In this document: positions 1 through 64,000 of the stretch, piece after piece
How the letters are laid out: the number at the start of each line of letters is the position of its first letter
How positions within the stretch are numbered: the first letter of the stretch is position 1
DNA from: a filamentous cyanobacterium ESFC-1
GTDB taxonomy: Bacteria; Cyanobacteriota; Cyanobacteriia; Cyanobacteriales; Spirulinaceae
Direction of reading: 5' to 3'
NCBI GenBank assembly: GCA_000380225.1
Contig: KB904821.1
Span: forward strand, 4,522,938-4,586,937
DNA: 64,000 nt
Translations under genes and position numbers: made by a program
The notes under the pieces: model-generated
Seen by the model: the letters and a program-made list of their open reading frames with translations, nothing else
Databases searched by the model: none
What the model was told of the DNA's origin: nothing

Positions 1-135
1 AAATACTTTTTCGTCGAGTTTACCCTGACAGCGCAATTCCATTTGGCTTTCAAAGGTATCGATTTCTTCTGCCATATTAGGCGGAATGCGATCGCCCAGG
101 GCTTCTTTCCAGGTTTTAGGGTTTTGAGTAGTCAC
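1..135 (-). CDS. N-terminal fragment of a minus-strand gene, possibly nitrite/sulfite-reductase-like
   Basis: An open frame begins with GTG at 135 and runs off the left edge of the window in frame, giving 45 codons. The visible residues start MTTQNPKTWKEALGDRIPP and continue with a charged stretch ending in DEKVF. HIP1 lies inside the codons for the GDR segment, and codon use looks native. From memory the sequence resembles the N-terminus of some nitrite/sulfite reductase-type haemoproteins, which have a similar KTWKE...EIDTFE...GK opening. That is a weak recollection, and no catalytic region is in view. ATG is absent near the start, so GTG is the likely initiator. Confidence 0.4.
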   Translation of the reverse strand, partial: MTTQNPKTWKEALGDRIPPNMAEEIDTFESQMELRCQGKLDEKVF

Positions 136-277
136 AGTTCGATTTACCTAGGTTCTATTTTAAGATCGGCGAGTTGCTTTAACTCACGTTCAGACAGTGA
201 TTGCAAAAATTAAAGAACATTCTTTCTCTGTATTATCAAGGATATTCTTGACTTTGCCAATCGGATTTTAGGATTAT

Positions 278-838
278 TTACGATTCGGCAGAATCAGGGG
301 TTCTAATTAACGCGACTTCGATGCGGTCTTCTGCGGGTTGAGAGAAGGTGATGTGAACACCGGGGCCGAAGTATTTTTCCATTTTTTCCTGTTTGTTTTT
401 CCAGGTTTCGAGGGGGACATATTCCGATTCAAATTCAAGGATGAGGGTATAAGCCCCGTCGATAGTGGTTTCCCGGATGGCTTCGAGAATGGGACGTTCT
501 TCGTCACTCGGACTCAAACCGAGTTTATCGAGGGATTCGTCGAGGTGGGCTTCTTGGCCGTAACGGTAGCGGGTGACATCTTTGCGAATCTTGGCTTGGG
601 CTACACTGGCTTGTTCTTCCCGTAGTGCGAGAACTTCCGGGGAGGTGGGTTTGCTAAAGGGAACCGGGAGCAACTCTGAGGCTTTGAGGGCAAGTCCGCC
701 TAACAGCAAGGGAATGCCGTAGAAAAAGCCCACAAGGTTCAATGTGGCATAATCGAGGGCATAAGCCGTAAATCCGGTCAGGGTAAGCAGCCCGCCAAGA
801 ATGAGGGCAAGTTTGGCAAGACGAATTTTACGCAGCAT
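278..838 (-). CDS. DUF2854 family membrane protein
   Basis: This 186-residue protein matches the cyanobacterial/plastid DUF2854 family as I remember it. It has a short basic N-terminus and two hydrophobic helices at about residues 8-28 and 34-50, the second followed by the family-typical YGIPLLLGGLALKASEL stretch. A soluble, charged C-terminal domain follows, containing the conserved ITFSQP segment. The function of the family is not established; the architecture indicates a membrane-anchored protein with a soluble tail. The ATG at 838 directly precedes the first helix. It is monocistronic on the minus strand, with 142 bases separating its stop from the start of the partial gene at the left edge. 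Confidence 0.85.
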   Translation of the reverse strand: MLRKIRLAKLALILGGLLTLTGFTAYALDYATLNLVGFFYGIPLLLGGLALKASELLPVPFSKPTSPEVLALREEQASVAQAKIRKDVTRYRYGQEAHLDESLDKLGLSPSDEERPILEAIRETTIDGAYTLILEFESEYVPLETWKNKQEKMEKYFGPGVHITFSQPAEDRIEVALIRTPDSAES

Positions 839-1008
839 AAAGATAGTAAAAAGATGGAAATAGAGTGCGATCGCATAGATCGATCAGTGTACCAATTTTC
901 GGTAAGCCCTAACTCGCTTATTCGTCTTCGTGGCTTCAAAAGTCGTGGCTACGTTAAGATTGGTAAAGCTCAACCAGCAAGCGTTAGGATAGGAGGATTT
1001 TTTCAATC

Positions 1009-1200
1009 ATGGATGCAGCAACAATTCGCACCAAAGTCTTAGAACTCGAAGAACAACGGGCTTATTTACTCACCCTACTCGAACGGACTGATATTGGCAC
1101 TTTACGCCTTGATGTCAACCAAGCCCTAGAGGAATTAGACGAACTCCTCGAAGAATACAATCAGACTTTCCCCGCTACACCGATTGGTGAAACGTTTTAG
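1009..1200 (+). CDS. Small conserved cyanobacterial hypothetical protein
   Basis: This encodes 63 residues of mostly acidic, helix-forming sequence, probably a short coiled coil (the segment around LEELDELLEEYN). I do not recognise a functional family, although small proteins of this type are common in cyanobacteria. A strong Shine-Dalgarno sequence (AGGAGG) lies about a dozen bases before the ATG and supports the start. The TAG stop at 1198-1200 directly touches the first unit of a long heptamer repeat tract. The repeat may therefore have replaced an original 3' region or terminator. Confidence 0.7.
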   Translation: MDAATIRTKVLELEEQRAYLLTLLERTDIGTLRLDVNQALEELDELLEEYNQTFPATPIGETF

Positions 1201-1333
1201 TTGTTGGTTGTTGGTTGTTGGTTGTTGGTTGTTGGTTATTGGTTATTGGTTATTGGTTATTGGTTATTGGTTATTGGTTATTGGTTATTGGTTATTGGTT
1301 ATTGGTTATTGGTTATTGGTTATTGGTTATTGG
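1201..1333 (+). repeat. Heptamer tandem array, 19 units
   Basis: Five copies of TTGTTGG are followed by fourteen copies of TTATTGG, in perfect register for 133 bases. They are followed to about 1433 by a looser tract of CTGCCTA/CTGCCCA heptamers around a short GC-rich spacer. All three plus-strand frames stay open through the array and give a periodic WLLVIGY peptide, which is an artefact. The array belongs to the short tandemly repeated repetitive sequences known in filamentous cyanobacteria. It fills the gap before purB. Confidence 0.95.
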
Positions 1334-1489
1334 GCAGGGAAACCCAGCCCCTACACAACGATTGCCTACTGCCCAATACCTACTGCCCACTGCCCACTGC
1401 CTACTGCCTAAGAAAGCCCACTGCCCAAAGTGCAACCACTCGCTGTAGAATAGGACGGTTGTATTCGGCAGCACTCATAAAACCTTGCC

Positions 1490-2785
1490 ATGATCGAACG
1501 CTATACTCTGCCCGAAATGGGTCAACTCTGGACTGATGAATTCAAATTGCAAACCTGGCTACAAGTGGAAATCGCCGTTTGCGAGGCTCAAGCAGAGTTA
1601 GGCTATATCCCCAAAGAAGCCGTTGAGGAGATTAAAGCCAAAGCAAACTTTGATGTGGCAAGAGTGTTAGAAATTGAAGCGGAAGTGCGTCACGATGTCA
1701 TCGCCTTTCTAACCAATGTAAACGAATACGTCGGGGATGCCGGGCGTTATATTCACCTGGGTTTAACCAGTTCCGATGTTCTCGACACCGGGTTAGCGTT
1801 GCAAATGCTGGCCAGTCTGAACTTAATTTTAGAGAAAGTCGAGGAATTGACCCAGGCGATTCGTTACCAAGCCCAACAACACCGTTATACCGTCATGGTG
1901 GGGCGATCGCATGGCATCCATGCCGAACCGATTACCTTTGGCTTTAAACTCGCCGGATGGTTAGCTGAAGTATGCCGCAATCGCGATCGCCTTGTCAATT
2001 TGCGATCGGAAATTGCCGTGGGTAAAATTTCCGGGGCGGTGGGAACTTATGCTAATGTAGACCCTAGAATCGAGGCGATCGCCTGTCAAAAACTCGGCCT
2101 CGAACCGGACACCGCTTCAACTCAAGTCATTTCACGCGATCGCCACGCCCAGTTTATCCAACAACTCGCCCTTCTTGCCGCCTCCATCGAACGCTTTGCC
2201 GTCGAAATCCGCAACCTGCAACGCACCGATGTTCTCGAAGTCGAAGAATTTTTCGCCAAAGGGCAAAAAGGCTCATCCGCCATGCCCCACAAGCGTAACC
2301 CCATCCGTTCAGAACGTCTTACCGGAATGGCCCGGATTGTGCGCGGAAACGCCGTTGCCGCCCTCGAAAACGTCGCTTTGTGGCACGAACGAGACATTTC
2401 CCACAGTTCCGTCGAACGGGTGATTATGCCCGATAGTTGCATTATCACCCACTTCATGCTGCGGGACATCACCGGGCTAGTCAAAAACCTACTCGTCTAC
2501 CCCGAAAACATGAAACGCAACATGAACGTCTACGGCGGCGTGATTTTCAGCCAACGGGTACTCCTCACCCTCGTTGAAAAAGGCATGAGTCGCGAAGACG
2601 CTTACACCACCGTCCAGAAATGCGCTCACACCGCCTGGAACACCCCCGACGGCGATTTTCATAAATACATTCAAGAAGATGCCACGGTGAACAAATATCT
2701 ATCATCTGAGGAGATTGCCGATTGCTTCAACCCTGAGAATCACCTCAAGAATTTAGATGAAGTGTATCAGCGTTTGGGGATTTAG
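1490..2785 (+). CDS. purB: Adenylosuccinate lyase
   Basis: PurB cleaves SAICAR to AICAR plus fumarate, and adenylosuccinate to AMP plus fumarate, in cytosolic purine biosynthesis. The 431-residue length is typical. The fumarase/aspartase superfamily signature SSAMPHKRNP is at residues 262-271. The upstream conserved regions RHDVIAFL and HLGLTSSDVLDT, and the GRSHG histidine motif, are also present. The ATG at 1490 gives the expected MIERYTLPEMG N-terminus. It is a single gene preceded by heptamer repeats. A convergent minus-strand gene ends 47 bases downstream, with a weak hairpin around a HIP1 site between them. Confidence 0.97.
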   Translation: MIERYTLPEMGQLWTDEFKLQTWLQVEIAVCEAQAELGYIPKEAVEEIKAKANFDVARVLEIEAEVRHDVIAFLTNVNEYVGDAGRYIHLGLTSSDVLDTGLALQMLASLNLILEKVEELTQAIRYQAQQHRYTVMVGRSHGIHAEPITFGFKLAGWLAEVCRNRDRLVNLRSEIAVGKISGAVGTYANVDPRIEAIACQKLGLEPDTASTQVISRDRHAQFIQQLALLAASIERFAVEIRNLQRTDVLEVEEFFAKGQKGSSAMPHKRNPIRSERLTGMARIVRGNAVAALENVALWHERDISHSSVERVIMPDSCIITHFMLRDITGLVKNLLVYPENMKRNMNVYGGVIFSQRVLLTLVEKGMSREDAYTTVQKCAHTAWNTPDGDFHKYIQEDATVNKYLSSEEIADCFNPENHLKNLDEVYQRLGI

Positions 2786-2832
2786 GCGATCTAAGGTACG
2801 ATGCGATCGCGCCCTTTTCCATCTCCTCAAAT

Positions 2833-4587
2833 TCAAGACAACTGCGACTCTAACAACGCGGCTAAATTAATTTGAAACCTTTGGCGAATCTGCTCTAAAA
2901 TTGCCGCTTCTTCGGCATTCACAACCCCATCGAGTTCGGCAATTTTCTGACACTGAACCAGCAGAGAAACAGCGAAATCCGGGTTAATTTGCGCCAAAAG
3001 GGTATCCAGGGGTTCGGGGGAGTCGAAGTGGGCTTCTAGGGTTTCTAAGGACGCAGGGCTGAGGTGGGCGGCGGTGAGTTCTGGTTGAAGTTCTGCCCAG
3101 GTTTTTTCAGGATAACCGGCTCGCAACAGTTGAACTAATACCCGATCCATTGCTGTTTCTTGGGCGATCGCGTCTTCTAAGACTTCTTCTCCCACTTGAG
3201 CCGACGCGATCGCGGCGCTTTCTGAGCTTTCGCCCTGGAACTTAGCCTCATAAAAACGACAAGCCGCATAACCCACCGCATAAATCATCGCCGCATTAGA
3301 ACTCGCTCCAATGGCTGCACCCAGGACTGGAGTAGCTTGTAATAACGTCACCCCTGCCCGTACCGCATGACCACTTCCCAAAGCCAAACCAAAGATCGCC
3401 AAAATCTCACTTTTCCGTTCCGAGGCTTGTAAATCTAATCCGTAAGCGCCGCTAATTTGATAAACCATTTCCGCTTGTAACGCTGCCACAGCCGCCAGAT
3501 CGACGGCAATTAACGCCGCGATCGCCCCCGGTACAATACTGGTAGCCAACCCCGTTCCCCCGGCATAAACGGCTTTTTCTAACATCATGCGGCGAGAAAT
3601 TTGGGCGGGAGCCTCATTTGGATGTTGGGCTTGCATTCGCGCCAATTTTTCCTCCGCTTTCACTAGATCGACATTATTAATAATTTGTTCGAGGAGAGGA
3701 CTTTCTGCTACAAATTGAGCCGCTTGTCCGAGACTTTCTTTGGCTTTATTCGCCGTATTTCCCACAGTATTACCAACAGTTGAAAAGGTTTGACCCGTCG
3801 TATTAACAGCACCGCCAACTATGTTAGAAGCACCAGCAATCAAGTTTTGAGCTTGAGATGCGGTATTGCCAACAGTATTGCCAACAAGACCCGAAGCGCC
3901 AGTCATTAAGGTTTGGGCTTGAGTGGTGGTGTTTTCAACTAAACCACCAATATTAGTAGTAGCTTTTGTCAACGTTTCACTGGCTTGAGATGCGATATTG
4001 CCAACAGTATTGCCAACAAGACCCGAAGCGCCAGTCATTAAGTTTTGGGCTTGAGTGGTGGTATTTTCAACCAAACCACCAACATTAGTAGTAGCTTTTG
4101 TGAAAGTTTCACTGGCTTGGGATTTAGTTTGCCCCACTAAACTTGATGCCGTTTCAGTGACACTTTTTCCGGCTTGCGTTACCGTTTTGCCCACAGCTTT
4201 AAGCTTGCCAAATTGCCCCGCGAGATCGCCAAATCTGCCTTTTTTCGGCGTTGCTAGTTGAGATTCCGCCTCAGATTGTACAACTAAATCCGTCGTATTT
4301 AATTCGATTTCTTGATGCCATTGAGGGCTTGTTTCCCCTTGAATCTGCCAATCTAAACTGAGATAAACAATATTAGTTAAACTTAACGCTGTAATCTCTT
4401 GTTTAAGAGCAGTAATCACCCCAGAAGATTCACATTCTGGCGGCGCAATCAAAGTGACTTCTAGGGAATCGGGCGCGATCGCGACTTGCGCTTCAACCTG
4501 CCAAGATTGTAGAGCCTGATTGATAACGGACGCGATCGCATCCGGGTCATTCGATGTTACTGATGTTGTGAATTCGTCCACAGCCAA
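2833..4587 (-). CDS. Repeat-containing membrane protein with EcsC-like and TerB-like regions
   Basis: This 584-residue protein has no family I can name with certainty. Residues 1-110 form a soluble N-terminal domain. About residues 125-290 are low-complexity, Gly/Ala/Thr/Asn-rich tandem repeats of the type QAQNLMTGASGLVGNTVGN, resembling amphipathic LEA or apolipoprotein-like helices. About 330-450 is a hydrophobic region (TSIVPGAIAALIAVDLAAVAAL) like EcsC or DUF697-type membrane proteins. The C-terminal 120 residues, including CQKIAELDGVVNAEEAAIL, resemble a TerB-like helical domain. A membrane role is inferred. The near-identical repeats at DNA level (about 3780-4130) suggest expansion and contraction. 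It converges on purB. Confidence 0.7.
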   Translation of the reverse strand: MAVDEFTTSVTSNDPDAIASVINQALQSWQVEAQVAIAPDSLEVTLIAPPECESSGVITALKQEITALSLTNIVYLSLDWQIQGETSPQWHQEIELNTTDLVVQSEAESQLATPKKGRFGDLAGQFGKLKAVGKTVTQAGKSVTETASSLVGQTKSQASETFTKATTNVGGLVENTTTQAQNLMTGASGLVGNTVGNIASQASETLTKATTNIGGLVENTTTQAQTLMTGASGLVGNTVGNTASQAQNLIAGASNIVGGAVNTTGQTFSTVGNTVGNTANKAKESLGQAAQFVAESPLLEQIINNVDLVKAEEKLARMQAQHPNEAPAQISRRMMLEKAVYAGGTGLATSIVPGAIAALIAVDLAAVAALQAEMVYQISGAYGLDLQASERKSEILAIFGLALGSGHAVRAGVTLLQATPVLGAAIGASSNAAMIYAVGYAACRFYEAKFQGESSESAAIASAQVGEEVLEDAIAQETAMDRVLVQLLRAGYPEKTWAELQPELTAAHLSPASLETLEAHFDSPEPLDTLLAQINPDFAVSLLVQCQKIAELDGVVNAEEAAILEQIRQRFQINLAALLESQLS

Positions 4588-4724
4588 ATTCTCCCTTGCT
4601 GTACAGAGCTTGTTACTAGAATGCCCATAATTTTAACGATGTTTACACAACTTTCTGAGATGGCTGCTGTCTAGCTTCACTTTTTGTGATAAAAACTAAA
4701 ACATCTACCCTCAATCAAGGCGGC

Positions 4725-5438
4725 ATGAGCCAACAACGAGCCGATTACGATAACCCCTGGAAAGAGGCCCTTTCACTATACTTCCAGCCCTTTATCGCCT
4801 TCTTTTTCCCCGTCATCCACGACAACATTAACTGGACAAGAGGCTATGAATTTCTCGACACCGTACTTCAACAAATCGCTTTGTCATTCGTCATTAGTTC
4901 TTTGTCATTGGTAGGTACCTAGGTACCTCATGTGCGACTTTCTACGACAATATCGGATGTTTAAAGCCTTGGTTCAAATTTTCCACTTCTGGAACTTTGT
5001 GTAATACCAAATTCGCTTACCCCAACCCACTTATTTTCTAGTCTGTGAAATCGGACTTTGCCACGTTAGCCCTGGATTTGGTAAACTCAAGCCCTTAGAA
5101 AAAGCCGCAAATCGCGTTAATTACAAATGACTAATGACCAATGACCAATGACGCGAAAGCCCCAACGCTTCGAGGAGGAAAATCGTATGCCGTATATTAC
5201 CAGTATTGAACGCTTTGCCCTCGCCCGTGGACGTACAGAAGAAGCCCGCGAGAGTGTACTAGAAGTACTTGAGGTGCGCTTTGAGGTGGTTCTAGAGACT
5301 ATTGTCGAGGCGGTGAATCAAATCGAGGATACAGCCCTGTTGAAAAGTCTACATCGACAAGCAATTACGATCGCGACTTTAGAGGAGTTTCAAGCGTTGT
5401 TACCGCAGCCCGTCGAAAGTGATTCCCAAGATCGTTAG
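4725..5438 (+). pseudogene. Broken PD-(D/E)XK transposase-type gene (Rpn/DUF4351-like), N and C ends only
   Basis: The frame from 4725 encodes the N-terminus typical of cyanobacterial Rpn-like putative transposase nucleases (DYDNPWKEALSLYF, then an INWTRGYEFLDT segment) up to about 4877. It then runs into repeat-like sequence and stops. A second frame, about 5157-5438, encodes the C-terminus of the same family (RFEEENRMPYITSIERFALA followed by a helical tail). The catalytic core between them is missing and replaced by about 280 bases that begin and end with TTGTCATT/TGACCAA-type heptamers. I read this as repeat-mediated deletion or replacement. The apparent start at 5148 lies in the repeat and is not original. 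Confidence 0.75.
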
Positions 5439-5963
5439 TTATTCAAAGCGAAAACGACCTCGCCTCACAGGGTCAAATTCGATGGCACAGCTAGGCGGAG
5501 TGGTACTGTAGTCGCAAGTGTATACAGCTAAACAATTGGTTTGGCGGTCGAATAGGCGTAAATTATAGCCATAATCGCGGGCAACGGCTCCAAAATGATG
5601 AATAAAGCTGTAGTGTCCGATATAGTTGAGACTAGACCACAGTTGCCGATTGATAATGAGATCGATTTGTTGTGCTTCGGGATAAGCAATCCAATTGTCG
5701 ATCATTTTGTTGGGGCCGAATTGTTGAGCGGCCCACCACAAACTCGGCTGAGTCATGGTGTCGGGGTCGAAGGTGTAGGCGGTGATCCAGTCAGAAGATT
5801 GGGGTAAGCCGTCGCTGGTGAGGATGTCGGGGTCGAGGGTACAGGTGTCAAACTTTGGGGTTTTGGGGGTAGAGTCTGAGGTTTGCGCGATCGCGTGGCT
5901 CGCTAAAATAATGGGAGTATAAAGCCCCAAGGCGATCGCGAGTATTCTTGCATAGAGTATCAT
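5439..5963 (-). CDS. Secreted hypothetical protein
   Basis: The 174 residues begin with a clear signal peptide: a basic/hydrophobic N-terminus and a cleavage region around ASHAIAQT at residues 21-28. The mature part has paired cysteines and is Trp/Tyr/Phe-rich (SLWWAAQQFGPNKMIDNW), and ends at RFRFE. It is probably a periplasmic or extracytoplasmic cyanobacterial protein of unknown function, with no recognised catalytic motif. Its stop codon directly abuts the end of the broken transposase-type gene on the opposite strand, with no gap and no visible terminator. Confidence 0.65.
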   Translation of the reverse strand: MILYARILAIALGLYTPIILASHAIAQTSDSTPKTPKFDTCTLDPDILTSDGLPQSSDWITAYTFDPDTMTQPSLWWAAQQFGPNKMIDNWIAYPEAQQIDLIINRQLWSSLNYIGHYSFIHHFGAVARDYGYNLRLFDRQTNCLAVYTCDYSTTPPSCAIEFDPVRRGRFRFE

Positions 5964-5991
5964 CTTTAAATTTTCGCTCTCAAGTCAAATT

Positions 5992-7116
5992 TTAGCCCCA
6001 GAGACGGCGACGCGGCGACCCGTTGAGTTTTTTGTGGGTATCTCGCAGTAAGGCGGGAATATCGAGGTTTTCGGGACAGCGAGGCAAACAATCGCCACAA
6101 TCGGTACAGCGAGAACCTTTGCGACCCCAAAACCAATGACCCGCATTTTCAAACATTCGATAACGATATTGACCAAAATCGCTCATGTCGTAAGCCACGG
6201 CGAGATTGCGTAATCGCAACACTTCGGGAATGTTAATCGTTTCTGGACAGGGCAAACATTGATAACATTGACGACAGCGATCGCGACTAAGTTTCGTTTC
6301 GGCTTGGGCTTCGAGGCGCTGGAAAGTCGCTTGTTCTTGCTCACTCAGGGGATCGACATCATCCCCATAACTCAAGGGTTCGTGTAATTCTTCCGGCTTT
6401 GCTGCCCCGACGCTGAGGGTGGTAATGCGGCGATCGCGCAACAAAAAGCGATAATTCAATTGTAACGGCGAAAAGGGCGCACACAACTGTTTTAAAGTTT
6501 CCGGTGGGGTGTACAGTTGGCCGCCTTTGTCTGCCGGGGAAATAATAAACACCCCCATGTCTTTCTCGGCAGCGAAGGCGATCGCGGCTTCGTTGCGCTG
6601 CCAAAAATAATAATAATGCAGGTTGACAAAATCAAACAAATCTGTATTAATTGCCGCCAAAATAACTTCTAGGGGCGCATGGGTAGAAAAGCCCACAAAT
6701 CCTACCTTTCCCGCTTCCACGGCGGCTCGAATCGCTGCCATACAGCCATCGGGTTGCTGTACCCAAGCCAGATGTTCGGGGGTATTAACGCCGTGTAGGG
6801 CTAAATTATCGATGTAATCTACTCCCAACCGTTGCAGGGAAGTGTCGATTCCCCGTTGCATGGTTGCCGCGTCGGGAGTAGGGGGAAGCTTGGTAGTGAT
6901 GTGCAGTGGCGCTTCCTGGGGCAAATCCCGCAAGCCCTGATTCAGATAAACCTCGCTGTGGCCATAACCCTGGGCGGTTTCGATGTGATTAACCCCCAAA
7001 TCCACGGCTTGGGCTAGGGTACGACTGGCGACTTCTGCCGAACTCAAGCAGCGCATTGTACCTAGAGAAAATACCGAAAGTTGTAAATTCGTTTTACCAA
7101 AGCGCCGATATTGCAT
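5992..7116 (-). CDS. Aldo/keto reductase with C-terminal 4Fe-4S ferredoxin domain
   Basis: Residues 1-290 form an aldo/keto reductase TIM barrel that should bind NADPH (MQYRRFGKTNLQLSVFSLG; the HIETAQGYG active-site Tyr region; ITTKL with the Lys; LALHG with the His). The usual catalytic Asp of the DTA..YG motif is Glu here. The C-terminal 90 residues carry two cysteine clusters, CRQCYQCLPCP and CTDCGDCLPRCP, typical of a 2[4Fe-4S] ferredoxin-like domain, so electron transfer is likely. The substrate is unknown. The open frame extends to 7197, but homology to the family begins at the ATG at 7116, which I take as the start. Confidence 0.9.
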   Translation of the reverse strand: MQYRRFGKTNLQLSVFSLGTMRCLSSAEVASRTLAQAVDLGVNHIETAQGYGHSEVYLNQGLRDLPQEAPLHITTKLPPTPDAATMQRGIDTSLQRLGVDYIDNLALHGVNTPEHLAWVQQPDGCMAAIRAAVEAGKVGFVGFSTHAPLEVILAAINTDLFDFVNLHYYYFWQRNEAAIAFAAEKDMGVFIISPADKGGQLYTPPETLKQLCAPFSPLQLNYRFLLRDRRITTLSVGAAKPEELHEPLSYGDDVDPLSEQEQATFQRLEAQAETKLSRDRCRQCYQCLPCPETINIPEVLRLRNLAVAYDMSDFGQYRYRMFENAGHWFWGRKGSRCTDCGDCLPRCPENLDIPALLRDTHKKLNGSPRRRLWG

Positions 7117-7246
7117 AATATTTGAGATGAACTGCCAAAGAAGCCGCGATCGCGAGTCGGAAGGGGAAACGGGGGTATCGTCGTCCCCGATCGCCACTTG
7201 TCTGTTCTTTCCTGAGTCAAATTATCAGGGATTGAGCGCCCAACGG

Positions 7247-7747
7247 TTAAGACTCGTTGCTGCTGCTACCGCGTTCGATAAAGTCTTCAGGGCGCAGATT
7301 CGAGATAAAATCCCGAAAAGCTTGACGTTCTTCCTCATCTGCATCCCGATCCACAGGAATCGAGGCATCTGCTACCACTTCTTCCATCACCCAAATCGGG
7401 CTATTGGTTCGCAGGGCGATCGCGATCGCATCACTCGGACGGCAATCGAGTTCTTTTTTGACCTCTCCTTGACGCAAACACAAAACCGCATAGAATGTAT
7501 TATCTTGCAAAGAATGAATAATAATTCGCTCTAGCACCATCTGCCAAGTTTCGAGCAGATTGTAAATCAAATCATGGGTTAATGGGCGAGGCGGTTTTTG
7601 TCTTTCTAACGCGCCAATAATTGCTTTTGCCTGATCCTGACCAATATAAATCGGTAACGCGCGGCGATCGGAACTATCTTTGAGTAGCACAATCGGGCTG
7701 CGGGTTACAGCATCTAAGGCAATTCCGGCAACTCTCATTTCAATCAT
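7247..7747 (-). CDS. Bifunctional nuclease family protein (DUF151/BFN)
   Basis: This 166-residue protein has the BFN (DUF151) fold. It starts MIEMRVAGIALDAVTRSPIV and contains the family motifs LPIYIGQDQAKAI and CRPSDAIAIALR. Plant and bacterial members are described as having DNase/RNase activity; the physiological role in cyanobacteria is unclear. The acidic tail (DRDADEEERQAFRDF) is also typical. It is transcribed away from riboflavin synthase, sharing a 299-base upstream region, an arrangement I recall as common in cyanobacteria. A second ATG three codons in is an alternative start. Confidence 0.9.
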   Translation of the reverse strand: MIEMRVAGIALDAVTRSPIVLLKDSSDRRALPIYIGQDQAKAIIGALERQKPPRPLTHDLIYNLLETWQMVLERIIIHSLQDNTFYAVLCLRQGEVKKELDCRPSDAIAIALRTNSPIWVMEEVVADASIPVDRDADEEERQAFRDFISNLRPEDFIERGSSSNES

Positions 7748-8046
7748 CGGCTTAATCTCTAGACCACTAGAACACTCTCGGTATTATCGAAGCTCGCGCA
7801 AAGATCGCTGTTGGGTGCAAAACGGAGGAACTGTCTTTTCCAAGTATGCCCCAGTATGGGATCGTTACAACGATAACTTTCAAAAAAAAACATATCGCAT
7901 ATTACAGTTAAGGATAGAACTTTCCTGACTTTGGACGGTCGCGATCGCATCTTTCTTTCTCCATTTTGTCGGTAAGACTACCCTTCTGACATTTTTTCTC
8001 CCTCCCTATTCTGCCATTTTGCTGTTGTCTTGTTTTCTGGATTTCC
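7748..8046. promoter_or_regulatory. Divergent intergenic region between the BFN gene and ribE
   Basis: This 299-base region must hold the promoters of both divergent genes. It contains one HIP1 site and pyrimidine-rich stretches before the ribE ATG. I looked for an FMN riboswitch before ribE and did not recognise one. No hairpin or repeat stands out. The assignment as regulatory rests only on gene orientation. Confidence 0.5.
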
Positions 8047-8727
8047 ATGTTTACCGGATTAATTGAAACCCTCGGTCAGATTCAACCTGAAGATGGCGAT
8101 CGCTTTGCGATTACCGTCCCTCACGCCTCCTCATTACCCGAAGCTTTAGAAATTGGCGAAAGTGTTGCCGTAGATGGCGTGTGTTTAACCGTTGAAAAAA
8201 TTTTAGCCCAGGGTTTTGTGGCGACCGCTTCCCCCGAAACCCTCAAACGCACTCGTCTTGGTCAACTTATACCCGGACGCGATCCCGTCAACCTCGAAAC
8301 CGCTTTGCGAGTGGGGAGTAAACTCGGCGGCCATTTTGTCTCCGGTCATGTAGACGGGGTGGGTCAACTCCTCGAATCTCGACCGACTCAAAAAGCCTGG
8401 GAAATGTCCTTTACTGCCGTTCCTACCCTCACGGAACAATGGGATCGACACATTGCCCGTTATCTCGTTCCCAAGGGCAGCATCGCCGTAAATGGGGTGA
8501 GTTTAACTGTGGTTGAATGCGCCGCCGATCAACGTTCTTTTTCCGTCGCTGTCATTCCCCATACCTACGAGGAAACCAATCTGCGGAACCTCACCCCCGG
8601 CAGTTGGGTCAACCTAGAAAGCGATATTTTAGGTAAGTATGTGGATAAGTTGCTGAATTTCCACAATTCCCCCCAGCAAAGCGAAGATTTAAGCCTGGCG
8701 TTTCTCGCAGAACACGGCTATTTATAG
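8047..8727 (+). CDS. ribE: Riboflavin synthase, alpha subunit
   Basis: The enzyme dismutates two molecules of 6,7-dimethyl-8-ribityllumazine to riboflavin plus the pyrimidinedione, in the last step of riboflavin synthesis. The start MFTGLIETLG is diagnostic. The two tandem lumazine-binding domains are visible: the first has VAVDGVCLTV and SGHVDG, and the second has IAVNGVSLTVV. The length of 226 residues is slightly longer than E. coli because of a C-terminal tail ending FLAEHGYL, as is usual in cyanobacteria. It is monocistronic and followed closely by a hairpin at 8736-8751. Confidence 0.96.
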   Translation: MFTGLIETLGQIQPEDGDRFAITVPHASSLPEALEIGESVAVDGVCLTVEKILAQGFVATASPETLKRTRLGQLIPGRDPVNLETALRVGSKLGGHFVSGHVDGVGQLLESRPTQKAWEMSFTAVPTLTEQWDRHIARYLVPKGSIAVNGVSLTVVECAADQRSFSVAVIPHTYEETNLRNLTPGSWVNLESDILGKYVDKLLNFHNSPQQSEDLSLAFLAEHGYL

Positions 8728-8735
8728 TTCGTAGT

Positions 8736-8757
8736 AAGGGCTTCAGCCCTTTCTTGG
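8736..8757 (+). terminator. Hairpin after ribE
   Basis: AAGGGC and GCCCTT form a perfect 6-7 bp stem with a short TTCA loop nine bases after the ribE stop, followed by TTCTT. It is a plausible rho-independent terminator. The same 'aagggcttcagccctt' core is also a common dispersed cyanobacterial palindrome. Confidence 0.6.
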
Positions 8758-8770
8758 TTATTGGTTGTTG

Positions 8771-8924
8771 GTGTCTTGCCGAGCTACCAGGTGCTACTCG
8801 CGCATTCCCTTGCTACTCGCGCATTCCCTTGCGCCTTACGGCGGCGCGGTGAGTGCAGTCCGTTGGGCGGGTTCCCCGACTTGAAGGAACTACCGAACCC
8901 GAAGGGGGTCTCGGCGCTTGTTGG
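8771..8924 (+). repeat. GC-rich composite dispersed repeat, copy 1 (MITE-like)
   Basis: The element begins GTGTCTTGCCGAGC and ends GGGTCTCGGCGCTTG, with imperfect terminal inverted repeats centred on GCCGAG. Inside are two tandem copies of a 19-base unit starting GCTACTCGCGCATTC, and a GGCGGCGCGG block. It is flanked by TTGTTGG heptamers. A second copy in inverted orientation is at 39583-39728. It encodes no protein of its own. Confidence 0.8.
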
Positions 8925-8941
8925 GTTTCACATCGTTCTGT

Positions 8942-9568
8942 CTAATCTACGCCTCTCGAACCCCAAACTCGATGCAAATTTAAAACAAAACCGGGTAAGA
9001 TATCTTCCCCCAATAACCGATCTGGATTGGACAATATTTCAACTTCTAAATTCACTCGATAAACGGCTACAGTTCGATTTTGGGGGTCGATTAACCATCC
9101 TAATCTTGCGCCATTATTCATATACTCTTGCATTTTTGCTTGTAGAGATTTTAGAGTATCTGACTCAGAACGCAATTCCACGACAAAATCCGGGCAAATC
9201 TGAGGAAATGTAACTTTTTGTTCGTCGGTGAGGGCATCCCAACGTTCTTGACTCACCCAAGACGCATCGGGAGAACGATTTGCACCATTGGGTAAAATAA
9301 ATCCCGTATTACAATCAAACGCTTCTCCCTGTTGATAATCTTCATACCAGCGATCGAGTTGTCCGATAATACTGCGGTTTCGTTTTCCAGTCTCCCAACC
9401 TGTGGGTGGATTCACGATCAACTCTCCTTGGGCTGTTCTTTCCAGTTGTAATTCTCGATTACTGGCGGCTAGGGCAGTAAACTGTTCTGGGGTGACGTAA
9501 AGCTTTAGGGTTCTCGGTAAATTCAGGGGTAGCGTTTCGGTTTCCGGCTTTGCGGGTGTTTGTACCAT
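8942..9568 (-). CDS. Uma2 family endonuclease-like protein (DUF820)
   Basis: This 208-residue protein has the PD-(D/E)XK-like Uma2/DUF820 fold, which is greatly expanded in cyanobacteria. Visible are the N-terminal Uma2 opening (LYVTPEQFTALAASN, ELIVNPPTGWE), the ANRSPDASWVS segment with the conserved Asp, and PDFVVELRSESD with the acidic residue of the nuclease core. Family biology is poorly known; a nuclease activity is assumed from fold. The frame opens earlier at a TTG, but the ATG at 9568 has AAGGG upstream and is preferred. Its stop lies 17 bases from the composite repeat. Confidence 0.88.
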   Translation of the reverse strand: MVQTPAKPETETLPLNLPRTLKLYVTPEQFTALAASNRELQLERTAQGELIVNPPTGWETGKRNRSIIGQLDRWYEDYQQGEAFDCNTGFILPNGANRSPDASWVSQERWDALTDEQKVTFPQICPDFVVELRSESDTLKSLQAKMQEYMNNGARLGWLIDPQNRTVAVYRVNLEVEILSNPDRLLGEDILPGFVLNLHRVWGSRGVD

Positions 9569-9709
9569 ATTGACCCTTTTGAGCAAGCGAGATTGTTTAT
9601 TAAAATAATATCGCGATCGCCCTTTGGCTTGAATAGTTGTGCGATCGCGCCATCGAATTGATAAATTTCAATTAGAAATATTGTTTAATTACTGCTACTT
9701 GCGCCTACT

Positions 9710-10360
9710 CTACGGTTGCCATGCTTCACAGCGATAAGCACTATCCCAAAACAGCCACTCTAGACGGGCTGAGGTGATAAATGCCGTTTGCATCAGTTGA
9801 CGCACCGAATCGGTGGTTTCGAGGGCGACTGCATCGGTGAGGGCGATCGCCTTCTCGACGACTTCAGCAAATTCTGTTCCGGCATAAGTATCAATCCAGC
9901 GTTGATAGGGATTGTCCGCAACGGCACTTTGGGCAATTTTTTGACCGATTTCTTGGTACATCCAGAAACAGGGCAATAATGCCGCGATCGCTTCTTCGTA
10001 ACGTCCTACTGCTGCTGTAGCCAAGAGAAAATTAGTATAAGTAAAGCAACCGGGGGCTTTGGTGGTGACGGGTTGAATTTTATACTCTACGAAATAGGCT
10101 TCATGTAGTTCTCTTTCGGCGACAATTGCGCCACTCGCAAATTCGAGAAATGCCACCACGCGATCGCCCTCTGTGCAACGAGTTCCCACCAACGCCAAAG
10201 CCCTAGCAAAATCAATCAAATATAACGAATCTTGTTGCAGATAAAACTGAAAGCGTTTTGGGTCTAATGTGCCTTTTGCTAATTCCAAATTAAAGGGATG
10301 ATCGAGGGTGGCTTGATAGATTGGGTCAATTTCTTGCCACAGTTGAGATGTAAATTTCAT
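9710..10360 (-). CDS. tenA: TenA family thiaminase II / aminopyrimidine aminohydrolase
   Basis: TenA hydrolyses amino-hydroxymethylpyrimidine-type thiamin breakdown products, salvaging the pyrimidine for thiamin synthesis. The 216 residues have the all-helical TenA pattern. They include the expected catalytic Cys at residue 131 in LLPCFWMYQEIG, the aromatic Tyr-rich N-terminal substrate region (FYLQQDSLYL), and the C-terminal ARLEWLFWDSAY helix with the conserved Glu. No TPP riboswitch is evident; upstream is only heptamer and AT-rich repeat sequence. It is not in a thi operon, so it probably acts alone. Confidence 0.9.
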   Translation of the reverse strand: MKFTSQLWQEIDPIYQATLDHPFNLELAKGTLDPKRFQFYLQQDSLYLIDFARALALVGTRCTEGDRVVAFLEFASGAIVAERELHEAYFVEYKIQPVTTKAPGCFTYTNFLLATAAVGRYEEAIAALLPCFWMYQEIGQKIAQSAVADNPYQRWIDTYAGTEFAEVVEKAIALTDAVALETTDSVRQLMQTAFITSARLEWLFWDSAYRCEAWQP

Positions 10361-10361
10361 T

Positions 10362-10551
10362 GTTGTTGGTTGTTTGTTGTTGGTTGTTTGTTATTAGTTA
10401 TTGGTTATTAGTTATTAGTTATTAGTTATTAGTTATTAGTTATTGCTACAAACTGAAATTGACTCATTTTATAATTGTTAATTGTACATTATTAATTGTA
10501 CATTGTTAATTGTACATTATTAATTGTACATTGTTAATTGTACATTGTTAA
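10362..10551. repeat. Two tandem repeat tracts upstream of tenA
   Basis: From 10362 to about 10445 the sequence is TTGTTGG/TTATTAG heptamers. From about 10466 to 10551 a second family of about 14-18 bases is repeated, based on TTAATTGTACATTG. The same two families meet again at 42358-42540, in the same relation to a minus-strand gene end. The whole gap between tenA and the next gene is repeat sequence. Confidence 0.9.
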
Positions 10552-10974
10552 TCATCGCCAAGAGCGCCAAACCGAGCGGCTTTTACCAAATACACCGAGC
10601 AAAACCCCGATCAAACTGTTGTAGTTAAACGGCAATAAAATATCTGGCACTAACAAAGACTTGACCCATAAACAAACCACCAAACATAACACCAACGCCC
10701 ACAAACTGCCCAGATTGAGATAAACTTGTTCTCTGCGCCAAGTTTGACAAAGATACACCCCCAAAACCCCAAAACCCACCGCCGCTAAGACGGGTAAAAT
10801 AACGGCAAAGATACCTGAAAACAAGATGAGTAAAACTTGTCGAACTTCGGGGATATTTTGGGCTAACCAAACCAGTAAAAATTCAACCACAATTGCGATC
10901 GCGATCGCCACCCCTGCTACCTGAAATAAAGGTAACCAAGGCTGTCTTTTAAAAGCACCAAAAGGATCGTTCAT
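10552..10974 (-). CDS. Small polytopic membrane protein, unknown function
   Basis: This 140-residue protein has about four hydrophobic helices (around residues 18-38, 45-70, 88-108 and 115-130) and a basic C-terminus. No functional motif is visible. Its ATG overlaps the stop of the upstream GAF/PAS gene by one base (TAATG), so the two are probably translationally coupled and belong to one operon with the transglutaminase-like gene further upstream. A role linked to that operon is inference only. Confidence 0.65.
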   Translation of the reverse strand: MNDPFGAFKRQPWLPLFQVAGVAIAIAIVVEFLLVWLAQNIPEVRQVLLILFSGIFAVILPVLAAVGFGVLGVYLCQTWRREQVYLNLGSLWALVLCLVVCLWVKSLLVPDILLPFNYNSLIGVLLGVFGKSRSVWRSWR

Positions 10975-11987
10975 TAATTTAAAGCGGCTTGTAGCACGCC
11001 AATTACAACAGGTTTACCATAAAATTTAGTTCGATGTCCTTCCACATCAATCGCGATCGCGTCCCCCCTTCGTTTTTGCCCTTTAAAACGAAAGCTCAAA
11101 TTCGCCGCATGACCGAGTAAACAGGAATTAAGTTTGTCGGCAAAAAATTGATAATCTTTAGGGGCAACTAACTGAAAAACAGACTCCATCGAGGCTAATT
11201 GAGCAAAGGGATAATCAAAAATGTCGGCCAAGGCTTGATTGGCATATAGAAATTTACCACCATCATCGATTATATAAAGACCTAATTTTCCTAAAGATTC
11301 CGGTTCGCTAATAAGGTCAGGTTGGGGCATTGATGGCGTAGTCGGCAAAGGGCTAACGGATTTTGGGCGATTGTCTTGGACATACAACCGCGCATTATCT
11401 AGGACTAACGCCATTGAGGTTGTACATATTTTTAATAATTCAACGGCATCGGCGGTAAAGTGATGGGTTTGGGGATGAGTTAGGGTCATTAAGCCTAACA
11501 AGAGTTTGCCCCGTAGTAGGGGTAAACACAAAGCCGACCCGACGTGATAGGGTTGGTTTTTTAAGGTAATCCAGCGTTCATCGTGACGGGTATCTTGTAC
11601 CCAAGCGGTTTGGCGATTTCGCACGACCCACCCGGCTAACCCTTTATCGAGGACTTGACCGATTAAATTCTCTTTTTGTTCGCGAATGGTAGCCCCTCGG
11701 GCCAAAATACTTTCGGTGACCAAGCCTTCGGGATTGAGTAAAAACAAGCTACATTCTTCAGCTTGGGAGAGTTTGCTGGCACTATTAGCCATTTGCAGCA
11801 ACATCGACCGTAACATCAAGCGTCCCGTGGCGGCTTGTCCCGTGGCTACCAAGGATCGCACAATCTCGTCTTGGGCTTCTAAGGCTATTTGGATTTTTTT
11901 GAGGTCGTGGACTTCTTGACGGAGGGTTTCCACTTCGGCTAATAATTCGTCGTAGGAGGGGGCGCGATCGCTCATGGAGTGTACCAT
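10974..11987 (-). CDS. GAF and PAS domain sensory protein
   Basis: Residues 1-45 form a coiled-coil start (YDELLAEVETLRQEVHDLKK). About 60-205 is a GAF domain, with segments AEECSLFLLNPEG, KGLAGWVVRNRQ and VGSALCLPLLRG. About 235-337 is a PAS-like domain (LGLYIIDDGGKFLYANQALADIF, a typical PAS core). There is no kinase, cyclase or DNA-binding output domain, so it is a stand-alone sensor or partner. Its ATG follows the TAG of the transglutaminase-like gene directly, and its stop overlaps the next gene by one base. This is a tight three-gene operon on the minus strand. Confidence 0.85.
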   Translation of the reverse strand: MVHSMSDRAPSYDELLAEVETLRQEVHDLKKIQIALEAQDEIVRSLVATGQAATGRLMLRSMLLQMANSASKLSQAEECSLFLLNPEGLVTESILARGATIREQKENLIGQVLDKGLAGWVVRNRQTAWVQDTRHDERWITLKNQPYHVGSALCLPLLRGKLLLGLMTLTHPQTHHFTADAVELLKICTTSMALVLDNARLYVQDNRPKSVSPLPTTPSMPQPDLISEPESLGKLGLYIIDDGGKFLYANQALADIFDYPFAQLASMESVFQLVAPKDYQFFADKLNSCLLGHAANLSFRFKGQKRRGDAIAIDVEGHRTKFYGKPVVIGVLQAALN

Positions 11988-14321
11988 CTAACGAGTGAGA
12001 ACGGGGGTTTTCTGGGGACGTTTTAGGCTGTTTTTCAGTAATTTTAACTGCTGTTGGAGATAATCTATATTTTGCGGTTGTGCGCCATAACGCCAATGAA
12101 CGTAAGCCTGGGAGATTTCGGTAATAATCTCGGCTTGGGCGCTGTTAAAGTGTTCGCTGGCGTTTCGGGCGTATTCTAGGGGGGTTTGGGCCCGGTGTTT
12201 GACGTAGCCTTTCGTCGCCAGAAAATCGAGCATTTGACGATACAGGCGTTCGGTGGAGTCGAGTTGACCCAGTTGGTAGGTGTACCGCCAGCGTTTGGCA
12301 TAAACCCATAAAAGCCAGCCCAACAAACCCACTCCCACCAAGAGAATTGCCGCCCCAATTGCCCCCAACCAACTGCTGATTGCTAAGGCCCACAACCAAC
12401 CCAAACTCGACGCGATCGCGCCGGTGAGAATGCGCCACAGATAGCCTAAAAAGCTGGTGACGGGGGAAGGAAGCCAACCCGCGACCCAATGCCAAAACTG
12501 CCGCAACACGCTAAAGGTTTGGGATTCTTCAAAGGACAGGGGAATGAGTTCATTGCCGGGAATGGGGTCGAAGGTGTACCAACCGTAGTTGGGAATAAAA
12601 ACTTCGGTGAGGGCATAAGCATCGGTATTGCGAACCAGATAGAAGCCCGTAAAGGGATTAAACTCACCACTACCGAATCCTGTGGTCAAACGGGCCGGAA
12701 TATCGAGCGATCGCAACATCACGGTCAAAACCGTGGAAAAATGATCGGGATAACCCCCACCATTTTCAAATAAAAAGGTTTCGACTAAATCCTCTCCTTC
12801 GGCTAAGGGGGGAAAGTCTTTGATTTGATAACTTTGTTTGAGGGCTTGGGCGAGATACAGGGCTTTTTCGTAAGGAGAGGTGATTTCGCGATTGGCCCCG
12901 GCTAATAATTCTAAGGCGCGATCGCGCACTCTTTCTTTAATTTCTGGCGGAATTTGCAGATAATAATTGCGGATGGAGTCTGAGTAATCGGTGGGTGCAT
13001 TGTCCAAAAGCTCGCGATCGCGATAGGGGACTTCCGAAACAACAGTATAGGTAAAATCTTGAATCAAAGCACTGGGCGATCGCAAACTGCCTTCGGGATC
13101 GATACCGATTTCATTGGTCGGGAAATAGATTTCATGGGGTTCGTATAACGCCGGAATCACGTTGGGAAGGGACTCAACCACCGTATAAGTCTGAATCACC
13201 TCTTGGCGTTGACCCATTCCATAGGAAGGTCGCAAAAAGAAACGATAAGACCACGACGGACGCTCAACGGTTTGTAACTGTTCGTCGCGGGAAATGACCC
13301 AACCTTCTCCGGTGTAGCGGTCAAAGGACAACATCCGCCAAAAACCCGGCGCTTGCGATCGCACTCGTAATAATACCTTGGGAGTCGGCGGTTTACCCAA
13401 AGCGCGACCTTGGTTGATTTCACTGCGAAACCCATAATATAAATCGCTCTCACCTTCGCCATTTTCGCCCCCCTCGCCGCCTAGACCGTCTTGTTCCCCG
13501 GTTTGTCCCCCTTCGCGCACCCCTGGATTGAAAATACCGCGATTTTCTGGGCTAAAGGTCGAGTTTTCAATTTCCCCTGCCCCACTCACCGGAAAGGTAA
13601 ACTGCTGATAACCGGGAAAACGCGGCATCAAGGCAAATAACAATAAACCCAACGCCACAATCAACCCCAACATCCAGCCCAAACGGGGCAAGGATAAGGG
13701 AGAATAGCGTCGGGAAGCGGTGGCTGCTGGGGTAGCCCGCGACCCAGAAGACTGCCGCCTTTTCGGGAAATTTAAGACTAAACCCAAACGAGAGCGATAA
13801 TCAAGAATTAAAACCGGTAAACCAATAGCCAAAAACAACGCCAACATCGGCGCAAAGGCTAAGGTTTGGCTGAGGGTAGCCGCAACCCCTAATAAAATCA
13901 AACCAATCAGCATCGAGTAGCCCAAATCCGTGCGTCGGGGCAAATCAAAGCTGTGGAGGATTTGCAGTTGAATTAACAGCATTGCCAAAACCAAGCGGGT
14001 ATCGTTCATATTAGCCAGCAAGTTTTGGAAAAACACCCCCAACGCCAACAACATCCCAATGGCGATCGCGAACTTGATGGTAATATTGCGCTTGTGTCGT
14101 CGATACCAGCTACAAGCCCCTCCCAGTAAACTCAAGGGAATTGCCCATAGACTCATTTGGGTTTCGGCGGCGATATCCGTGGCCACAATCCCCACAATGA
14201 CTAACATTTGAACCAAAAGCCTTAGTAAAACGGATTCTTCAACTTCTGAGGTTTTTTGGATGGCTAGAAATTGCTGCCAGCGTTGTGGCCAAGTGGGTTT
14301 TGCTGCGGTTTGGCTGTTCAT
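11988..14321 (-). CDS. DUF3488/transglutaminase-like membrane protein with altered catalytic residues
   Basis: This 777-residue protein has several N-terminal membrane helices (about 30-245, DUF3488/TgpA-like). A periplasmic transglutaminase-like domain follows at about 470-600, then another TM segment near 650 and a C-terminal cytoplasmic DUF4129-like tail. In active relatives the core reads GYCEHF and DAHAW. Here the positions read GYPDHF (Pro525 for the catalytic Cys) and DAYAL (Tyr569 for His), while the Asp of TFDPIP (D585) remains. It is therefore probably not a working cysteine enzyme. I believe cyanobacterial relatives share this change. It is the first gene of a three-gene operon. 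Confidence 0.88.
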   Translation of the reverse strand: MNSQTAAKPTWPQRWQQFLAIQKTSEVEESVLLRLLVQMLVIVGIVATDIAAETQMSLWAIPLSLLGGACSWYRRHKRNITIKFAIAIGMLLALGVFFQNLLANMNDTRLVLAMLLIQLQILHSFDLPRRTDLGYSMLIGLILLGVAATLSQTLAFAPMLALFLAIGLPVLILDYRSRLGLVLNFPKRRQSSGSRATPAATASRRYSPLSLPRLGWMLGLIVALGLLLFALMPRFPGYQQFTFPVSGAGEIENSTFSPENRGIFNPGVREGGQTGEQDGLGGEGGENGEGESDLYYGFRSEINQGRALGKPPTPKVLLRVRSQAPGFWRMLSFDRYTGEGWVISRDEQLQTVERPSWSYRFFLRPSYGMGQRQEVIQTYTVVESLPNVIPALYEPHEIYFPTNEIGIDPEGSLRSPSALIQDFTYTVVSEVPYRDRELLDNAPTDYSDSIRNYYLQIPPEIKERVRDRALELLAGANREITSPYEKALYLAQALKQSYQIKDFPPLAEGEDLVETFLFENGGGYPDHFSTVLTVMLRSLDIPARLTTGFGSGEFNPFTGFYLVRNTDAYALTEVFIPNYGWYTFDPIPGNELIPLSFEESQTFSVLRQFWHWVAGWLPSPVTSFLGYLWRILTGAIASSLGWLWALAISSWLGAIGAAILLVGVGLLGWLLWVYAKRWRYTYQLGQLDSTERLYRQMLDFLATKGYVKHRAQTPLEYARNASEHFNSAQAEIITEISQAYVHWRYGAQPQNIDYLQQQLKLLKNSLKRPQKTPVLTR

Positions 14322-14430
14322 GGTGACTCGCGATCGCCGTTATTCTATTGTTTGATTTTAAGGTAACTTGACATCATCTTGGGATGCTATGGCAGTACAT
14401 TTTGGGGTTAGGACATAAGAGTTGTCATCA

Positions 14431-14475
14431 GCCCTCACCCCAAACCCCTCTCCCACGGGAGAAGGGCTTGTTTTT
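14431..14475 (+). repeat. CCCTCACCCC-type palindromic repeat, copy 1
   Basis: GCCCTCACCCC is followed by ACCCCTCTCCC and its partial inverted copy GGGAGAAGGG, then a T-rich tail. It is a widespread bacterial dispersed hairpin. A second copy in inverted orientation is at 15495-15532, so the two bracket the GNAT gene and its truncated neighbour. It could also act as a terminator for transcripts on the plus strand, but no plus-strand gene lies upstream. Confidence 0.8.
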
Positions 14476-14537
14476 ACGATTTGTACAAAGTGTACCGAAG
14501 CTTTGCTGTAGCGCTATATCAGTTTGAGTTTATGGCT

Positions 14538-14993
14538 TTAACTGTATTTCATAAACTCAATGGGAACCCCCAAAAAACGCCGCGCTAGATCAGAAGCCTT
14601 GAATTTGCCTTGTAGCGAGGGGGGCAATTCTGGATAAGTCACCGGGACAAAACCCAATTTTTGATAATATTTAACCAATTTCTGCCCCAAACATTCTAAA
14701 TATAAGGGTTTAGCGGCTTGAGTGCTTAAATGTTGCGTTAAAATTGTACCCAGGTCGCGATCGCGCCAAGGTTTCGAGACGACTAAACTGCCCAATTCCT
14801 GCGCGTCGGCAAAATGCCGCAATTGAGCGCAAGCAATAATTTTCCCACCATATTCTACGACCCAAAACTGTTGCCAGCGTAGTTGCGTGGGGTCGAGTTT
14901 TGCCCCCAACACCAACCGCCGAATCGCCCAGATATCAGCTTGGGTGGCTGGACGCAGTTGGCATTGAGGGGGCAATGTGGGGCAATCTGCCAT
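14538..14993 (-). CDS. GNAT family N-acetyltransferase
   Basis: The 151 residues show the acetyl-CoA-binding GNAT pattern: an N-terminal LRPATQADIWAIRRL strand/helix, a central IIACAQLRHF and ELGSLVVSKPWRDRDLG (motif A with the R-x-x-x-x-G pyrophosphate loop, somewhat variant), and LGQKLVKYYQKLGFVPV near the end. The substrate cannot be inferred. It lies two bases after the end of the upstream hypothetical gene, so they probably share a transcript. The cassette is bracketed by inverted CCCTCACCCC repeats. Confidence 0.87.
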   Translation of the reverse strand: MADCPTLPPQCQLRPATQADIWAIRRLVLGAKLDPTQLRWQQFWVVEYGGKIIACAQLRHFADAQELGSLVVSKPWRDRDLGTILTQHLSTQAAKPLYLECLGQKLVKYYQKLGFVPVTYPELPPSLQGKFKASDLARRFLGVPIEFMKYS

Positions 14994-14995
14994 GA

Positions 14996-15334
14996 TTAGT
15001 TTTGGGGCTTGTTTAAAGTAATGGCGGTATTCCCGAATCCTTGAAGGGATGCAGTGCCATCGCTATTCAGCTTATACTGCCACGTTTTGCCGGGACAAGC
15101 CTTAGAAGCTAAACTGGGCAAAGAGGCGGGAAACTGCTGTTTTTGTGCAGATATCCCCTTGGCTTGTAGAATTAACTGGGTTAACTCAATTTCTTGTTCG
15201 AGTTGAGTAGCTTTTTGCCAAAGTTGCGTAACCTCAACCGGATGTTGTTGGTTGTCCCAATTCCACCACACCTCAGCCGACGCAACGGGAATCGCCTCAA
15301 AATCACAACCTTGATGGGTTGAAAGTTGTTGCAA
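14996..15334 (-). CDS. Hypothetical protein, probably 5'-truncated
   Basis: The annotated 112 residues start at a TTG. The frame stays open and protein-like for 50 more codons upstream to 15484, reading CPDRFGGCYTTLSQ and DYPVLAHSGIFGKLF, but contains no ATG, GTG or TTG before the in-frame TGA at 15485-15487. Beyond that lies the CCCTCACCCC repeat. I infer that the original N-terminus was lost and the remnant may be a pseudogene, or is translated from the TTG. No family is recognised. It precedes the GNAT gene by two bases. Confidence 0.5.
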   Translation of the reverse strand: MQQLSTHQGCDFEAIPVASAEVWWNWDNQQHPVEVTQLWQKATQLEQEIELTQLILQAKGISAQKQQFPASLPSLASKACPGKTWQYKLNSDGTASLQGFGNTAITLNKPQN

Positions 15335-15494
15335 ATAAGCGTTATTGGCTTGATAAGACGCGATCGCGGCGTGACGTAGAAAAAGTTTCCCAAAGATGCC
15401 AGAATGAGCTAATACCGGATAATCTTGGCTTAGGGTTGTATAGCAACCGCCAAATCGGTCAGGACACCATATCCATATCCATTCTCAGAAAATA

Positions 15495-15532
15495 AGCCCC
15501 TCTCGGTGTGGGAGAGGGGTTGGGGTGAGGGC
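15495..15532 (-). repeat. CCCTCACCCC-type palindromic repeat, copy 2
   Basis: This is an inverted copy of the element at 14431-14475. CCCCTCTC (15497-15504) and GAGAGGGG (15512-15519) form an 8-bp perfect stem, followed by TTGGGGTGAGGGC. It sits immediately beyond the stop codon that closes the truncated reading frame and may mark the breakpoint. Confidence 0.8.
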
Positions 15533-15574
15533 AAACCATAAAATGGGCAAGCGATTGAGCATACGCAAGAGGGT

Positions 15575-18427
15575 TTAACGCTGCCCCATGACGGTAAAAC
15601 CCGCCCAGTCTTTCGGTTCGGGATGGGTTTCTTTAATCGTCAGCATTGCCTGTCGCAACGCCTGCGCCTTGTCGGGAGTATTTTGCAGATTTTGATAAAA
15701 TTCCGTCATTAGGTCGGCTGTGGGGGCATCAGGGACGTTCCAGAGGGAGATTAACACGGTGGGTACACCGGCGTTGATGAAGGCGCGGGATAAGCCGACG
15801 ATGCCATCGCTGGTGACTCGTCCGAGTCCGGTTTGGCAGGCACTCAGGACAGCGAGATCGGCGGAAAGTTGCATATTGTAGATTTCTTGGGCGGTGAGGA
15901 GTCCGTCGTTGGCAGTGTTGAGGGGGTTTTGGGGGTCGTATTCGGGGTCTGAAGCGAGGGCAATAGCGCCGAGGTTGTTGTTGACAATACTGCCTTGGAA
16001 GCCGTCTAAAAGTCCGTGGGTGGCGAAGTGCAGGAGTTTGGCGCGGGGCATTTGGCGAGTGATGGCGGTTTCGCTGGCATCTGCACCGAGGATGGGGCGA
16101 CTATCGAGGAGTTTGGCGATGGTTTCGGCTTCTCGTTCGGTGTGGGGGAGAGGGTCGAAGCTTTCCACTCGTTCTAGGCGGATGTCGTAATATTGCGGCA
16201 TGGTGGGGTTGCCGATGATGAGGGTGTTTTCGCCTTGGAAAGTGCTTGGTTTGGGTTTTCGAGTGGTGGACAGGAGTTGGATGGAGGGGGAAGTGGAAAT
16301 GGTATGGCTCTCGATGAGGTATTGCCCGGAGGCATCCATGAGGGCGGGGAAGGGGACGAAAAAGAGGTCGCGGTCGGGGATGAAGATGACGGAGGCTTCG
16401 GGGTTTGTGGGGAGGAGGTCGGCGATGGGGTCGATGAGAATTTGATGGAGTTCTTTTAGGTGTTCTTCCCCTCGCTGGCTTTTGCCCAAGGGATTGAAGC
16501 GTCCTCTGGTTTGTCCAGTGGTCGAGTTTTGGCTTTGGGAAACCAGTTGACCCAAGGGGGTTTGGGGGGTTTGGGATTGGGGAGTTGCGCTACGACTGGC
16601 AACGATTTGACGGCTTTGGCTGAGGGTGAGGAGGAGTCCGGTGAGGCTGATGAGGGTAAGGGTGGAGAAGGCAAGGGATCGGCGGTAGGGGCGTTTTTCG
16701 GGGTTGCCGTAGATGAAGGGATAGATGGAGGCAATACCACTTATAGCAAAAATGGGCAGGAGTAAATAGATGACAATCAGGTTGTAGGGGTTGATGTATC
16801 GTTCCCAGAAGTTTTGGAATTGGATTACAGTCCGGTTTGGGGTTGGGATGGGTTGAGAAAAACGATCCCAAAGATGTTTGAGATCGGTGGAACGAAAGGT
16901 AATCTTGCCATTGGGTTGAATGACCCAGATATAGAGTTCGGATTCTTTAACTTGTTCTCTCCCTTCAATTTGGAACTCATCAAAAATCACTGCATATTCA
17001 ACTAGGGTAGCGTTTTGTTCCTTCGCAGTTTGTTTCAGGTCTTCAACTGTGGGAAGTTTGGGAGTGATATTTTGTTTGACGCTCAATTGTTCGATTAACG
17101 AGCGAGTCCGTCCCCACTCTGAAACAGTTAAGGCTTCTTCGGGTTGGTTGAGGGCAATGAGAGTTTTTTGTAAGGTGTTATAGGTATTCTTTTGTGTTTC
17201 AAATATACTAATTCTCTGGTTATCGGATAAACCTTGCCGCAACGTTTCCTGTACTTGAATGCCTTGACGAAGGAAAATTTCCGCTTCCTTGGGTTGACCC
17301 GATTTGAGGAATACAACACCTAAATTGTTTAAAGAAGCAGCTTCACCCTGTCTGTCTCCAATTTGGCGGTCAATTTCCAGAGATTGCTGGTGGAAAGCGA
17401 TCGCTTGTTGGTACTCTCCCAAGGAATCGTAAACATTGCCTAAACTGCCTAAAGAAGCAGCTTCACCCCGTCTATCCCCAATTTGGCGTTGAATTTCGAG
17501 AGATTGATCGTAGAAAGCGATCGCTTGTTGGTACTCTCCCAAGTAACTGTAAGCATTCCCTAAATTACCTAAAGAACTAGCTTCACCCCCTCTATCCCCA
17601 ATTTGGCGTGTAATTTCGAGAGATTGCTGGTAGAAAGCGATCGCTTTTTGGTATTCTCCCAAGGAATAGTAAACATTCCCTAAACCGTTTAAAGAACTAG
17701 CGTCACCCCCTCTATCCCCAATTTGGCGTGTAATTTCGAGAGATTGCTGCTGGAAAGAGATCGCTTGTTGGTACTCTCCCAAGGAAAAGTAAGCATTCCC
17801 TAAATTACCTAAAGAACCAGCTTCACCCCGTCTATCCCCAATCTGGCGTTTAATTTCGAGAGATTGCTGCTGGAATGCGATCGCTTGTTGGTATTCTCCC
17901 AAGGAATAGTAAACATTCCCTAAATCGTTTAAAGAAGCAGCTTCACCCTGTCTATCCCCAATTTGGCGTGTAATTTCGAGAGATTGCTGGAGGAAAGCGA
18001 TCGCTTGTTGGTATTCTCCCAAGGAATAGTAAACAACGCCTAAACTGTTTAAAGAACCAGCTTCACCCTGTCTGTCCCCAATTTGGCGTTGAATTTCGAG
18101 AGATTGATCGTAGAAAGCGATCGCTTTTTGGTATTCTCCCAAGGAATCGTAAGCAATCCCTAAATTACCTAAAGAAGCAGCTTCACCCTGTCTATTTCCA
18201 ATTCTTTGATAAATCTTTAATGCTGCTTCCCAAGACTGCAACGCCTCTCGAAACTGACTGGTATTAAACTGCTCAATTCCCTGCTCATGTAATCGATCGC
18301 CTTCTATCTTCAAATCAGCTTCACTCTGCGCCAATAATACTGTTTCCCCCCGCACCGGAGACACCACCGCACCCGCACCCAGTCCCATCAACACCGCCAA
18401 ACCAGCAATAGCCAAGCGCCTCATCAT
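15575..18427 (-). CDS. Secreted TPR-CHAT protein with membrane helices inserted before the CHAT core
   Basis: The 950 residues start with a signal peptide (about 1-28). Some nine tetratricopeptide units follow at about 35-420; seven are near-identical 40-residue repeats around SLGEYQQAIAF. A CHAT (caspase-like, HetF-associated) region follows, with catalytic His804 in HFATHG and Cys864 in LSACQTG. Two strongly hydrophobic helices (about 545-570 and 580-605) split the CHAT region, which is unusual. HIP1 occurs at the same place in most TPR units, encoding Ala-Ile-Ala. A regulated protease at the cell envelope is inferred. The next minus-strand gene upstream is a lipoprotein gene, 65 bases away. 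Confidence 0.9.
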   Translation of the reverse strand: MMRRLAIAGLAVLMGLGAGAVVSPVRGETVLLAQSEADLKIEGDRLHEQGIEQFNTSQFREALQSWEAALKIYQRIGNRQGEAASLGNLGIAYDSLGEYQKAIAFYDQSLEIQRQIGDRQGEAGSLNSLGVVYYSLGEYQQAIAFLQQSLEITRQIGDRQGEAASLNDLGNVYYSLGEYQQAIAFQQQSLEIKRQIGDRRGEAGSLGNLGNAYFSLGEYQQAISFQQQSLEITRQIGDRGGDASSLNGLGNVYYSLGEYQKAIAFYQQSLEITRQIGDRGGEASSLGNLGNAYSYLGEYQQAIAFYDQSLEIQRQIGDRRGEAASLGSLGNVYDSLGEYQQAIAFHQQSLEIDRQIGDRQGEAASLNNLGVVFLKSGQPKEAEIFLRQGIQVQETLRQGLSDNQRISIFETQKNTYNTLQKTLIALNQPEEALTVSEWGRTRSLIEQLSVKQNITPKLPTVEDLKQTAKEQNATLVEYAVIFDEFQIEGREQVKESELYIWVIQPNGKITFRSTDLKHLWDRFSQPIPTPNRTVIQFQNFWERYINPYNLIVIYLLLPIFAISGIASIYPFIYGNPEKRPYRRSLAFSTLTLISLTGLLLTLSQSRQIVASRSATPQSQTPQTPLGQLVSQSQNSTTGQTRGRFNPLGKSQRGEEHLKELHQILIDPIADLLPTNPEASVIFIPDRDLFFVPFPALMDASGQYLIESHTISTSPSIQLLSTTRKPKPSTFQGENTLIIGNPTMPQYYDIRLERVESFDPLPHTEREAETIAKLLDSRPILGADASETAITRQMPRAKLLHFATHGLLDGFQGSIVNNNLGAIALASDPEYDPQNPLNTANDGLLTAQEIYNMQLSADLAVLSACQTGLGRVTSDGIVGLSRAFINAGVPTVLISLWNVPDAPTADLMTEFYQNLQNTPDKAQALRQAMLTIKETHPEPKDWAGFTVMGQR

Positions 18428-18492
18428 TGCTCTAATTAACCTTTCTATCTCTCAAATGGCACACTTTCTGTTATTTTCCTATATTTGACATC

Positions 18493-18999
18493 TCAATCGC
18501 CGCTTACTTCTAACTCTAATCGCACCTCTTCATTATCTCTTTGAGTAACGGTCAACTTTGTTGCGGCTAGATTAAAACTGGAGTCAGGTTCATGTTTTAA
18601 AGTCTCTCGTTGAATTTCTGCTGTCCGAGAATCTTTTACTTTAAATCCCGTTATCGGCTCAACGATCAAAACTTCATCCCCGCGCACACTGGGGGGTTCT
18701 CCACTTTCCCCCTGCTTTGCGTCTCCCAGAAACCGCACATTTTCCACCTCATCCAGCGCAAAAGATTCCTCTTGACCGTTATACTCAACCGTGATTGTTT
18801 CAGCCGTCAATCCCTTTAAATAGCGTCCCGTCAGCGTTCCTCCCTCTGTGAACTCCACCGCCACCGGAGACAACTGCACCTCTAAAGCATCACGGGTTAT
18901 TTCTGGATTTAGCTGAGACTCGGAAGAAGGAACTTGGCAACTACTGACTCCCAAAAGCAACAGGGAGGACAAAAGCAAAGATTGGAGCTTGGTTTTCAT
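18493..18999 (-). CDS. Predicted lipoprotein
   Basis: The 168-residue product begins MKTKLQSLLLSSLLLLGVSSC, with a good lipobox (LGVSSC), so it should be lipidated at that Cys and exported. The remainder is soluble and beta-rich (TLTGRYLKGLTAETITVEYN), with an SH3- or LSM-like feel but no assigned family. A longer frame starts with TTG three codons earlier; the ATG at 18999 is preferred because the signal sequence begins there. It sits just upstream of the CHAT gene on the same strand, so they may be co-transcribed. Confidence 0.75.
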   Translation of the reverse strand: MKTKLQSLLLSSLLLLGVSSCQVPSSESQLNPEITRDALEVQLSPVAVEFTEGGTLTGRYLKGLTAETITVEYNGQEESFALDEVENVRFLGDAKQGESGEPPSVRGDEVLIVEPITGFKVKDSRTAEIQRETLKHEPDSSFNLAATKLTVTQRDNEEVRLELEVSGD

Positions 19000-19090
19000 C
19001 AGACACAATTACCGTAAACCCTGTAAATATTTTAACATTGGGATTTAGGTAAGCTGAAGGCAGTTTGAGGCATTTGAAAGCCTTTACAGA

Positions 19091-19429
19091 TCAAAGGTAT
19101 AAAACTGTTCGCAGTCCTTCATCCACTTCTTCTTGTAAATCTTCAGATAATGACCCGATATACTCCCCCAAAAAACTCTTATCAATCGTCAAAATTTGTG
19201 AAACATTAACCACAGATTGCTTAGACAAACCAGAAACATTACGCGGTAACAAAACATTACCCGGTGCTTCTGCTAATAATGTATTGGACGTAATAACAAC
19301 CACAATAACTGTACTAATACGACTTTGATTAAATGTATCATCCTGAACAATTAGAACTGGACGACGATAACCCGGCGATGAGCCAACGGGATCGGGTGAA
19401 TTTGCCCACCAAATCTCTCCCCGATACAT
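19091..19429 (-). CDS. MazF/PemK-type toxin
   Basis: This 112-residue protein has the MazF/PemK endoribonuclease fold. MYRGEIWWANSPDPVGS carries the conserved beta-strand and loop, RRPVLIVQDD is the RPVLIV core, and LSKQSVVNVSQILTI contains the conserved Ser/Gln region near the active site. Members cut mRNA at short sequence motifs. The start is the ATG at 19429, overlapping the antitoxin stop by one base (TAATG), with GAGGA six bases upstream; an earlier in-frame TTG at 19435 is less likely. Confidence 0.9.
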   Translation of the reverse strand: MYRGEIWWANSPDPVGSSPGYRRPVLIVQDDTFNQSRISTVIVVVITSNTLLAEAPGNVLLPRNVSGLSKQSVVNVSQILTIDKSFLGEYIGSLSEDLQEEVDEGLRTVLYL

Positions 19430-19665
19430 TACCAATCCTCATGGGGGAGAGACATAAACTGCATTTTTGCCATCACTGGATCGACTTTAGAAGAAGCGCG
19501 ATCGTAAACATGATTGAGTCGATCGAGCATCGGGCAACGATTATATTTTTGTAAATAAACTTGCAGCGCTCTAGTATAAAGTTCGCTACGGGACAATCCC
19601 AACTGTTCCGCTAACACTTCTGCTTCTGCGAACACCGAATCAGGTAAAGAAATGTCAATTTCCAT
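19429..19665 (-). CDS. Antitoxin of MazEF-like pair (ribbon-helix-helix type)
   Basis: The 78 residues open with MEIDISLPDSVFAEAEVLAEQ and continue LGLSRSELYTRALQVYLQ, the pattern of a ribbon-helix-helix DNA-binding antitoxin. The C-terminal part (about 45-78) would be the toxin-neutralising tail. The gene precedes and overlaps its toxin by one base, the usual antitoxin-first order for autoregulated pairs. The promoter is probably in the short region above 19665. Confidence 0.85.
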   Translation of the reverse strand: MEIDISLPDSVFAEAEVLAEQLGLSRSELYTRALQVYLQKYNRCPMLDRLNHVYDRASSKVDPVMAKMQFMSLPHEDW

Positions 19666-19774
19666 ACTTTTAATGATTTCTAGCTACGTTATGTATTTTA
19701 ACATTTTGACATTGGCTTTTGATATAGCGATCTTATTCCACAGGTAAACTCACATCTAGGTTTTTCTTGATAAC

Positions 19775-19924
19775 ATGAAATGGCGTGTCATTCTTGAATT
19801 AGACCCAGAAACGGGAGAATAGGCTGTCTGGTGTCCAGAACTACCCAGTGGCTTATCAGCCAGAGAGACAGAAACAGAAGCCTTAGATAATATTCGCGAG
19901 GCAATTTCCCTTGATACCGAGTAG
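19775..19924 (+). pseudogene. HicB-like antitoxin remnant with internal amber codon
   Basis: Reading from ATG at 19775 gives MKWRVILELDPETGE, then TAG, then AVWCPELPSGLSA and a helical end, closing with TAG at 19922-19924. Intact cyanobacterial HicB-like proteins read ...PETGxWAVWCPELPGC..., so the TAG most simply arose from the Trp codon TGG. The LPGC turn is also eroded. With 49 residues it is shorter than intact family members. No HicA-like toxin is next to it; a different gene starts 37 bases on. Confidence 0.75.
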
Positions 19925-19961
19925 AAAAAAGTTTTGATGATAAGCGATAAGCGATCGCACT

Positions 19962-20921
19962 ATGTCTAACCCCAACAACCCCAATTTATTCCAAAAATTT
20001 GCCGGACTCCTAACCCTTTTTGGGGGTGCATTATACTTCACGGGTTGGATATATCGTTGGGCTTATTTTAGCTTTTTTCAACTAGAAATTACCACCCTCA
20101 ACTTCCCGCCGCAATCCTTCCTTTTCGTTCCTATACAAGTCTTTTTCGGCAGCTTTTCCACACAGGAAAGTCTTAAACAAATGGCGCGATCTATTTTCCT
20201 CTTCCTCGTCATTATTTATCTTGCTATTCCCTTAACCCTCTGGCTTGTTCAACAAATCAGTAGCGCCATCTCTGGCATATTTAACTTTTTCAAAACAAAT
20301 ATTCAAAATCTCATACAAGATCGACACCAAAAACTCCAGAACCATCTGAATCATCTTGCCCAATCTCAGAAGACCAAAAAATACTGGTTTGAATTACAAT
20401 TACATAAATTTTTCGCATTATTACTCAATTCCTTAAAACCCATTAAACTCAAACCCATCGACTATCAAAAAAGCCTCTGGGATGAAACAATTATCATTCT
20501 TTGGATTCTAATACTCTTATTCTTCCTCGCACGAAATCAAGGAATCACCGACGCACAAAAAGATGCGAGAAAAGACTCTAAATTACCCAGTATCACCCTC
20601 ATTGTCCCCGAAGATACTCTCGCCTTTGGTAACACTTCAACCAATCCCCAAACCCTAGAGGGCTTTCAAATTATCGGCGATGTTAAACGCTACAACGATA
20701 TCAATGAAAAGACAACAATTAACGACCTCGACAACGAACTCTTTTGGCGATTACTCCTCGATAATGAAGGCTTTTTCTACCTCTTTAGAAGTTTGCCAGA
20801 AGATGCCCCTCCCAACCAACGCCCGACTCTCTTAATCGTTCAAGGTAGTTTAAATGGAAATTCCCTCGTTATTCTCAGTCCGTCACCATTCACAGAGAAA
20901 GAAGAGGAAGAGGCTGATTAA
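19962..20921 (+). CDS. Membrane protein of unknown function
   Basis: This 319-residue protein has hydrophobic helices at about 12-33, 45-60, 75-100 and 173-192. A Gln/Lys/His-rich cytoplasmic segment lies between the third and fourth, and a soluble C-terminal domain of about 125 residues ends in an acidic tail. The C-terminal domain includes LPSITLIVPEDTLAFGN and a WRLLLDNEGFFYLF segment. I recognise no family. Its codon use is AT-richer than core neighbours, and it lies among toxin remnants and non-coding structured DNA. A role in local defence or transport cannot be argued from sequence alone. Confidence 0.65.
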   Translation: MSNPNNPNLFQKFAGLLTLFGGALYFTGWIYRWAYFSFFQLEITTLNFPPQSFLFVPIQVFFGSFSTQESLKQMARSIFLFLVIIYLAIPLTLWLVQQISSAISGIFNFFKTNIQNLIQDRHQKLQNHLNHLAQSQKTKKYWFELQLHKFFALLLNSLKPIKLKPIDYQKSLWDETIIILWILILLFFLARNQGITDAQKDARKDSKLPSITLIVPEDTLAFGNTSTNPQTLEGFQIIGDVKRYNDINEKTTINDLDNELFWRLLLDNEGFFYLFRSLPEDAPPNQRPTLLIVQGSLNGNSLVILSPSPFTEKEEEEAD

Positions 20922-20939
20922 AACGAGGGCAAAGTCCGC

Positions 20940-21210
20940 TTTCAAAGGATGAAGAACATTAAGCTTGAATGTACGGAGCTTCATCAAAACCTCCTGGGTC
21001 TGAAACCCCGTCCTTTAAGGACGGCTTTGTATTTTTCGGGTAAAATTGGCAATATCGAGAAGCGAAAACCAAGGCTATTCGATATCAGCACCTTGAAAAT
21101 TGGATATAGCGGGTTTCGTGTCGAAAAGCTGACACGAGTAAAATATCCAAGCAACAAGTACAGTCTTTGTTGGACACCGTACCGCCGGGCTGGCGGAATC
21201 GGGACTCTGT
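20940..21210. other. Structured non-coding segment with nested hairpins
   Basis: No credible gene is present. Instead several perfect inverted repeats occur close together: GATGAAG/CTTCATC near 20949-20983; CCGTCCTT/AAGGACGG at 21008-21024, followed by a T-rich run; ATATCGA/TCGATAT at 21052-21058 and 21079-21085; TTGGATAT/ATATCCAA at 21100-21107 and 21143-21150, enclosing CGTGTC/GACACG at 21117-21122 and 21131-21136; and CCGCC/GGCGG at 21182-21196. Nested stems of this kind suggest a folded RNA, possibly from a mobile element, since an IS605-like end follows. I cannot name an RNA family. Confidence 0.5.
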
Positions 21211-21279
21211 AATGGGTTAAAAAGTCTGTGGACATGGCGTAAGACGGGGACATAACTAATGAAAGTTAGTGGTGTACGC

Positions 21280-21352
21280 AGATGTGAGTGAAGCAGAAAC
21301 TTAAATCGTAAGGTTTAGGAATCACCGTCCGTTTACGGCGGTGAGGAGGTCA
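21280..21352 (+). mobile_element. IS200/IS605-like right end (possible omega-RNA 3' end), no transposase
   Basis: The segment GTGAGTGAAGCAGAAAC, then a short hairpin, then GGAATCACC with a stem of CACCGTCCG/CGGCGGTG (21323-21345), ending GAGGAGGTCAA at 21352, resembles from memory the right ends of cyanobacterial IS200/IS605-family elements. In intact elements this end also forms the 3' part of the TnpB guide RNA. No tnpA or tnpB frame is visible in the 500 bases upstream, so this would be a decayed or solo end. Confidence 0.5.
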
Positions 21353-21387
21353 ATGGATTGACTATATAGTAATTCTAAATAAGAACC

Positions 21388-21456
21388 AACAGCCCGCCCA
21401 CAGATTAAAATCTGGGGAACCAACGATAGCAAAGTCCGCTTTTGCGGACTCAGGAA
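21388..21456 (+). repeat. Dispersed repeat, CCCGCCC / CTGGGGAACC / AAAGTCCGC type
   Basis: AGCCCGCCCACAG, then AATCTGGGGAACCAACG, then GCAAAGTCCGC with its inverted copy GCGGAC (hairpin 21436-21452). Diverged copies occur at about 41883-41920 (same strand), 63469-63527 (opposite strand) and, more weakly, near 5040-5085 (opposite strand). The family lies in gaps only. Confidence 0.6.
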
Positions 21457-21503
21457 ATAAGCGTCAATGTACGGAACTTAATTGGATTGACTATAAATCC
21501 TCC

Positions 21504-22274
21504 CTAACCTTCCGGTTCAATCCCCGCAGCCCGTAATTGAGCCGCTAATCGCTCGGCTCGTTGGCGCTCGGTTTCCGCTCGTTGGCGCTCGTTTTCAGCC
21601 CGTTGGCGCTCGGTTTCAGCCCGTTGCTCCTCTTGGGACACACGCTCAGAAGCCCACAACAGCAAATTTCCCTGCTCATCCCACCAGCGCAACCAATCCC
21701 CCTGACGATTCTCGCGATTTCCCGACCAAACCCCCAAGAAAAGCTGCATTTCCGGTAGCCAGAAACGGCCATCTTCGTTGGGGGATGCGAGTTGATAGCG
21801 TTGGTTGTCGTCAAGACGATAGAGTTCTAGACTTCCCGTTTGCGGGTTAAAAATGCCGTAACTGGGAACTTGTAAAATGCGCTCGTAGAAGTAAAACTTG
21901 CCAGGGGGATAGGTTTCTTTAATCGAATATTCGCCCCCGTCAGTCGCAGATAAAAACTCAAGAACAACTGCGGGTAATTCTCCTTGCAGTTGCGGGGTGT
22001 AACTGCGAATCACCTCATCACGGGGAACAGTAATGCGGGGAACATACCCCCAATCTGGCGCTTTGACCACGGTTTTATCGTTAACCGTGGCACAAATACC
22101 GTAGTTGGTACAAGTCAGGGCAGTTTCGGGTAGTTTTCCCGCGAGTTGTAGGCTTTCGGTGAGGGCTGCGGCTAGGGCAGGTTGATTAATATTATCCACG
22201 GGGTCATCAGGAAGGATAAAATCATCGGGTAATTTTTCCCAAGTAATTTTGAGAGTGTTGGGGGAAGTAATCAT
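21504..22274 (-). CDS. Uma2 family endonuclease-like protein with coiled-coil tail
   Basis: The 256 residues hold an Uma2/DUF820 domain: PALAAALTESLQLAG at the front, then VKAPDWGYVPRI with the conserved Asp, LPAVVLEFLSATDGG with the Glu, and KFYFYERILQVPSYGIF. After about residue 215 comes a charged heptad tail built from repeated AETERQRAE units and ending AAQLRAAGIEPEG, typical of this subfamily. The repeated codons make a short tandem DNA repeat (21540-21640). Presumed nuclease fold; function unproven. The gap upstream of its start is filled by heptamer repeats up to sipA. Confidence 0.9.
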   Translation of the reverse strand: MITSPNTLKITWEKLPDDFILPDDPVDNINQPALAAALTESLQLAGKLPETALTCTNYGICATVNDKTVVKAPDWGYVPRITVPRDEVIRSYTPQLQGELPAVVLEFLSATDGGEYSIKETYPPGKFYFYERILQVPSYGIFNPQTGSLELYRLDDNQRYQLASPNEDGRFWLPEMQLFLGVWSGNRENRQGDWLRWWDEQGNLLLWASERVSQEEQRAETERQRAENERQRAETERQRAERLAAQLRAAGIEPEG

Positions 22275-22289
22275 CAGCTTCTAAGGGGC

Positions 22290-22477
22290 AGTAGGTCTTA
22301 GGCAGTAGGTCTTAGGCAGCTTTGCTGTAGGCAATCGGCAATCGGTGTGTAGGGGCGGGGTTTCCCCGCCCAATAACCAATAACCAATAACCAATAACCA
22401 ATAACCAACAACCAATAACCAATAACCAATAACCAATAACCAACAACCAACAACCAATAACCAATAACAAACAACAA
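22290..22477 (-). repeat. CTTAGGCAG units and TTATTGG heptamer array
   Basis: Between about 22278 and 22320 the unit GTAGGTCTTAGGCA is repeated next to the dispersed CTTCTAAGGGGCAGTAGG sequence. A short GC-rich spacer (GGGGCGGGGTTTCC) follows, and then about 22377-22477 is a heptamer array read as CCAATAA/CCAACAA on the plus strand. Two minus-strand frames through the array spell the artefact peptide WLLVIGY. The array fills the space between sipA and the Uma2 gene. Confidence 0.9.
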
Positions 22478-22478
22478 A

Positions 22479-22697
22479 CTAAACCTTCTCGATGTACTGA
22501 TTTTCGAGGAGAAACGCACCGCGATGAAAGCGAATCGCCCAATAATCTCCCGGACGGCGGTCGAGAATAATGCCTTCTTCGCCAATTTCAACGACGCTAG
22601 GAGGGCGTAACATGGGCATGGGTTCGGCGGTTTTGATGTAGGACGGGAGTTGAACAACCCGCACTTTATCGCCTACGGAAAAGACCTGTTCTGTCAT
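22479..22697 (-). CDS. sipA: SipA-like regulatory protein (DUF3148)
   Basis: The 72-residue protein matches cyanobacterial SipA, which binds and modulates the NblS (Hik33) sensor kinase in stress and high-light signalling. Family landmarks are FSVGDKVRVVQLPSYIKTA, PMLRPPSVVEIGEEG and YWAIRFHRGAFLLENQYIE, an SH3-like beta barrel. The length is right for the family and the start ATG at 22697 gives the expected N-terminus. The stop lies at the edge of the heptamer array. Confidence 0.87.
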   Translation of the reverse strand: MTEQVFSVGDKVRVVQLPSYIKTAEPMPMLRPPSVVEIGEEGIILDRRPGDYWAIRFHRGAFLLENQYIEKV

Positions 22698-22759
22698 GGT
22701 TACAGCGATAGTAGGAATTTTAACTTTAATGCTAAACCGAATCTGTTGCCAAGGATTCT

Positions 22760-22792
22760 AAAACCCCGATTTCTTCAAAAAACCGGGGTTTT
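22760..22792 (-). terminator. Hairpin downstream of the cbiX gene
   Basis: AAAACCCCG (22760-22768) and CGGGGTTTT (22784-22792) form a 9-bp stem about 20 bases after the minus-strand stop of the chelatase gene. On that strand the 3' arm ends in TTTT, fitting a rho-independent terminator. It is a member of the dispersed CCCCGG...CCGGGG palindrome family. Confidence 0.7.
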
Positions 22793-22811
22793 GCGGGCAG
22801 ACTAATTGAAT

Positions 22812-23804
22812 TTAAGGGACTTGCCAGATGCGATTGTGATATTTTTCGACATCGGCATAGACATCGGGGGCAGGATGGTCGTGGTCGTGATGGTGGTGGC
22901 CGTGATTGTGGTCGTGATGGTGGCCGTGATTGCCTTCCCCTACTGCCGCGAGACGGAATTTACACATTTCGCAGTTCATCTGCACGTTTCCGAGTTGGGT
23001 TTCGATTTCTCGTTGGCGCACAACGGGCATTAACTGGGAATGAATGCCCATTTCGGGCAAACAGGTCATGGCAATATCGGGGTGTTGTGCTTGTTGTTGG
23101 GCGGTAATGTCAAAGATTTTTTCCATTAAAACCCCGGTAAAGAGGAAGTAAGGCAGGACGATAATGCGTTTGGGGTTGTATAATCGAGCGCGATTAAAGC
23201 CTTCTTCTAAGCGGGGGTGGGTGATGCCGATAAAGCAGGTTTCGACGGTGGCATAACCGCTTCCTTCCCAAATCATGCGAGCGAGTTTGTAGACATCGCC
23301 GTTGGCATCGGGGTCGCTCGACCCTCTACCGACAAAGAGTAACACGGTTTGCGATCGCGCCACCCCTTCCGGATTGTTTTCCGGTTGGTCTAATGCCTCT
23401 AGACGCGATCGCCATAGGTCTAGAATATTAGGGGTAATACCAAAATGCCGTCCGTAGTAAAACTTGAGTTGCGGATAAATTGACCTGGCTCGGTCTAACT
23501 CGTTGGTAACGTCAAATTTGTTATGTCGGGCGGCAAAAAGCAAAATGGGCAAAACCGAAAACTCGGTGTAACCTTGGGCTAAACAGGCTTCAATCCCTTC
23601 TAATATGGTCGGTTGCGTGAGTTCGAGAAAGCAAGGAACCACGGGCCGCGAGGGGTCGAGTTGTTCGTAGGTTTTGGCAAAGTCGATGAAGGTTTGCCGT
23701 CCTTGGGGGTTTTTCGTCCCGTGACCCACCATCAGCAAGGGACGCTGCATGGGAAGGGGAGGGAGTTCTAGGTTCAGTTGCGGTTGAGAAGAAGTGATTT
23801 GCAC
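22812..23804 (-). CDS. cbiX: Sirohydrochlorin chelatase, long CbiX type
   Basis: The 330-residue, two-lobe protein has the CbiX/SirB pattern: [13 protein letters not shown] with the metal-binding His, then [16 protein letters not shown] in lobe one, and [14 protein letters not shown] with [14 protein letters not shown] in lobe two. The C-terminus has MNCEMC (an MxCxxC motif) followed by a His-rich stretch of alternating His/Asp at about residues 295-315. That combination is known from the long CbiX of Bacillus megaterium, where the cysteines bind an Fe-S cluster. It inserts cobalt (B12) or iron (siroheme). The start is GTG at 23804; the Met at codon 19 is an alternative. Confidence 0.88.
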
Positions 23805-23841
23805 AGTTTATGCTTTGATTGGATGGTTTGGATTAGTTATC

Positions 23842-24714
23842 TTAGCCCATCTCTTGAGACTCAGGAAATGCGGTGGGAGGGGGTTTGATGTTGCTGTATT
23901 CTTCTTTTTGCAGTTCGGCTTCGAGTAAATCTTCGTCTTCTTCTTCGTCGGCTTCGTCACTGTCAACGAGGGTCATAAAGTCATCGAAAGTGGTAGTATT
24001 TTTATTTGGGAATGCGCCTGAGTAGGCTTCGGGGGTTAATGCTTCGTCTTCTGCCAGTAAATCCTCAACTGAACCTAAATCTTCTTGTTTTCTGCGGACT
24101 CTTGGGGAATCTTGGAAGGGCAATTCGGGGGATTTGTGGGGGATTTCGGGGGTGAGTCCCATACCCATTTCGACTTGTTCGAGCCGTTGTTGGATATGCT
24201 GGAGTTGCGATCGCAACTTCAGCATATCTTGAGAATTGACCCCACTTTGAGAGAGTTGCTGCACTTGTTCTTGCAGTTGAGCGATTTGGCTCATGTATTG
24301 GGCTTCTTGGTGCAATATCGCTTCTTGTTGCGCTTGGGAACTTTGTAAGTCTGTGTTGAGTTCTCCCAATGTGGTCTGTAACTGCTGAATTTCGGCTTGA
24401 GAGGGGACGGTATTGGTTTTTTGGATGATTTGGGGTAATTGTGATAAAACGCTCTCTAACCCCGGTAATTGGGCGATGAGGGGTAATGTGACCTCAAGAT
24501 GTTGCTGAACTTCAGCCACTTCTCGGTGAAAGCGTCGGACTTGTTGGGAAAGGTATTGACGCGAGAGAAAGCTAATCAACAGCCAAATGGCGATGGGGAT
24601 GAGTGCATAAAGGCTTTGATTGAAAATGACGCTGATGATAATTCCGGCGGTGGTGGCCGCGATCGCGGCATATTCAGCTAGTTTAAAGATAACTTGGCGA
24701 TCGCGATCGCTCAT
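23842..24714 (-). CDS. Membrane-anchored coiled-coil protein, unknown function
   Basis: The 290-residue product starts MSDRDRQVIFKLAEYA with two adjacent membrane helices (about 12-32 and 36-52). A long coiled coil of Gln/Leu/Glu heptads follows (about 60-190), then a disordered, very acidic C-terminus containing EADEEEDEDLLEAEL. I do not recognise a family; such proteins are common cyanobacterial hypotheticals. The ATG at 24714, five codons inside the longest frame, has a strong GGAGGGG upstream and is chosen as start. It is 37 bases upstream of cbiX on the same strand. Confidence 0.7.
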   Translation of the reverse strand: MSDRDRQVIFKLAEYAAIAATTAGIIISVIFNQSLYALIPIAIWLLISFLSRQYLSQQVRRFHREVAEVQQHLEVTLPLIAQLPGLESVLSQLPQIIQKTNTVPSQAEIQQLQTTLGELNTDLQSSQAQQEAILHQEAQYMSQIAQLQEQVQQLSQSGVNSQDMLKLRSQLQHIQQRLEQVEMGMGLTPEIPHKSPELPFQDSPRVRRKQEDLGSVEDLLAEDEALTPEAYSGAFPNKNTTTFDDFMTLVDSDEADEEEDEDLLEAELQKEEYSNIKPPPTAFPESQEMG

Positions 24715-24770
24715 CGTTTCCCCTCCCAAATTCGTATTGTCTTAGTTTAGCAGCGAGCCGGTTTTTCAGT

Positions 24771-24883
24771 TATCAGCTTCTAAGGGGCAGTAGGCAGTGG
24801 GCTTGTAGGGGCGGGGAAACCCGGCCCAACAACCAACAACAAATGACAAAAGACAAAGGACAAACAACCAATGACCAAAGACC
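24771..24883. repeat. Dispersed 'TTATCAGCTTCTAAGG' unit and heptamers reaching into the next gene
   Basis: CAGTTATCAGCTTCTAAGG is followed by GCAGTAGGCAGTGGGC, a GC-rich spacer, and then CAACAACC / CAAATGACAAAAGAC / CAATGACCAAAGACC heptamers. The last heptamers supply the ATG and first codons (Met-Thr-Lys-Asp) of the gene at 24871. The CTTCTAAGGGGCAGT unit recurs near 22275, at 45120 and, inverted, at 48402. Confidence 0.85.
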
Positions 24884-25773
24884 AAAAACAAATCGCCTTT
24901 CTCGGATTAGGTTTAATGGGGGGTTATATGGCTGCAAATCTTGCCCAAGCGGGCTTTGCGGTCAAAGCCTGGAATCGCACCCCCACCCGTCCCGGTGTCC
25001 AGATTGCCTCAGAGGGGGGTGCAACGATTACCGATACGATTAAAGAAGCCGTCGCAACCGCCGATTTTATCTTTACCTGTGTAGGGGATGTCCCCGATGT
25101 AGAAGAAGTGCTGATTGGGGCGAATGGGGTAATTCACTACGCGCCGGAAAATGCTGTTATTGTAGATATGAGTACGATTGGCCCGGAAGCAGCTCGCGCG
25201 ATCGCCAACTCCCTGCAAAACAAAGGATTCCGCTTTCTCGATGCCCCCGTTTCTGGCGGCGATATTGGCGCAAAAAACGGCACATTAACCATTATGGCCG
25301 GGGGAGAGGAAGCCGATTTTACCGCCTGTCAGCCCTACTTCAACGCTATGGGCAAAAATATCCATCTGTGCGGCCCCGTGGGAAGCGGCCAAGGGGTGAA
25401 AATGTGCAATCAGGTTCTTTGTTCCCTGCACATGGTAGGCTTGTCTGAAGCCCTATTGTTGGCGCAAAAACAAGGCATTGACCCCAACCTCATCGTCAAT
25501 GTATGCAGTACCGGAGCCGCAGGTTCCTGGGCTTTAGCCAATTTAGGCCCGAAAATCGCTGAAAATGACTATAATCCCGGTTTTGCCATCAAACACATCC
25601 TCAAAGATTTGCGTCTCGTCCTCGCATCAGCCCAAGCTTCCGACCAAAATTTACCGGGGGTGGATTTAGCTACGGAAATGTTTAAGATTGTGCGGGATTT
25701 AGATGACGGAATGGGGAACGAACAGGGAACCCAAGCCATGATTCGGGCTTATCACCGCACATCTGAAGGTTAA
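24871..25773 (+). CDS. NAD(P)-dependent beta-hydroxyacid dehydrogenase family protein
   Basis: The 300 residues form a 3-hydroxyisobutyrate dehydrogenase-like enzyme. The Rossmann motif GLGLMG is at about residues 11-16, DAPVSGGDIGAKNGTL is the substrate loop, GSGQGVKMCNQVL carries the catalytic Lys, and an all-helical C-terminal domain includes YNPGFAIKHILKDLRL. Members reduce tartronate semialdehyde, succinic semialdehyde, glyoxylate or similar; the true substrate is open. The predicted start and first codons lie inside a heptamer repeat, so the native N-terminus may have been overwritten or may begin at about KQIAFLG. Confidence 0.9.
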   Translation: MTKDQKQIAFLGLGLMGGYMAANLAQAGFAVKAWNRTPTRPGVQIASEGGATITDTIKEAVATADFIFTCVGDVPDVEEVLIGANGVIHYAPENAVIVDMSTIGPEAARAIANSLQNKGFRFLDAPVSGGDIGAKNGTLTIMAGGEEADFTACQPYFNAMGKNIHLCGPVGSGQGVKMCNQVLCSLHMVGLSEALLLAQKQGIDPNLIVNVCSTGAAGSWALANLGPKIAENDYNPGFAIKHILKDLRLVLASAQASDQNLPGVDLATEMFKIVRDLDDGMGNEQGTQAMIRAYHRTSEG

Positions 25774-25820
25774 AACCTTTATCCTTACACCAAATCTCTC
25801 TCTTGGTCTACCATCAATAA

Positions 25821-28190
25821 TTAATTTTCAATCAACACTTTTGCTATTTTCTGCAATAAAGATGATTGGCTATTATCACTAATCTTAAGGATATTTTGAG
25901 TCAAGGTACTGAAATGCAAAGCAGCTAGAGGATGTTCAATGAGTTGAGATGTGGAAATAGATTCTCCTGAATATTCTTTGCCAATCAAATGATAAACTCT
26001 AAATCCTTTCTTAATTATTCTTTCAAGATTTTTTCCGGGTGGAACAAAGTACTGAATAAATAATTCATTTTGTAAATCTAGACAGATTATATTTTGAATT
26101 GTCTTGAGAGGTTTGAGTTCGCTATTAAAATAAGAGACTATGGGTAATAATTTGCTACTGTTTTCTCCTTGTCTAACACGATTGATTTGCAAAGTTTCAT
26201 TCTCTAACTCTTGAATTATATTATGTCGCCCTATTAGTATAGGCGTAAAATTATCGCTTGTATAACAACTCATGTATAGTTGTTCAGATTCATCGACAAA
26301 ATACTGTTGGTCGTTAATTAACTTTTCAGAATTGTTTCTTTGTCTTCTTAAGAATCTAAATTTTCGTTTAATTTTATTAATATCTCGCAGGACATCTTGG
26401 AGATAAATACGAGCATTTTTATAAAGAAATTGTACTGCTACTGCTTGAGTCTCCCTATTCCTAGGGCTTCTTACATAGATCGTCCAAAATTCTTTTTCAG
26501 ACAATAGTTGAGAATTGATAGGTAAAAAACAATCAGTATCAGAAAAACTTTGTTTTATCCAACTTTTTATCCCTATTTCAATTAAAATTTTTTCTAACTC
26601 AGGAGTAATTTTAAGTTTGTATTTTTTACAAAAATCATCCCATGCTTCGCTATTATTTTGCTGACTTAGATAAGAAGCTAAGTAATCCTCTACTTCTAAA
26701 TATTGTCCCTTAGAAAAAGTTAGACAATCTTGCCTAAGTTCATCTATATTTATGCTGGAATGATAGTTAAAAACCGCAAAACTTGTTTCCTGTTCATTTT
26801 GACGATTTTGTTTTGCTTTTTGTACTATTTTAAACTCAGGCAAATTTAGACCTTGAACACTATAAAATTCACCCTTATCCAAATAGTTGTATTTATTTTT
26901 TAGTTGTGAATAGAAATCGATTTGCGCTTTTTTTTCTAATTGAGTGGACGGACACCACAAGCCATCCTCTCTTCGATAAGCCATAGAGCCTACTTCTTCT
27001 TCTAAAAGTTTATTAAAGATTAAGTAGTTTTTTGACTTGTTTAATTCAATACTAGACCAAGGGACAACTTCAGTAATTCTCCAGCAAGGATTGCCTTCTT
27101 CATTTTCTACTTTCTTATAGGTACTAATAGTATTACCTGAATGATAAAAAGTTAAAACAGATATTCCCTTATACTTGAAAAACTTGTGTAAAAATTGCTG
27201 TTCTATTTCAGTTAAGTCTATCCCTGTATTGTTGATAATTTCTAAAGATTCTACAGCTTCTATGTTTTTGATAAAAGGATTCTCCAAATAATGGTCAGCC
27301 TGAAAGTCAAGGATTTTAAATTCAATCTTGCATTCTTGTAAGAAATCCTCAAGTTTATTCATCAAGTTTTGATAGTAATAAAGCTGAGTCTTTTGGAATT
27401 TACCGTATTTATCATTATCTGGACGAAAATCCATAAAATTGATCGAATTCGACCGACGAGCATCGCGATCGCGACTATAATAATAATTCTTATCTTTGTA
27501 AATTATTAATTCTCCCAAATCTTCACCATCTACGGTATTGTAATCTTGACGATCCTGTAGAAGGAATTTTCTACTTTTTCGAGTTAGTGTTAAGGTTAAT
27601 ACATTATGGTGATTGTATCTAACCAATAAATTTTGTCCCCATATCAAAAGAGCATCTTTCGATTTAGTCAAGTTTTTAGAATGGAGAAAGAAAAGCTCTT
27701 CAAAGCCTTTGATTGTCTCGCTAGGCAATACAGAAGAAAGAAGATACAATTTAAATACTAGATTAAAAACTCTTTCTTTATTGTCTTCAAATAATCGTTT
27801 CCAACTGGAATTTTGTTTATTTGGAGACAAGAAAAATATATAGGTTTTACTGCTATTACGAGAAAGAAAATACTGTATATCTGAAGATTTTACTTCTTCT
27901 CCATATTGATAAAGTCTTTTTTTTACTTCTTTTTTGATGTATTTGTGTCTTTCTTTGTAAAAATTAGCTTGTGAATCTTCATCAGAAGATTCTGCTTCGG
28001 AAGCATCCCTGTTAGAATTATTATCTTTTTCATCTGTTTTGGGGGGATAATGAAGCTCAAAATATTCGATTCCTTTACCCGCTTTGAAAAGATATTGATA
28101 TAGTTTTTCAGCTATATCTTGCTGCGGTAATATTTTAAGTTGGTTAGTGCGCGATATATCGGATTTTGCTTCAATCAACTGATTTTTCAT
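25821..28190 (-). CDS. Unassigned 789-residue partner of the helicase-nuclease
   Basis: I do not recognise a family. The protein is Lys/Asn/Tyr-rich and largely mixed alpha/beta, with an acidic linker at about 50-75. The centre has a beta-rich portion (VLTLTLTRKSRKFLL; then ISVLTFYHSGNTISTYKK). Near the C-terminus, after the basic KIKRKFRFLRRQR, come strand-like stretches (TIQNIICLDLQNELFIQYF, then GFRVYHLIG) and a final helix beginning HPLAALHFSTLTQNIL. A PIWI/RNase H-like C-terminus is conceivable but unproven. The ATG lies 20 bases inside the helicase gene, implying translational coupling. The gene is AT-rich with one HIP1 site. It probably acts with the helicase in defence. Confidence 0.6.
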   Translation of the reverse strand: MKNQLIEAKSDISRTNQLKILPQQDIAEKLYQYLFKAGKGIEYFELHYPPKTDEKDNNSNRDASEAESSDEDSQANFYKERHKYIKKEVKKRLYQYGEEVKSSDIQYFLSRNSSKTYIFFLSPNKQNSSWKRLFEDNKERVFNLVFKLYLLSSVLPSETIKGFEELFFLHSKNLTKSKDALLIWGQNLLVRYNHHNVLTLTLTRKSRKFLLQDRQDYNTVDGEDLGELIIYKDKNYYYSRDRDARRSNSINFMDFRPDNDKYGKFQKTQLYYYQNLMNKLEDFLQECKIEFKILDFQADHYLENPFIKNIEAVESLEIINNTGIDLTEIEQQFLHKFFKYKGISVLTFYHSGNTISTYKKVENEEGNPCWRITEVVPWSSIELNKSKNYLIFNKLLEEEVGSMAYRREDGLWCPSTQLEKKAQIDFYSQLKNKYNYLDKGEFYSVQGLNLPEFKIVQKAKQNRQNEQETSFAVFNYHSSINIDELRQDCLTFSKGQYLEVEDYLASYLSQQNNSEAWDDFCKKYKLKITPELEKILIEIGIKSWIKQSFSDTDCFLPINSQLLSEKEFWTIYVRSPRNRETQAVAVQFLYKNARIYLQDVLRDINKIKRKFRFLRRQRNNSEKLINDQQYFVDESEQLYMSCYTSDNFTPILIGRHNIIQELENETLQINRVRQGENSSKLLPIVSYFNSELKPLKTIQNIICLDLQNELFIQYFVPPGKNLERIIKKGFRVYHLIGKEYSGESISTSQLIEHPLAALHFSTLTQNILKISDNSQSSLLQKIAKVLIEN

Positions 28191-31100
28191 TTAACTTCTG
28201 GAATAAGAATTTTCTCAAAATAGTGGATTCAACAGGGCAATTCTGGGAGTTGAAATAAATCAAGTTACCAGAATATAAGTTAGCAGAATGCTTGTGACTT
28301 TTTTCTTGACTAGCATGTAGATTTAACAGGAGTCCTTTGACTGCTTTGAATTCTGGATAATATCCAACTATAGCTGCTAGCTTGTCTTGCGCTTTGTCAA
28401 CAGTAGAGTTCGATAAGCGATTTCCCGATACTTGAGTCCAGGCTTTGACATCAATACAGAACAAAACATCATTTTTAACATAATAAAGGTCGAAGCGTTC
28501 GTAGAGTTGGGGATATTTGGTAAAATCCCATAATTGCTCAAAACCGTAACTTTTTTTAATAGCCTTCCATTCTTGTCCTTTAAAAATTATATCTTTAATC
28601 CAGCGCTCTACAAAAGTTTCGCTTAGCGATGGATACAAAACATCGTAAAGAAAGCGAGGACGAGGTATGTAACTATCGAATATGTCTAGTTGCGGGATTA
28701 ATTCATTATACAGTTGGTATATTGAGTCAGTAGAGGCATCCATGCTAATTATATTCCCTTCTAAATCGTAACCTTTAAAGTTGGTTTTTAGATGTTCTGG
28801 ATACAATCGCTGTTTATATGGATATATCCTCTCTCCATGAATGCTATCGCTAATGATTTGAAATGTTTTGCCTTCTTCCTCTACTGAAGCCAAATATGGA
28901 GTCAATTCAGAATACTCGGATTTAGTATAAAACAAAGAGTTAATAAATTCATTCGGTAGTAGCTCAAGTTTTCGCAAATTTTCTAGATATTTAGATGGGC
29001 TTTTAAATACAATTGGATCGCGCAATCCATCCCATACTTTTTTAACATTGAAGTTATTTTTACCTTCGTGAAATAGATCGATCTCCTCTAGCATCGTTGT
29101 TCGGAATTTCTGAAAAGCTATGTCGGCATCGATTTCATCATAGCTATGGTCTTCATAGTTTTTTATAGCTCGCTTTTGCTCTTCTTCTAAGACTTTCGAG
29201 TAAACTTCATAGTTGTTAATAGATAGCTTATCAATTTCCTTTGGCTCTTGTTTTTGTAGATAATTGTAAAAAAGGACTAAGTTTTTTCTAGTTTCTTCGT
29301 TGATAAATATTTTAATAACCTGTGGCTTGAAATACCGTCTTTCCGATCTGCCAATTGCTTGTACAATTGTCTTTCCCAAAAGAATCTGATGTTGTTGATT
29401 GCGAAACATACTAGCTTCTGGTCTACTCAGATATTCATTAAAATCTTTAATTTCAATATTAGATTCGCTAAGGTTGACAATGCTTTTCATCAAAGAAAAA
29501 TGATAAAAAGTAGTGTTTTTATCTGCTTCGGTATCTTTTGACTTTCGAGAAGGCGATTTTACTGCTGTATAGTAGCTGTCCATTAATAAAATTAGAGAAT
29601 CAAAGTCTTTTTCTTTTCCCTGCTGAGTTTTTACTATAGGATTTAGTCCTTTTGAGGCTGACTGGTAAGCAGAAATAAAGAAAATCTTTTCTCCTTCTTT
29701 TTCTACAAGTTCGTCCAAGTAAGTTTTGTTGCTGGTTTTATCGTAATAGTCTTTGTTAAAAGAAGCCTTATATAAAATTAGCTTAATCTGAACGTTACTT
29801 TTATATTTCTTGTGCCGTACTTGTACATAATATATGCTGGGATGTTCTTCTGATTGTTTGAAAATAAAATTGCTACTGTTAACTGCGGAACAATACTCTA
29901 TTAACCTTTTAATCCAGCGTAAACTTTGAGTGAAAGCAATTGTCTCTTTGATTTCATCATCTTCAAAGAGATAAAACAAAAAACGAATGAACTTATGTAG
30001 TTCCTGTTTTTTATAATCTCCCAAGTTACTAATATTTGGTTCTTCTCTCAAGCTGCGAATAAAATCTTTTAATATCTGGCTTTCAAACCTTTCTGATATT
30101 CCTCTGGTCTTGTTATTAGGAAAAGACTCCCAATCTTTACTGAAAAAATCTACTGTGGTATGTCTATGCTGTTTTCTATGGTTTCTAATTTCTTCGCAAA
30201 GATTAACTTCTGATTCGGTCATCACTTGAAAAGAACTTTGACCTGATTCGCGACGTAACTTGTCTTCTAAATAAGACATATCGTAACTGGTCGTCAAATC
30301 GCCACGAATTCCTCCTGTGGCAGAAATTGAAAAAATTACGTTAGTATTATTGACTAACATTGATTTCATCTTATGTTCGGGAGAAGTAAAAATAGTGGTA
30401 CTACCGATAGAAACTTCTCGTAGTGACGAATTTATGAGATTATTTTTAGTGTTTTGATAGCGAGATATTTCTTTGATATTAACAATCGGTTTGTTGCTTT
30501 CATATACATATTGACGATCTAAATACTGGTGTTTAGATTGATCGCTCTGTGTTGCATTCTCTTCATCAGCTTTTTGAACCTTATTGATTTGCTTGGACCA
30601 AATCTCTAAAGCATGAGACTGAGAATCATCGGCATCTATAACATTGGCTAAAATCTTTTTAGTTTTTCCAATTTGCGATCGCATTGCTAAAATTACATAA
30701 ATCAGCTCAGCTACAGAGGTTTTATCCGCTACTCTTTTTTCTGTAATACGAACATGGCCTCCAGATGCTTTACTAAGATATAAATTTTTTAGGGCTTCAA
30801 TATTATAAACATACAAGTTGTTGTAGCAAAATATATTCATGAGATCGTTCCCGATCTGATTATAGAGTTGTTGAGGGATTAATAGACTTCTAGTATTTTC
30901 AAATTGTGCTAATACCTTAGATAGCTTTTCAAAGTTTAAATCAATGGGTGTTTTTTGATTGTCATCATTGGTAATAGCTTTGATATTTACCAGGGCTTCT
31001 TCTATTCCCTTTTTGACTGATATCAAGTTTTGCAAAAAAATCACAGAACTTCCTTCTTCAGAAGTTATTTTTTGATATGTCTTAAGATGTTTGTGTAGTT

Positions 31101-32142
31101 TTGGGTCGAGTATTTTTCCTTTTTCTAGATACTCTTTAAATTCATAAAAAGCACCCTTGTTGCGATCGAGAAAATCCAATAATTCTCGGTTCGAGTGACT
31201 TTTTTCAGAAAAAATTAGGGCAAATTCTCGATAAATTGACGACAGTGCATTATTAATTGCCATTTCTTCAGGAGCAATAATATCAATCTTTTTCTTGAGG
31301 ATGATTTGATAGCCGTCTTCTTGCTCGTCAAACGCTAAAATAAATTTTCTAGAGTTATTGGTATCTTGAGCGATATACTTATTTAAATATTCGCTCTTTT
31401 TAATCCATTGGTTGCCGTTGTGGATAAAATAGGGAATTTGAGTTTCAAATTTATCGTAAGTAAGTAATAGAATACCCGATTTTTCTCTCAAGAGATATAG
31501 AGGAAAAAATATTTTAATTAACTCCGCACATTCAGAGGATAAGTTGTCTTTTTCTAATTCGCATTTTATGTAAAGTTCTAAAAAACTCTCCAGTAAATTA
31601 TTTAGTTCTTGTTTGGCTCTGGTAGTTTCAGATTGCTTATATTTTTCATCTCCTAAACTAAAATTTTTAATGTATTCAAGACGACCAATTACACTTTCTG
31701 CTATTTTAAGTTTTTTCTTATTGTCTTCTGCCCGCTCTCTCGAACAATTTTTTGCTGCTTTTTGCCATAGCTTTGCATTTTTAAGAGTTAAAGGTATCCA
31801 TTTTTTGTAAAACTGAATATATTGGTCTGTCATCTTCATTTCTAAAGAATTTATCGTATAGACGGGAATGTTAGGATATTTCTTTTTAACTCCATTAGGA
31901 ACAGATAAATGACCTCTTAGCGGAGCTATGTAAATACCAATAGTATAAGTCTCTGGATGCTTTTCAATGGTTCGACACATCGCTTCAAAAAACTGGTGTG
32001 TTTTCCCTGAACCCGTGCCATAGTTTATAAGCTTGAATTGGGAATGCTTTTCACGGAAACTCTCTTCGATTGTGTTTAAATAAGAATTTAAGATTTTGTC
32101 GCGGATTAATTCCATTTTCCTATTTTGTTGTGAGTTAGACAT
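28171..32142 (-). CDS. SF2 helicase with C-terminal PD-(D/E)XK-like nuclease domain
   Basis: The 1323 residues carry clear helicase motifs: Walker A GTGSGKT (42-48), motif Ia near IYIAPLRGHLS, motif II DEQED (272-276), motif III SAT (607-609), motif V in FFISAYQSASKGLNP (about 820-835) and motif VI QAIGRSER (928-935). Large inserts separate I from II and especially II from III (some 330 residues). Near the C-terminus ERFDLYYV...CIDVKAW places D1218, D1231 and K1233 as a PD-(D/E)XK active site. It is therefore a nucleic-acid motor plus nuclease in one chain. The gene is AT-rich, almost without HIP1 sites, and overlaps its partner by 20 bases. Horizontal origin and a phage or plasmid defence role are inferred. 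Confidence 0.85.
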   Translation of the reverse strand: MSNSQQNRKMELIRDKILNSYLNTIEESFREKHSQFKLINYGTGSGKTHQFFEAMCRTIEKHPETYTIGIYIAPLRGHLSVPNGVKKKYPNIPVYTINSLEMKMTDQYIQFYKKWIPLTLKNAKLWQKAAKNCSRERAEDNKKKLKIAESVIGRLEYIKNFSLGDEKYKQSETTRAKQELNNLLESFLELYIKCELEKDNLSSECAELIKIFFPLYLLREKSGILLLTYDKFETQIPYFIHNGNQWIKKSEYLNKYIAQDTNNSRKFILAFDEQEDGYQIILKKKIDIIAPEEMAINNALSSIYREFALIFSEKSHSNRELLDFLDRNKGAFYEFKEYLEKGKILDPKLHKHLKTYQKITSEEGSSVIFLQNLISVKKGIEEALVNIKAITNDDNQKTPIDLNFEKLSKVLAQFENTRSLLIPQQLYNQIGNDLMNIFCYNNLYVYNIEALKNLYLSKASGGHVRITEKRVADKTSVAELIYVILAMRSQIGKTKKILANVIDADDSQSHALEIWSKQINKVQKADEENATQSDQSKHQYLDRQYVYESNKPIVNIKEISRYQNTKNNLINSSLREVSIGSTTIFTSPEHKMKSMLVNNTNVIFSISATGGIRGDLTTSYDMSYLEDKLRRESGQSSFQVMTESEVNLCEEIRNHRKQHRHTTVDFFSKDWESFPNNKTRGISERFESQILKDFIRSLREEPNISNLGDYKKQELHKFIRFLFYLFEDDEIKETIAFTQSLRWIKRLIEYCSAVNSSNFIFKQSEEHPSIYYVQVRHKKYKSNVQIKLILYKASFNKDYYDKTSNKTYLDELVEKEGEKIFFISAYQSASKGLNPIVKTQQGKEKDFDSLILLMDSYYTAVKSPSRKSKDTEADKNTTFYHFSLMKSIVNLSESNIEIKDFNEYLSRPEASMFRNQQHQILLGKTIVQAIGRSERRYFKPQVIKIFINEETRKNLVLFYNYLQKQEPKEIDKLSINNYEVYSKVLEEEQKRAIKNYEDHSYDEIDADIAFQKFRTTMLEEIDLFHEGKNNFNVKKVWDGLRDPIVFKSPSKYLENLRKLELLPNEFINSLFYTKSEYSELTPYLASVEEEGKTFQIISDSIHGERIYPYKQRLYPEHLKTNFKGYDLEGNIISMDASTDSIYQLYNELIPQLDIFDSYIPRPRFLYDVLYPSLSETFVERWIKDIIFKGQEWKAIKKSYGFEQLWDFTKYPQLYERFDLYYVKNDVLFCIDVKAWTQVSGNRLSNSTVDKAQDKLAAIVGYYPEFKAVKGLLLNLHASQEKSHKHSANLYSGNLIYFNSQNCPVESTILRKFLFQKLNEKSVD

Positions 32143-32177
32143 AATACAATTAGCAAGCCCTAGATATAATAAACGAT

Positions 32178-32405
32178 ATGGTTGACTTCAATACCCCTAC
32201 TACTGCTGATATTCCTGCTTCGGGGGAATGTCCTCAATGTAGTGCGCGTCACTGGCTGAATTACTACTCTGCGGAATTGGCTGAAGCGGGGTTGGTGTGT
32301 GGTGTTTGTTTGGTGCATTATTGCGATGAGGCTGAAACTGAAGAAATTGTGGCTAAGGTGGGGGATTTGAGTTTTGATGGCGATCAATTGTCGGTGAGTC
32401 AGTAA
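32178..32405 (+). CDS. Small zinc-ribbon-like protein
   Basis: The 75 residues contain two CxxC pairs, CPQC near residue 18 and CGVC near residue 41, as in a rubredoxin- or zinc-ribbon-like knuckle, plus an extra Cys after VHY and an acidic C-terminal half. The function is unknown. It is transcribed away from the helicase gene with only 35 bases between starts; a TATAAT at 32165-32170 lies very near the ATG, so the leader would be very short or the real start is downstream. Base composition is richer in GC than the island, so it probably belongs to the ancestral chromosome. Confidence 0.55.
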   Translation: MVDFNTPTTADIPASGECPQCSARHWLNYYSAELAEAGLVCGVCLVHYCDEAETEEIVAKVGDLSFDGDQLSVSQ

Positions 32406-32450
32406 TGCACAATGTCTAATTCAATAGAAATCAGATTATTTGATAACTCT

Positions 32451-32515
32451 AGAACCCTGGTTTCTAGGAAAAAACTCTAAATCAATCGGGTAGGTAAATT
32501 AGAAACCGGGGTTCT
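32451..32515. repeat. CCCCGG...CCGGGG palindrome, long-loop copy
   Basis: Arms AGAACCCTGGTTTCT (32451-32465) and AGAAACCGGGGTTCT (32501-32515) are inverted copies with one mismatch, separated by 35 bases. It lies between convergent genes and could end transcription on either strand. Confidence 0.75.
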
Positions 32516-32556
32516 TAATTTTTCCTGTGGGAACGGATTTGATCTTACTTTAAATT

Positions 32557-32988
32557 CTAGTCGCGATCGCCAATTTCCGCCATCTCGCGACCGCCAAAAA
32601 TTGCTTCGTAGTGACGATAAAATTTAAATTCTAAATAATTGTGAAATGGGTCTTCTAAAAAGAAGGTACGGTGTTCGGTGAGTTTCCCTGGAAAGCGGAG
32701 TTTTTCATCTTGGTAGAATTTGAGTTGTTTTTCTTGAGCTTGTTTCAGTAGGTTTTCCCAGTCTTTTTCGTCTGGAAAAATCAAGCCAAAATGACGGGGG
32801 TAAATGCCTTTTTGGGGAGTTAATGTTTCGGGGGTGGTGTGTGCGACGACTTGATGGCCGTGGAAGTTTAAAATAACGGCATGAGGGGATTCGCGACCAA
32901 GTTCGCAACCTAAACCGTTAACATAGTAATCTTTGGCTTTGTTTACGTCGTTGATGGGAATTGCGAGATGAAAGATAGGTGCAGTCAT
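32557..32988 (-). CDS. VOC family protein (glyoxalase/bleomycin-resistance fold)
   Basis: The 143 residues form one vicinal-oxygen-chelate unit pair: PIFHLAIPINDVNKAKDYYV at the front with the first metal-ligand His, a central YPRHFGLIF with a second His, and FFLEDPFHNYLEFKFY, whose DPFHNYLEFK is the family-typical end with the Glu ligand. It is probably a small metal-dependent enzyme; the substrate cannot be told. The ATG at 32988 is followed upstream by TTATCAG heptamers. Confidence 0.9.
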   Translation of the reverse strand: MTAPIFHLAIPINDVNKAKDYYVNGLGCELGRESPHAVILNFHGHQVVAHTTPETLTPQKGIYPRHFGLIFPDEKDWENLLKQAQEKQLKFYQDEKLRFPGKLTEHRTFFLEDPFHNYLEFKFYRHYEAIFGGREMAEIGDRD

Positions 32989-32989
32989 T

Positions 32990-33026
32990 TCAGTTATCAG
33001 TTATCAGTTATCAGTTATCAGTTATC
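32990..33026. repeat. TTATCAG heptamer array
   Basis: Five consecutive units of TTATCAG (CAGTTATCAGTTATC...) directly upstream of the VOC gene start on its 5' side. The remaining 180 bases to the next gene contain short open frames that I do not consider genes. Confidence 0.9.
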
Positions 33027-33205
33027 AGGGACGACCGTAGTCAAGTCGGTAGCTTGAAATTAGGAAGATTTTCCTTTTCAAGGAGATGAAAAGGGAGGAA
33101 CTTGTTACCAATAATTCTAGGTCATGATGATTGGGTAGTAGTTTTTAACAGTAGTGGTGTGTTAGCGTTAATGGAACGCTCCCGACAAGATTCATAAAAT
33201 TTATT

Positions 33206-34399
33206 TTAAGACAATAAGCCCATTTCTTTTAAACTTTCAGTCAGACGTTGGGCTTCTGGGGGGTTGCTTTCTTGGTAAAGGGCGATCGCGTCCTTGAAGG
33301 CTTCTATACTATTAGGGATGTCACCGAGTTTAAACCATAATACCCCTAAATTTTGATGGGCGGGGGCATAATTGGCATCAAATTTGAGGGCTTTTTGGTA
33401 AAATGCGATCGCGTCTTGATACTGACCTTTATTTTTATAGATCATGCCTAAATTGTAGTGGGCGATCGCGAACTTGGGATCGATTTTTAAGGCTTCTCGA
33501 TACATCCGTTCTGATAAGTTTAATTCCCCCGAATTTTGCAGCAAACTCCCTAAATTGTTATAAGCCCCTAACTTTAACTTCGGTAAAATTGGCTGTTTAA
33601 GGGCGGCTTGATATTGCTTTGCGGCTTGATTTGCATCCCCTTTACGAGCGTAAGCATTCGCAAAATGATAGTGTAATTCAAACTGCAATAATGGCTCATC
33701 CTGACAAAATTTGAGTCCTTGTTGCAGCAACTCAAAACCTTCTTCAATGCGGTTTTCTTGGAGATATAACGCCCCCAATTTACTACATACATAGGCATCT
33801 TGAGGATTCGTGGCTAAAAAGGCTTCCATGGCTTTTTTAGCGCGGTTTAGCTTATCTTTAGCCGCAATTTCCCCCGGTTGATAGCCATAATGTAAAATCG
33901 CAATGGCTGAAATGGAAGTGATTTGCCAATGGGGTTCTTTTTCGATCAGGGCGATCGCGCTATCATCAATACTGGCATGATAAGGCCGGGAAAACTGTAA
34001 ATCGGGATGATTGCGAAACAGCCGCGAAACTAGAGAATAAGGAGATTGGGCTGCACCCACTTCGTAGCGGACTAAATTAATAGCAAGGGTTTGGGGATTC
34101 GCGATCGCGTCTTTGATCTGGGAAACCCCATCTGGCGTTAATCTTTCATCAGCATCCAACACCAAAATCCAATCCCCTTGGACATATTTTAGCGCCTCAT
34201 TCCGGGCTGTCGCAAAGTTATCGCACCAAGCGAAATGATATACTTTTGCCCCCATTTCTGAGGCAATTTCTACGGTTTTATCGGTCGATCCGGTATCTAA
34301 AACAATCATTTCATCCACAAGATTGCGGACAGTTTCTAAACACTGGGGCAGCGATTTTTCCTCGTTTTTAACAATGGCACAAAAGCTAATTTTAGACAT
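33206..34399 (-). CDS. Family 2 glycosyltransferase with C-terminal TPRs
   Basis: Residues 1-190 are a GT-A glycosyltransferase: ISFCAIVKNEEKSLPQCLE opening, IVLDTGSTDKTVEIA for nucleotide binding, and WILVLDADERLTP with the DxD-type metal motif. Residues about 200-395 contain five to six TPRs (for example IAHYNLGMIYKNKGQYQDAI). This architecture is common in cyanobacteria and Clostridia, where TPRs may bind the protein acceptor. The donor and acceptor are unknown; the protein is cytoplasmic or membrane-peripheral. Upstream the next gene on the strand is 53 bases away. Confidence 0.92.
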   Translation of the reverse strand: MSKISFCAIVKNEEKSLPQCLETVRNLVDEMIVLDTGSTDKTVEIASEMGAKVYHFAWCDNFATARNEALKYVQGDWILVLDADERLTPDGVSQIKDAIANPQTLAINLVRYEVGAAQSPYSLVSRLFRNHPDLQFSRPYHASIDDSAIALIEKEPHWQITSISAIAILHYGYQPGEIAAKDKLNRAKKAMEAFLATNPQDAYVCSKLGALYLQENRIEEGFELLQQGLKFCQDEPLLQFELHYHFANAYARKGDANQAAKQYQAALKQPILPKLKLGAYNNLGSLLQNSGELNLSERMYREALKIDPKFAIAHYNLGMIYKNKGQYQDAIAFYQKALKFDANYAPAHQNLGVLWFKLGDIPNSIEAFKDAIALYQESNPPEAQRLTESLKEMGLLS

Positions 34400-34452
34400 T
34401 AGTTATTTTTACTTGCTTCTATCGTTGTAAATTGTACATTGTAAATTATTAA

Positions 34453-35901
34453 TTAATCTGGATTACAAATAACGCGATCGCGACCTTGAGCTTTAGCTTG
34501 ATATAAAGCAGTATCCGCTTTTCCAATCAAATCTTGAGGAGCATTATCAGCATCAGGAATAATACAAGCAATACCGAGACTAATGGTTAAATAATTACTA
34601 ATCCCGGAAGTACGATGGGGAATTTGCAAGCGTCGGACTTCGGCTTGGATTTGTTGTGCCACTTGATAAGCCCCCTTCGTATCAGTATTAGGAAGAATAA
34701 TCGCAAATTCTTCCCCCCCATAACGAGCCACCAAATCCCCAGGACGCTGACAAGTGCGGGTCATGGCTTGAGCGACGCGAATTAAGCTTTCATCCCCCGC
34801 AAGATGACCGTAGGTATCGTTATAGGGCTTAAAGTGGTCAACGTCACAAAAAATTAATGCAATTGGCGCTTTTTGCCGTTGAAGTTTGCGCCATTCTTGG
34901 TCTAGGTAGTGGTCGAAGCGATGGCGATTTGCCACTTGGGTTAAGCTATCACGGGTGGCCAGGCGTTGCAGTTCATTGTTAACTTTTTGGAGAGTGATTT
35001 CGGCTCGTTGACGCTCGTTAATTTCTTGTTGCAATTCCTGATAAGCTTTTTGTAGAGAGACTTCAGCCGCAACGCGATCGCTAATATCCATCACCACAGC
35101 CGCAGCCCCAATCGTGTTACCGATTTCGTCGATTAACGCGGCCAGATGCCATTCACAAGTAATAGTTTTGCCTTCCTTCGTGACAATTTCATTAGTGCTG
35201 CGACTGGGGGCCGGATCGAGGAGGAGGTTGGCCAGCACTTGGTTGAAGCGATCGCGAGCGCTTTCAGGCATTAAAAACTTAAAACCTCGCATTCCCAAAG
35301 CCTCCGTTTGAGCATAGCCAAAAATCCGTTCTGCGGCTGAATTCCACGTCACAATATCAAAATTTCGATCCCATTCAATCACGGCTAAAGGAGTGCGTTG
35401 AATTAAAACACTGAGTCGCTGTTGCGATTTTTGTAACGCTTCCTCAGAACGTTTGCGCTCGTAAATTTCTTGTTGTAACCGTTGATTTTGTTCTTTGAGC
35501 TTTTGGGTTAGTTTTCGCAAACTCAAATGAATATTAACCCGCGCAATGACTTCTTTCCCTAAAATCGGTTTTCCGATAAAATCCACAGCCCCCAAAGACA
35601 ACCCCTTGACTTTATCTCTAGGATTTGTATTAGAAACCGCAGTCAGAAAAATAACAGGAATATCTTGTTTTTCGGGCCAAGCTTTCAAACGACGGCAAAC
35701 TTCAAAGCCATTCATTTCCGGCATTCTTACGTCTAAAAGAATTAGATCGGGAGAAACTTTTTCAACTTTCTTTAAACCACTTTTTCCGTTTTTAGCAATT
35801 AAAACTTCATGGCCAGCCTCAATTAAAAACTCAGAAATTACTTTGAGGTTGGCAGCATTATCATCTATAATTAAGACTAAGCCCTTTTCACTGGTATCCA
35901 T
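34453..35901 (-). CDS. Response regulator with PAS and GGDEF domains (diguanylate cyclase)
   Basis: This is a 482-residue protein. The receiver domain (about 8-125) has phosphoacceptor Asp57 in LILLDVRMPEM. A coiled coil is followed by a PAS domain (about 165-285, LAVIEWDRNFDIVTWNSAAE) and a second coiled coil. The GGDEF domain (about 320-480) has the active-site motif RYGGEEFAIILP, so it should make cyclic di-GMP from GTP. Phosphorylation of the receiver probably controls output. The hybrid kinase gene lies 78 bases upstream on the same strand and is a likely partner. Confidence 0.93.
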   Translation of the reverse strand: MDTSEKGLVLIIDDNAANLKVISEFLIEAGHEVLIAKNGKSGLKKVEKVSPDLILLDVRMPEMNGFEVCRRLKAWPEKQDIPVIFLTAVSNTNPRDKVKGLSLGAVDFIGKPILGKEVIARVNIHLSLRKLTQKLKEQNQRLQQEIYERKRSEEALQKSQQRLSVLIQRTPLAVIEWDRNFDIVTWNSAAERIFGYAQTEALGMRGFKFLMPESARDRFNQVLANLLLDPAPSRSTNEIVTKEGKTITCEWHLAALIDEIGNTIGAAAVVMDISDRVAAEVSLQKAYQELQQEINERQRAEITLQKVNNELQRLATRDSLTQVANRHRFDHYLDQEWRKLQRQKAPIALIFCDVDHFKPYNDTYGHLAGDESLIRVAQAMTRTCQRPGDLVARYGGEEFAIILPNTDTKGAYQVAQQIQAEVRRLQIPHRTSGISNYLTISLGIACIIPDADNAPQDLIGKADTALYQAKAQGRDRVICNPD

Positions 35902-35979
35902 AAAAAATTAGCAATTAGTAGAGGGCCCAAAGCGTATTTGTTCATAAAAATCAATAAATTGCTCCAGGAGTCCGTTATA

Positions 35980-37884
35980 TTACATATTGAGATAACTTTC
36001 GAGCAAGTTGACAATTTCCTCATCTTCAAAATCATCCGCTAAACTTAATATTTTGCTCACAAAAGCCTGATAGCGAGTATCTAATTTTTGTAAGCGTAAC
36101 ACTTCTTGTTTAATCCGTTCGATATGGCCAATTTGCGCGACTTCATATAATATGTTTAACTCTGTAGCCGGGGGAATGACCAACCCTTGAGAAACAGCAT
36201 CCTCCTTTTCCTCATCTAGAGTCGTTTCGCAAATCCAGTTTAATTGTAGAGAATCTTGTAGAATATCGAGTAGCTCCGAGAGTTGAATCGGTTTGGGTAG
36301 AAAGCGATCGCAACCCGCAAGCTGGCTTTTTTGACGGTCTAGATGGAAAACACTGGCCGAAGATGCGATGATCGGTATATTTTGGAAGCGTGACATTTGA
36401 CGCAATTGACGAGTCATCTCAAAACCGTCTAAACCCGGCATAACCAAGTCCGTCACAATCAAGTCAGGAAGTATCGATTGAGCCATCTTTAAACCCTGTT
36501 TTCCGTCTTCTGCTTCCCACAAGTCGAAGCCCAAGGGAGTCAACAAATCGATTAAAACCGAACGATTATCCTGGCGATCGTCTACCACTAAAATTTTACA
36601 AGACGGCCCCCGATAGCCAATCACAGGGGGTAAAGATTTCCTACCGTCACAGCCCTGGGGATTCAGGACTTGAGGAAGCCCCACATCAAACCAAAAGCAG
36701 CTTCCCTCTCCGAAGCTACTGGTTACTTCAATATTTCCTCCCATCATCGCGACAATTTTTTGGGTAATCGCTAATCCCAAACCCGTCCCTTCGATGTGAC
36801 GAGATACATCTCCCACTTGTTCAAAAGGTAAAAAGATGCGCGTCAGTTGTTCTTCCGTCATGCCGATTCCCGTATCTTCGACTCGAAACCGAATGATTGA
36901 AGGCATTGTTACCGTGGCGGGTTGGATTTGACTAACATCAAAAATAACGCCACCGCAATCGGTAAATTTAATAGCATTGCCGATTAAATTAATTAAGACT
37001 TGCCGCAATCTTTTAATATCAGCCCGGACTACTTTTGGTAAAGGTTCAGAAGCTTGATAAGTAAAACTAATTTCCTTTTGTTCTGCTTTAATTCGACAAA
37101 TTTCGATTACTTCTTGTAAAAAAGTTGAAAACTCAAAATCATCGGGGTTGAGTTCGAGCTTTTGAGCTTCGATTTTAGAAAGGTCTAAAATATCATTAAT
37201 CAAGTTTAACAAATGAGTTCCACATTGATAAATAATTGACAAACCCTCTTGCTGTTTAGGATTGCTATTATGCTCCCGTTGTAAGATTTGGGCATATCCT
37301 AAAATACCATTGAGGGGAGTCCGTAGTTCGTGACTCATATTCGCCAAAAAGTTACTTTTCGCTCGATTAGCAACCTCGGCTGATTCCTTCGCTTGCTTGA
37401 GTTCGGCGGTACGTTCTAAAACTTTTTGTTCTAGAGAAGTATTCAGTTGTTGTAAAACTAAATTTTGTTCTTCTAAGCGTCGGTCTTGAAAATAACTCCG
37501 GAGGGCTTCACTCACCGTTAAATTCAAATCTGCCTGATCCCAAGGTTTAGCAATATAGCGATATAAACTGGCTTGATTAACAGCATTTCCGATAGCTTCT
37601 GCATTCGCTTGTCCAGTCAGCAAAATTTTAAAAGTTTTAGGATAGCGATCGTGAATTTCGATCAGTAACTCGTCCCCTTGCATACTGGGCATAATTTGGT
37701 CGGAGATTACCAAAGGAATTATAATATTGTCTTCATAGAGTTCTTCAAAAATTTCTAGAGCTTCTTCGCCACTTTCAGCAAGTTCAATCGTGTATTGATT
37801 CTGAAAATTTTGAATTAACTGGTCTCGTAAACTATTGAGAACCACTCGCTCATCATCCACACAAACAATAGCTGGTTTACGCAT
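35980..37884 (-). CDS. Hybrid sensor histidine kinase with N- and C-terminal receiver domains
   Basis: The 634 residues have a receiver domain first (about 5-125, Asp62 in [12 protein letters not shown]), then a coiled coil and a HisKA domain with His185 in [13 protein letters not shown]. The HATPase domain (about 240-400) includes the N box [12 protein letters not shown] and G boxes DTGIGMTEE and GTGLGLAI. A second receiver (about 430-550) reads [11 protein letters not shown] and [14 protein letters not shown]. No transmembrane sensor is present, so input is through the receiver. The start overlaps the preceding small response regulator by eight bases, indicating coupling. Confidence 0.94.
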
Positions 37885-38287
37885 CTTCTTCTGTCGTATC
37901 TTCTAAGCCTGTTTCTAAAATTTTAATTAAAGTTTCTTCATCCCAAGGTTTAGGAATATAACTGTGCAGATTAGCTTTTTCGCGGGTGCGCTGGATTGCT
38001 TCTTCGTCGGCATAGCCCGTGAGTAAAACTTTCACAATCCCCGGAAATTGTTGATGAACGCGAATCAAAAATTCATCGCCTTTCATACTCGGCATGAGCC
38101 AATCAGAAACAATAATTAAAATTGAAACATCTTCTTCTGTCAGTTCTTCAATCACTTCTAACGCCTCATCAGCACTTTCGGCTAATTCACAGAGATAGCG
38201 GCCACCAAAATGGTGAGTAATTTGATCCCGTAAGCTGGTTAAAATAATCCGTTCATCATCGACACATAAAATCGCTTTCTTACCCAT
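37877..38287 (-). CDS. Single-domain response regulator
   Basis: The 136 residues are a CheY-like receiver with [18 protein letters not shown] (acidic pocket), Asp in [13 protein letters not shown], the conserved Thr in VLLTGYADE and Lys in IPKPWDEE. No output domain is present. It is closely similar in pattern to the N-terminal receiver of the downstream hybrid kinase, so one may derive from the other. The ATG at 38287 is preceded by TGGAG; the longer frame begins with TTG. It is the first gene of the three-gene phosphorelay and c-di-GMP cluster. Confidence 0.92.
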
Positions 38288-38488
38288 GTTTAACTCCAAA
38301 ATTGCTCTGATTTAGCAGAAGTAACAGCCAGTCAAATCGATAGGCTAGTAAAATTAAATGTGTTGTCATCTTCAGGATAAGTTTAAGATAAAAAAGTAGT
38401 GACAACCGAGGGTTCGCCCCAGGTAAACTCCCATATTTACTTTAACCTGCGGCGATCGCGATCGCGCACTTCTCTTTTAGGGATAATT

Positions 38489-39466
38489 ATGACTGACCTA
38501 CTAAATGTACGTCATCTCACCACCCGTTTTCAGACTCCTGATGGTCTCGTTCATGCCGTCAATGGTATTTCGTTTCAAATTTATCCAGGAGAAACCATCG
38601 GGATTGTCGGGGAATCGGGGTCAGGAAAAACCATGGCTATGATGTCAATATTAAGGTTATTACCGGGGACGGCAAAAGCCATCAGCACCGGAGAAGTTTG
38701 GTTTGAGTCTCGCGATTTATTAAAACTTTCTGAAGCCCAAATGCGGCAAATTCGCGGTAGTTCCCTCGCCGTTGTTTTTCAAAACTCCTTAAGTGCGCTT
38801 AATCCCGTCTTACGCATCGAAAAACAACTCACAGAAGCCATGACCCGTCACCTCGGCTTAACCGCCACCGCCGCCCAAAAACGCGCCCTAGAACTCCTTG
38901 ATGCCGTAGGGATTCCCGACGCAAAAAACCGCATTCGCCACTATCCCCATCAATTTTCCGGGGGAATGCGTCAACGGGTCGCGATCGCCATGGGAATCGC
39001 CTGTAACCCCAAACTCCTGATTGCCGACGAACCCACCACCGCCCTTGATGTCACCATTCAAGCCCAAATTGTAGACTTAATCAAACACCTCAAAGCTGAA
39101 ATGGGCATGGCCGCCCTTTGGATTACCCACGACCTCGCCCTTCTCGCAGGCTTCGCCGACCGTATTTTCGTCATGTACGCCGGCCAAATCGTCGAACAAG
39201 CCCCCCTGCGTCAACTCTACTACGAACCCCGCCATCCCTACACCATTGGCTTACTACAAAGCCTTCCCCGTCTCGACGCAGACCAACCCCAACGCCTCCA
39301 AGCCATCGAGGGCTTCCCCCCAGATTTAATGCACTATCCCCAAGGCTGTCCCTTTGCGGCCCGTTGTCCCTACGTCATCGATCGCTGTCATCACGAAGAC
39401 CCCATATTAGAATCTGTCGGAGACGATCATACCGTGGCTTGTTGGGTTAAACCCTCTTACAATTGA
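38489..39466 (+). CDS. Oligopeptide/dipeptide ABC transporter ATP-binding protein (OppD/DppD type)
   Basis: The 325 residues carry Walker A GESGSGKT, the Q loop, the ABC signature FSGGMRQRVAIA, Walker B LLIADEPTTALD and the H loop ITHDLALLAG. The C-terminal oligo_HPY domain is present (PQGCPFAARCP), specific to peptide or nickel importers. It energises uptake at the inner membrane; permease and binding-protein genes are not adjacent, which is usual in cyanobacteria. The frame extends up to 38399, but the ATG at 38489 gives the expected start. Confidence 0.93.
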   Translation: MTDLLNVRHLTTRFQTPDGLVHAVNGISFQIYPGETIGIVGESGSGKTMAMMSILRLLPGTAKAISTGEVWFESRDLLKLSEAQMRQIRGSSLAVVFQNSLSALNPVLRIEKQLTEAMTRHLGLTATAAQKRALELLDAVGIPDAKNRIRHYPHQFSGGMRQRVAIAMGIACNPKLLIADEPTTALDVTIQAQIVDLIKHLKAEMGMAALWITHDLALLAGFADRIFVMYAGQIVEQAPLRQLYYEPRHPYTIGLLQSLPRLDADQPQRLQAIEGFPPDLMHYPQGCPFAARCPYVIDRCHHEDPILESVGDDHTVACWVKPSYN

Positions 39467-39473
39467 TATTTGT

Positions 39474-39557
39474 CATTAGTCTTTTGTCCTTGGTCATTAG
39501 TCTTTTGTCCTTGGTCATTAGTCTTTTGTCCTTGGTCATTAGTCTTTTGTCCTTGGT
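39474..39557 (+). repeat. Four perfect 21-base tandem repeats
   Basis: The unit CATTAGTCTTTTGTCCTTGG plus T is repeated four times without a mismatch, starting eight bases after the ABC gene stop. Each unit is three diverged heptamers. The repeat is followed by a HIP1 site and the GC-rich composite element. Confidence 0.95.
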
Positions 39558-39582
39558 CGCGATCGCAGTAGTAACCAACAAC

Positions 39583-39728
39583 CAACAAGCGCCGAGACCC
39601 CGCGCCGCCGTAAGACGAGCGACCCCGCGCCGCCGTAAGACGAGCGACCCCGCGCCGCCGTAAGGCGCAAGGGAACGCGCGAGTAGCAAGGGAATGCGCG
39701 AGTAGCAAGGGAACGCTCGGCAAGACAC
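39583..39728 (-). repeat. GC-rich composite dispersed repeat, copy 2 (MITE-like)
   Basis: This is an inverted copy of the element at 8771-8924, with the same ends (GTGTCTTGCCGAGC and GGGTCTCGGCGCTTG when read on the minus strand). Its middle differs in copy number: a 25-base GACGAGCGACCCCGCGCCGC-type unit is present twice or more. Heptamers flank both sides, and from 39729 they run into the dndE start codon. Confidence 0.8.
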
Positions 39729-39765
39729 CAACAACCAACAACCAACAACTAACAACCAACAACCA

Positions 39766-40182
39766 ATGGAATCGCCCATCGAACGCTTCAAACTGTCCCA
39801 AACCGCCAAAGACCAACTTACCAAACTCAAACGCAACACCCGCATCGAACAATGGAACATCCTCTGTCGCTGGGCCTTTTGTCGTTCCCTCGCCGATGAG
39901 AGTGTTCCCTCCCCTGTTCCCATTCCCGCCGATAGCAACGTCGAACTCACCTGGCGGGTCTTTGGCGGCGACATGAGCGATTTGTTGCTGATGGCCCTAA
40001 AGCAACGCTGTCACAACGACGGCTTGGGAACAAATCGAGAAACCCTGATTGCTCAATTTCGCTTACACCTGCATCGCGGTATCGGCTACCTCGCAGGAGA
40101 CCCCAACCTCAAGAAAATTGAAGACTTAATGACACTGGTTCCCCCCGAAGTCGCCTCGATTTCGTCTGAGGAAGCACCTTAA
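39766..40182 (+). CDS. dndE: DndE family protein (DNA phosphorothioation), orphan
   Basis: The 138 residues match cyanobacterial DndE: the N-terminus MESPIERFKLSQTAKDQL, then IEQWNILCRWAFCRSLA, NVELTWRVFGG and FRLHLHRGIGYLAGDP. DndE acts with DndA/IscS, DndC and DndD in replacing a non-bridging backbone oxygen by sulfur; it binds nicked DNA. No dndB, dndC or dndD is within this window; upstream is only repeat DNA and an ABC gene. The ATG falls in a CAACAACCAATGG heptamer unit. It may be the remnant of a lost dnd operon, or work with genes elsewhere. Confidence 0.85.
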   Translation: MESPIERFKLSQTAKDQLTKLKRNTRIEQWNILCRWAFCRSLADESVPSPVPIPADSNVELTWRVFGGDMSDLLLMALKQRCHNDGLGTNRETLIAQFRLHLHRGIGYLAGDPNLKKIEDLMTLVPPEVASISSEEAP

Positions 40183-40311
40183 ACCGTTACTCTTGTTGTG
40201 TTTCCAATCCCTAAACCGACGCAACTTTAATTCCTTCTTTAGAAACGTTTAGAGCAGTTCGGGATACCCTGAAAGTGAACTCGCATTGCTGAAGAACAAC
40301 TCCAAAACGTT

Positions 40312-41736
40312 ATGACGAAAAGAAGTTTCGGTGTCATTGGCCTCGCTGTCATGGGCGAAAACCTCGCTCTAAATGTGGAAAGTCGCGGTTTTCCCATTGC
40401 TGTGTATAACCGCACTGCTGCCAAAACAGAAGAATTTATGAAGACGCGGGCCGAAGGTAAAGACATCAAAGCCGCTTATTCCCTCGAAGAATTTGTCCAA
40501 GCCCTCGAACCCCCTCGTCAGATTTTGATTATGGTTAAAGCGGGTAAACCCGTGGATGCCGTGATTGGTCAACTCAAGCCCCTGCTGGATGAAGGGGATA
40601 TGATGATCGACGGCGGTAACTCCCTGTATGAAGATACCGAACGCCGCACCCAAGAACTAGAGTCTTCGGGTTTGCGGTTTATTGGTATGGGGGTGAGTGG
40701 TGGTGAAGAAGGCGCACTCAATGGCCCGAGTTTAATGCCAGGGGGGACTGATTCGGCTTATAAGGAACTCGAACCCATCCTCACTAGAATCGCCGCCCAA
40801 GTGGACGATGGCCCCTGCGTGACTTTTATCGGCCCTGGGGGGGCAGGTCATTATGTGAAAATGGTTCACAATGGCATTGAGTACGGCGATATGCAACTGA
40901 TCGCTGAAGCTTATGACCTTTTGAAAAACGGCTTAGGCTTGAGCAATGAGGAGCTACACGAAGTCTTTAAGGAATGGAACCAGACCGAAGAACTCAATTC
41001 CTTCTTGATTGAAATTAGTGCTGATATTTTCACCCAGAAAGACCCAGAAACAGGCGGTCATTTGGTGGATTATATTCTGGACTCGGCGGGTCAGAAAGGA
41101 ACGGGTCGCTGGACGGTGGTGAGTTCTTTAGAACTCGGCGTGTCGATTCCCACTATGTATGCGGCGGTGAATGCGCGGGTGGTGTCTTCTTATAAGGATG
41201 AACGGGTTGCGGCGGAAAAAGAATTGGCCGGGCCAGATTCTCAATATGATTTTGGCGATCGCGCCACTTTCATCAACAAAGTCCGGGATGCTTTATACTG
41301 CTCTAAAATGTGTTCCTATGCCCAAGGCATGGCACTTCTGGGCAAAGCCTCAGACGAATTTGGCTACAACCTCGACCTGGCTGAAGATGCCCGTATTTGG
41401 AAAGGGGGTTGTATTATCCGGGCAGGTTTCCTTGATAAAATCAAACAAGCCTTTCTCGATAATCCGAAACTGCCTAACCTGTTGTTAGCCCCGGAATTTA
41501 AACAAACCATCCTCGACCGTCAGCAAGCTTGGCGAGATGTACTCATCGCTGCTAATACTATTGGTATTTCAGTTCCGGCGTTTAGTGCTTCCCTGGATTA
41601 CTTTGACGCTTACCGACGGGCCCGCCTCCCGCAAAATCTCACCCAAGCCCAACGAGATTATTTTGGCGCACATACTTACGAACGTACCGACAAGCCCAGA
41701 GGCGAATTTTTCCACACGGAATGGCAGCATAGTTAG
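40312..41736 (+). CDS. gnd: 6-Phosphogluconate dehydrogenase, decarboxylating
   Basis: Gnd oxidises 6-phosphogluconate to ribulose 5-phosphate and CO2 with NADP, in the oxidative pentose phosphate pathway. It has the expected length (474 residues) and motifs: [16 protein letters not shown] (Rossmann), [29 protein letters not shown], and [19 protein letters not shown] with the catalytic Lys and the HNGIEY core. The C-terminal region has the family-typical [16 protein letters not shown]. It is monocistronic with its own 129-base upstream region; the ATG at 40312 gives a normal N-terminus. Confidence 0.98.
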
Positions 41737-41882
41737 ACCGTAGGGGCGTATTCCTTATGCCTGGATTGACTTTTTAGCCATCAATGCTACATTAACATCG
41801 GGCGATCGCGAGTTGTATGGCGCGATCGCCGCTTTACAATAAATTCGGCGCGTGATACCCCGTCTATCCCGATAACCCGCCC

Positions 41883-41920
41883 TCGGATAATCCGGGGAAC
41901 CCATGAGCGCAAAGTCCGCA
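41883..41920 (+). repeat. Dispersed CCCGCCC / CCGGGGAACC / AAAGTCCGC repeat, copy 2
   Basis: AACCCGCCCTC, then AATCCGGGGAACCCATG, then GCGCAAAGTCCGC: a diverged, shortened copy of the repeat at 21388-21456 between two convergent genes. Confidence 0.55.
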
Positions 41921-41931
41921 ATCTCAACCTG

Positions 41932-42378
41932 TTAAGAGGATAACCACTGAGCCAAGGGCGATCGCGCCCAACTCAAGGCCAATTCCCCCGATCTTGCCAG
42001 AAAATACAGCCGCACAGCATAATAACCCAACGGAATTAACACCAGAGAAAGCTGAAACCCGCGACTACGACGCAATCGCCGCCAACCTCGGATTTTAACC
42101 GGACGTTGCGTGGCGATTTCCCCCATTAACAGCGCACTCCAGACCACACAACCCGCAAACAAAATCGGCCCCAACCCATGATACGCGATCGCTTCACTCC
42201 AATCCCCTTGGGCGATCGCGACAAAAGACCGAGTTAGACCACACCCCGGACAAGGAATCCCTGTTAGAGCCAACAACGGACAGCGCAACGGCGATTCATA
42301 ATCTGTATGACCGAATAAATACGCCCCTAATACCGGGGAAGTTACAACAGACAAGGTTAGTCTTTTGTCATTGGTCAT
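41932..42378 (-). CDS. DUF2752 membrane protein
   Basis: The 148 residues contain the DUF2752 signature CPLLALTGIPCPGCGLTRSF, followed by hydrophobic helices (about 70-90 and 108-128). The function of the family is unknown; it is an integral membrane protein. The first codons (Met-Thr-Asn-Asp-Lys-Arg-Leu) are encoded by the end of a TCATTGG heptamer tract read on the minus strand, so the native start may have been altered; the recognisable part begins near VTSPVLGAYLFG. Confidence 0.82.
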   Translation of the reverse strand: MTNDKRLTLSVVTSPVLGAYLFGHTDYESPLRCPLLALTGIPCPGCGLTRSFVAIAQGDWSEAIAYHGLGPILFAGCVVWSALLMGEIATQRPVKIRGWRRLRRSRGFQLSLVLIPLGYYAVRLYFLARSGELALSWARSPLAQWLSS

Positions 42379-42539
42379 TGGTCATTGGTCATTTGTCGTT
42401 GGTTATTGGTGTCCCAAATCTCTACAATTATTAATTGTACATTGTTAATTATTAATTGTACATTGTTAATTATTAATTATTAATTGTTAATTGTTAATTG
42501 TTAATTGTACATTGTTAATTATTAATTGTACATTGTTAA
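42358..42539. repeat. Heptamer tract and TTAATTGTACATTG tract
   Basis: From 42358 to about 42412 come TCATTGG/TTATTGG-type heptamers, entering the 5' end of the DUF2752 gene. About 42420-42539 is built from AATTGTACATTGTT and short ATTAATTG units, the same pair of families as at 10362-10551. It ends at the stop codon of the HD gene. Confidence 0.9.
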
Positions 42540-45008
42540 TTATTTAGACGGTTGCGGTTCTAAAGCCGCTTTCGGGTAAACAATGCGTTGATGATTGTAT
42601 TGTTGCCAAACCCGAATAAAAACCTCTGCAATAATCGGTAACTCCTCTTTCTTCAAGCCTGAATCGACTAATTGACTATCTTGCCAACGGGCTTTAAAAA
42701 TCTTCTTCACCGTAGCCAAAGCGACATCGGGGGTGACATCTTTGAGCGATCGCAACGCCGCTTCGCAAGCATCGGCTAACATAACAATGCCGGTTTCTCG
42801 CGATTGGGGAATGGGCCCGTCGTAGCGAAAATCCCCTTCTGAGAATCTTGGGGCTGGGGAATCTTGGGTTTGTTGCGATTGCTGTTGGGCTTGAAAATAA
42901 AAATAAGAAATCAAAATCGTTCCCTGATGTTCGGGAATAAAATTACAAATCGCTTGGGGCAGATTATATTTGCGGGCCATCACCAAGCCTTCGCTCACGT
43001 GCTTTTTAATAATTTCTGCACTTTGCCAAGGATCGTTAATGGTGTCGTGTTTGTTGGGGCCTCCCATTTGGTTTTCGATAAACCCTAGGGGGTCGTGCAT
43101 TTTACCAATATCGTGATATAAAGTTCCGGCGCGAGCCAGTTCGACGTTGCAGTGTAACTCGCTGGCGGCGGCTTCGGCTAAGGACGCAACAAATAAAGTA
43201 TGTTGAAATGTACCGGGGGCTTCGGTGGCCAAGCGTTTGAGCAGAGGGCGGTTGGGGTTAGACAGTTCGGCTAGGCGAATCGGCGTTACCAAGTCAAAGA
43301 ATTTTTCGAGATAAGGGGATAAGCCCAAGGCAACCACGCACCAGGCGGTACTAAACAAGCCATACAAAGCGGCTTCGGGGAAAACAGCCCAGACGATCGC
43401 GCCGGGGTTGGCACTGGCGATTAAGCTAATAATGAGATAAGTTCCGCCGGAAACGGCACCGACACCGCCACCGAGTAGGGCTAATTCTTCTCGCGATCGC
43501 AAGCGTCCGGCTGTTACCGCCGCTACACCCCCACCAATCATGCCGGGAATGAGGTTTTCCCAACTCATTTCCAAGTCTCCTTGAACGCCAATGGAACTGA
43601 ATGTGGTCAGTCCTGAAAGTAAGGCCACTTGAGTAAAGGCAAGCGTCGGGCTGTAGAAACTACTCACCAACAAACCGACGGCGGGTAAATTAATATAAGG
43701 CACGTTGAACACGACCAACAACGGCGTACTCACACTGATCAAGCACAATAGGATGCGATCGCGACAGCGCAAGCGTAGATTCAACCGTTTTCGTACCAGC
43801 ACAAAAATACCGATACTGGTCAAAACCAAACCCGCACTTCCGGCTAAACCCCAATAACTAATACTGCGTTCGGTCAAACCCAGTTCATCGAGGGCAAGAA
43901 ACTGTTGAGGGCTGATTTCTTCCCCTTCTCGCACAATGACATCGCCTTTTCTGAAGTTGACGGGGACGGGCTTAATTTCCGCTTCCGCTTGTTGAGCGCG
44001 TTCGGCGGTGCGGTCTGGGTCTGGTACGAGGTTGGGCTGAATAATCTCTACCAACACATCAGCCAGGTTGCTTTTTTGTTGAGGGTCAACTTCATTCCTG
44101 AATTGTTTGAGAATGGCACTGCGCTCGATATCTTCGGGCAATCCTTCGGGAACGCCTTGAGTGAGAATGCGATCGACGGCTGAGTTCAACCCTTCGGTCG
44201 TGTCTTCCCAAGTCTCGTCCGATAATGCCAGCAAACCGATTTTATAATTGTCTGCGATTTCACTGGTGGTCAAAATATCGAGTAAATCGAGGGCAGAATC
44301 ATATTTCATCCGTGCCGTCTCGATTTGTTGCAAGAGTATTGCGAGTTCTGTTTCTCCGGTTTGGGCTTGATAGCCTTGGAGGGCGGCGATCGCCTCGGAG
44401 ACTTCTGGCAGATTGCCGACAATGGCGCGATCGAGATTATTGAGATTAATGTCGCTGTCTTCTGGGGTTGCTTGAGTAGAAGAGCGATCGACGATGGTTT
44501 TAATATATTGCCATTCTTCCTCACTGCTACTGCGGAGAAAGTGTTGAAGCTGTATGTTTAAAATCGATTCATCTGTGAGGTAGGGAAATGGATTGGCTTG
44601 TTGCCGCAAGCGCTCCACATCATCAATAAATGCTTCTAACTCTTTTTCAGTCTGAAATACTGCCTCAGCATCCAGCATCAGAATGGGTTTTACCGCTTTT
44701 TTCGCTTCTGCACGCTCGTTTTCGGTGGCTCGCTCGTCGATCATATTGATGTCGCGAGTGGCTACAACTTTTTCAGGGGCGGTTGTGCCTTCTTTGAGCC
44801 GGGGTTGGTTATAAAAGCGATAGCCAACGACACTGGTCAAGGAGACTACCGCGATCGCGAGCATCACTGGACCGGGGATTTGCCACGCCCGCCGCCCTAA
44901 GCGCTTTTGAGTCGCACTGCGCCCAGTGGGTGTGACGCGATGCCAATATTGACGGCAAGATTGTCGCCATCCGTCAAGCTGTTGTGTTAGAAAATAAAAA
45001 TTTTTCAT
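42540..45008 (-). CDS. 7TM-HD family phosphohydrolase (PgpH-like)
   Basis: The 822 residues show one N-terminal membrane helix (about 48-65), a large extracytoplasmic 7TMR-HDED region (about 75-370), seven membrane helices (about 385-580) and a cytoplasmic HD domain (about 600-800). The HD domain has TFQHTLFVASLAEAA, LYHDIGKMHDP (the HD metal pair) and ICNFIPEHQGT. The architecture is that of PgpH, which hydrolyses cyclic di-AMP, so a c-di-AMP phosphodiesterase role in osmotic or potassium control is likely. It is followed by AT-rich repeats and preceded by a 278-base gap. Confidence 0.93.
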   Translation of the reverse strand: MKNFYFLTQQLDGWRQSCRQYWHRVTPTGRSATQKRLGRRAWQIPGPVMLAIAVVSLTSVVGYRFYNQPRLKEGTTAPEKVVATRDINMIDERATENERAEAKKAVKPILMLDAEAVFQTEKELEAFIDDVERLRQQANPFPYLTDESILNIQLQHFLRSSSEEEWQYIKTIVDRSSTQATPEDSDINLNNLDRAIVGNLPEVSEAIAALQGYQAQTGETELAILLQQIETARMKYDSALDLLDILTTSEIADNYKIGLLALSDETWEDTTEGLNSAVDRILTQGVPEGLPEDIERSAILKQFRNEVDPQQKSNLADVLVEIIQPNLVPDPDRTAERAQQAEAEIKPVPVNFRKGDVIVREGEEISPQQFLALDELGLTERSISYWGLAGSAGLVLTSIGIFVLVRKRLNLRLRCRDRILLCLISVSTPLLVVFNVPYINLPAVGLLVSSFYSPTLAFTQVALLSGLTTFSSIGVQGDLEMSWENLIPGMIGGGVAAVTAGRLRSREELALLGGGVGAVSGGTYLIISLIASANPGAIVWAVFPEAALYGLFSTAWCVVALGLSPYLEKFFDLVTPIRLAELSNPNRPLLKRLATEAPGTFQHTLFVASLAEAAASELHCNVELARAGTLYHDIGKMHDPLGFIENQMGGPNKHDTINDPWQSAEIIKKHVSEGLVMARKYNLPQAICNFIPEHQGTILISYFYFQAQQQSQQTQDSPAPRFSEGDFRYDGPIPQSRETGIVMLADACEAALRSLKDVTPDVALATVKKIFKARWQDSQLVDSGLKKEELPIIAEVFIRVWQQYNHQRIVYPKAALEPQPSK

Positions 45009-45120
45009 GGGGTGTGTGAGTGCGTTCGCATTCGGAGAAAAGCAATTTTTTGTTGCTCGGTCGAGTCGAAGCCGCTATGTTTCCATATTTTAACTTGCAC
45101 TTCCTTGGGCGGTAGTTTTT

Positions 45121-45285
45121 CAGTTATCAGCTTCTAAGGGGCAGTGGGGAGAGGGGGAGGAAATTAGCAATTACCAATTACCAATGACCAATTCGGGGAT
45201 TCTGCCAACAACCAATAACCAACAACCAATAACCAACAACCAACAACCAACAACCAACAACCAACAACCAACAACCAACAAGAAA
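45121..45285. repeat. Dispersed CTTCTAAGG unit and CCAACAA/CCAATAA heptamers
   Basis: CAGTTATCAGCTTCTAAGG and a purine-rich stretch are followed by AATTACC units and then about eleven heptamers (CAACAAC, CAATAAC) up to 45283. The array touches the stop of the next minus-strand gene. In the same gap, 45009-45120 holds the promoter side of the HD gene and shows nothing recognisable. Confidence 0.9.
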
Positions 45286-45286
45286 A

Positions 45287-46216
45287 TTAAAACTTTTGGG
45301 AGATAATTGGGCGCGATCGCCGCTTTTGGAGTTTTCCGGCGGGGGCGATCGCTTGCATCGAAGCCGTACAACTGGGGGAGGGTAATCCGCCTGACCAGAT
45401 TGTTAATAATTGTTGACTTTGTTGACAAATTTCTATCTTTATGCTGTCCGGGAGAAGTTGTAAAGCCCGAAATGGCAGGGCGCTGTTGCTGTTATAACAC
45501 CCACTAATGGCTCCGACGAGGGCGCAAAGCCAGGGGGAGGGTTGGGCGACAAATTGCGATCGCGCCATGGCGACAGACCAAGATTCTGGGGTGGTGAGGA
45601 AACAAAACAAAGCCCCGGCGATCGCCTGTTGACTCGGATTGAGATGGAGTGACCATTGTCGCTGAAGGGCTGTCCCACTCAAACGATGGCTTAAAGCGTC
45701 GGGAAACTCGGCGATCGCATCAACTAACGGCGTAGATAGAGAGCGACTTTGGTCGAGGAGTTGTGTTAAAAACAAGTCGGGCGCTACAGTATCAAGCAAG
45801 ACCAGGGCCATGGCATTTCCCCACAAACAGACATCGGCATTCCCGTCAAAATTTGATAGAGTGGGTAGCCGTTGCATCCAGTCTTGGGCGATCGCATCTA
45901 CCAGTCGCGATTGTAAATTTTCTCGGTCTTCGTGATGCAAAAAGATAATTGGCAACAACAGCACCGCCAAAACCGCACTGGTCATGGAAGTCGCCTTGAT
46001 TTGACCGTCCATCGCAGTTGTTTCTTCGGCCAAAGCGATCGCCGACTCGTCTGGAGTCGTTGTCATTTTCGCGATCGCCTGTTTGATTTCGAGCCAAGTC
46101 CATAATGTATTGGGAGGGCGGCTCAACGGTTGTGGTGGAGGCGGCCAAATTGTGCCTTCTCCTAAAATACTACCGAACCATGCTCCCTGAAAGCGGCTTG
46201 CTAATGAGTAACGCAT
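45287..46216 (-). CDS. Degenerate ADP-ribosylglycohydrolase-like protein
   Basis: The 309 residues resemble the ADP-ribosylglycohydrolase fold at both ends: RFQGAWFGSILGEGT at the start, where active members have GxxxGDALG, and PWLCALVGAISGCYNSNSALP near the end, like AGAIAGAxxG..IP. The Asp pairs that bind the two Mg ions in active enzymes are not evident, so a non-catalytic or altered protein is likely. Similar reduced members are known in cyanobacteria, as far as I recall. The tail after about 285 is Lys/Arg-rich. It is a single gene, divergent from the sigma factor operon. Confidence 0.7.
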   Translation of the reverse strand: MRYSLASRFQGAWFGSILGEGTIWPPPPQPLSRPPNTLWTWLEIKQAIAKMTTTPDESAIALAEETTAMDGQIKATSMTSAVLAVLLLPIIFLHHEDRENLQSRLVDAIAQDWMQRLPTLSNFDGNADVCLWGNAMALVLLDTVAPDLFLTQLLDQSRSLSTPLVDAIAEFPDALSHRLSGTALQRQWSLHLNPSQQAIAGALFCFLTTPESWSVAMARSQFVAQPSPWLCALVGAISGCYNSNSALPFRALQLLPDSIKIEICQQSQQLLTIWSGGLPSPSCTASMQAIAPAGKLQKRRSRPIISQKF

Positions 46217-46389
46217 AACCCTAACGCGATCGCGTCCAGCTAAATTCCCAAAAATAACATCCTTTACCGCGATCGATCGTAAGCCAAAATTTTAGGAATG
46301 TTAGATTTTAACGGTTAGATTTAAGACAAAATTATCACGGGTTGATTTCTGCCTTCAGCCTCGATTGTATATTCTCCTTTATTTTATTC

Positions 46390-47046
46390 ATGCCGAGTAC
46401 GGACGATTTTCATCAATCAATAGGTCGGCTTGTGGCCCAAATCTTAACTTATCCCCCCGATAGCGCCCAACGCCGTCGCCTACTCAATCAGTTAGTGCGG
46501 CGGGTAATGCAATCGGGCAAACTCTGGAAAGAGTATAAACCTTATTATGGCGATGCGCTACAGCAAATGTGGGAATATTGCCTGACTCACCTCGAAGAAT
46601 ACGACCCCAGCCGCGCCAGCGTGACCACTTGGCTCAATTATTACCTCAAAAAGCGGTTACGTTACTTTCGCGATCGCAGTTATCGAGAACTCAAACGCCG
46701 CGCCACTCCTTATACGACCAGCGAAAATAAAGACCTCGACCCCCTCGATCGCGTTAGCGCCCCGGAAGATATTGAACCGGTCATTGATATTTGGCAAAAA
46801 ACTTTAAAATGGGTAGAAACCGATCCCGATGGCATTTTACGGGCAACTTGTTTCCGTAAACGCCCGGAGATCAACGCCCAAACCCTTTTCCTCAAGCGCT
46901 TTCCCAGCGAAACCCCTTGGAAAGAAATTGCCGCCGATTTCGACCTCGACGAAGCCGAAACGAAGGATTTACCGAAATTTTACAATCGAAAATGTTTGCC
47001 ATTGTTGCGAAATTTTGGTTCCTCGCAGGGATATATAAACAGTTAG
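46390..47046 (+). CDS. Sigma-70 family (ECF-like) sigma factor
   Basis: The 218-residue product has a sigma region 2-like part (about 45-110: ALQQMWEYCLTHLEEYDPS, then TTWLNYYLKKRLRYF) and a region 4-like helix-turn-helix near the end (LFLKRFPSETPWKEIAADF). The long linker differs from standard ECF factors, but the pattern is seen in cyanobacterial members beside DUF1822 genes. The longest frame begins at 46342; the Met at 46390 starts the conserved part. It is the first gene of a co-directional run with DUF1822, CHASE2-CHAT and DUF928, which it may control. Confidence 0.8.
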   Translation: MPSTDDFHQSIGRLVAQILTYPPDSAQRRRLLNQLVRRVMQSGKLWKEYKPYYGDALQQMWEYCLTHLEEYDPSRASVTTWLNYYLKKRLRYFRDRSYRELKRRATPYTTSENKDLDPLDRVSAPEDIEPVIDIWQKTLKWVETDPDGILRATCFRKRPEINAQTLFLKRFPSETPWKEIAADFDLDEAETKDLPKFYNRKCLPLLRNFGSSQGYINS

Positions 47047-47073
47047 TTCCCCGACCAACCCAGGAGAAATGCC

Positions 47074-48240
47074 ATGACCTTCGCGGCTGAACCTTATACT
47101 CCCCTTTCCCTTCCGATTACTTTAGCCGATCGCCAAACTGCCCGACGCTTTGCCGCAGAACAACCCAATGCCACGAAAGCCGAACAAGTGTATCGCAATA
47201 CTCTTGCCGTCTTGAGTACCAGCCATTATTTAGAAATGCTTGGTATTGCCACCGACCCCCAAGCCGGGGATAGCTGGAATGCCGCCGTCCGTTTTTTTGC
47301 GGATGTGGCGGAGTTGCCCATTGTGGGTTACGGTAGCCTCGAATGCCGTCCCGTGAATGTTGATGAGAGGGCGTGTTACGTTCCTTCAGAAGTGCAAGAG
47401 GAGCGCTTGGGCTATGTGGTCGTACAGTTGGATGCAGAATGCGAAGCGGTCACTTTCCTGGGATTCACGGAAACGGCGAACTCTGAAAGTATAAAAATCA
47501 ACCAACTGCGATCGCTCGATGACCTCATCGATTGCGTTAGCCGCAGCTATCCGGTACAAACTGCCTTTGCCGATTTGCGTCAGTGGCTCGATAATGCCGT
47601 TGAAGCGGGCTGGGAAAGCGTCGAAAGCCTGTTGACTCCCAATCCCGACTTAATCCCCGTCCGGGGTCAAGCTGTGGCTGAATCTCCTAGCACTACGGAT
47701 AATACTGCCGCGATCGCGCCCGTTTTAAGATTACTCCAACCCAACCAAGCCGAAACCATCCGCCGTCACGCCGCCAGCGTATTAGGGGAAATTGGGGGCG
47801 ATCGCCCTGAAGTGATTTACGCTTTAGTCGATCTCATTGATAATACCGAAGACGAAGAAACTCGTTGGCAAGCCTCCCTCAGTCTGGGTAAACTTAGCCC
47901 CAATCACCCCTTAGCGGGCGTTCGTCGGGCGAAACAGCTAGAAATTGCTGAAAATGTCGAAATTTTGTTTATCGTCGCCTTAATGCCTAAATCCAAAGGT
48001 CGCTTGGGCGTGGATATCCAAATCGAAGCGATTGGCTCAACCCCCATCTTACCTCCCGATCTGACTCTCAGCGTTCTAGCCAACGGCGTAACCCGCACCA
48101 CCGTCACCGCCCGCAGCGACGACCAAGGCGTGGGGATTGATTCTGCGATGCGTCGCCGTTTCACCCCCCCGGCGGGTACAGATTTCCAAGTTAAAATCCA
48201 GTGGCGCGATCGCGAGGTCATCGAAAGTTTCATTGCTTAG
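47074..48240 (+). CDS. DUF1822 family protein with HEAT-like repeats
   Basis: The 388 residues match the cyanobacterial DUF1822 family: an N-terminal PLSLPITLADRQTARRFA, NTLAVLSTSHYLEMLGI, and GYGSLECRPV followed by YVVVQLDAECEAVTFLGF. About residues 215-290 include HEAT-like helices (IRRHAASVLGEIGGDRPEVI). The C-terminal beta-rich part is usual. The function is unknown; these genes regularly sit beside CHAT, CHASE2 and sigma genes. Its ATG has AGGAG at a good distance and lies 27 bases after the sigma gene. Confidence 0.85.
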   Translation: MTFAAEPYTPLSLPITLADRQTARRFAAEQPNATKAEQVYRNTLAVLSTSHYLEMLGIATDPQAGDSWNAAVRFFADVAELPIVGYGSLECRPVNVDERACYVPSEVQEERLGYVVVQLDAECEAVTFLGFTETANSESIKINQLRSLDDLIDCVSRSYPVQTAFADLRQWLDNAVEAGWESVESLLTPNPDLIPVRGQAVAESPSTTDNTAAIAPVLRLLQPNQAETIRRHAASVLGEIGGDRPEVIYALVDLIDNTEDEETRWQASLSLGKLSPNHPLAGVRRAKQLEIAENVEILFIVALMPKSKGRLGVDIQIEAIGSTPILPPDLTLSVLANGVTRTTVTARSDDQGVGIDSAMRRRFTPPAGTDFQVKIQWRDREVIESFIA

Positions 48241-48420
48241 AATTGTTATTGGTTATTGGTTATTGGTTATTGGTTGTTTCCACAATTCCTCAATTGATAA
48301 TTGGTCATTGCTTCCCACTCCTCCCACTCTTCCCCGATTGCCGATTGCCGATTGCCGACTGCCCAAAAACCACTGCCCACTGCCTACTGCCTACTGCCTC
48401 TTAGAAGCTGATAACTGAAA
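48241..48420. repeat. TTATTGG heptamers, GATTGCC and CTGCCTA units
   Basis: TTATTGG occurs about four times (48246-48273). After a spacer come three GATTGCC units, then CTGCCCA/CTGCCTA heptamers, and finally CTCTTAGAAGCTGATAACTG, the inverse of the dispersed CTTCTAAGG unit. The next gene starts directly after this at 48424. Any co-transcription of DUF1822 and the CHAT gene must cross the array. Confidence 0.9.
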
Positions 48421-48423
48421 AAA

Positions 48424-50868
48424 ATGAGCCGATTTGCCATTTTAAAACTGAATCAAGGCAGTTTTGAGACTGGCTTTGAAGTGTCGTTGCGAATTAGTAA
48501 CGACCAACGGCAGATCGTGGCAGAAATTGAAGGGAAACTGCCCCCCAATCCCGAATTAGAAGGGATGTATATCACCTGGCAAAACTGTTTTCGGCGCTTG
48601 CGGCGTGAAACGGGAAGGACTCGCGGCGATTCCCTTTCTGAGGATGCGGATTGGGAAATTGATGACAGTGGCGAGACTTACAATACAACAGAGGATTTGA
48701 CCGCCGATTGTCGCCGTTTGGCGCGTAATCTCGAAACCCAGATGCGGCAATGGCTAGAGCCTTCTTCAGACCGCAACTGGCAACGGATTCGCGAGGCGAT
48801 TAATGCTGAAATTGCTCGCGATCGCCTACATTTGATTATCCAGGCTAAACAGCCGTTATTGCGGAAGTTGCCGTGGCACGTTTGGGATTTACTTCCACGG
48901 GCAGAGGTGGGGATTAGCTACGCCTTGCCCGAATTTGCCGTGACGCAGCCCCAAAACCCACAAACGGCCACCAACCCCCAAGTGCGGATTTTAGCGGTGT
49001 TTGGGGACGAAAAACACCTGAATCTAGAGCCAGACCGGGTGGCGATTCGCTCTCTACAGGATGCGGCCCCTCATTTTCTGCATCAACCCAACTCGAAGGA
49101 TTTTTTACGCACTCTGCGACAACAGAATTGGGAAATCTTCTTTTTCGCGGGTCACAGTCACAGCGAAAGCGACACCGGACGGATTCACCTCAGCCCGACG
49201 GAAAGTTTGCGCCTTGATGAGTTTCAGAATGCCCTCACCGAAGCGATCGCGCAAGGGCTACAGTTAGCGATTTTTAACTCTTGCGACGGTTTGAATTTAG
49301 CGCGGGAGTTGGTGGGGCTGAATTTACCCGCAGCGATTGTCATGCAAGAAGATGTCCCCGATGAAGTCGCACAAGCATTTTTAAAAGAATTACTCCTCGA
49401 ATATGCGGCGGGTCAACCCCTAGATATGGCGGTGGGAAAAGCCCAACGGCGTTTAGAAGACTTCCAGAATTTACCGGGGGCGACTTGGCTGCCGAAGTTA
49501 TTTCAAAACCTACTGTACGCGCCTCCCACCTGGACGCAATTACACGCTCTACCCGCCGTTTCTCGCCCACGGCGGCGCGGTTGGCTCAATTCGGGACGAA
49601 AAAGCAAAATGGCGCTTATTGCGGCGTTAGGGGTGGCTGTAATTGCGGCTTTTGGGATTGTGTCTCTGCGGAATTGGGGGGTGTTGGAAGCCGCAGAGTT
49701 GCAGGCTTATGATTATATGCTGCTGATGCGTCCTGTTGAGCCACCGGACGACCGTTTACTTATTATCGAAGTGACCGCCGAGGATGTAGACTGGCAAGAG
49801 CGATCGGCGTATGAAGGGAAAAGTAAGTCTTTGAGCGATCGCACCCTAGGGGAACTTTTAACGAAGTTAGAAGCTTTACAACCCCGGCTGATCGGCTTGG
49901 ATATTTACCGGGATTACCAAATTCCGCCAGAATATGCCCAGGTTGCTCAAAAGTTGCAAAATACAGATAATTTAATCACGATTTGTCAGGTCGGAGAGCG
50001 ATCGCAAGCTTCGGGTCGTGCGCCTTCTCCTGATGTGCTACAAGACCCCAACGCCGCAGGCCGCATTGGTTTCAGCGATGTGGTTTACGATCCTCCCGAT
50101 GAGATCATTCGCCGTCATTTGTTCGCAATGCAGCCCCCCAGCGCCGAGATTTCTCCTTGTCAAAGTGAGTTGGCGTTTAGCTTTTTGCTGGCGTTACGGT
50201 ATCTCGACCAAGAGGGGATTCAAGTCACGACGACAGAAGATGAGCGATCGCATTTTCAACTGCAAGATGTGGTTCTAGAGCCAATTGTACCAGATACCGG
50301 GAGCTATCACAATGTAGATGCAGCAGGAGGGCAGTTATTACTGAATTATCGCAGTCAGGGGCGAGATGTAGCCCGTCGTCTGTCTTTGACTGAGTTTTTA
50401 AGGGAACCTGTTAACCCCGATTGGGTCAAAGATAAAATCGTGTTGATTGGGACGAGTGATGAGGAGTTTAAAGATATTCACCGCACTCCCTTTGGGGAAA
50501 TGTCCGGGGTGATGATTCAAGCCAATGCGATTAGCCAGATTTTAAGCGCAGTAGATGCGGAAAATCCCCGTCCGTTGTTACGCAGTTGGCCGAATTATTA
50601 CGAAGATTTCTGGATTCTGATTTGGGCAATTATCGGCGGTTTGCTGGCTTGGGCTTTTCGTGGGGCGATCGCCCTCCTCCTAATCTTACCTCTGGCTTGG
50701 ATTATTCATCGTTGCGTTTATCTTTTCCTACTGCAAGGGCTTTGGATTCCGTTAATCCCGCCGATTCTGGCGTTACTGGTTGCGGTGATTCTGGGCGTTA
50801 TTGTGCAACGTTCGACGATTCAAACAGCCATGCGCGGTTTGACGCAAAATAAGTCTAATTCTCTTTAA
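48424..50868 (+). CDS. CHAT-CHASE2 membrane protein
   Basis: The 814 residues start with a beta/alpha domain (1-190). A CHAT-like peptidase region follows with His244 in FFFAGHSHSE and Cys287 in FNSCDGLN. Then come a membrane helix (about 395-418), an extracytoplasmic CHASE2 sensor domain (about 420-710; AYDYMLLMRPVEPPDDRLLI, GLDIYRDYQIP, DKIVLIGTSDEE) and C-terminal membrane helices (about 725-800). It likely couples an outside signal to a cytoplasmic caspase-like protease. It lies in the sigma / DUF1822 / DUF928 cluster. Confidence 0.9.
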   Translation: MSRFAILKLNQGSFETGFEVSLRISNDQRQIVAEIEGKLPPNPELEGMYITWQNCFRRLRRETGRTRGDSLSEDADWEIDDSGETYNTTEDLTADCRRLARNLETQMRQWLEPSSDRNWQRIREAINAEIARDRLHLIIQAKQPLLRKLPWHVWDLLPRAEVGISYALPEFAVTQPQNPQTATNPQVRILAVFGDEKHLNLEPDRVAIRSLQDAAPHFLHQPNSKDFLRTLRQQNWEIFFFAGHSHSESDTGRIHLSPTESLRLDEFQNALTEAIAQGLQLAIFNSCDGLNLARELVGLNLPAAIVMQEDVPDEVAQAFLKELLLEYAAGQPLDMAVGKAQRRLEDFQNLPGATWLPKLFQNLLYAPPTWTQLHALPAVSRPRRRGWLNSGRKSKMALIAALGVAVIAAFGIVSLRNWGVLEAAELQAYDYMLLMRPVEPPDDRLLIIEVTAEDVDWQERSAYEGKSKSLSDRTLGELLTKLEALQPRLIGLDIYRDYQIPPEYAQVAQKLQNTDNLITICQVGERSQASGRAPSPDVLQDPNAAGRIGFSDVVYDPPDEIIRRHLFAMQPPSAEISPCQSELAFSFLLALRYLDQEGIQVTTTEDERSHFQLQDVVLEPIVPDTGSYHNVDAAGGQLLLNYRSQGRDVARRLSLTEFLREPVNPDWVKDKIVLIGTSDEEFKDIHRTPFGEMSGVMIQANAISQILSAVDAENPRPLLRSWPNYYEDFWILIWAIIGGLLAWAFRGAIALLLILPLAWIIHRCVYLFLLQGLWIPLIPPILALLVAVILGVIVQRSTIQTAMRGLTQNKSNSL

Positions 50869-50887
50869 ATTACAACCCCATAAACCT

Positions 50888-51670
50888 ATGTTTAACTTAT
50901 CTCGAAAGGCGATCGCGATCGCAACCATCACCGGATTACTCACCCTCTCCCCTTCTACTTTATTCGCGCAAAACGCCCTACAAGACTGGGGAAGAAGCGA
51001 CGGACGCTTACAATTTACCCCCCCCTCTCTGCCATCGGGAACCACCGGAAGACCGATTAAACGGCGAGATGCAGGCAGTAGTAGTTCCTGCGAGATTGCT
51101 AACGGCAGTAATCGGGAGTTTCTCACGGCTTTAGTCCCCAAACAAGCCCAAGAAGCCCTAACCATTAGCGATCGCCCCACATTTTGGTTTTATGTCCCCT
51201 TCGCAGCCGATGAGTTTCACTCGATGAAATTCCGCTTGCAAACCGAAGACGGCTATCAAATCACCCTCACCCCCACCAGTCCCCAACCGGGAGTCATCAA
51301 GGTAACTTTACCCGAAAATGAACCCGCTTTAACTCCCGATAAAACCTATCGTTGGGGCTTCTTCCTCTACTGTCAAAACCCCGAAGCCAGTCATCGCGTC
51401 CCCATTACCTTTTTTGTTGGGGGGACTGTGACTCGCATTCTTCCTGACGCGGCGTTACAAGCCCAGATGGATGCAGTGGAGGGCGATCGCGAGTTGGTTT
51501 CTCTGTACGCTCAAAATGGCTTATGGTATGATGCGATCGCGCTCATGGGCGATCGCTACCGCCAAGACCCGGAAAACGCCCAAATCCGCCAAGATTGGCA
51601 AGATTTACTCGAAAGCGTCGAACTCCCCGACATCGCCACCAAACCCCTCGTTACCGTCGCGACAGACTAG
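50888..51670 (+). CDS. DUF928 family exported protein
   Basis: The 260 residues begin with a signal peptide (about 1-27, ending TLFAQN). A DUF928 domain follows, containing GTTGRPIKRRDAGSSSSCE, LTISDRPTFWFYVPF, YRWGFFLYCQNP and a TPR-like end (LYAQNGLWYDAIALM). Family function is unknown; it is regularly found with CHASE2/CHAT proteins and might sense or carry a periplasmic signal to the CHASE2 domain, which is inference. It follows the CHAT-CHASE2 gene by 19 bases, so one operon is likely, and is closed by a 12-bp hairpin. Confidence 0.87.
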   Translation: MFNLSRKAIAIATITGLLTLSPSTLFAQNALQDWGRSDGRLQFTPPSLPSGTTGRPIKRRDAGSSSSCEIANGSNREFLTALVPKQAQEALTISDRPTFWFYVPFAADEFHSMKFRLQTEDGYQITLTPTSPQPGVIKVTLPENEPALTPDKTYRWGFFLYCQNPEASHRVPITFFVGGTVTRILPDAALQAQMDAVEGDRELVSLYAQNGLWYDAIALMGDRYRQDPENAQIRQDWQDLLESVELPDIATKPLVTVATD

Positions 51671-51675
51671 GTTTT

Positions 51676-51721
51676 AGAACCCCGGATGCTTTAAGAATCC
51701 GGGGTTCTCAAGTTTGAGGTT
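51676..51721. repeat. 46-base direct repeat containing a palindromic terminator, left of mazEF
   Basis: AGAACCCCGGAT (51676-51687) and ATCCGGGGTTCT (51697-51708) form a perfect 12-bp stem, followed by AAGTTTGAGGTT. The same unit, with two mismatches in the tail, is at 52388-52433 in the same orientation, so the two bound the MazF/antitoxin pair. Placed between convergent genes, it can end transcription of both. Confidence 0.9.
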
Positions 51722-51722
51722 G

Positions 51723-52070
51723 CTATAAACCCAGACAATAGCGTATTGTTTCTTCGACTTCCAACATTTTGCTTGGAGACAATTTTCCTACGGATCGATC
51801 TGAAAATCTATTGCGGTCAAGGGAACGAATTTGAAAACACAGAAATACTGTTTCTAACGGTAGTCCACTTTCTGCGGGTGAAACTATAACATTGGTTGCA
51901 TAATCCCGCTTTATATTGGTACTTTTAGTTCCGACAATGACTGTCACCACCAAAGGTAGCTGATTAATCGCATCAATCGATAAAACTAAAACAGGTCTTT
52001 TACCAGCTTGTTCTTTTCCCTGGACAGGATTTAAATTAACAAAATAGATTTCCCCTCGTTCAATTGTCAT
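51723..52070 (-). CDS. MazF/PemK-type toxin
   Basis: The 115 residues have the MazF endoribonuclease pattern: ERGEIYFVNLNPVQGKEQAGK, RPVLVLSIDAI, and LPLETVFLCFQIRSLDRNRF, where the LCFQIRSLD core holds the conserved RNA-cutting region. It should cleave mRNA when free of antitoxin. The ATG at 52070 overlaps the antitoxin stop by four bases (ATGA). Its stop is one base from the 46-base direct repeat. Confidence 0.93.
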   Translation of the reverse strand: MTIERGEIYFVNLNPVQGKEQAGKRPVLVLSIDAINQLPLVVTVIVGTKSTNIKRDYATNVIVSPAESGLPLETVFLCFQIRSLDRNRFSDRSVGKLSPSKMLEVEETIRYCLGL

Positions 52071-52339
52071 TGGTTGGCTAAACCATCCATTTCAGTAACT
52101 TCAAACTCTTGATTAATAGCATGAATTTCTCTTTGAATATCAGCATCCTGTGCCATTTCTTCCAGTTGTTTCTGAATAACAGAAGGATCGGAAAATTTAC
52201 TTTTTGGTTTCGCAGTTGGCGTTTCATCAGCAACCAGTAAAATAACTTTTACACGACTTGCTGATTTTATTGCTAAGGGTTCATCAAGGATAAGCTGCCC
52301 CTTTTCGTCAACTTTCCCCATTATTTCAAAGGCTTGCAT
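52067..52339 (-). CDS. Antitoxin partner of MazF
   Basis: The 90 residues start MQAFEIMGKVDEKGQLILDEP and continue ASRVKVILLVADE, a small beta-rich N-terminal domain probably used for dimerisation or DNA binding, then a charged, probably disordered tail that would mask the toxin. It is not a standard MazE or RHH sequence by eye. The N-terminal part is very like that of the antitoxin at 63171-63413, which is paired with a different toxin. The gene comes before and overlaps the toxin by four bases. Confidence 0.83.
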   Translation of the reverse strand: MQAFEIMGKVDEKGQLILDEPLAIKSASRVKVILLVADETPTAKPKSKFSDPSVIQKQLEEMAQDADIQREIHAINQEFEVTEMDGLANQ

Positions 52340-52387
52340 GATTAGTGTTTTAACGTTAAATTGACTTTATTTTAACTTAGTATGACT

Positions 52388-52433
52388 AGAACCCCGGATG
52401 CTTTAAGAATCCGGGGTTCTGAAGCTTGAGGTT
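52388..52433. repeat. 46-base direct repeat containing a palindromic terminator, right of mazEF
   Basis: This is the second copy of the unit at 51676-51721. The 33-base palindromic part is identical, including the loop GCTTTAAGA, and the tail reads GAAGCTTGAGGTT. It abuts the stop codon of the next minus-strand gene at 52434, where it may serve as terminator. Confidence 0.9.
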
Positions 52434-53864
52434 TTATTCTGAACGCGATCGCTTTTTTGAACGAAAATACACCAAGGGTAAACAGAATAAGACAAATGTG
52501 AGTAAACCTAAACCCAAGCTGACTAAAATTGATTCGGTGATGGGATGCAGTTGAGAAGATGTGAAAGGAGGGGTGAGTTGATGTTCTTCGGGTTTGGCTT
52601 CTTTGTAATAAGGATAAGCCGTCGCAGTAACACCTGCCATTCCTAATCCTGCACCAATCGCAGTAAGTAGAATTTGCAGATCGCGATCGCGTTCTTTATC
52701 GAGTTCAGATTGTGCGCGATCGCGCTGGGCTTGGTCAATTTCCACTAAACCGCGAATCGTCTCTAACATTTGTCGAAATAGCTCTTTTCCAGGGTTTAAA
52801 TAAGCCAAATCGACCGCAATTTGTTCTTGGCGTTGTTCTTTGGTAATCTCTAGGAATTGCTGAAACGCCGTCAGGTTATCCCCCAGAAGCGAACAAGATT
52901 CGAGTTCGGTTAAACGCCAAGCATAATTTTTAGCATTGATGTTAATTGTCGTTTGATGAACTTCTAAATCGCGGAGATGTGTTTCATAAGTAAAAGCAAC
53001 CTGAGAAGCCGTTTTTAGCCACTCTTTGAATATTTCGAGTTGTGTTTCTGAATTGGGGAACTGATTGGATAAAGCGGTCACTTTTCCTTCGAGTTGGCTG
53101 TACAGTTTCCGGGCTTCGCGATCGCAATAACGAGACTGTTCGTAAACATATAGAATTTTGTGGTGATAGCAAAGTAACTTTAATAATGGATCGTAATAAT
53201 TTCCCGCTTCTTCTTTTTCTGTTGTTTCAGAATAACAATTCAGCCAAATTAAAAGATGGCAAGTTTGACTAGAGTTGTTATATTCAAAAACTGGACTGCC
53301 TAAGAAAATAAAATCATTAATATAATGTAATTCTCCGAGGTTTAACTGCTGCATACAATCATCAGCAATACTGCGTAAATCGTCATATTTACAACGCAGT
53401 TCCGCAAAGAATAGTAATGTTTGACCGAGAGAAGCTTTAATAAAATTGGGATGTAATTTTTGTTGAGGATTTAAGCCAGAGATTTGTGCTAAGTCTACAG
53501 TTAAATTAGCATAGCGAAAAGTCAGATCGACAGCATAAGTATCGTGAAGTTGAACGGGATAAAACTCTCCGGTTAAACATAACTTCTTAGCTTGAGGAAC
53601 TTGATTAAAATAAATCGCTTTTTGGGGTAAGAGTTGACGATAATAAGATGAAGTTAGATTTTGATTGTCATTGGTCTGAAGCTGTAATTTAGGTAAAATA
53701 TCTGTTAATTCAATCAGTCCCAAATCTTGACTAATTGCTTCGCATTTTTGCCAAAGATTATCTGCATCTTCAATAGTTTTTTGCGAACTTGAGGCGAGAT
53801 CGTGACGCAGTTGAAAGGCAAATAGGGTTAGTTTAGGACTCCAAAGCTGCACCGAAGCATTCAT
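52434..53864 (-). CDS. Unknown protein with two C-terminal membrane helices
   Basis: The 476 residues begin with a large soluble part (1-370) with aromatic- and Leu-rich segments such as KAIYFNQVPQAKKLCLTGEF and LLKLLCYHHKILYVYEQSRY. A charged coiled coil follows (about 372-395, AQRDRAQSELDKERDRD), then two membrane helices (about 398-415 and 443-468) with a basic end. No family is recognised. The arrangement, a soluble sensor-like domain plus coiled coil and two helices, is reminiscent of membrane-active effectors, but this is inference. The start ATG overlaps the stop of the small gene upstream by four bases. Confidence 0.65.
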   Translation of the reverse strand: MNASVQLWSPKLTLFAFQLRHDLASSSQKTIEDADNLWQKCEAISQDLGLIELTDILPKLQLQTNDNQNLTSSYYRQLLPQKAIYFNQVPQAKKLCLTGEFYPVQLHDTYAVDLTFRYANLTVDLAQISGLNPQQKLHPNFIKASLGQTLLFFAELRCKYDDLRSIADDCMQQLNLGELHYINDFIFLGSPVFEYNNSSQTCHLLIWLNCYSETTEKEEAGNYYDPLLKLLCYHHKILYVYEQSRYCDREARKLYSQLEGKVTALSNQFPNSETQLEIFKEWLKTASQVAFTYETHLRDLEVHQTTININAKNYAWRLTELESCSLLGDNLTAFQQFLEITKEQRQEQIAVDLAYLNPGKELFRQMLETIRGLVEIDQAQRDRAQSELDKERDRDLQILLTAIGAGLGMAGVTATAYPYYKEAKPEEHQLTPPFTSSQLHPITESILVSLGLGLLTFVLFCLPLVYFRSKKRSRSE

Positions 53865-54193
53865 GATTTTTTCGGTTTACTCCGTTGAATTGCATTGAGT
53901 AATTCGGGTTGACTTGGTGCTTTTTGTTGAGGAACTTTACCTTTTTTACTACCAGATAGTTTTTCGCTCGATGAGGGTTGCGTACCAAAAGCAAGAGATT
54001 CTATTTGATTCGCGATTTCTTGATGTTCTGGTTCCATATACCAAGCCGCGATCGCGTCAGAAAGCTTTTGAGGATCGTCATTTGTGTTGTTAATAATTTG
54101 TTCAAGTTCGGCGCGATCGCGTTCGGAGAAAAGCTCGGCTTCAGTTTCTAAAACTTGTAAAAAAGCGTTGAGTAATTGTGCATCTAACGACAT
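53861..54193 (-). CDS. Small helical protein coupled to the membrane protein
   Basis: The 110 residues have an all-helical N-terminal domain (LDAQLLNAFLQVLETEAELF, then LEQIINNTNDDPQKLSDAIA and WYMEPEHQEIANQIESLAF), followed by a Ser/Lys/Pro-rich disordered tail. The helical part may be a small adaptor or effector-associated domain; I cannot assign it. The Met at 54193 has a GGTAAG-like ribosome site; the longer frame begins with TTG. The ATGA overlap with the next gene indicates that the two products act together. Confidence 0.65.
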   Translation of the reverse strand: MSLDAQLLNAFLQVLETEAELFSERDRAELEQIINNTNDDPQKLSDAIAAWYMEPEHQEIANQIESLAFGTQPSSSEKLSGSKKGKVPQQKAPSQPELLNAIQRSKPKKS

Positions 54194-54285
54194 AAAACTT
54201 ACCAAAATAGGGATATATAGAAATAATATACTTAGGAACTAAATCTTCTTCAGGAAAAATACTAACTCACCTTGTTAACCTCGTT

Positions 54286-54326
54286 CCTTGGTTCTACCAA
54301 GGGACGCACTAATGAGGCTCTGCCTC
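54286..54326. repeat. Tandem hairpin element
   Basis: CCTTGGT/ACCAAGG (54286-54302, loop TCT) is followed by GAGGC/GCCTC (54314-54326, loop TCT). It lies between the HepT gene end and the next gene and could terminate hepT transcription. It resembles a dispersed cyanobacterial palindrome. Confidence 0.7.
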
Positions 54327-54350
54327 CAGTCAACCATTACAATCGAAGTT

Positions 54351-54698
54351 TTATTGGTTGTCCTCAGTATTTAAGAATGGCTGAATTAAATTAAGCAATT
54401 CAGGAATGCTCGATTGTACAGTAAACCAAACTCGCTTGATATCGACTCCTTCGTAATCGTGAATGAGTTTATCCCTCATACCAGCCATTGCTGTCCAGGG
54501 AATATCAGGGTATTGTTGACGAAAATCGGGCGAAAGTCGCTTGACTGCTTCCCCCAAAATGGCAATTTGATAAAGTACCGCCGATTGGGTTTTGCGATCG
54601 CGACTAAATTCCGCATCATCCATCCCCGCTACAAATTCTAATACCAGTTCTCCCGCTTGAGCAATATCAAGAAGGGAGGCGCGATCGCGAGATTTCAT
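54351..54698 (-). CDS. hepT: HepT-like HEPN domain toxin (DUF86)
   Basis: The 115 residues form a four-helix HEPN protein with the RNase motif R75-x4-H80 in GMRDKLIHDYEGVD, including the HxY tail seen in the HepT family. QIAILGEAVKRLS is the family-typical second helix. HepT proteins are RNases neutralised by the MNT partner through AMP addition at the Tyr of the motif. The start ATG overlaps the stop of the antitoxin gene by four bases (ATGA). Confidence 0.93.
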   Translation of the reverse strand: MKSRDRASLLDIAQAGELVLEFVAGMDDAEFSRDRKTQSAVLYQIAILGEAVKRLSPDFRQQYPDIPWTAMAGMRDKLIHDYEGVDIKRVWFTVQSSIPELLNLIQPFLNTEDNQ

Positions 54699-55012
54699 AG
54701 TTTAGAATAAAACACTTGAGAAGTGTTCAAAATTTCTTGACGGCGAATCCAGTTATGGCTACTTTCAATCGCTGATTTTTCGATTAAATCGACTTTGCGA
54801 TTGACTAATCTTTCTAACTCTTGCTGCATAGTAATGAGATCGGGAATTGTCCACATTGTCTCAGGCTCAAATGTTACCAATACATCCAGGTCGCTGTCGG
54901 GTCGAAAATCGTCTCGCAATACCGAACCAAATAAAGCGAGTTCTGCGATTTGCCATTTGTGACAAAAACGCTGAATCGAATCGCGGGGTAACTCAATATT
55001 TTTTAGTTTCAT
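54695..55012 (-). CDS. mntA: MntA-like nucleotidyltransferase antitoxin
   Basis: The 105 residues are a minimal nucleotidyltransferase: LALFGSVLRDDFRPDSDLDV contains the GS-x10-DxD motif (G29, S30, D41, D43), and a third acidic residue occurs in VDLI. MNT proteins of this type add AMP units to HepT, blocking its RNase. Antitoxin first, toxin second, with four-base overlap, as in the described HepT/MntA systems. A CCGGGG palindrome cluster lies upstream. Confidence 0.93.
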   Translation of the reverse strand: MKLKNIELPRDSIQRFCHKWQIAELALFGSVLRDDFRPDSDLDVLVTFEPETMWTIPDLITMQQELERLVNRKVDLIEKSAIESSHNWIRRQEILNTSQVFYSKL

Positions 55013-55052
55013 CGGCAGTCATTTATCCCTAGACTTAATTGTATCGAAGTCT

Positions 55053-55104
55053 AGAACCCCGGTTTCGCCTAAGTTGCCGGGGTTCTGAGCTAAACCGGGG
55101 TTCT
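55053..55104. repeat. CCCCGG/CCGGGG palindrome, double copy
   Basis: AGAACCCCGG is followed by two CCGGGGTTCT arms (55077-55086 and 55095-55104). It lies five bases from the stop of the giant CHAT gene and probably ends its transcript. It belongs to the family at 51676, 52388, 32451 and 63570. Confidence 0.8.
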
Positions 55105-55109
55105 AATAC

Positions 55110-58100
55110 CTACCCGCCAACCGCATAAAACGCCGCCCAATAATAAGGAGACTGAAACGGTACTTCCTCCGCATCGCGAAGATAGCTTCTCAACGCGACT
55201 TGTACAGTAGGACGCAAACAGGAACTTGCCCAAGTCGTCAAATCGGCTTTAGTTGCCTCTCGTAGCCAGGTTTGGGCGTGTTGGAGGGCGAGGGGGACGG
55301 TTTCGCCCTGTTTGAGGTTTTGGTAGAAGCGAATCATCAGCAGGGCGGTAGAGAGGTCATTCACCGCCCAGAGAGAACTTACCACAGCAGACGCACCCGC
55401 GAGGATAAAGCCACTGGCAAGGCTGATATATTCGTCGGTGGAGTCAAGCTGCACTTGTCCGGTTTCGCAAGCGGAGAGGGTGACAAGGCGACATTCCTGG
55501 AGGTTGAGTTGCAGGATATCGGTGAGGGTGAGGCATTGACCCAAGTCCAGGTAGTTGCCGTTGGCTTGCTCAAGGTAGCGGTTGGGGTTGTCTTGGGGTG
55601 GGGGTGGCGGTAACTCGCTGTTGGCCAGGATGAGGGCAGACAGGAGAGGGTTGTTGAAGTTGAAGTAGCCGTGACAGGAAAAATGAGCGCAGTGGGCGTT
55701 GTCGAGGTTGAGGGCGGCTTTTTGGGCTTCTGCGTGTTTGAGGATGTGGTGGGGGTTGAAGTAGGGTGGCAGGGCTTCTACTTCGATGTCGGTGAAAGCG
55801 AGGTCCTCTGTTGGGTTTTGGATGGCGAAAAGGCGGTCGAAGTCGGGGCGGTGGCGATTTTGGGCTTGTCGCAGGATTTGGCAGTTGGGGGCGTAGCTGA
55901 CTCCTTGGGGAAAGATGTCTTGTAAAAGTTGATTTTCACTTTCAGGGAGAGAGAGGGGTAAGGCGTGGAGGGGGAACAGGTGTAAGAAACGGTGGGGGAT
56001 GAGGATAAGTCGCTTACAGTTAGGAGATTTTTGAAATAGACTCTCTAGAATTTCGTCAATGTGGAGGATGTCAGCGAGGGTTGCGAGGCGTTGGGGAAGG
56101 CTGTTTTGCCATTGAGTTTTGTTAGTGCGGTAGTCGCGGAGATAGGCGTTTGTCCAGTCGATAAGTTGACGGAAATCTTCCCCCGAAGACTGCCAAAGAC
56201 TAATTTCTGATGTTTCTTTAGTCTTTGATTCTGATAAATTGGGTAGAACTGTAAAAGTTAGAATTTGATTTGATACAGAAGATATATACCATTCTATGAC
56301 AGCAGTTTCTTTATCTAACAGCTTGTGAATATCTGGCACAGTCAAAGGTTGATAGGGAGAAAGGCGATTAAATTCCTCCCGTAGTTGATTAAGATAGCTG
56401 GAATTCGACTGAGACGTTTGTTGTAGTCTTTCTTTTTCTTTGGCAATATTTTGGCGAATTTGTTGTAGCTGCAATCGAGTCGCTTCAGGTATATCTGAGC
56501 CGTATAAGTCACGGGCTGCAATCAGTTCTGTTAGGTTTCGGGCTTTGCTGCGGTCGGCATATTCTAGCGCTTTATCATACCGTTTTAATTGAATACAGAC
56601 CCTAACCATTAAGATATAAAGTTCAATCCATTCTTCATTGAGTTTGCGTTTGACTTCATCACCAGAGATAATCTCACCACGCAAGTAATCAACTGTTTCA
56701 ATAGCTTTAGCAAAAGCTTCATAAGCTAAGTGATAAGATTTTGTTTTCCAGTAAACAATTCCTACAAAAAATATAATCTTAGCATATCTATTTGGAAAAG
56801 ATTGATAAGTAAAAACTTGTAATGATTGTTGGTAAAGTGCAATAACTTTTTTAAATTCCTTTTGTTCTAAATAGACATTAGCAAGACATTTCAAACTTTC
56901 AGCCCACCTTTCGGGATGCAAATCACGAGTAAATACTTCTAAACTTTGTTCATAGTGAAACTTTGATTTTTCTAAATAATCTGTAAGATTTTTGTATTTA
57001 AATAAACGAATGTAAGTATCTCCCAGAATCAAATTGACTGTTCCCCAAGACCGAGGGTTAACAGTGGGATTTTTTTGCCAGGCTAAACTTTCTTCTGCGG
57101 CTAAGATAACTTTACTCAAGTTCTCATATTTTTCTCCTGATTTGCGTAGTTTATATGCCTCTGCTAAATTATGTTGTATAGCAGCATATTTTGATGGATA
57201 TTTTTCTGGTTTAAAACTCTTTAATGCATCTCCAAGAGCAGCAATAGCCTTTTCTATATTTTTTCCTTTTTGATCGAATTCACCCGTTAATAAGTAAACA
57301 ACAGAAATACCAATTTTGCAATTAGCCCATTTTTCAGGAAAATCTTGTTTATTATAGATACTTAGAGCGGCTTCATAGGCAGCAATTGATTTTTTGCAAT
57401 TGTCAAATTGATCCCCCTTGACTTGCCAGCTATAAGCTGCTCCAAGATGAGTTTGTGTTTCTGCCCATTTTTCTGGAAATATCTGCTTTGTATAAATTGT
57501 TAAAGCAAGCCGATGATAATCAAGAGCTTTTTCAAGATTATCAGCCATATTGCCTAGGGTGTGTTCCTGATAGATTATTCCTAATAGATTCTGGATTTCT
57601 GCCCATCGTTGAGGATCATTTTGTGGAGAATATATCCTCAAAGATTCTTCAAAAGCAGTTATAGCTTTTTCTCCATATTCCGGGTTATTATATTTCTGAC
57701 TATGAAAATAGGTTGCTGCTATAAAATATTGAATTTCAGCCCATTGCTCGGAAAATTTTTCTAGGGTGTAAATTTCTAAAGCAGCTTGATAACAGCGAAT
57801 CGCTTCACTTAAGAAGTATTCATCTGCCACATCTGATGTTTTGTCTTCTGATATTTTGTTAGTATAGACAACACCTAAACGAAGTTTTATGTCTGCCCAC
57901 TCTTCAGGAAATGCTTCACGAGGGCGAAATTTTAAAGCTGCATTGTAATAATTAATAACCTTCTGTAAATTTTTATTTTGATTTCCTTTGATTCGATTCT
58001 TATAACTATCAGCTAAATTTATTTGTAAACCAACACAGCTTTTTACCCAGGAATTATAGTCGTGAAATTTCCAATTTACATCAGAAGTGACCAGTGCGCC

Positions 58101-61100
58101 TTTAAGCTGGCTTGATTCATCTTCAAGAATTGTCGGAGAATCCAAATCAAAGTTAGTTGCAGCAACCTCATTTTCACTTAGAGTAAGTTGTTTTAAATAA
58201 AACTCTAAGGCATTTTCATAAGCAAGAATCGCTTGTTCTATATTATCTTCTTTCTCTCCTTGAATACGGTCAATATAAGTAAGACCTAAGCTATACTGTA
58301 TACTTGCCCAATCCTCTATATATTCTTCATAAGTGCGAACGATTAAAGCGCTTTTATATGCAGTTATCGCCCTTTCTAAATTTTGTGATTTTTCTCCTCT
58401 AATTCGATCTCTATAAGCATTTCCTAGATTATTTTGCGTCCTTGCCCAATCTTCAGGAAAATCGTTATAGGTACAAACTTGTAAAGCGTTGTTGTAAAAC
58501 AGAATTGCATCTTCTATATTTTGAGATTTAATTCCTTTAACACGACAGTAATATGAAACCCCTAGATTATTTTGGAGCATTGCCCAATCTCTAGGATAGG
58601 TTGGACGATTAAAAACCGCTAGGGCTTTTGTATGATATGCAATCGACCTTTCAATATTTGCAGCTTGATTCCCTTTAATACGGTGTCGGTAAACATTGCC
58701 CAAATCATTTTGAATACCTGCCCAGTCTTCGGGGAAGTCTTCACAAGTATAAACTTTTAAAGCGGCTTCATAATAACGAATTGACTCTTCTAAATTATTT
58801 AATTTATTGCCCTTAATACGTTCTTGATAAACATCGCCTAATTTTTTTTGTGTGTCAGCCCAATCTTGAGGATAATCTTCGCGAGTCAATACAGTTAAAG
58901 CCAGTTTATGAGCCGCAATTGCTTGTTCAATATTATCGGCTTTATTTCCTTCAATCCTTTCTCTATAAGTAAGACCCAGATTATTTTGTATTGCTGACCA
59001 TAATTGCTCAGGACTTGCCTGGGTATAAACATCCGACTGTGTTCGATAGAGATAATTATCGTCAAAGTCTAAAATTAATTTGTACAAGGCAATTGCTTGC
59101 TCAATATTATCGGCTTTATCTCCTCTAACTCTTTTTGAGTAAGCATTCGCTAAACCCAGTTTTGACAGAATCAATAGATGAGGCAATGCTTCACGATTAC
59201 TCACTTCTAAAACAGCTTTATAAGCAGTAATTGCTTGCTCGATGTTATCGGCTTTTTCTCCGAAACTATTATAATTTTTATTTTGATAAATATTTCCTAA
59301 TCCATGTTGAATGGCTGTCCAATCCTCTGGATAGTCTTCACAGTTATAAAATTCTAAAGCAGCTTGGTAGTGACTTAATGCTATTTCTAAATTTTCTGTA
59401 ATATTTCCCACACTTCGTTGATAGTAAATGCCACCCAAGTTCAAATGAACGTTGGCAGAATTTTTGGGATTATCTTGATGGTTATAGACTTCTAAAGCAG
59501 ATTCTAAATGTGCAATTGCTGTTTCAAGATTTTGGGACTTGCTACCTTTGATTCGTTCTGTATATGCAGTTCCTAAGTAACATTGCAACTCTGCCCATTT
59601 CTGAGGATATTTCTCACGAGTTCGGACTTCTAGGGCTGCTGTAAAATAAGAAATTGACTGTTCAATATTTTTAATTCTTCTACCGTTAATGCGTCGATGA
59701 TAAATACATCCTAAATTAACCTGTACCATCGCCCAATCTTTGGGATAAGCTTCACAGGTATAAACTTCTAAAGCTGATTCATAGTAGCGAATAGCAGTTT
59801 CTACGTTTTGCGCTTTATCTCCGGAAACATCATCAGAGTAAATATTGCCTAACCGATTTTGTAAACTCGCCCAATTGAGTGGCTCTGTCTCACGAGTTCT
59901 TACTTCTAAAGCAGCTTGATAACAAGCAATTGCTTGGTTGTAGTTTTCTAGTTTTTTTCCTTCAATTCGCTTTTTATAAGTTCCGCCTAAATTGACCTGT
60001 ACCATCGCCCAATCTTTAGGATAAGCTTCACAGGTATAAACTTCTAAAGCTGATTCATAGTAGCGAATAGCAGTTTCTACGTTTTGCGCTTTATCTCCGG
60101 AAACATCATCAGAGTAAATATTGCCTAACCGATTTTGTAAACTCGCCCAATTGAGTGGCTCTGTCTCACGAGTTCTTACTTCTAAAGCAGCTTGATAACA
60201 AGCAATTGCTTGGTTGTAGTTTTCTAGTTTTTTTCCTTCAATTCGCTTTTTATAAGTTCCGCCTAAATTGACCTGTACCATCGCCCAATCTTTAGGATAA
60301 GCTTCACGGGTATAGACTTTTAAAGCTGCCTTATAATAATTAATAGCCTGTTCAATATTATTGGCTTTATTACCTTGAATTCGTTCCAAATAAGTATTTC
60401 CCAGACGATTTTGTAAACTTGACCATTGATAAGGTAATGCTTCAAAAGTACGTACTTCTAATGCTGCTATATAATAACTGATTGACTGTTCTATATTATT
60501 AGCTTTATTACCTTGAATTCGCTTCCTATATAGATCACCTAAATCAAGTTGAACCGTTGCTTGCTTATATTTTTCTTCTCTTATAGTTATCCAAACTCCA
60601 TCATTTTTTCTCCGAGAACCCAATATATATTGAGCATTATATTTTGTAGAGTTCTCCTCTAAATATACAGCTAACTGCAAAGCTAACTCAAAATATTTAA
60701 TCGCGTTTTCCCATTCTTTTTGGTCATAATACAGACAGCCAATATCATACAAACAAGACTGCTCAGAAACGCGATCGCCCAATTCTCGAACAATCCCTAA
60801 TCGCTGCTGTTGGGATGTAATCGCGTCCTCATATTGTCGTAATTCTCGCTGTAACGTCGCAAGATATTCTAAGCCTTTAGCAGCCCAATCTTTAACCTCT
60901 AGCTCAACATAAAGATTGACGGATTGTTGATAATTGGAAATAGCTATTTCTTTCTGCTCTAAATTAGAGTAACTTGAGCCAAGCATATAATAAGCGTTGG
61001 CTTGATTCTGCTTTTGCTCTAACTCAGTCGCTAAATTTAAAGCTTGATTGAAATATTTAATCGCATTATCCCATTCTTTTAGATCGTTATAAAGATTACC

Positions 61101-62684
61101 AATTGCATACAAACAAGACTGCTCGGAAACACGATCGCGCAACTCCCGCACAATCTCTAATCGCTGTTGTTGGGATGTCACTGCGTCCTCATATTGTTTC
61201 AGCGATCGATGTAAATCAGCTAAATGATTTAACCCCTTAGCCGCCCAATCTTTGACCTCTAGCTCAACATAAAGATTGATAGCTTGTTGATAATTGGAAA
61301 TAGCTATTTCTTTCTGCTCTAAATTACGATAACTTGAGCCAAGCATATAATAAGCATTGGCTTGATTCCGTTTTTGCTCTAACTCAGTCGCTAAACTTAA
61401 AGCCTGATTGAAATATTCAATTGCGTTGTTCCATGCTTTTAGATTGTCGTACAGACAACCAATATCATACAAACAAGATTGCTCAGAAACGCGATCGCGC
61501 AACTCTCGAACAATCCCTAATCGCTGTTGTTTGGATATAATTGCGTCCTCATATTGTTGTAATTCTCGTTGTAACGTCGCCAGATATTCTAAGGCTTGAT
61601 TTGCCCAATAATTTACACCCAACTCGATATAAATATCGACAGCTTTACGATAGTTTGCAATCGCGTCATTTTTTTGATTTAAACCTTGGTCACATCGAGC
61701 GAACATAAAATGACAATTGGCGATTTTTTCTGAATTGTCTTCTAAACTTTCTACAACCTGAAAAGCTTCAGAAAAATGGGTTAATGCTTTTTCATATTGC
61801 TGAAGATTAAACTGTAGCATCGCCAAATTGTACAAACTAGAGTAGATATTGTTGCCATCTTCTAGTTTCTTGAAAAGCTCGATTTGAATTTGGTAATACT
61901 GAATTGTTGTGTCGTGTTTTTCTAATCGTTTAGTAACATCAATCAACCAACCTAACGTTTCTTGCTGCTCACTAGGGTTTTCTAATGCTTGCGCGATCGC
62001 GAGACGTTGCTCAAAATAAGTTAAAGCTGGCTCTAACTCGTTTAGCTCTCGATGACTACAGCCCAACCAAGCCAAAGCCAAGCTTTCCATCGCTCGCTCT
62101 TGGACAATTTGGGCGTATTCCAGTACAGTTAGACAACCCGCGATCGCGTCGTTAAACTTACCTTGATAATACTGAACTTTACCCACCTCGATCGCAAGCC
62201 AATTCGCTGTATTTAAATCATCAAACTCTAGTAAAACTTTAATTTGTAGCTTGTAGAGTTCTAAAGCTTCATTTAACTGGCTTTGCTCAAAATAATATTG
62301 CGCCAATTGACTCAAATGTTGCCAAACTTGTGTATAAAACTGCTCTTGATTCAGTTTTCGGAAAAAGCGATATGCTTGGCATAAATTCTCAATACCTTGC
62401 CCAATTTCGCCTTTGGCTTGTTGAGTGAAACCAAGATAATAATAAGCGGCTCCTTGCTGCCATTGGTTTTCTAATTCAAGAGCCACGTTAAGATATTCTG
62501 TTAGGGTTGCGATCGCGTTGTCCCAATCTTGAGCCGAATAATACGCTATTCCTAAATTCCCCAAGATTTCGCATTCGGCGGGACGGTTATCTTGTCTGGC
62601 TTCGAGGCGATCGCCTCGTTTGCGAATTTGGATCAGTTGTTCTTGGAAGGTGGCAATTTGTTCTTGCGGCGTTGGTGCGTTCAT
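55110..62684 (-). CDS. Giant TPR-CHAT protein
   Basis: The 2524 residues have three parts. Residues 1 to about 660 are ordinary TPRs, including near-duplicate units such as QYEDAVTSQQQRLEIVRELR. About 700-2000 are some 27 longer, about 45-residue TPR-like units of the NIEQAIxxYxxAL...WAxxQxxLGxxY type. The C-terminus (about 2180-2524) is a CHAT caspase-like domain with catalytic His2338 in HFSCHGYF and Cys2406 in LSACETG. A protease switched by TPR-sensed ligands is the likely role, as in Csx29-like TPR-CHAT proteins, though no CRISPR genes are here. A 276-base tandem duplication lies inside. The middle portion lacks HIP1 sites, unlike the N-terminal part. Confidence 0.92.
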   Translation of the reverse strand: MNAPTPQEQIATFQEQLIQIRKRGDRLEARQDNRPAECEILGNLGIAYYSAQDWDNAIATLTEYLNVALELENQWQQGAAYYYLGFTQQAKGEIGQGIENLCQAYRFFRKLNQEQFYTQVWQHLSQLAQYYFEQSQLNEALELYKLQIKVLLEFDDLNTANWLAIEVGKVQYYQGKFNDAIAGCLTVLEYAQIVQERAMESLALAWLGCSHRELNELEPALTYFEQRLAIAQALENPSEQQETLGWLIDVTKRLEKHDTTIQYYQIQIELFKKLEDGNNIYSSLYNLAMLQFNLQQYEKALTHFSEAFQVVESLEDNSEKIANCHFMFARCDQGLNQKNDAIANYRKAVDIYIELGVNYWANQALEYLATLQRELQQYEDAIISKQQRLGIVRELRDRVSEQSCLYDIGCLYDNLKAWNNAIEYFNQALSLATELEQKRNQANAYYMLGSSYRNLEQKEIAISNYQQAINLYVELEVKDWAAKGLNHLADLHRSLKQYEDAVTSQQQRLEIVRELRDRVSEQSCLYAIGNLYNDLKEWDNAIKYFNQALNLATELEQKQNQANAYYMLGSSYSNLEQKEIAISNYQQSVNLYVELEVKDWAAKGLEYLATLQRELRQYEDAITSQQQRLGIVRELGDRVSEQSCLYDIGCLYYDQKEWENAIKYFELALQLAVYLEENSTKYNAQYILGSRRKNDGVWITIREEKYKQATVQLDLGDLYRKRIQGNKANNIEQSISYYIAALEVRTFEALPYQWSSLQNRLGNTYLERIQGNKANNIEQAINYYKAALKVYTREAYPKDWAMVQVNLGGTYKKRIEGKKLENYNQAIACYQAALEVRTRETEPLNWASLQNRLGNIYSDDVSGDKAQNVETAIRYYESALEVYTCEAYPKDWAMVQVNLGGTYKKRIEGKKLENYNQAIACYQAALEVRTRETEPLNWASLQNRLGNIYSDDVSGDKAQNVETAIRYYESALEVYTCEAYPKDWAMVQVNLGCIYHRRINGRRIKNIEQSISYFTAALEVRTREKYPQKWAELQCYLGTAYTERIKGSKSQNLETAIAHLESALEVYNHQDNPKNSANVHLNLGGIYYQRSVGNITENLEIALSHYQAALEFYNCEDYPEDWTAIQHGLGNIYQNKNYNSFGEKADNIEQAITAYKAVLEVSNREALPHLLILSKLGLANAYSKRVRGDKADNIEQAIALYKLILDFDDNYLYRTQSDVYTQASPEQLWSAIQNNLGLTYRERIEGNKADNIEQAIAAHKLALTVLTREDYPQDWADTQKKLGDVYQERIKGNKLNNLEESIRYYEAALKVYTCEDFPEDWAGIQNDLGNVYRHRIKGNQAANIERSIAYHTKALAVFNRPTYPRDWAMLQNNLGVSYYCRVKGIKSQNIEDAILFYNNALQVCTYNDFPEDWARTQNNLGNAYRDRIRGEKSQNLERAITAYKSALIVRTYEEYIEDWASIQYSLGLTYIDRIQGEKEDNIEQAILAYENALEFYLKQLTLSENEVAATNFDLDSPTILEDESSQLKGALVTSDVNWKFHDYNSWVKSCVGLQINLADSYKNRIKGNQNKNLQKVINYYNAALKFRPREAFPEEWADIKLRLGVVYTNKISEDKTSDVADEYFLSEAIRCYQAALEIYTLEKFSEQWAEIQYFIAATYFHSQKYNNPEYGEKAITAFEESLRIYSPQNDPQRWAEIQNLLGIIYQEHTLGNMADNLEKALDYHRLALTIYTKQIFPEKWAETQTHLGAAYSWQVKGDQFDNCKKSIAAYEAALSIYNKQDFPEKWANCKIGISVVYLLTGEFDQKGKNIEKAIAALGDALKSFKPEKYPSKYAAIQHNLAEAYKLRKSGEKYENLSKVILAAEESLAWQKNPTVNPRSWGTVNLILGDTYIRLFKYKNLTDYLEKSKFHYEQSLEVFTRDLHPERWAESLKCLANVYLEQKEFKKVIALYQQSLQVFTYQSFPNRYAKIIFFVGIVYWKTKSYHLAYEAFAKAIETVDYLRGEIISGDEVKRKLNEEWIELYILMVRVCIQLKRYDKALEYADRSKARNLTELIAARDLYGSDIPEATRLQLQQIRQNIAKEKERLQQTSQSNSSYLNQLREEFNRLSPYQPLTVPDIHKLLDKETAVIEWYISSVSNQILTFTVLPNLSESKTKETSEISLWQSSGEDFRQLIDWTNAYLRDYRTNKTQWQNSLPQRLATLADILHIDEILESLFQKSPNCKRLILIPHRFLHLFPLHALPLSLPESENQLLQDIFPQGVSYAPNCQILRQAQNRHRPDFDRLFAIQNPTEDLAFTDIEVEALPPYFNPHHILKHAEAQKAALNLDNAHCAHFSCHGYFNFNNPLLSALILANSELPPPPPQDNPNRYLEQANGNYLDLGQCLTLTDILQLNLQECRLVTLSACETGQVQLDSTDEYISLASGFILAGASAVVSSLWAVNDLSTALLMIRFYQNLKQGETVPLALQHAQTWLREATKADLTTWASSCLRPTVQVALRSYLRDAEEVPFQSPYYWAAFYAVGG
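59721..60272 (-). repeat. In-gene tandem duplication, 2 x 276 bases
   Basis: Two nearly identical 276-base blocks (59721-59996 and 59997-60272), each encoding 92 residues or two TPR-like units, lie head to tail in the giant CHAT gene. The base difference seen by eye is AATCTTTGGG against AATCTTTAGG near the start. The reading frame is kept. The near identity indicates recent duplication or gene conversion. Confidence 0.93.
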
Positions 62685-62827
62685 AGGACAACTCCAGACT
62701 GTAATCCACTCACTTTCTCCTAATTTAACCCATCGCCTTAATAACTAGGTTAAACTACACAAATAATTAATAAATTTATAGCAAAGCTGAGTTGTATTAC
62801 GATTCTGCTTCATTAGCCCAGTACCTA

Positions 62828-63181
62828 TCACTTATCCTCTGCCAAAATTGCCTGAATGTCGTTTACTGTGATATCAGTTTGTTCAGTTTTACTATAAATT
62901 GTCAACAGTAAAATACTTGTCTCTGACTCTAGTAAATAAATAACGCGATAACCTGCACTTTTGCCTTTTTTGAGATTGCTATTTTTGACTCTAACCTTGT
63001 AAATATAAAGATCGGACTCAAAACCAACAAGGCGATCGCCCAAAAAATTACCTTGTTGCAACTCAACAATTAATGATTGCAGATCGGAACGAATATTCCG
63101 ATATTTCTTGGCTAATTTCTTTAAATTCTTTTTAAATTCAGGAGTTAGGTCGATTTGGACTTCACTTGAATCATTCTGCAT
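62828..63181 (-). CDS. RelE/ParE-type toxin
   Basis: The 117 residues have the RelE-like fold: an N-terminal IDLTPEFKKNLKKLAKKY helix, LVGFESDLYIYKVRVKN, KGKSAGYRVIYLLESE with the conserved Arg, and ILLLTIYSKTEQTDI. This is the pattern of ribosome-dependent mRNA interferases of the RelE/HigB group. The ATG at 63181 overlaps the antitoxin gene by 11 bases; an earlier TTG is also in frame. The pair is autonomous with about 140 bases to the giant CHAT gene. Confidence 0.9.
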   Translation of the reverse strand: MQNDSSEVQIDLTPEFKKNLKKLAKKYRNIRSDLQSLIVELQQGNFLGDRLVGFESDLYIYKVRVKNSNLKKGKSAGYRVIYLLESETSILLLTIYSKTEQTDITVNDIQAILAEDK

Positions 63182-63413
63182 CAATGCCTTCCCACATCTG
63201 CTCTAAAGGAATGCGATCGCGCTTCTTGGCTTCTTGTAATGCTTGTTTTAAACTGGCTTTTATTTCTTCTGTTGGTGTGTCATCAGGATCGCGATCGTCA
63301 GTCATCAATATAATAATTTTGACGCGATGGTTGGCGGGAATTTCTAAGGGTTGGTCGAGTAGCAGTTGCCCATTTTCATCAACATTTCCCATCACTTCAA
63401 ATGCTTGTATCAT
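63171..63413 (-). CDS. Antitoxin partner of the RelE-type toxin
   Basis: The 80 residues begin MIQAFEVMGNVDENGQLLLD and continue HRVKIIILMTDD, then a charged helical tail (ASLKQALQEAKKRDRI). The N-terminal domain is a close paralogue of the antitoxin at 52067-52339, which guards a MazF toxin. It would bind DNA or dimerise through that domain while the tail blocks RelE. It precedes and overlaps the toxin gene. Confidence 0.85.
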   Translation of the reverse strand: MIQAFEVMGNVDENGQLLLDQPLEIPANHRVKIIILMTDDRDPDDTPTEEIKASLKQALQEAKKRDRIPLEQMWEGIDAE

Positions 63414-63468
63414 GGTTGTTTTGATTGCTTTCTTTTAAATTATAGTAATATAAATTGACTTATTGATT

Positions 63469-63527
63469 AGTTCGCGAAAGTGGACTTTGCCATATTGGTT
63501 CCCCAGATTTCGCGCTCTGCGGGCGGG
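63469..63527 (-). repeat. Dispersed CCCGCCC / CTGGGGAACC / AAAGTCC repeat, copy 3
   Basis: Read on the minus strand: AACCCGCCCGCAG, AAATCTGGGGAACCAATATG, GCAAAGTCCACTTTCGCGAA. Same order of blocks as at 21388-21456. Confidence 0.65.
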
Positions 63528-63569
63528 TTAGGGGAGAAATGGTAGGTTGAAACTTGCTGGTGGGGCTTT

Positions 63570-63602
63570 AGAACCCCGGATTCTTAAAGAAACCGGGGTT
63601 CT
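63570..63602. repeat. CCCCGG/CCGGGG palindrome after glpK
   Basis: AGAACCCCGGATTCTT and AAGAAACCGGGGTTCT are inverted arms of 16 bases with one mismatch (63570-63602). A further GGGGGTTCT follows. On the minus strand it lies shortly after the glpK stop and is a plausible terminator. Confidence 0.8.
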
Positions 63603-63625
63603 GGGGTAAGTCGGGGGTTCTGGGG

Positions 63626-64000
63626 CTAATCAATCCAATCTTTGGCGCGTTCGACGGCTTTGCTCCACTGCTCGAAGTTGGCTTGGGCTTGGGCTTGATT
63701 TTCGCCGGGTTTAAAGGTGCGTTCGACTTGGCGCTTGGCGATCAAGTCGTCGTAGTTATCCCAGAAACCCGTGGCGAGTCCGGCTCCGAAAGCTGCGCCT
63801 TGGGCGGTTGCGTCGAGGATTTCGGGGCGCTCGACGGGAATGCCCAGGACATCAGCTTGGAATTGCATGAGGAAGTCGTTGCGAGATGAGCCGCCGTCAA
63901 CTTTTAGGAGGGCGATGGGGGTGTCGCCGTCTTTGTTCATGGCATCGACGACTTCTTTGACTTGGTAGGCGATGGATTCGAGGACAGCCCTCACGATATG
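63626..64000 (-). CDS. glpK: Glycerol kinase, C-terminal part (cut by window edge)
   Basis: The visible 124 residues are the C-terminus of the FGGY-family glycerol kinase: HIVRAVLESIAYQ, LLKVDGGSSRNDFLMQFQAD, IPVERPEILDATAQGAAFGA and ATGFWDN, ending ERAKDWID. DGG...N is the ATP-binding motif of the second lobe. The enzyme makes glycerol 3-phosphate from glycerol and ATP. The frame is open to base 64000, so the gene continues beyond the window; the GTG at 63994 is not its start. Confidence 0.95.
   Translation of the reverse strand, partial: HIVRAVLESIAYQVKEVVDAMNKDGDTPIALLKVDGGSSRNDFLMQFQADVLGIPVERPEILDATAQGAAFGAGLATGFWDNYDDLIAKRQVERTFKPGENQAQAQANFEQWSKAVERAKDWID

Follow-up and report, generated by a model that had tools for sequence, protein, structure and literature searches.

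Within a 64,000-nucleotide stretch of DNA from the filamentous cyanobacterium ESFC-1 (hereafter the window), two overlapping minus-strand open reading frames encode proteins of 1323 and 789 residues (Table 1). The first-pass annotation, made from the letters alone, had described this overlap and had read the longer product as a fusion of helicase and nuclease; both descriptions were borne out, and the motifs lie at the residues that it gave. In the alignment used for the helicase motifs, the motif II column is gapped in 5 E. coli rows because the alignment placed their DELH elsewhere. The counterpart of motif VI in E. coli ApsA is QAVGRVER, and the nuclease residues checked in that protein are D1420 and D1433-V-K1435. 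In the shorter protein, the fourth position of the MID-like motif is a lysine in 8/13 rows (2/7 among the cyanobacterial ones), and the terminal N789 is aligned with N743 of ApsB. AlphaFold2 models, each computed from a 3-row alignment, reached a mean pLDDT of only 37.7 for the nuclease domain and 34.7 for the partner, too low to establish a fold.

Table 1. Coordinates of the two genes and their features in the window.
Feature	Position	Strand	Basis
apsA-like gene (1323 aa) for an SF2 helicase ending in a PD-(D/E)XK-type nuclease motif	28171..32142	-	sequence comparison, BLASTP to E. coli ApsA
Walker A GTGSGKT, residues 42-48 (K47)	31999..32019	-	K47 in 14/14 aligned rows
Helicase motif II DEQED, residues 272-276	31315..31329	-	DE in 9/9 non-E. 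coli rows
Helicase motif III SAT, residues 607-609	30316..30324	-	14/14 rows
Helicase motif VI QAIGRSER, residues 928-935	29338..29361	-	Q928, R932, R935 in 14/14 rows
Nuclease residues E1175, D1218, D1231-V-K1233	28444..28620	-	E1175, D1218, D1231, K1233 in 14/14 rows
20-base overlap between both genes	28171..28190	-	putative translational coupling
apsB-like gene (789 aa) for the partner, Argonaute-like as judged from its homology to ApsB	25821..28190	-	BLASTP and profile comparison
MID-like motif Y427, K431, Q446-G447, K546	26553..26912	-	Y, K, Q, G in 13/13 rows
C-terminal Glu-Asn (E788, N789)	25824..25829	-	conserved in 13/13 rows

Base composition and genomic setting

The AT richness noticed at first reading is real, the G+C content of the pair being 0.321 versus 0.457 across the remaining window. 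The scarcity of HIP1 sites (GCGATCGC) had been cited together with it as a sign of transfer. Only 2 of the window's 124 sites fall inside the pair, where 13.4 are expected from the density elsewhere (Poisson P = 1.6e-4, a value which takes no account of base composition). However, the segment 54,689-60,770 likewise contains no HIP1 site and is AT-rich (G+C 0.35-0.37 over 56-61 kb); therefore, the deficit is in part a restatement of the AT richness. The two-gene island is real and was probably acquired by transfer.

The immediate neighbours are ordinary chromosomal genes, as had been proposed: one product is of the 3-hydroxyisobutyrate-dehydrogenase type, and the other is small, with a glyoxalase fold. 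PADLOC, run on ten other window proteins, a set which covers part of the neighbours and leaves 23842-24729 and 33206-34399 outside, gave TPR, response-regulator and ABC-ATPase matches (the strongest being C3a156 at 1.9e-23 and mad3 at 8e-26), which we read as cross-matches. Neither a defence island, among the neighbours inspected and the ten scanned, nor an adjoining tRNA or integrase was seen at the window copy. At none of the other loci was a relative seen of the 75-aa ORF upstream of the pair (32178-32405, plus strand). The left flanking gene has close copies (E below 1e-100) in 17/39 genomes, its own included, with weaker paralogue matches in the rest; the right one has close copies in 37/39. 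Both flanks occur as close copies on one contig in four relatives (G393, G387, G014, G056), in all of which a distance of about 0.29 to 2.0 Mb separates them; an undisturbed empty-site junction can therefore not be demonstrated. The host has two more contigs (135 and 65 kb) with one ParA-family match apiece, which appear to be plasmids coexisting with the pair.

Homology to ApsAB and distribution of the pair

Family libraries yielded little. Pfam and NCBIfam gave only sub-threshold matches to the window proteins (best DEAD, 0.02, and YhbP, 0.019; YraN, 0.37, over residues 1200-1240), and no Pfam family matched the partner up to E=1. Searches of solved structures with ApsAB-type profiles returned nothing or chance-level matches (Toll-like receptor, 0.37; TRIM25, 0.29; others). 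The PADLOC library includes models for Hachiman, Gabija, Zorya, Druantia, DISARM and BREX, the systems to which the pair could not be matched at first reading; in agreement, neither window protein was assigned to any family by version 2.0.0 up to E=1. The two proteins of Acidovorax and the two of E. coli gave no family either, so that all six ApsAB-type proteins submitted, those of the window included, are overlooked by PADLOC 2.0.0, which misses the ApsAB family.

The family of the partner, which had been called unrecognisable, is that of ApsB. In a 7.3-Gb plasmid-collection search, the helicase-nuclease detected an Acidovorax plasmid gene (E=2e-27) and an E. coli record (E=2e-13). The homologous E. 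coli pair (1569 and 743 aa) agrees residue number for residue number with the published ApsAB system (PMC11096173), namely GFGKS218-222, DELH532-535, SAT823-825, QAVGRVER1140-1147, D1420 and DVK1433-1435 in ApsA, and Y409, K413, Q431G, K489 and N743 in ApsB. Single BLASTP comparisons gave E=2e-21 for the window helicase-nuclease against ApsA and E=6e-7 for the partner against ApsB, at an identity of only about 21% for either protein. Reciprocal profiles of the partner, each built without the other group and with E-values referring to a small ORF set, gave concordant results: the profile from 7 cyanobacterial partners alone recovered 6 partners from E. coli (4e-14 to 1.5e-11) and the Acidovorax one (8e-7), and the E. 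coli profile matched cyanobacterial partners from 3e-12. When the two profiles were compared directly by hhalign, 657 columns aligned collinearly (E=8e-5), with a probability of only 62%. By these sequence comparisons, the window pair is a cyanobacterial relative of ApsAB, with homology shown for both genes.

Conserved co-occurrence of the two genes, proposed at first reading as a check, is indeed observed: the partner lies next downstream of the helicase-nuclease in 15/15 other ApsA-type loci, with a largest gap of about 0.4 kb (L033). The ApsAB-type pair is patchily distributed. Screening with a profile recovered 13 in 291 genomes of the order. With a single sequence as query, 386 genomes of the phylum had returned only the window's own copy; given the 13 recovered by profile, that earlier search lacked sensitivity or sampled different genomes. 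In E. coli, at least 80% of the homologous pair is present in 141/5426 genomes, within genomic islands, one of them a tRNA-Leu island, and type I restriction and TIR genes lie within 15 kb of it. Four further E. coli variants were inspected; AbiE-type and Shango-like genes (a TerB/ATPase/DEAD-helicase trio) adjoin the pair in two, and one has a tRNA-Phe. The genes flanking six of the other cyanobacterial copies look mostly housekeeping on a reading by eye, with a few HNH-, PIN- and Uma2-like frames. The Acidovorax pair has glyoxalase_8-type genes upstream, with no counterpart in the window operon. No confirmed relative was found in four scans of viral contigs, and no match in 50,697 phage records. 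In the plasmid collection, the window helicase was found in 2/72,556 records and the partner, used as query, in none of the 72,556.

Proposed function

We consider it highly probable that the two genes form an ApsAB system of cyanobacterial type which removes plasmids and perhaps other extrachromosomal DNA, because both are homologous to ApsAB, the motifs and gene order are kept, the distribution is patchy and the E. coli pair adjoins defence-type genes. In E. coli, plasmid elimination requires both ApsA and ApsB; within them, it depends on motif II and on the lysines of the Walker and MID motifs, and in part on the nuclease lysine (PMC11096173). By analogy, we infer plasmid elimination and guide use for the cyanobacterial pair. 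The ApsB-like protein would act as an Argonaute-like sensor, binding a short guide by its 5′ end in the MID-like pocket and marking matching DNA. The ApsA-like protein would then be recruited, a step borrowed from DdmDE, travel on the DNA by means of its SF2 motor and cut with its C-terminal PD-(D/E)XK nuclease. Points against this reading are the ~21% identity, the empty plasmid-collection search with the window partner, the fourth MID residue not conserved in cyanobacteria, the low-confidence AlphaFold2 models, the plasmid-like host contigs (although ApsAB is reported to spare some types of plasmid) and the lack of a defence island seen at the window copy.

Cyanobacteria are engineered largely with shuttle plasmids. 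A likely plasmid-clearing system has been located in a cyanobacterium, and its knockout could ease the engineering of such strains.

Alternative readings and relation to known systems

The first-pass annotation had favoured phage defence, and the same machinery, derived from ApsAB, might indeed be directed mainly at phages instead of plasmids. The patchy distribution, the phage-defence-type genes adjoining the E. coli copies and the far divergence of the window pair from the ApsAB that was tested would suit such a prey. However, ApsAB left eight E. coli phages unaffected and yet removed ColE1, p15A, pMB1 and pOXA-48 plasmids, sparing some plasmid types, and a relative only 28/25% identical to it remained antiplasmid (PMC11096173). 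Phages as main prey are hence quite improbable. Rather unlikely, too, is that the cyanobacterial members form an ApsAB subtype with a mechanism of its own, which might load another guide (of different 5′ chemistry, or none) or attack other prey, for instance phage or conjugative DNA. This reading draws on an ApsA without the N-terminal extension, on the relaxed fourth position of the MID motif and on the partner's lack of sequence relation to DdmE; if true, two or more separate Argonaute-like sensors would have been combined with helicase-nucleases of the DdmD/ApsA line.

That the pair is a new system unrelated to ApsAB, with a partner which is not Argonaute-like, or a pPIWI-RE relative, is barely credible: no family model matches the partner and its predicted structure is poor, but the profiles of the cyanobacterial partners and of ApsB detect each other and the MID-like motif is conserved, which argues otherwise. 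pPIWI-RE systems combine an Argonaute-like protein with a helicase and a nuclease, a likeness which made them the nearest idea for the partner at first reading. A PIWI/Argonaute-like partner was the right direction; pPIWI-RE itself was rejected, since Pfam includes its models and none matched the partner up to E=1. A further difference is that helicase and nuclease are fused in the window, leaving two genes.

A true DdmDE system, i.e., a DNA-guided inactive long Argonaute (DdmE) with DdmD, is highly improbable at this locus. DdmDE of Vibrio cholerae has the architecture of the window pair, an SF2 helicase with a PD-(D/E)XK nuclease and a partner that is Argonaute-like (in the window, by homology to ApsB), and is reported to remove plasmids (PMC12409362). 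The helicase profile matches a DdmD-like cyanobacterial family (hhalign 97%, E=6e-11), in its C-terminal part only (residues 922-1295), and that family matches solved DdmD at 2e-91; through it, the window helicase appears distantly related to DdmD, although its own profile matched no solved chain directly. Membership fails because the partner has no homology to DdmE: its profile scores 0.6% against the DdmE-like family and finds no solved chain up to E=10, and PADLOC, with its DdmD and DdmE models, assigned neither window protein to any family up to E=1.

The ApsAB kind is already known and cyanobacteria have been named among its carriers (PMC11096173); the window pair is another member. With ApsAB of E. 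coli ST38 (PMC11096173) it shares a two-gene operon of identical order, detectable homology of both proteins, the helicase motifs, the E/D/DVK nuclease residues, the Y-K-QG-K MID-like motif and the C-terminal Asn. It differs in that the N-terminal extension of E. coli ApsA (roughly 175 residues) is absent from the window ApsA, the Walker lysine being residue 47 versus 221, and in that the cyanobacterial partners carry extra segments and a variable fourth MID residue.

Base composition of the gene pair

The helicase-nuclease and partner genes overlap by 20 bases, and the residue numbers given for the 1323-aa protein in the first-pass annotation all proved correct on re-checking. Its observation that the pair is AT-rich and poor in HIP1 sites is also sound: G+C is 32.1%, versus 45.7% in the remainder of the window, and the pair contains only 2 of the 124 HIP1 sites counted across the window (P = 1.6e-4 against the window density). 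This deficit is partly an effect of AT richness, because the stretch 54,689–60,770 likewise lacks a HIP1 site. At six other cyanobacterial loci measured, pair G+C is 0.309–0.350 versus 0.391–0.477 in the fetched flanks, whereas the Acidovorax and E. coli pairs reach 0.643 and 0.461; the composition is thus tied to the cyanobacterial version. The small ORF divergent from the pair carries CxxC motifs and had no relatives at the other loci read. Elsewhere, the larger of two TPR-CHAT genes occupies another largely AT-rich, HIP1-poor stretch; the other has internal HIP1 sites spaced 120 or 240 bases.

Features of the window discussed in the text
Feature	Position	Strand	Length	Basis
Helicase-nuclease gene (ApsA-like)	28171-32142	-	1323 aa	ORF call
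Partner gene (ApsB-like)	25821-28190	-	789 aa	ORF call
CxxC ORF	32178-32405	+	75 aa	
TPR + CHAT-domain protein	55110-62684	-	2524 aa	
Second TPR-CHAT gene	15575-18427			

Assignment to ApsAB

PADLOC assigned the window proteins to zero families up to E=1, and Pfam/NCBIfam gave nothing above cut-off, the best matches being at chance level (DEAD 0.02, YhbP 0.019); a sub-threshold YraN match (0.37) spans residues 1200–1240, the nuclease motif region. BLASTP aligned the 1323-aa protein with the helicase-nuclease ApsA (E=2e-21) and the 789-aa protein with the Argonaute-like ApsB (E=6e-7) of the E. coli ApsAB system, described in ST38 (PMC11096173). The window protein lacks the N-terminal extension of about 175 residues found in E. 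coli ApsA; K47, SAT, Q928, R932, R935, E1175, D1218, D1231 and K1233 are present in 14/14 aligned helicase-nucleases.

To avoid circularity, two partner profiles were built, from seven cyanobacterial or five E. coli partners alone. Each recovers the other group, with E-values that refer to a small ORF set. Searching with the cyanobacterial profile recovered six partners from E. coli (4e-14 to 1.5e-11), the Acidovorax partner (8e-7) and an Oceanisphaera fragment (4e-5). With the E. coli profile, cyanobacterial frames score from 3e-12, although locus L006 reaches only 0.002, one frame of L033 0.0015 and one frame of L035 0.08, under the inclusion line. The two profiles align collinearly over 657 columns (hhalign, E=8e-5, 62% probability). 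Y427, K431, Q446, G447, E788 and N789 occur in 13/13 partner rows. The fourth MID position is lysine in the window (K546), but lysine occurs there in only 2/7 cyanobacterial rows; K542, found in all seven, could possibly substitute for it. AlphaFold2 models from a three-sequence alignment were of low confidence, with mean pLDDT of 34.7 (partner) and 37.7 (nuclease domain).

In the E. coli chromosomal pair L007, every published ApsA and ApsB residue stands at its published number; this pair lies near tRNA-Leu with an integrase gene, and ST38 ApsAB is reported from a tRNA-Leu island (PMC11096173). Matches occurred in 147 of 5426 complete E. coli genomes, 141 of which had a site spanning 80% or more of the query, in a search that requires roughly 85% DNA identity and leaves more distant ApsAB outside the count. 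Two of four further E. coli variants have AbiE-type genes as neighbours, together with a TerB/ATPase/DEAD-helicase trio fitting Shango, and one of these two has tRNA-Phe in view; Shango and AbiE are named in such islands (PMC11096173). The nanC-fim region holds the other two, one accompanied by type I restriction and TIR genes, the other by Abi and HNH genes. The 1.0 Mb E. coli record CP061233.1 (L004), labelled plasmid, holds island genes that are chromosomal in the L007 strain, and its apsA homologue, intact elsewhere, is split into three frames; it is possibly a mislabelled or error-bearing assembly.

By these sequence comparisons, the window pair is a diverged member of ApsAB. The earlier claim of novelty, with a partner of unknown family, therefore falls, since the discoverers of ApsAB already report the family in cyanobacteria (PMC11096173). 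No other paper on cyanobacterial ApsAB was found in listings from one open-access library, and a modest added interest lies in the divergence of the pair and its invisibility to PADLOC 2.0.0.

A conserved unit and its distribution

A tblastn search of 72,556 plasmid records with the window helicase had two hits, one on a plasmid from Acidovorax (2e-27) and one in a record from E. coli (2e-13); both have a second gene of similar length and the same Glu-Asn end next downstream. One genome-collection scan gave Lyngbya aestuarii at 80%, the closest copy read, and a Pleurocapsa genome bin at 69%. When 291 genomes of the host's order were searched with a profile, 13 had a match: six had short matches and seven had full-length relatives. 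These seven include the host, a genome with two copies, and one whose copy is on the contig already met in the Pleurocapsa bin.

Conserved co-occurrence, named in the first pass as a check, is present: beyond the window itself, 15/15 ApsA-type loci are followed directly on the same strand by an ApsB-type frame, with a gap of at most about 0.4 kb (L033). Eight of these partners are rows of the search profile, one (L004) is near-identical to a row, and six (L030-L035) stand outside it. An Oceanisphaera plasmid carries an extra partner fragment with no helicase match within the 24 kb fetched. L033 and L035, from one genome, have interrupted partner frames, and the L035 helicase is interrupted too; both copies look as if decaying. 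Many partially deleted systems are reported in E. coli (PMC11096173). Upstream of the Acidovorax pair lie two tandem glyoxalase_8-type proteins (L003, 6600-10189), the first scoring under the Pfam cut-off and the second overlapping the pair by a few bases; a TIR-domain gene follows just downstream of the pair.

Among 39 relatives, the partner gene was found in the host only. With the helicase profile, 11 of 12 other same-family genomes gave no match and one a DdmD-type match only. Phage records held no match, the viral contigs scanned no confirmed relative, and the flanking genes in relatives no demonstrable empty insertion site. Two further host contigs (135,349 and 64,875 bases), each with a ParA-family match, are probably large plasmids coexisting with the pair.

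Expected function and comparison with DdmDE

As reported in PMC11096173, ApsAB activity requires both genes and is abolished by K221A and E533A (helicase) or K413A (MID), K1435A (nuclease) having a partial effect. In that source, IncL pOXA-48, p15A, ColE1 and pMB1 plasmids are destabilised, pSC101 and IncFII/IncFIB plasmids are not, eight phages are unaffected, and a relative at 28/25% identity still affects a ColE1 plasmid. By analogy, the 789-aa protein would likely mark its target, presumably with a guide, and the 1323-aa protein, recruited to the mark, would unwind and cut the DNA, with plasmid loss as the outcome.

In the Vibrio cholerae counterpart, DdmE acts as an inactive Argonaute with a DNA guide and recruits DdmD, the protein responsible for translocation and cutting (review PMC12409362; PMC12904381, which swaps the two names, was not relied on). 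The six short matches belong to a second family, with helicases of about 1140-1180 residues, five followed by a partner of about 700-780 residues and the sixth at a contig end. These DdmDE-like pairs, in six genomes of the host's order, form a second helicase-nuclease and Argonaute-like line in cyanobacteria. PADLOC, run on one of them (L038), gave DdmD (9e-43) and DdmE (9.5e-6), and the family profiles matched the solved structures of DdmD (2e-91) and DdmE (8e-22). Run against the host genome without a positive control, their DdmD-like profile had no match. In hhalign, the window-type helicase profile matches the DdmD-like family over window residues 922-1295 (97%, E=6e-11); the window-type partner profile has no match to the DdmE-like family (hhalign 0.6%).
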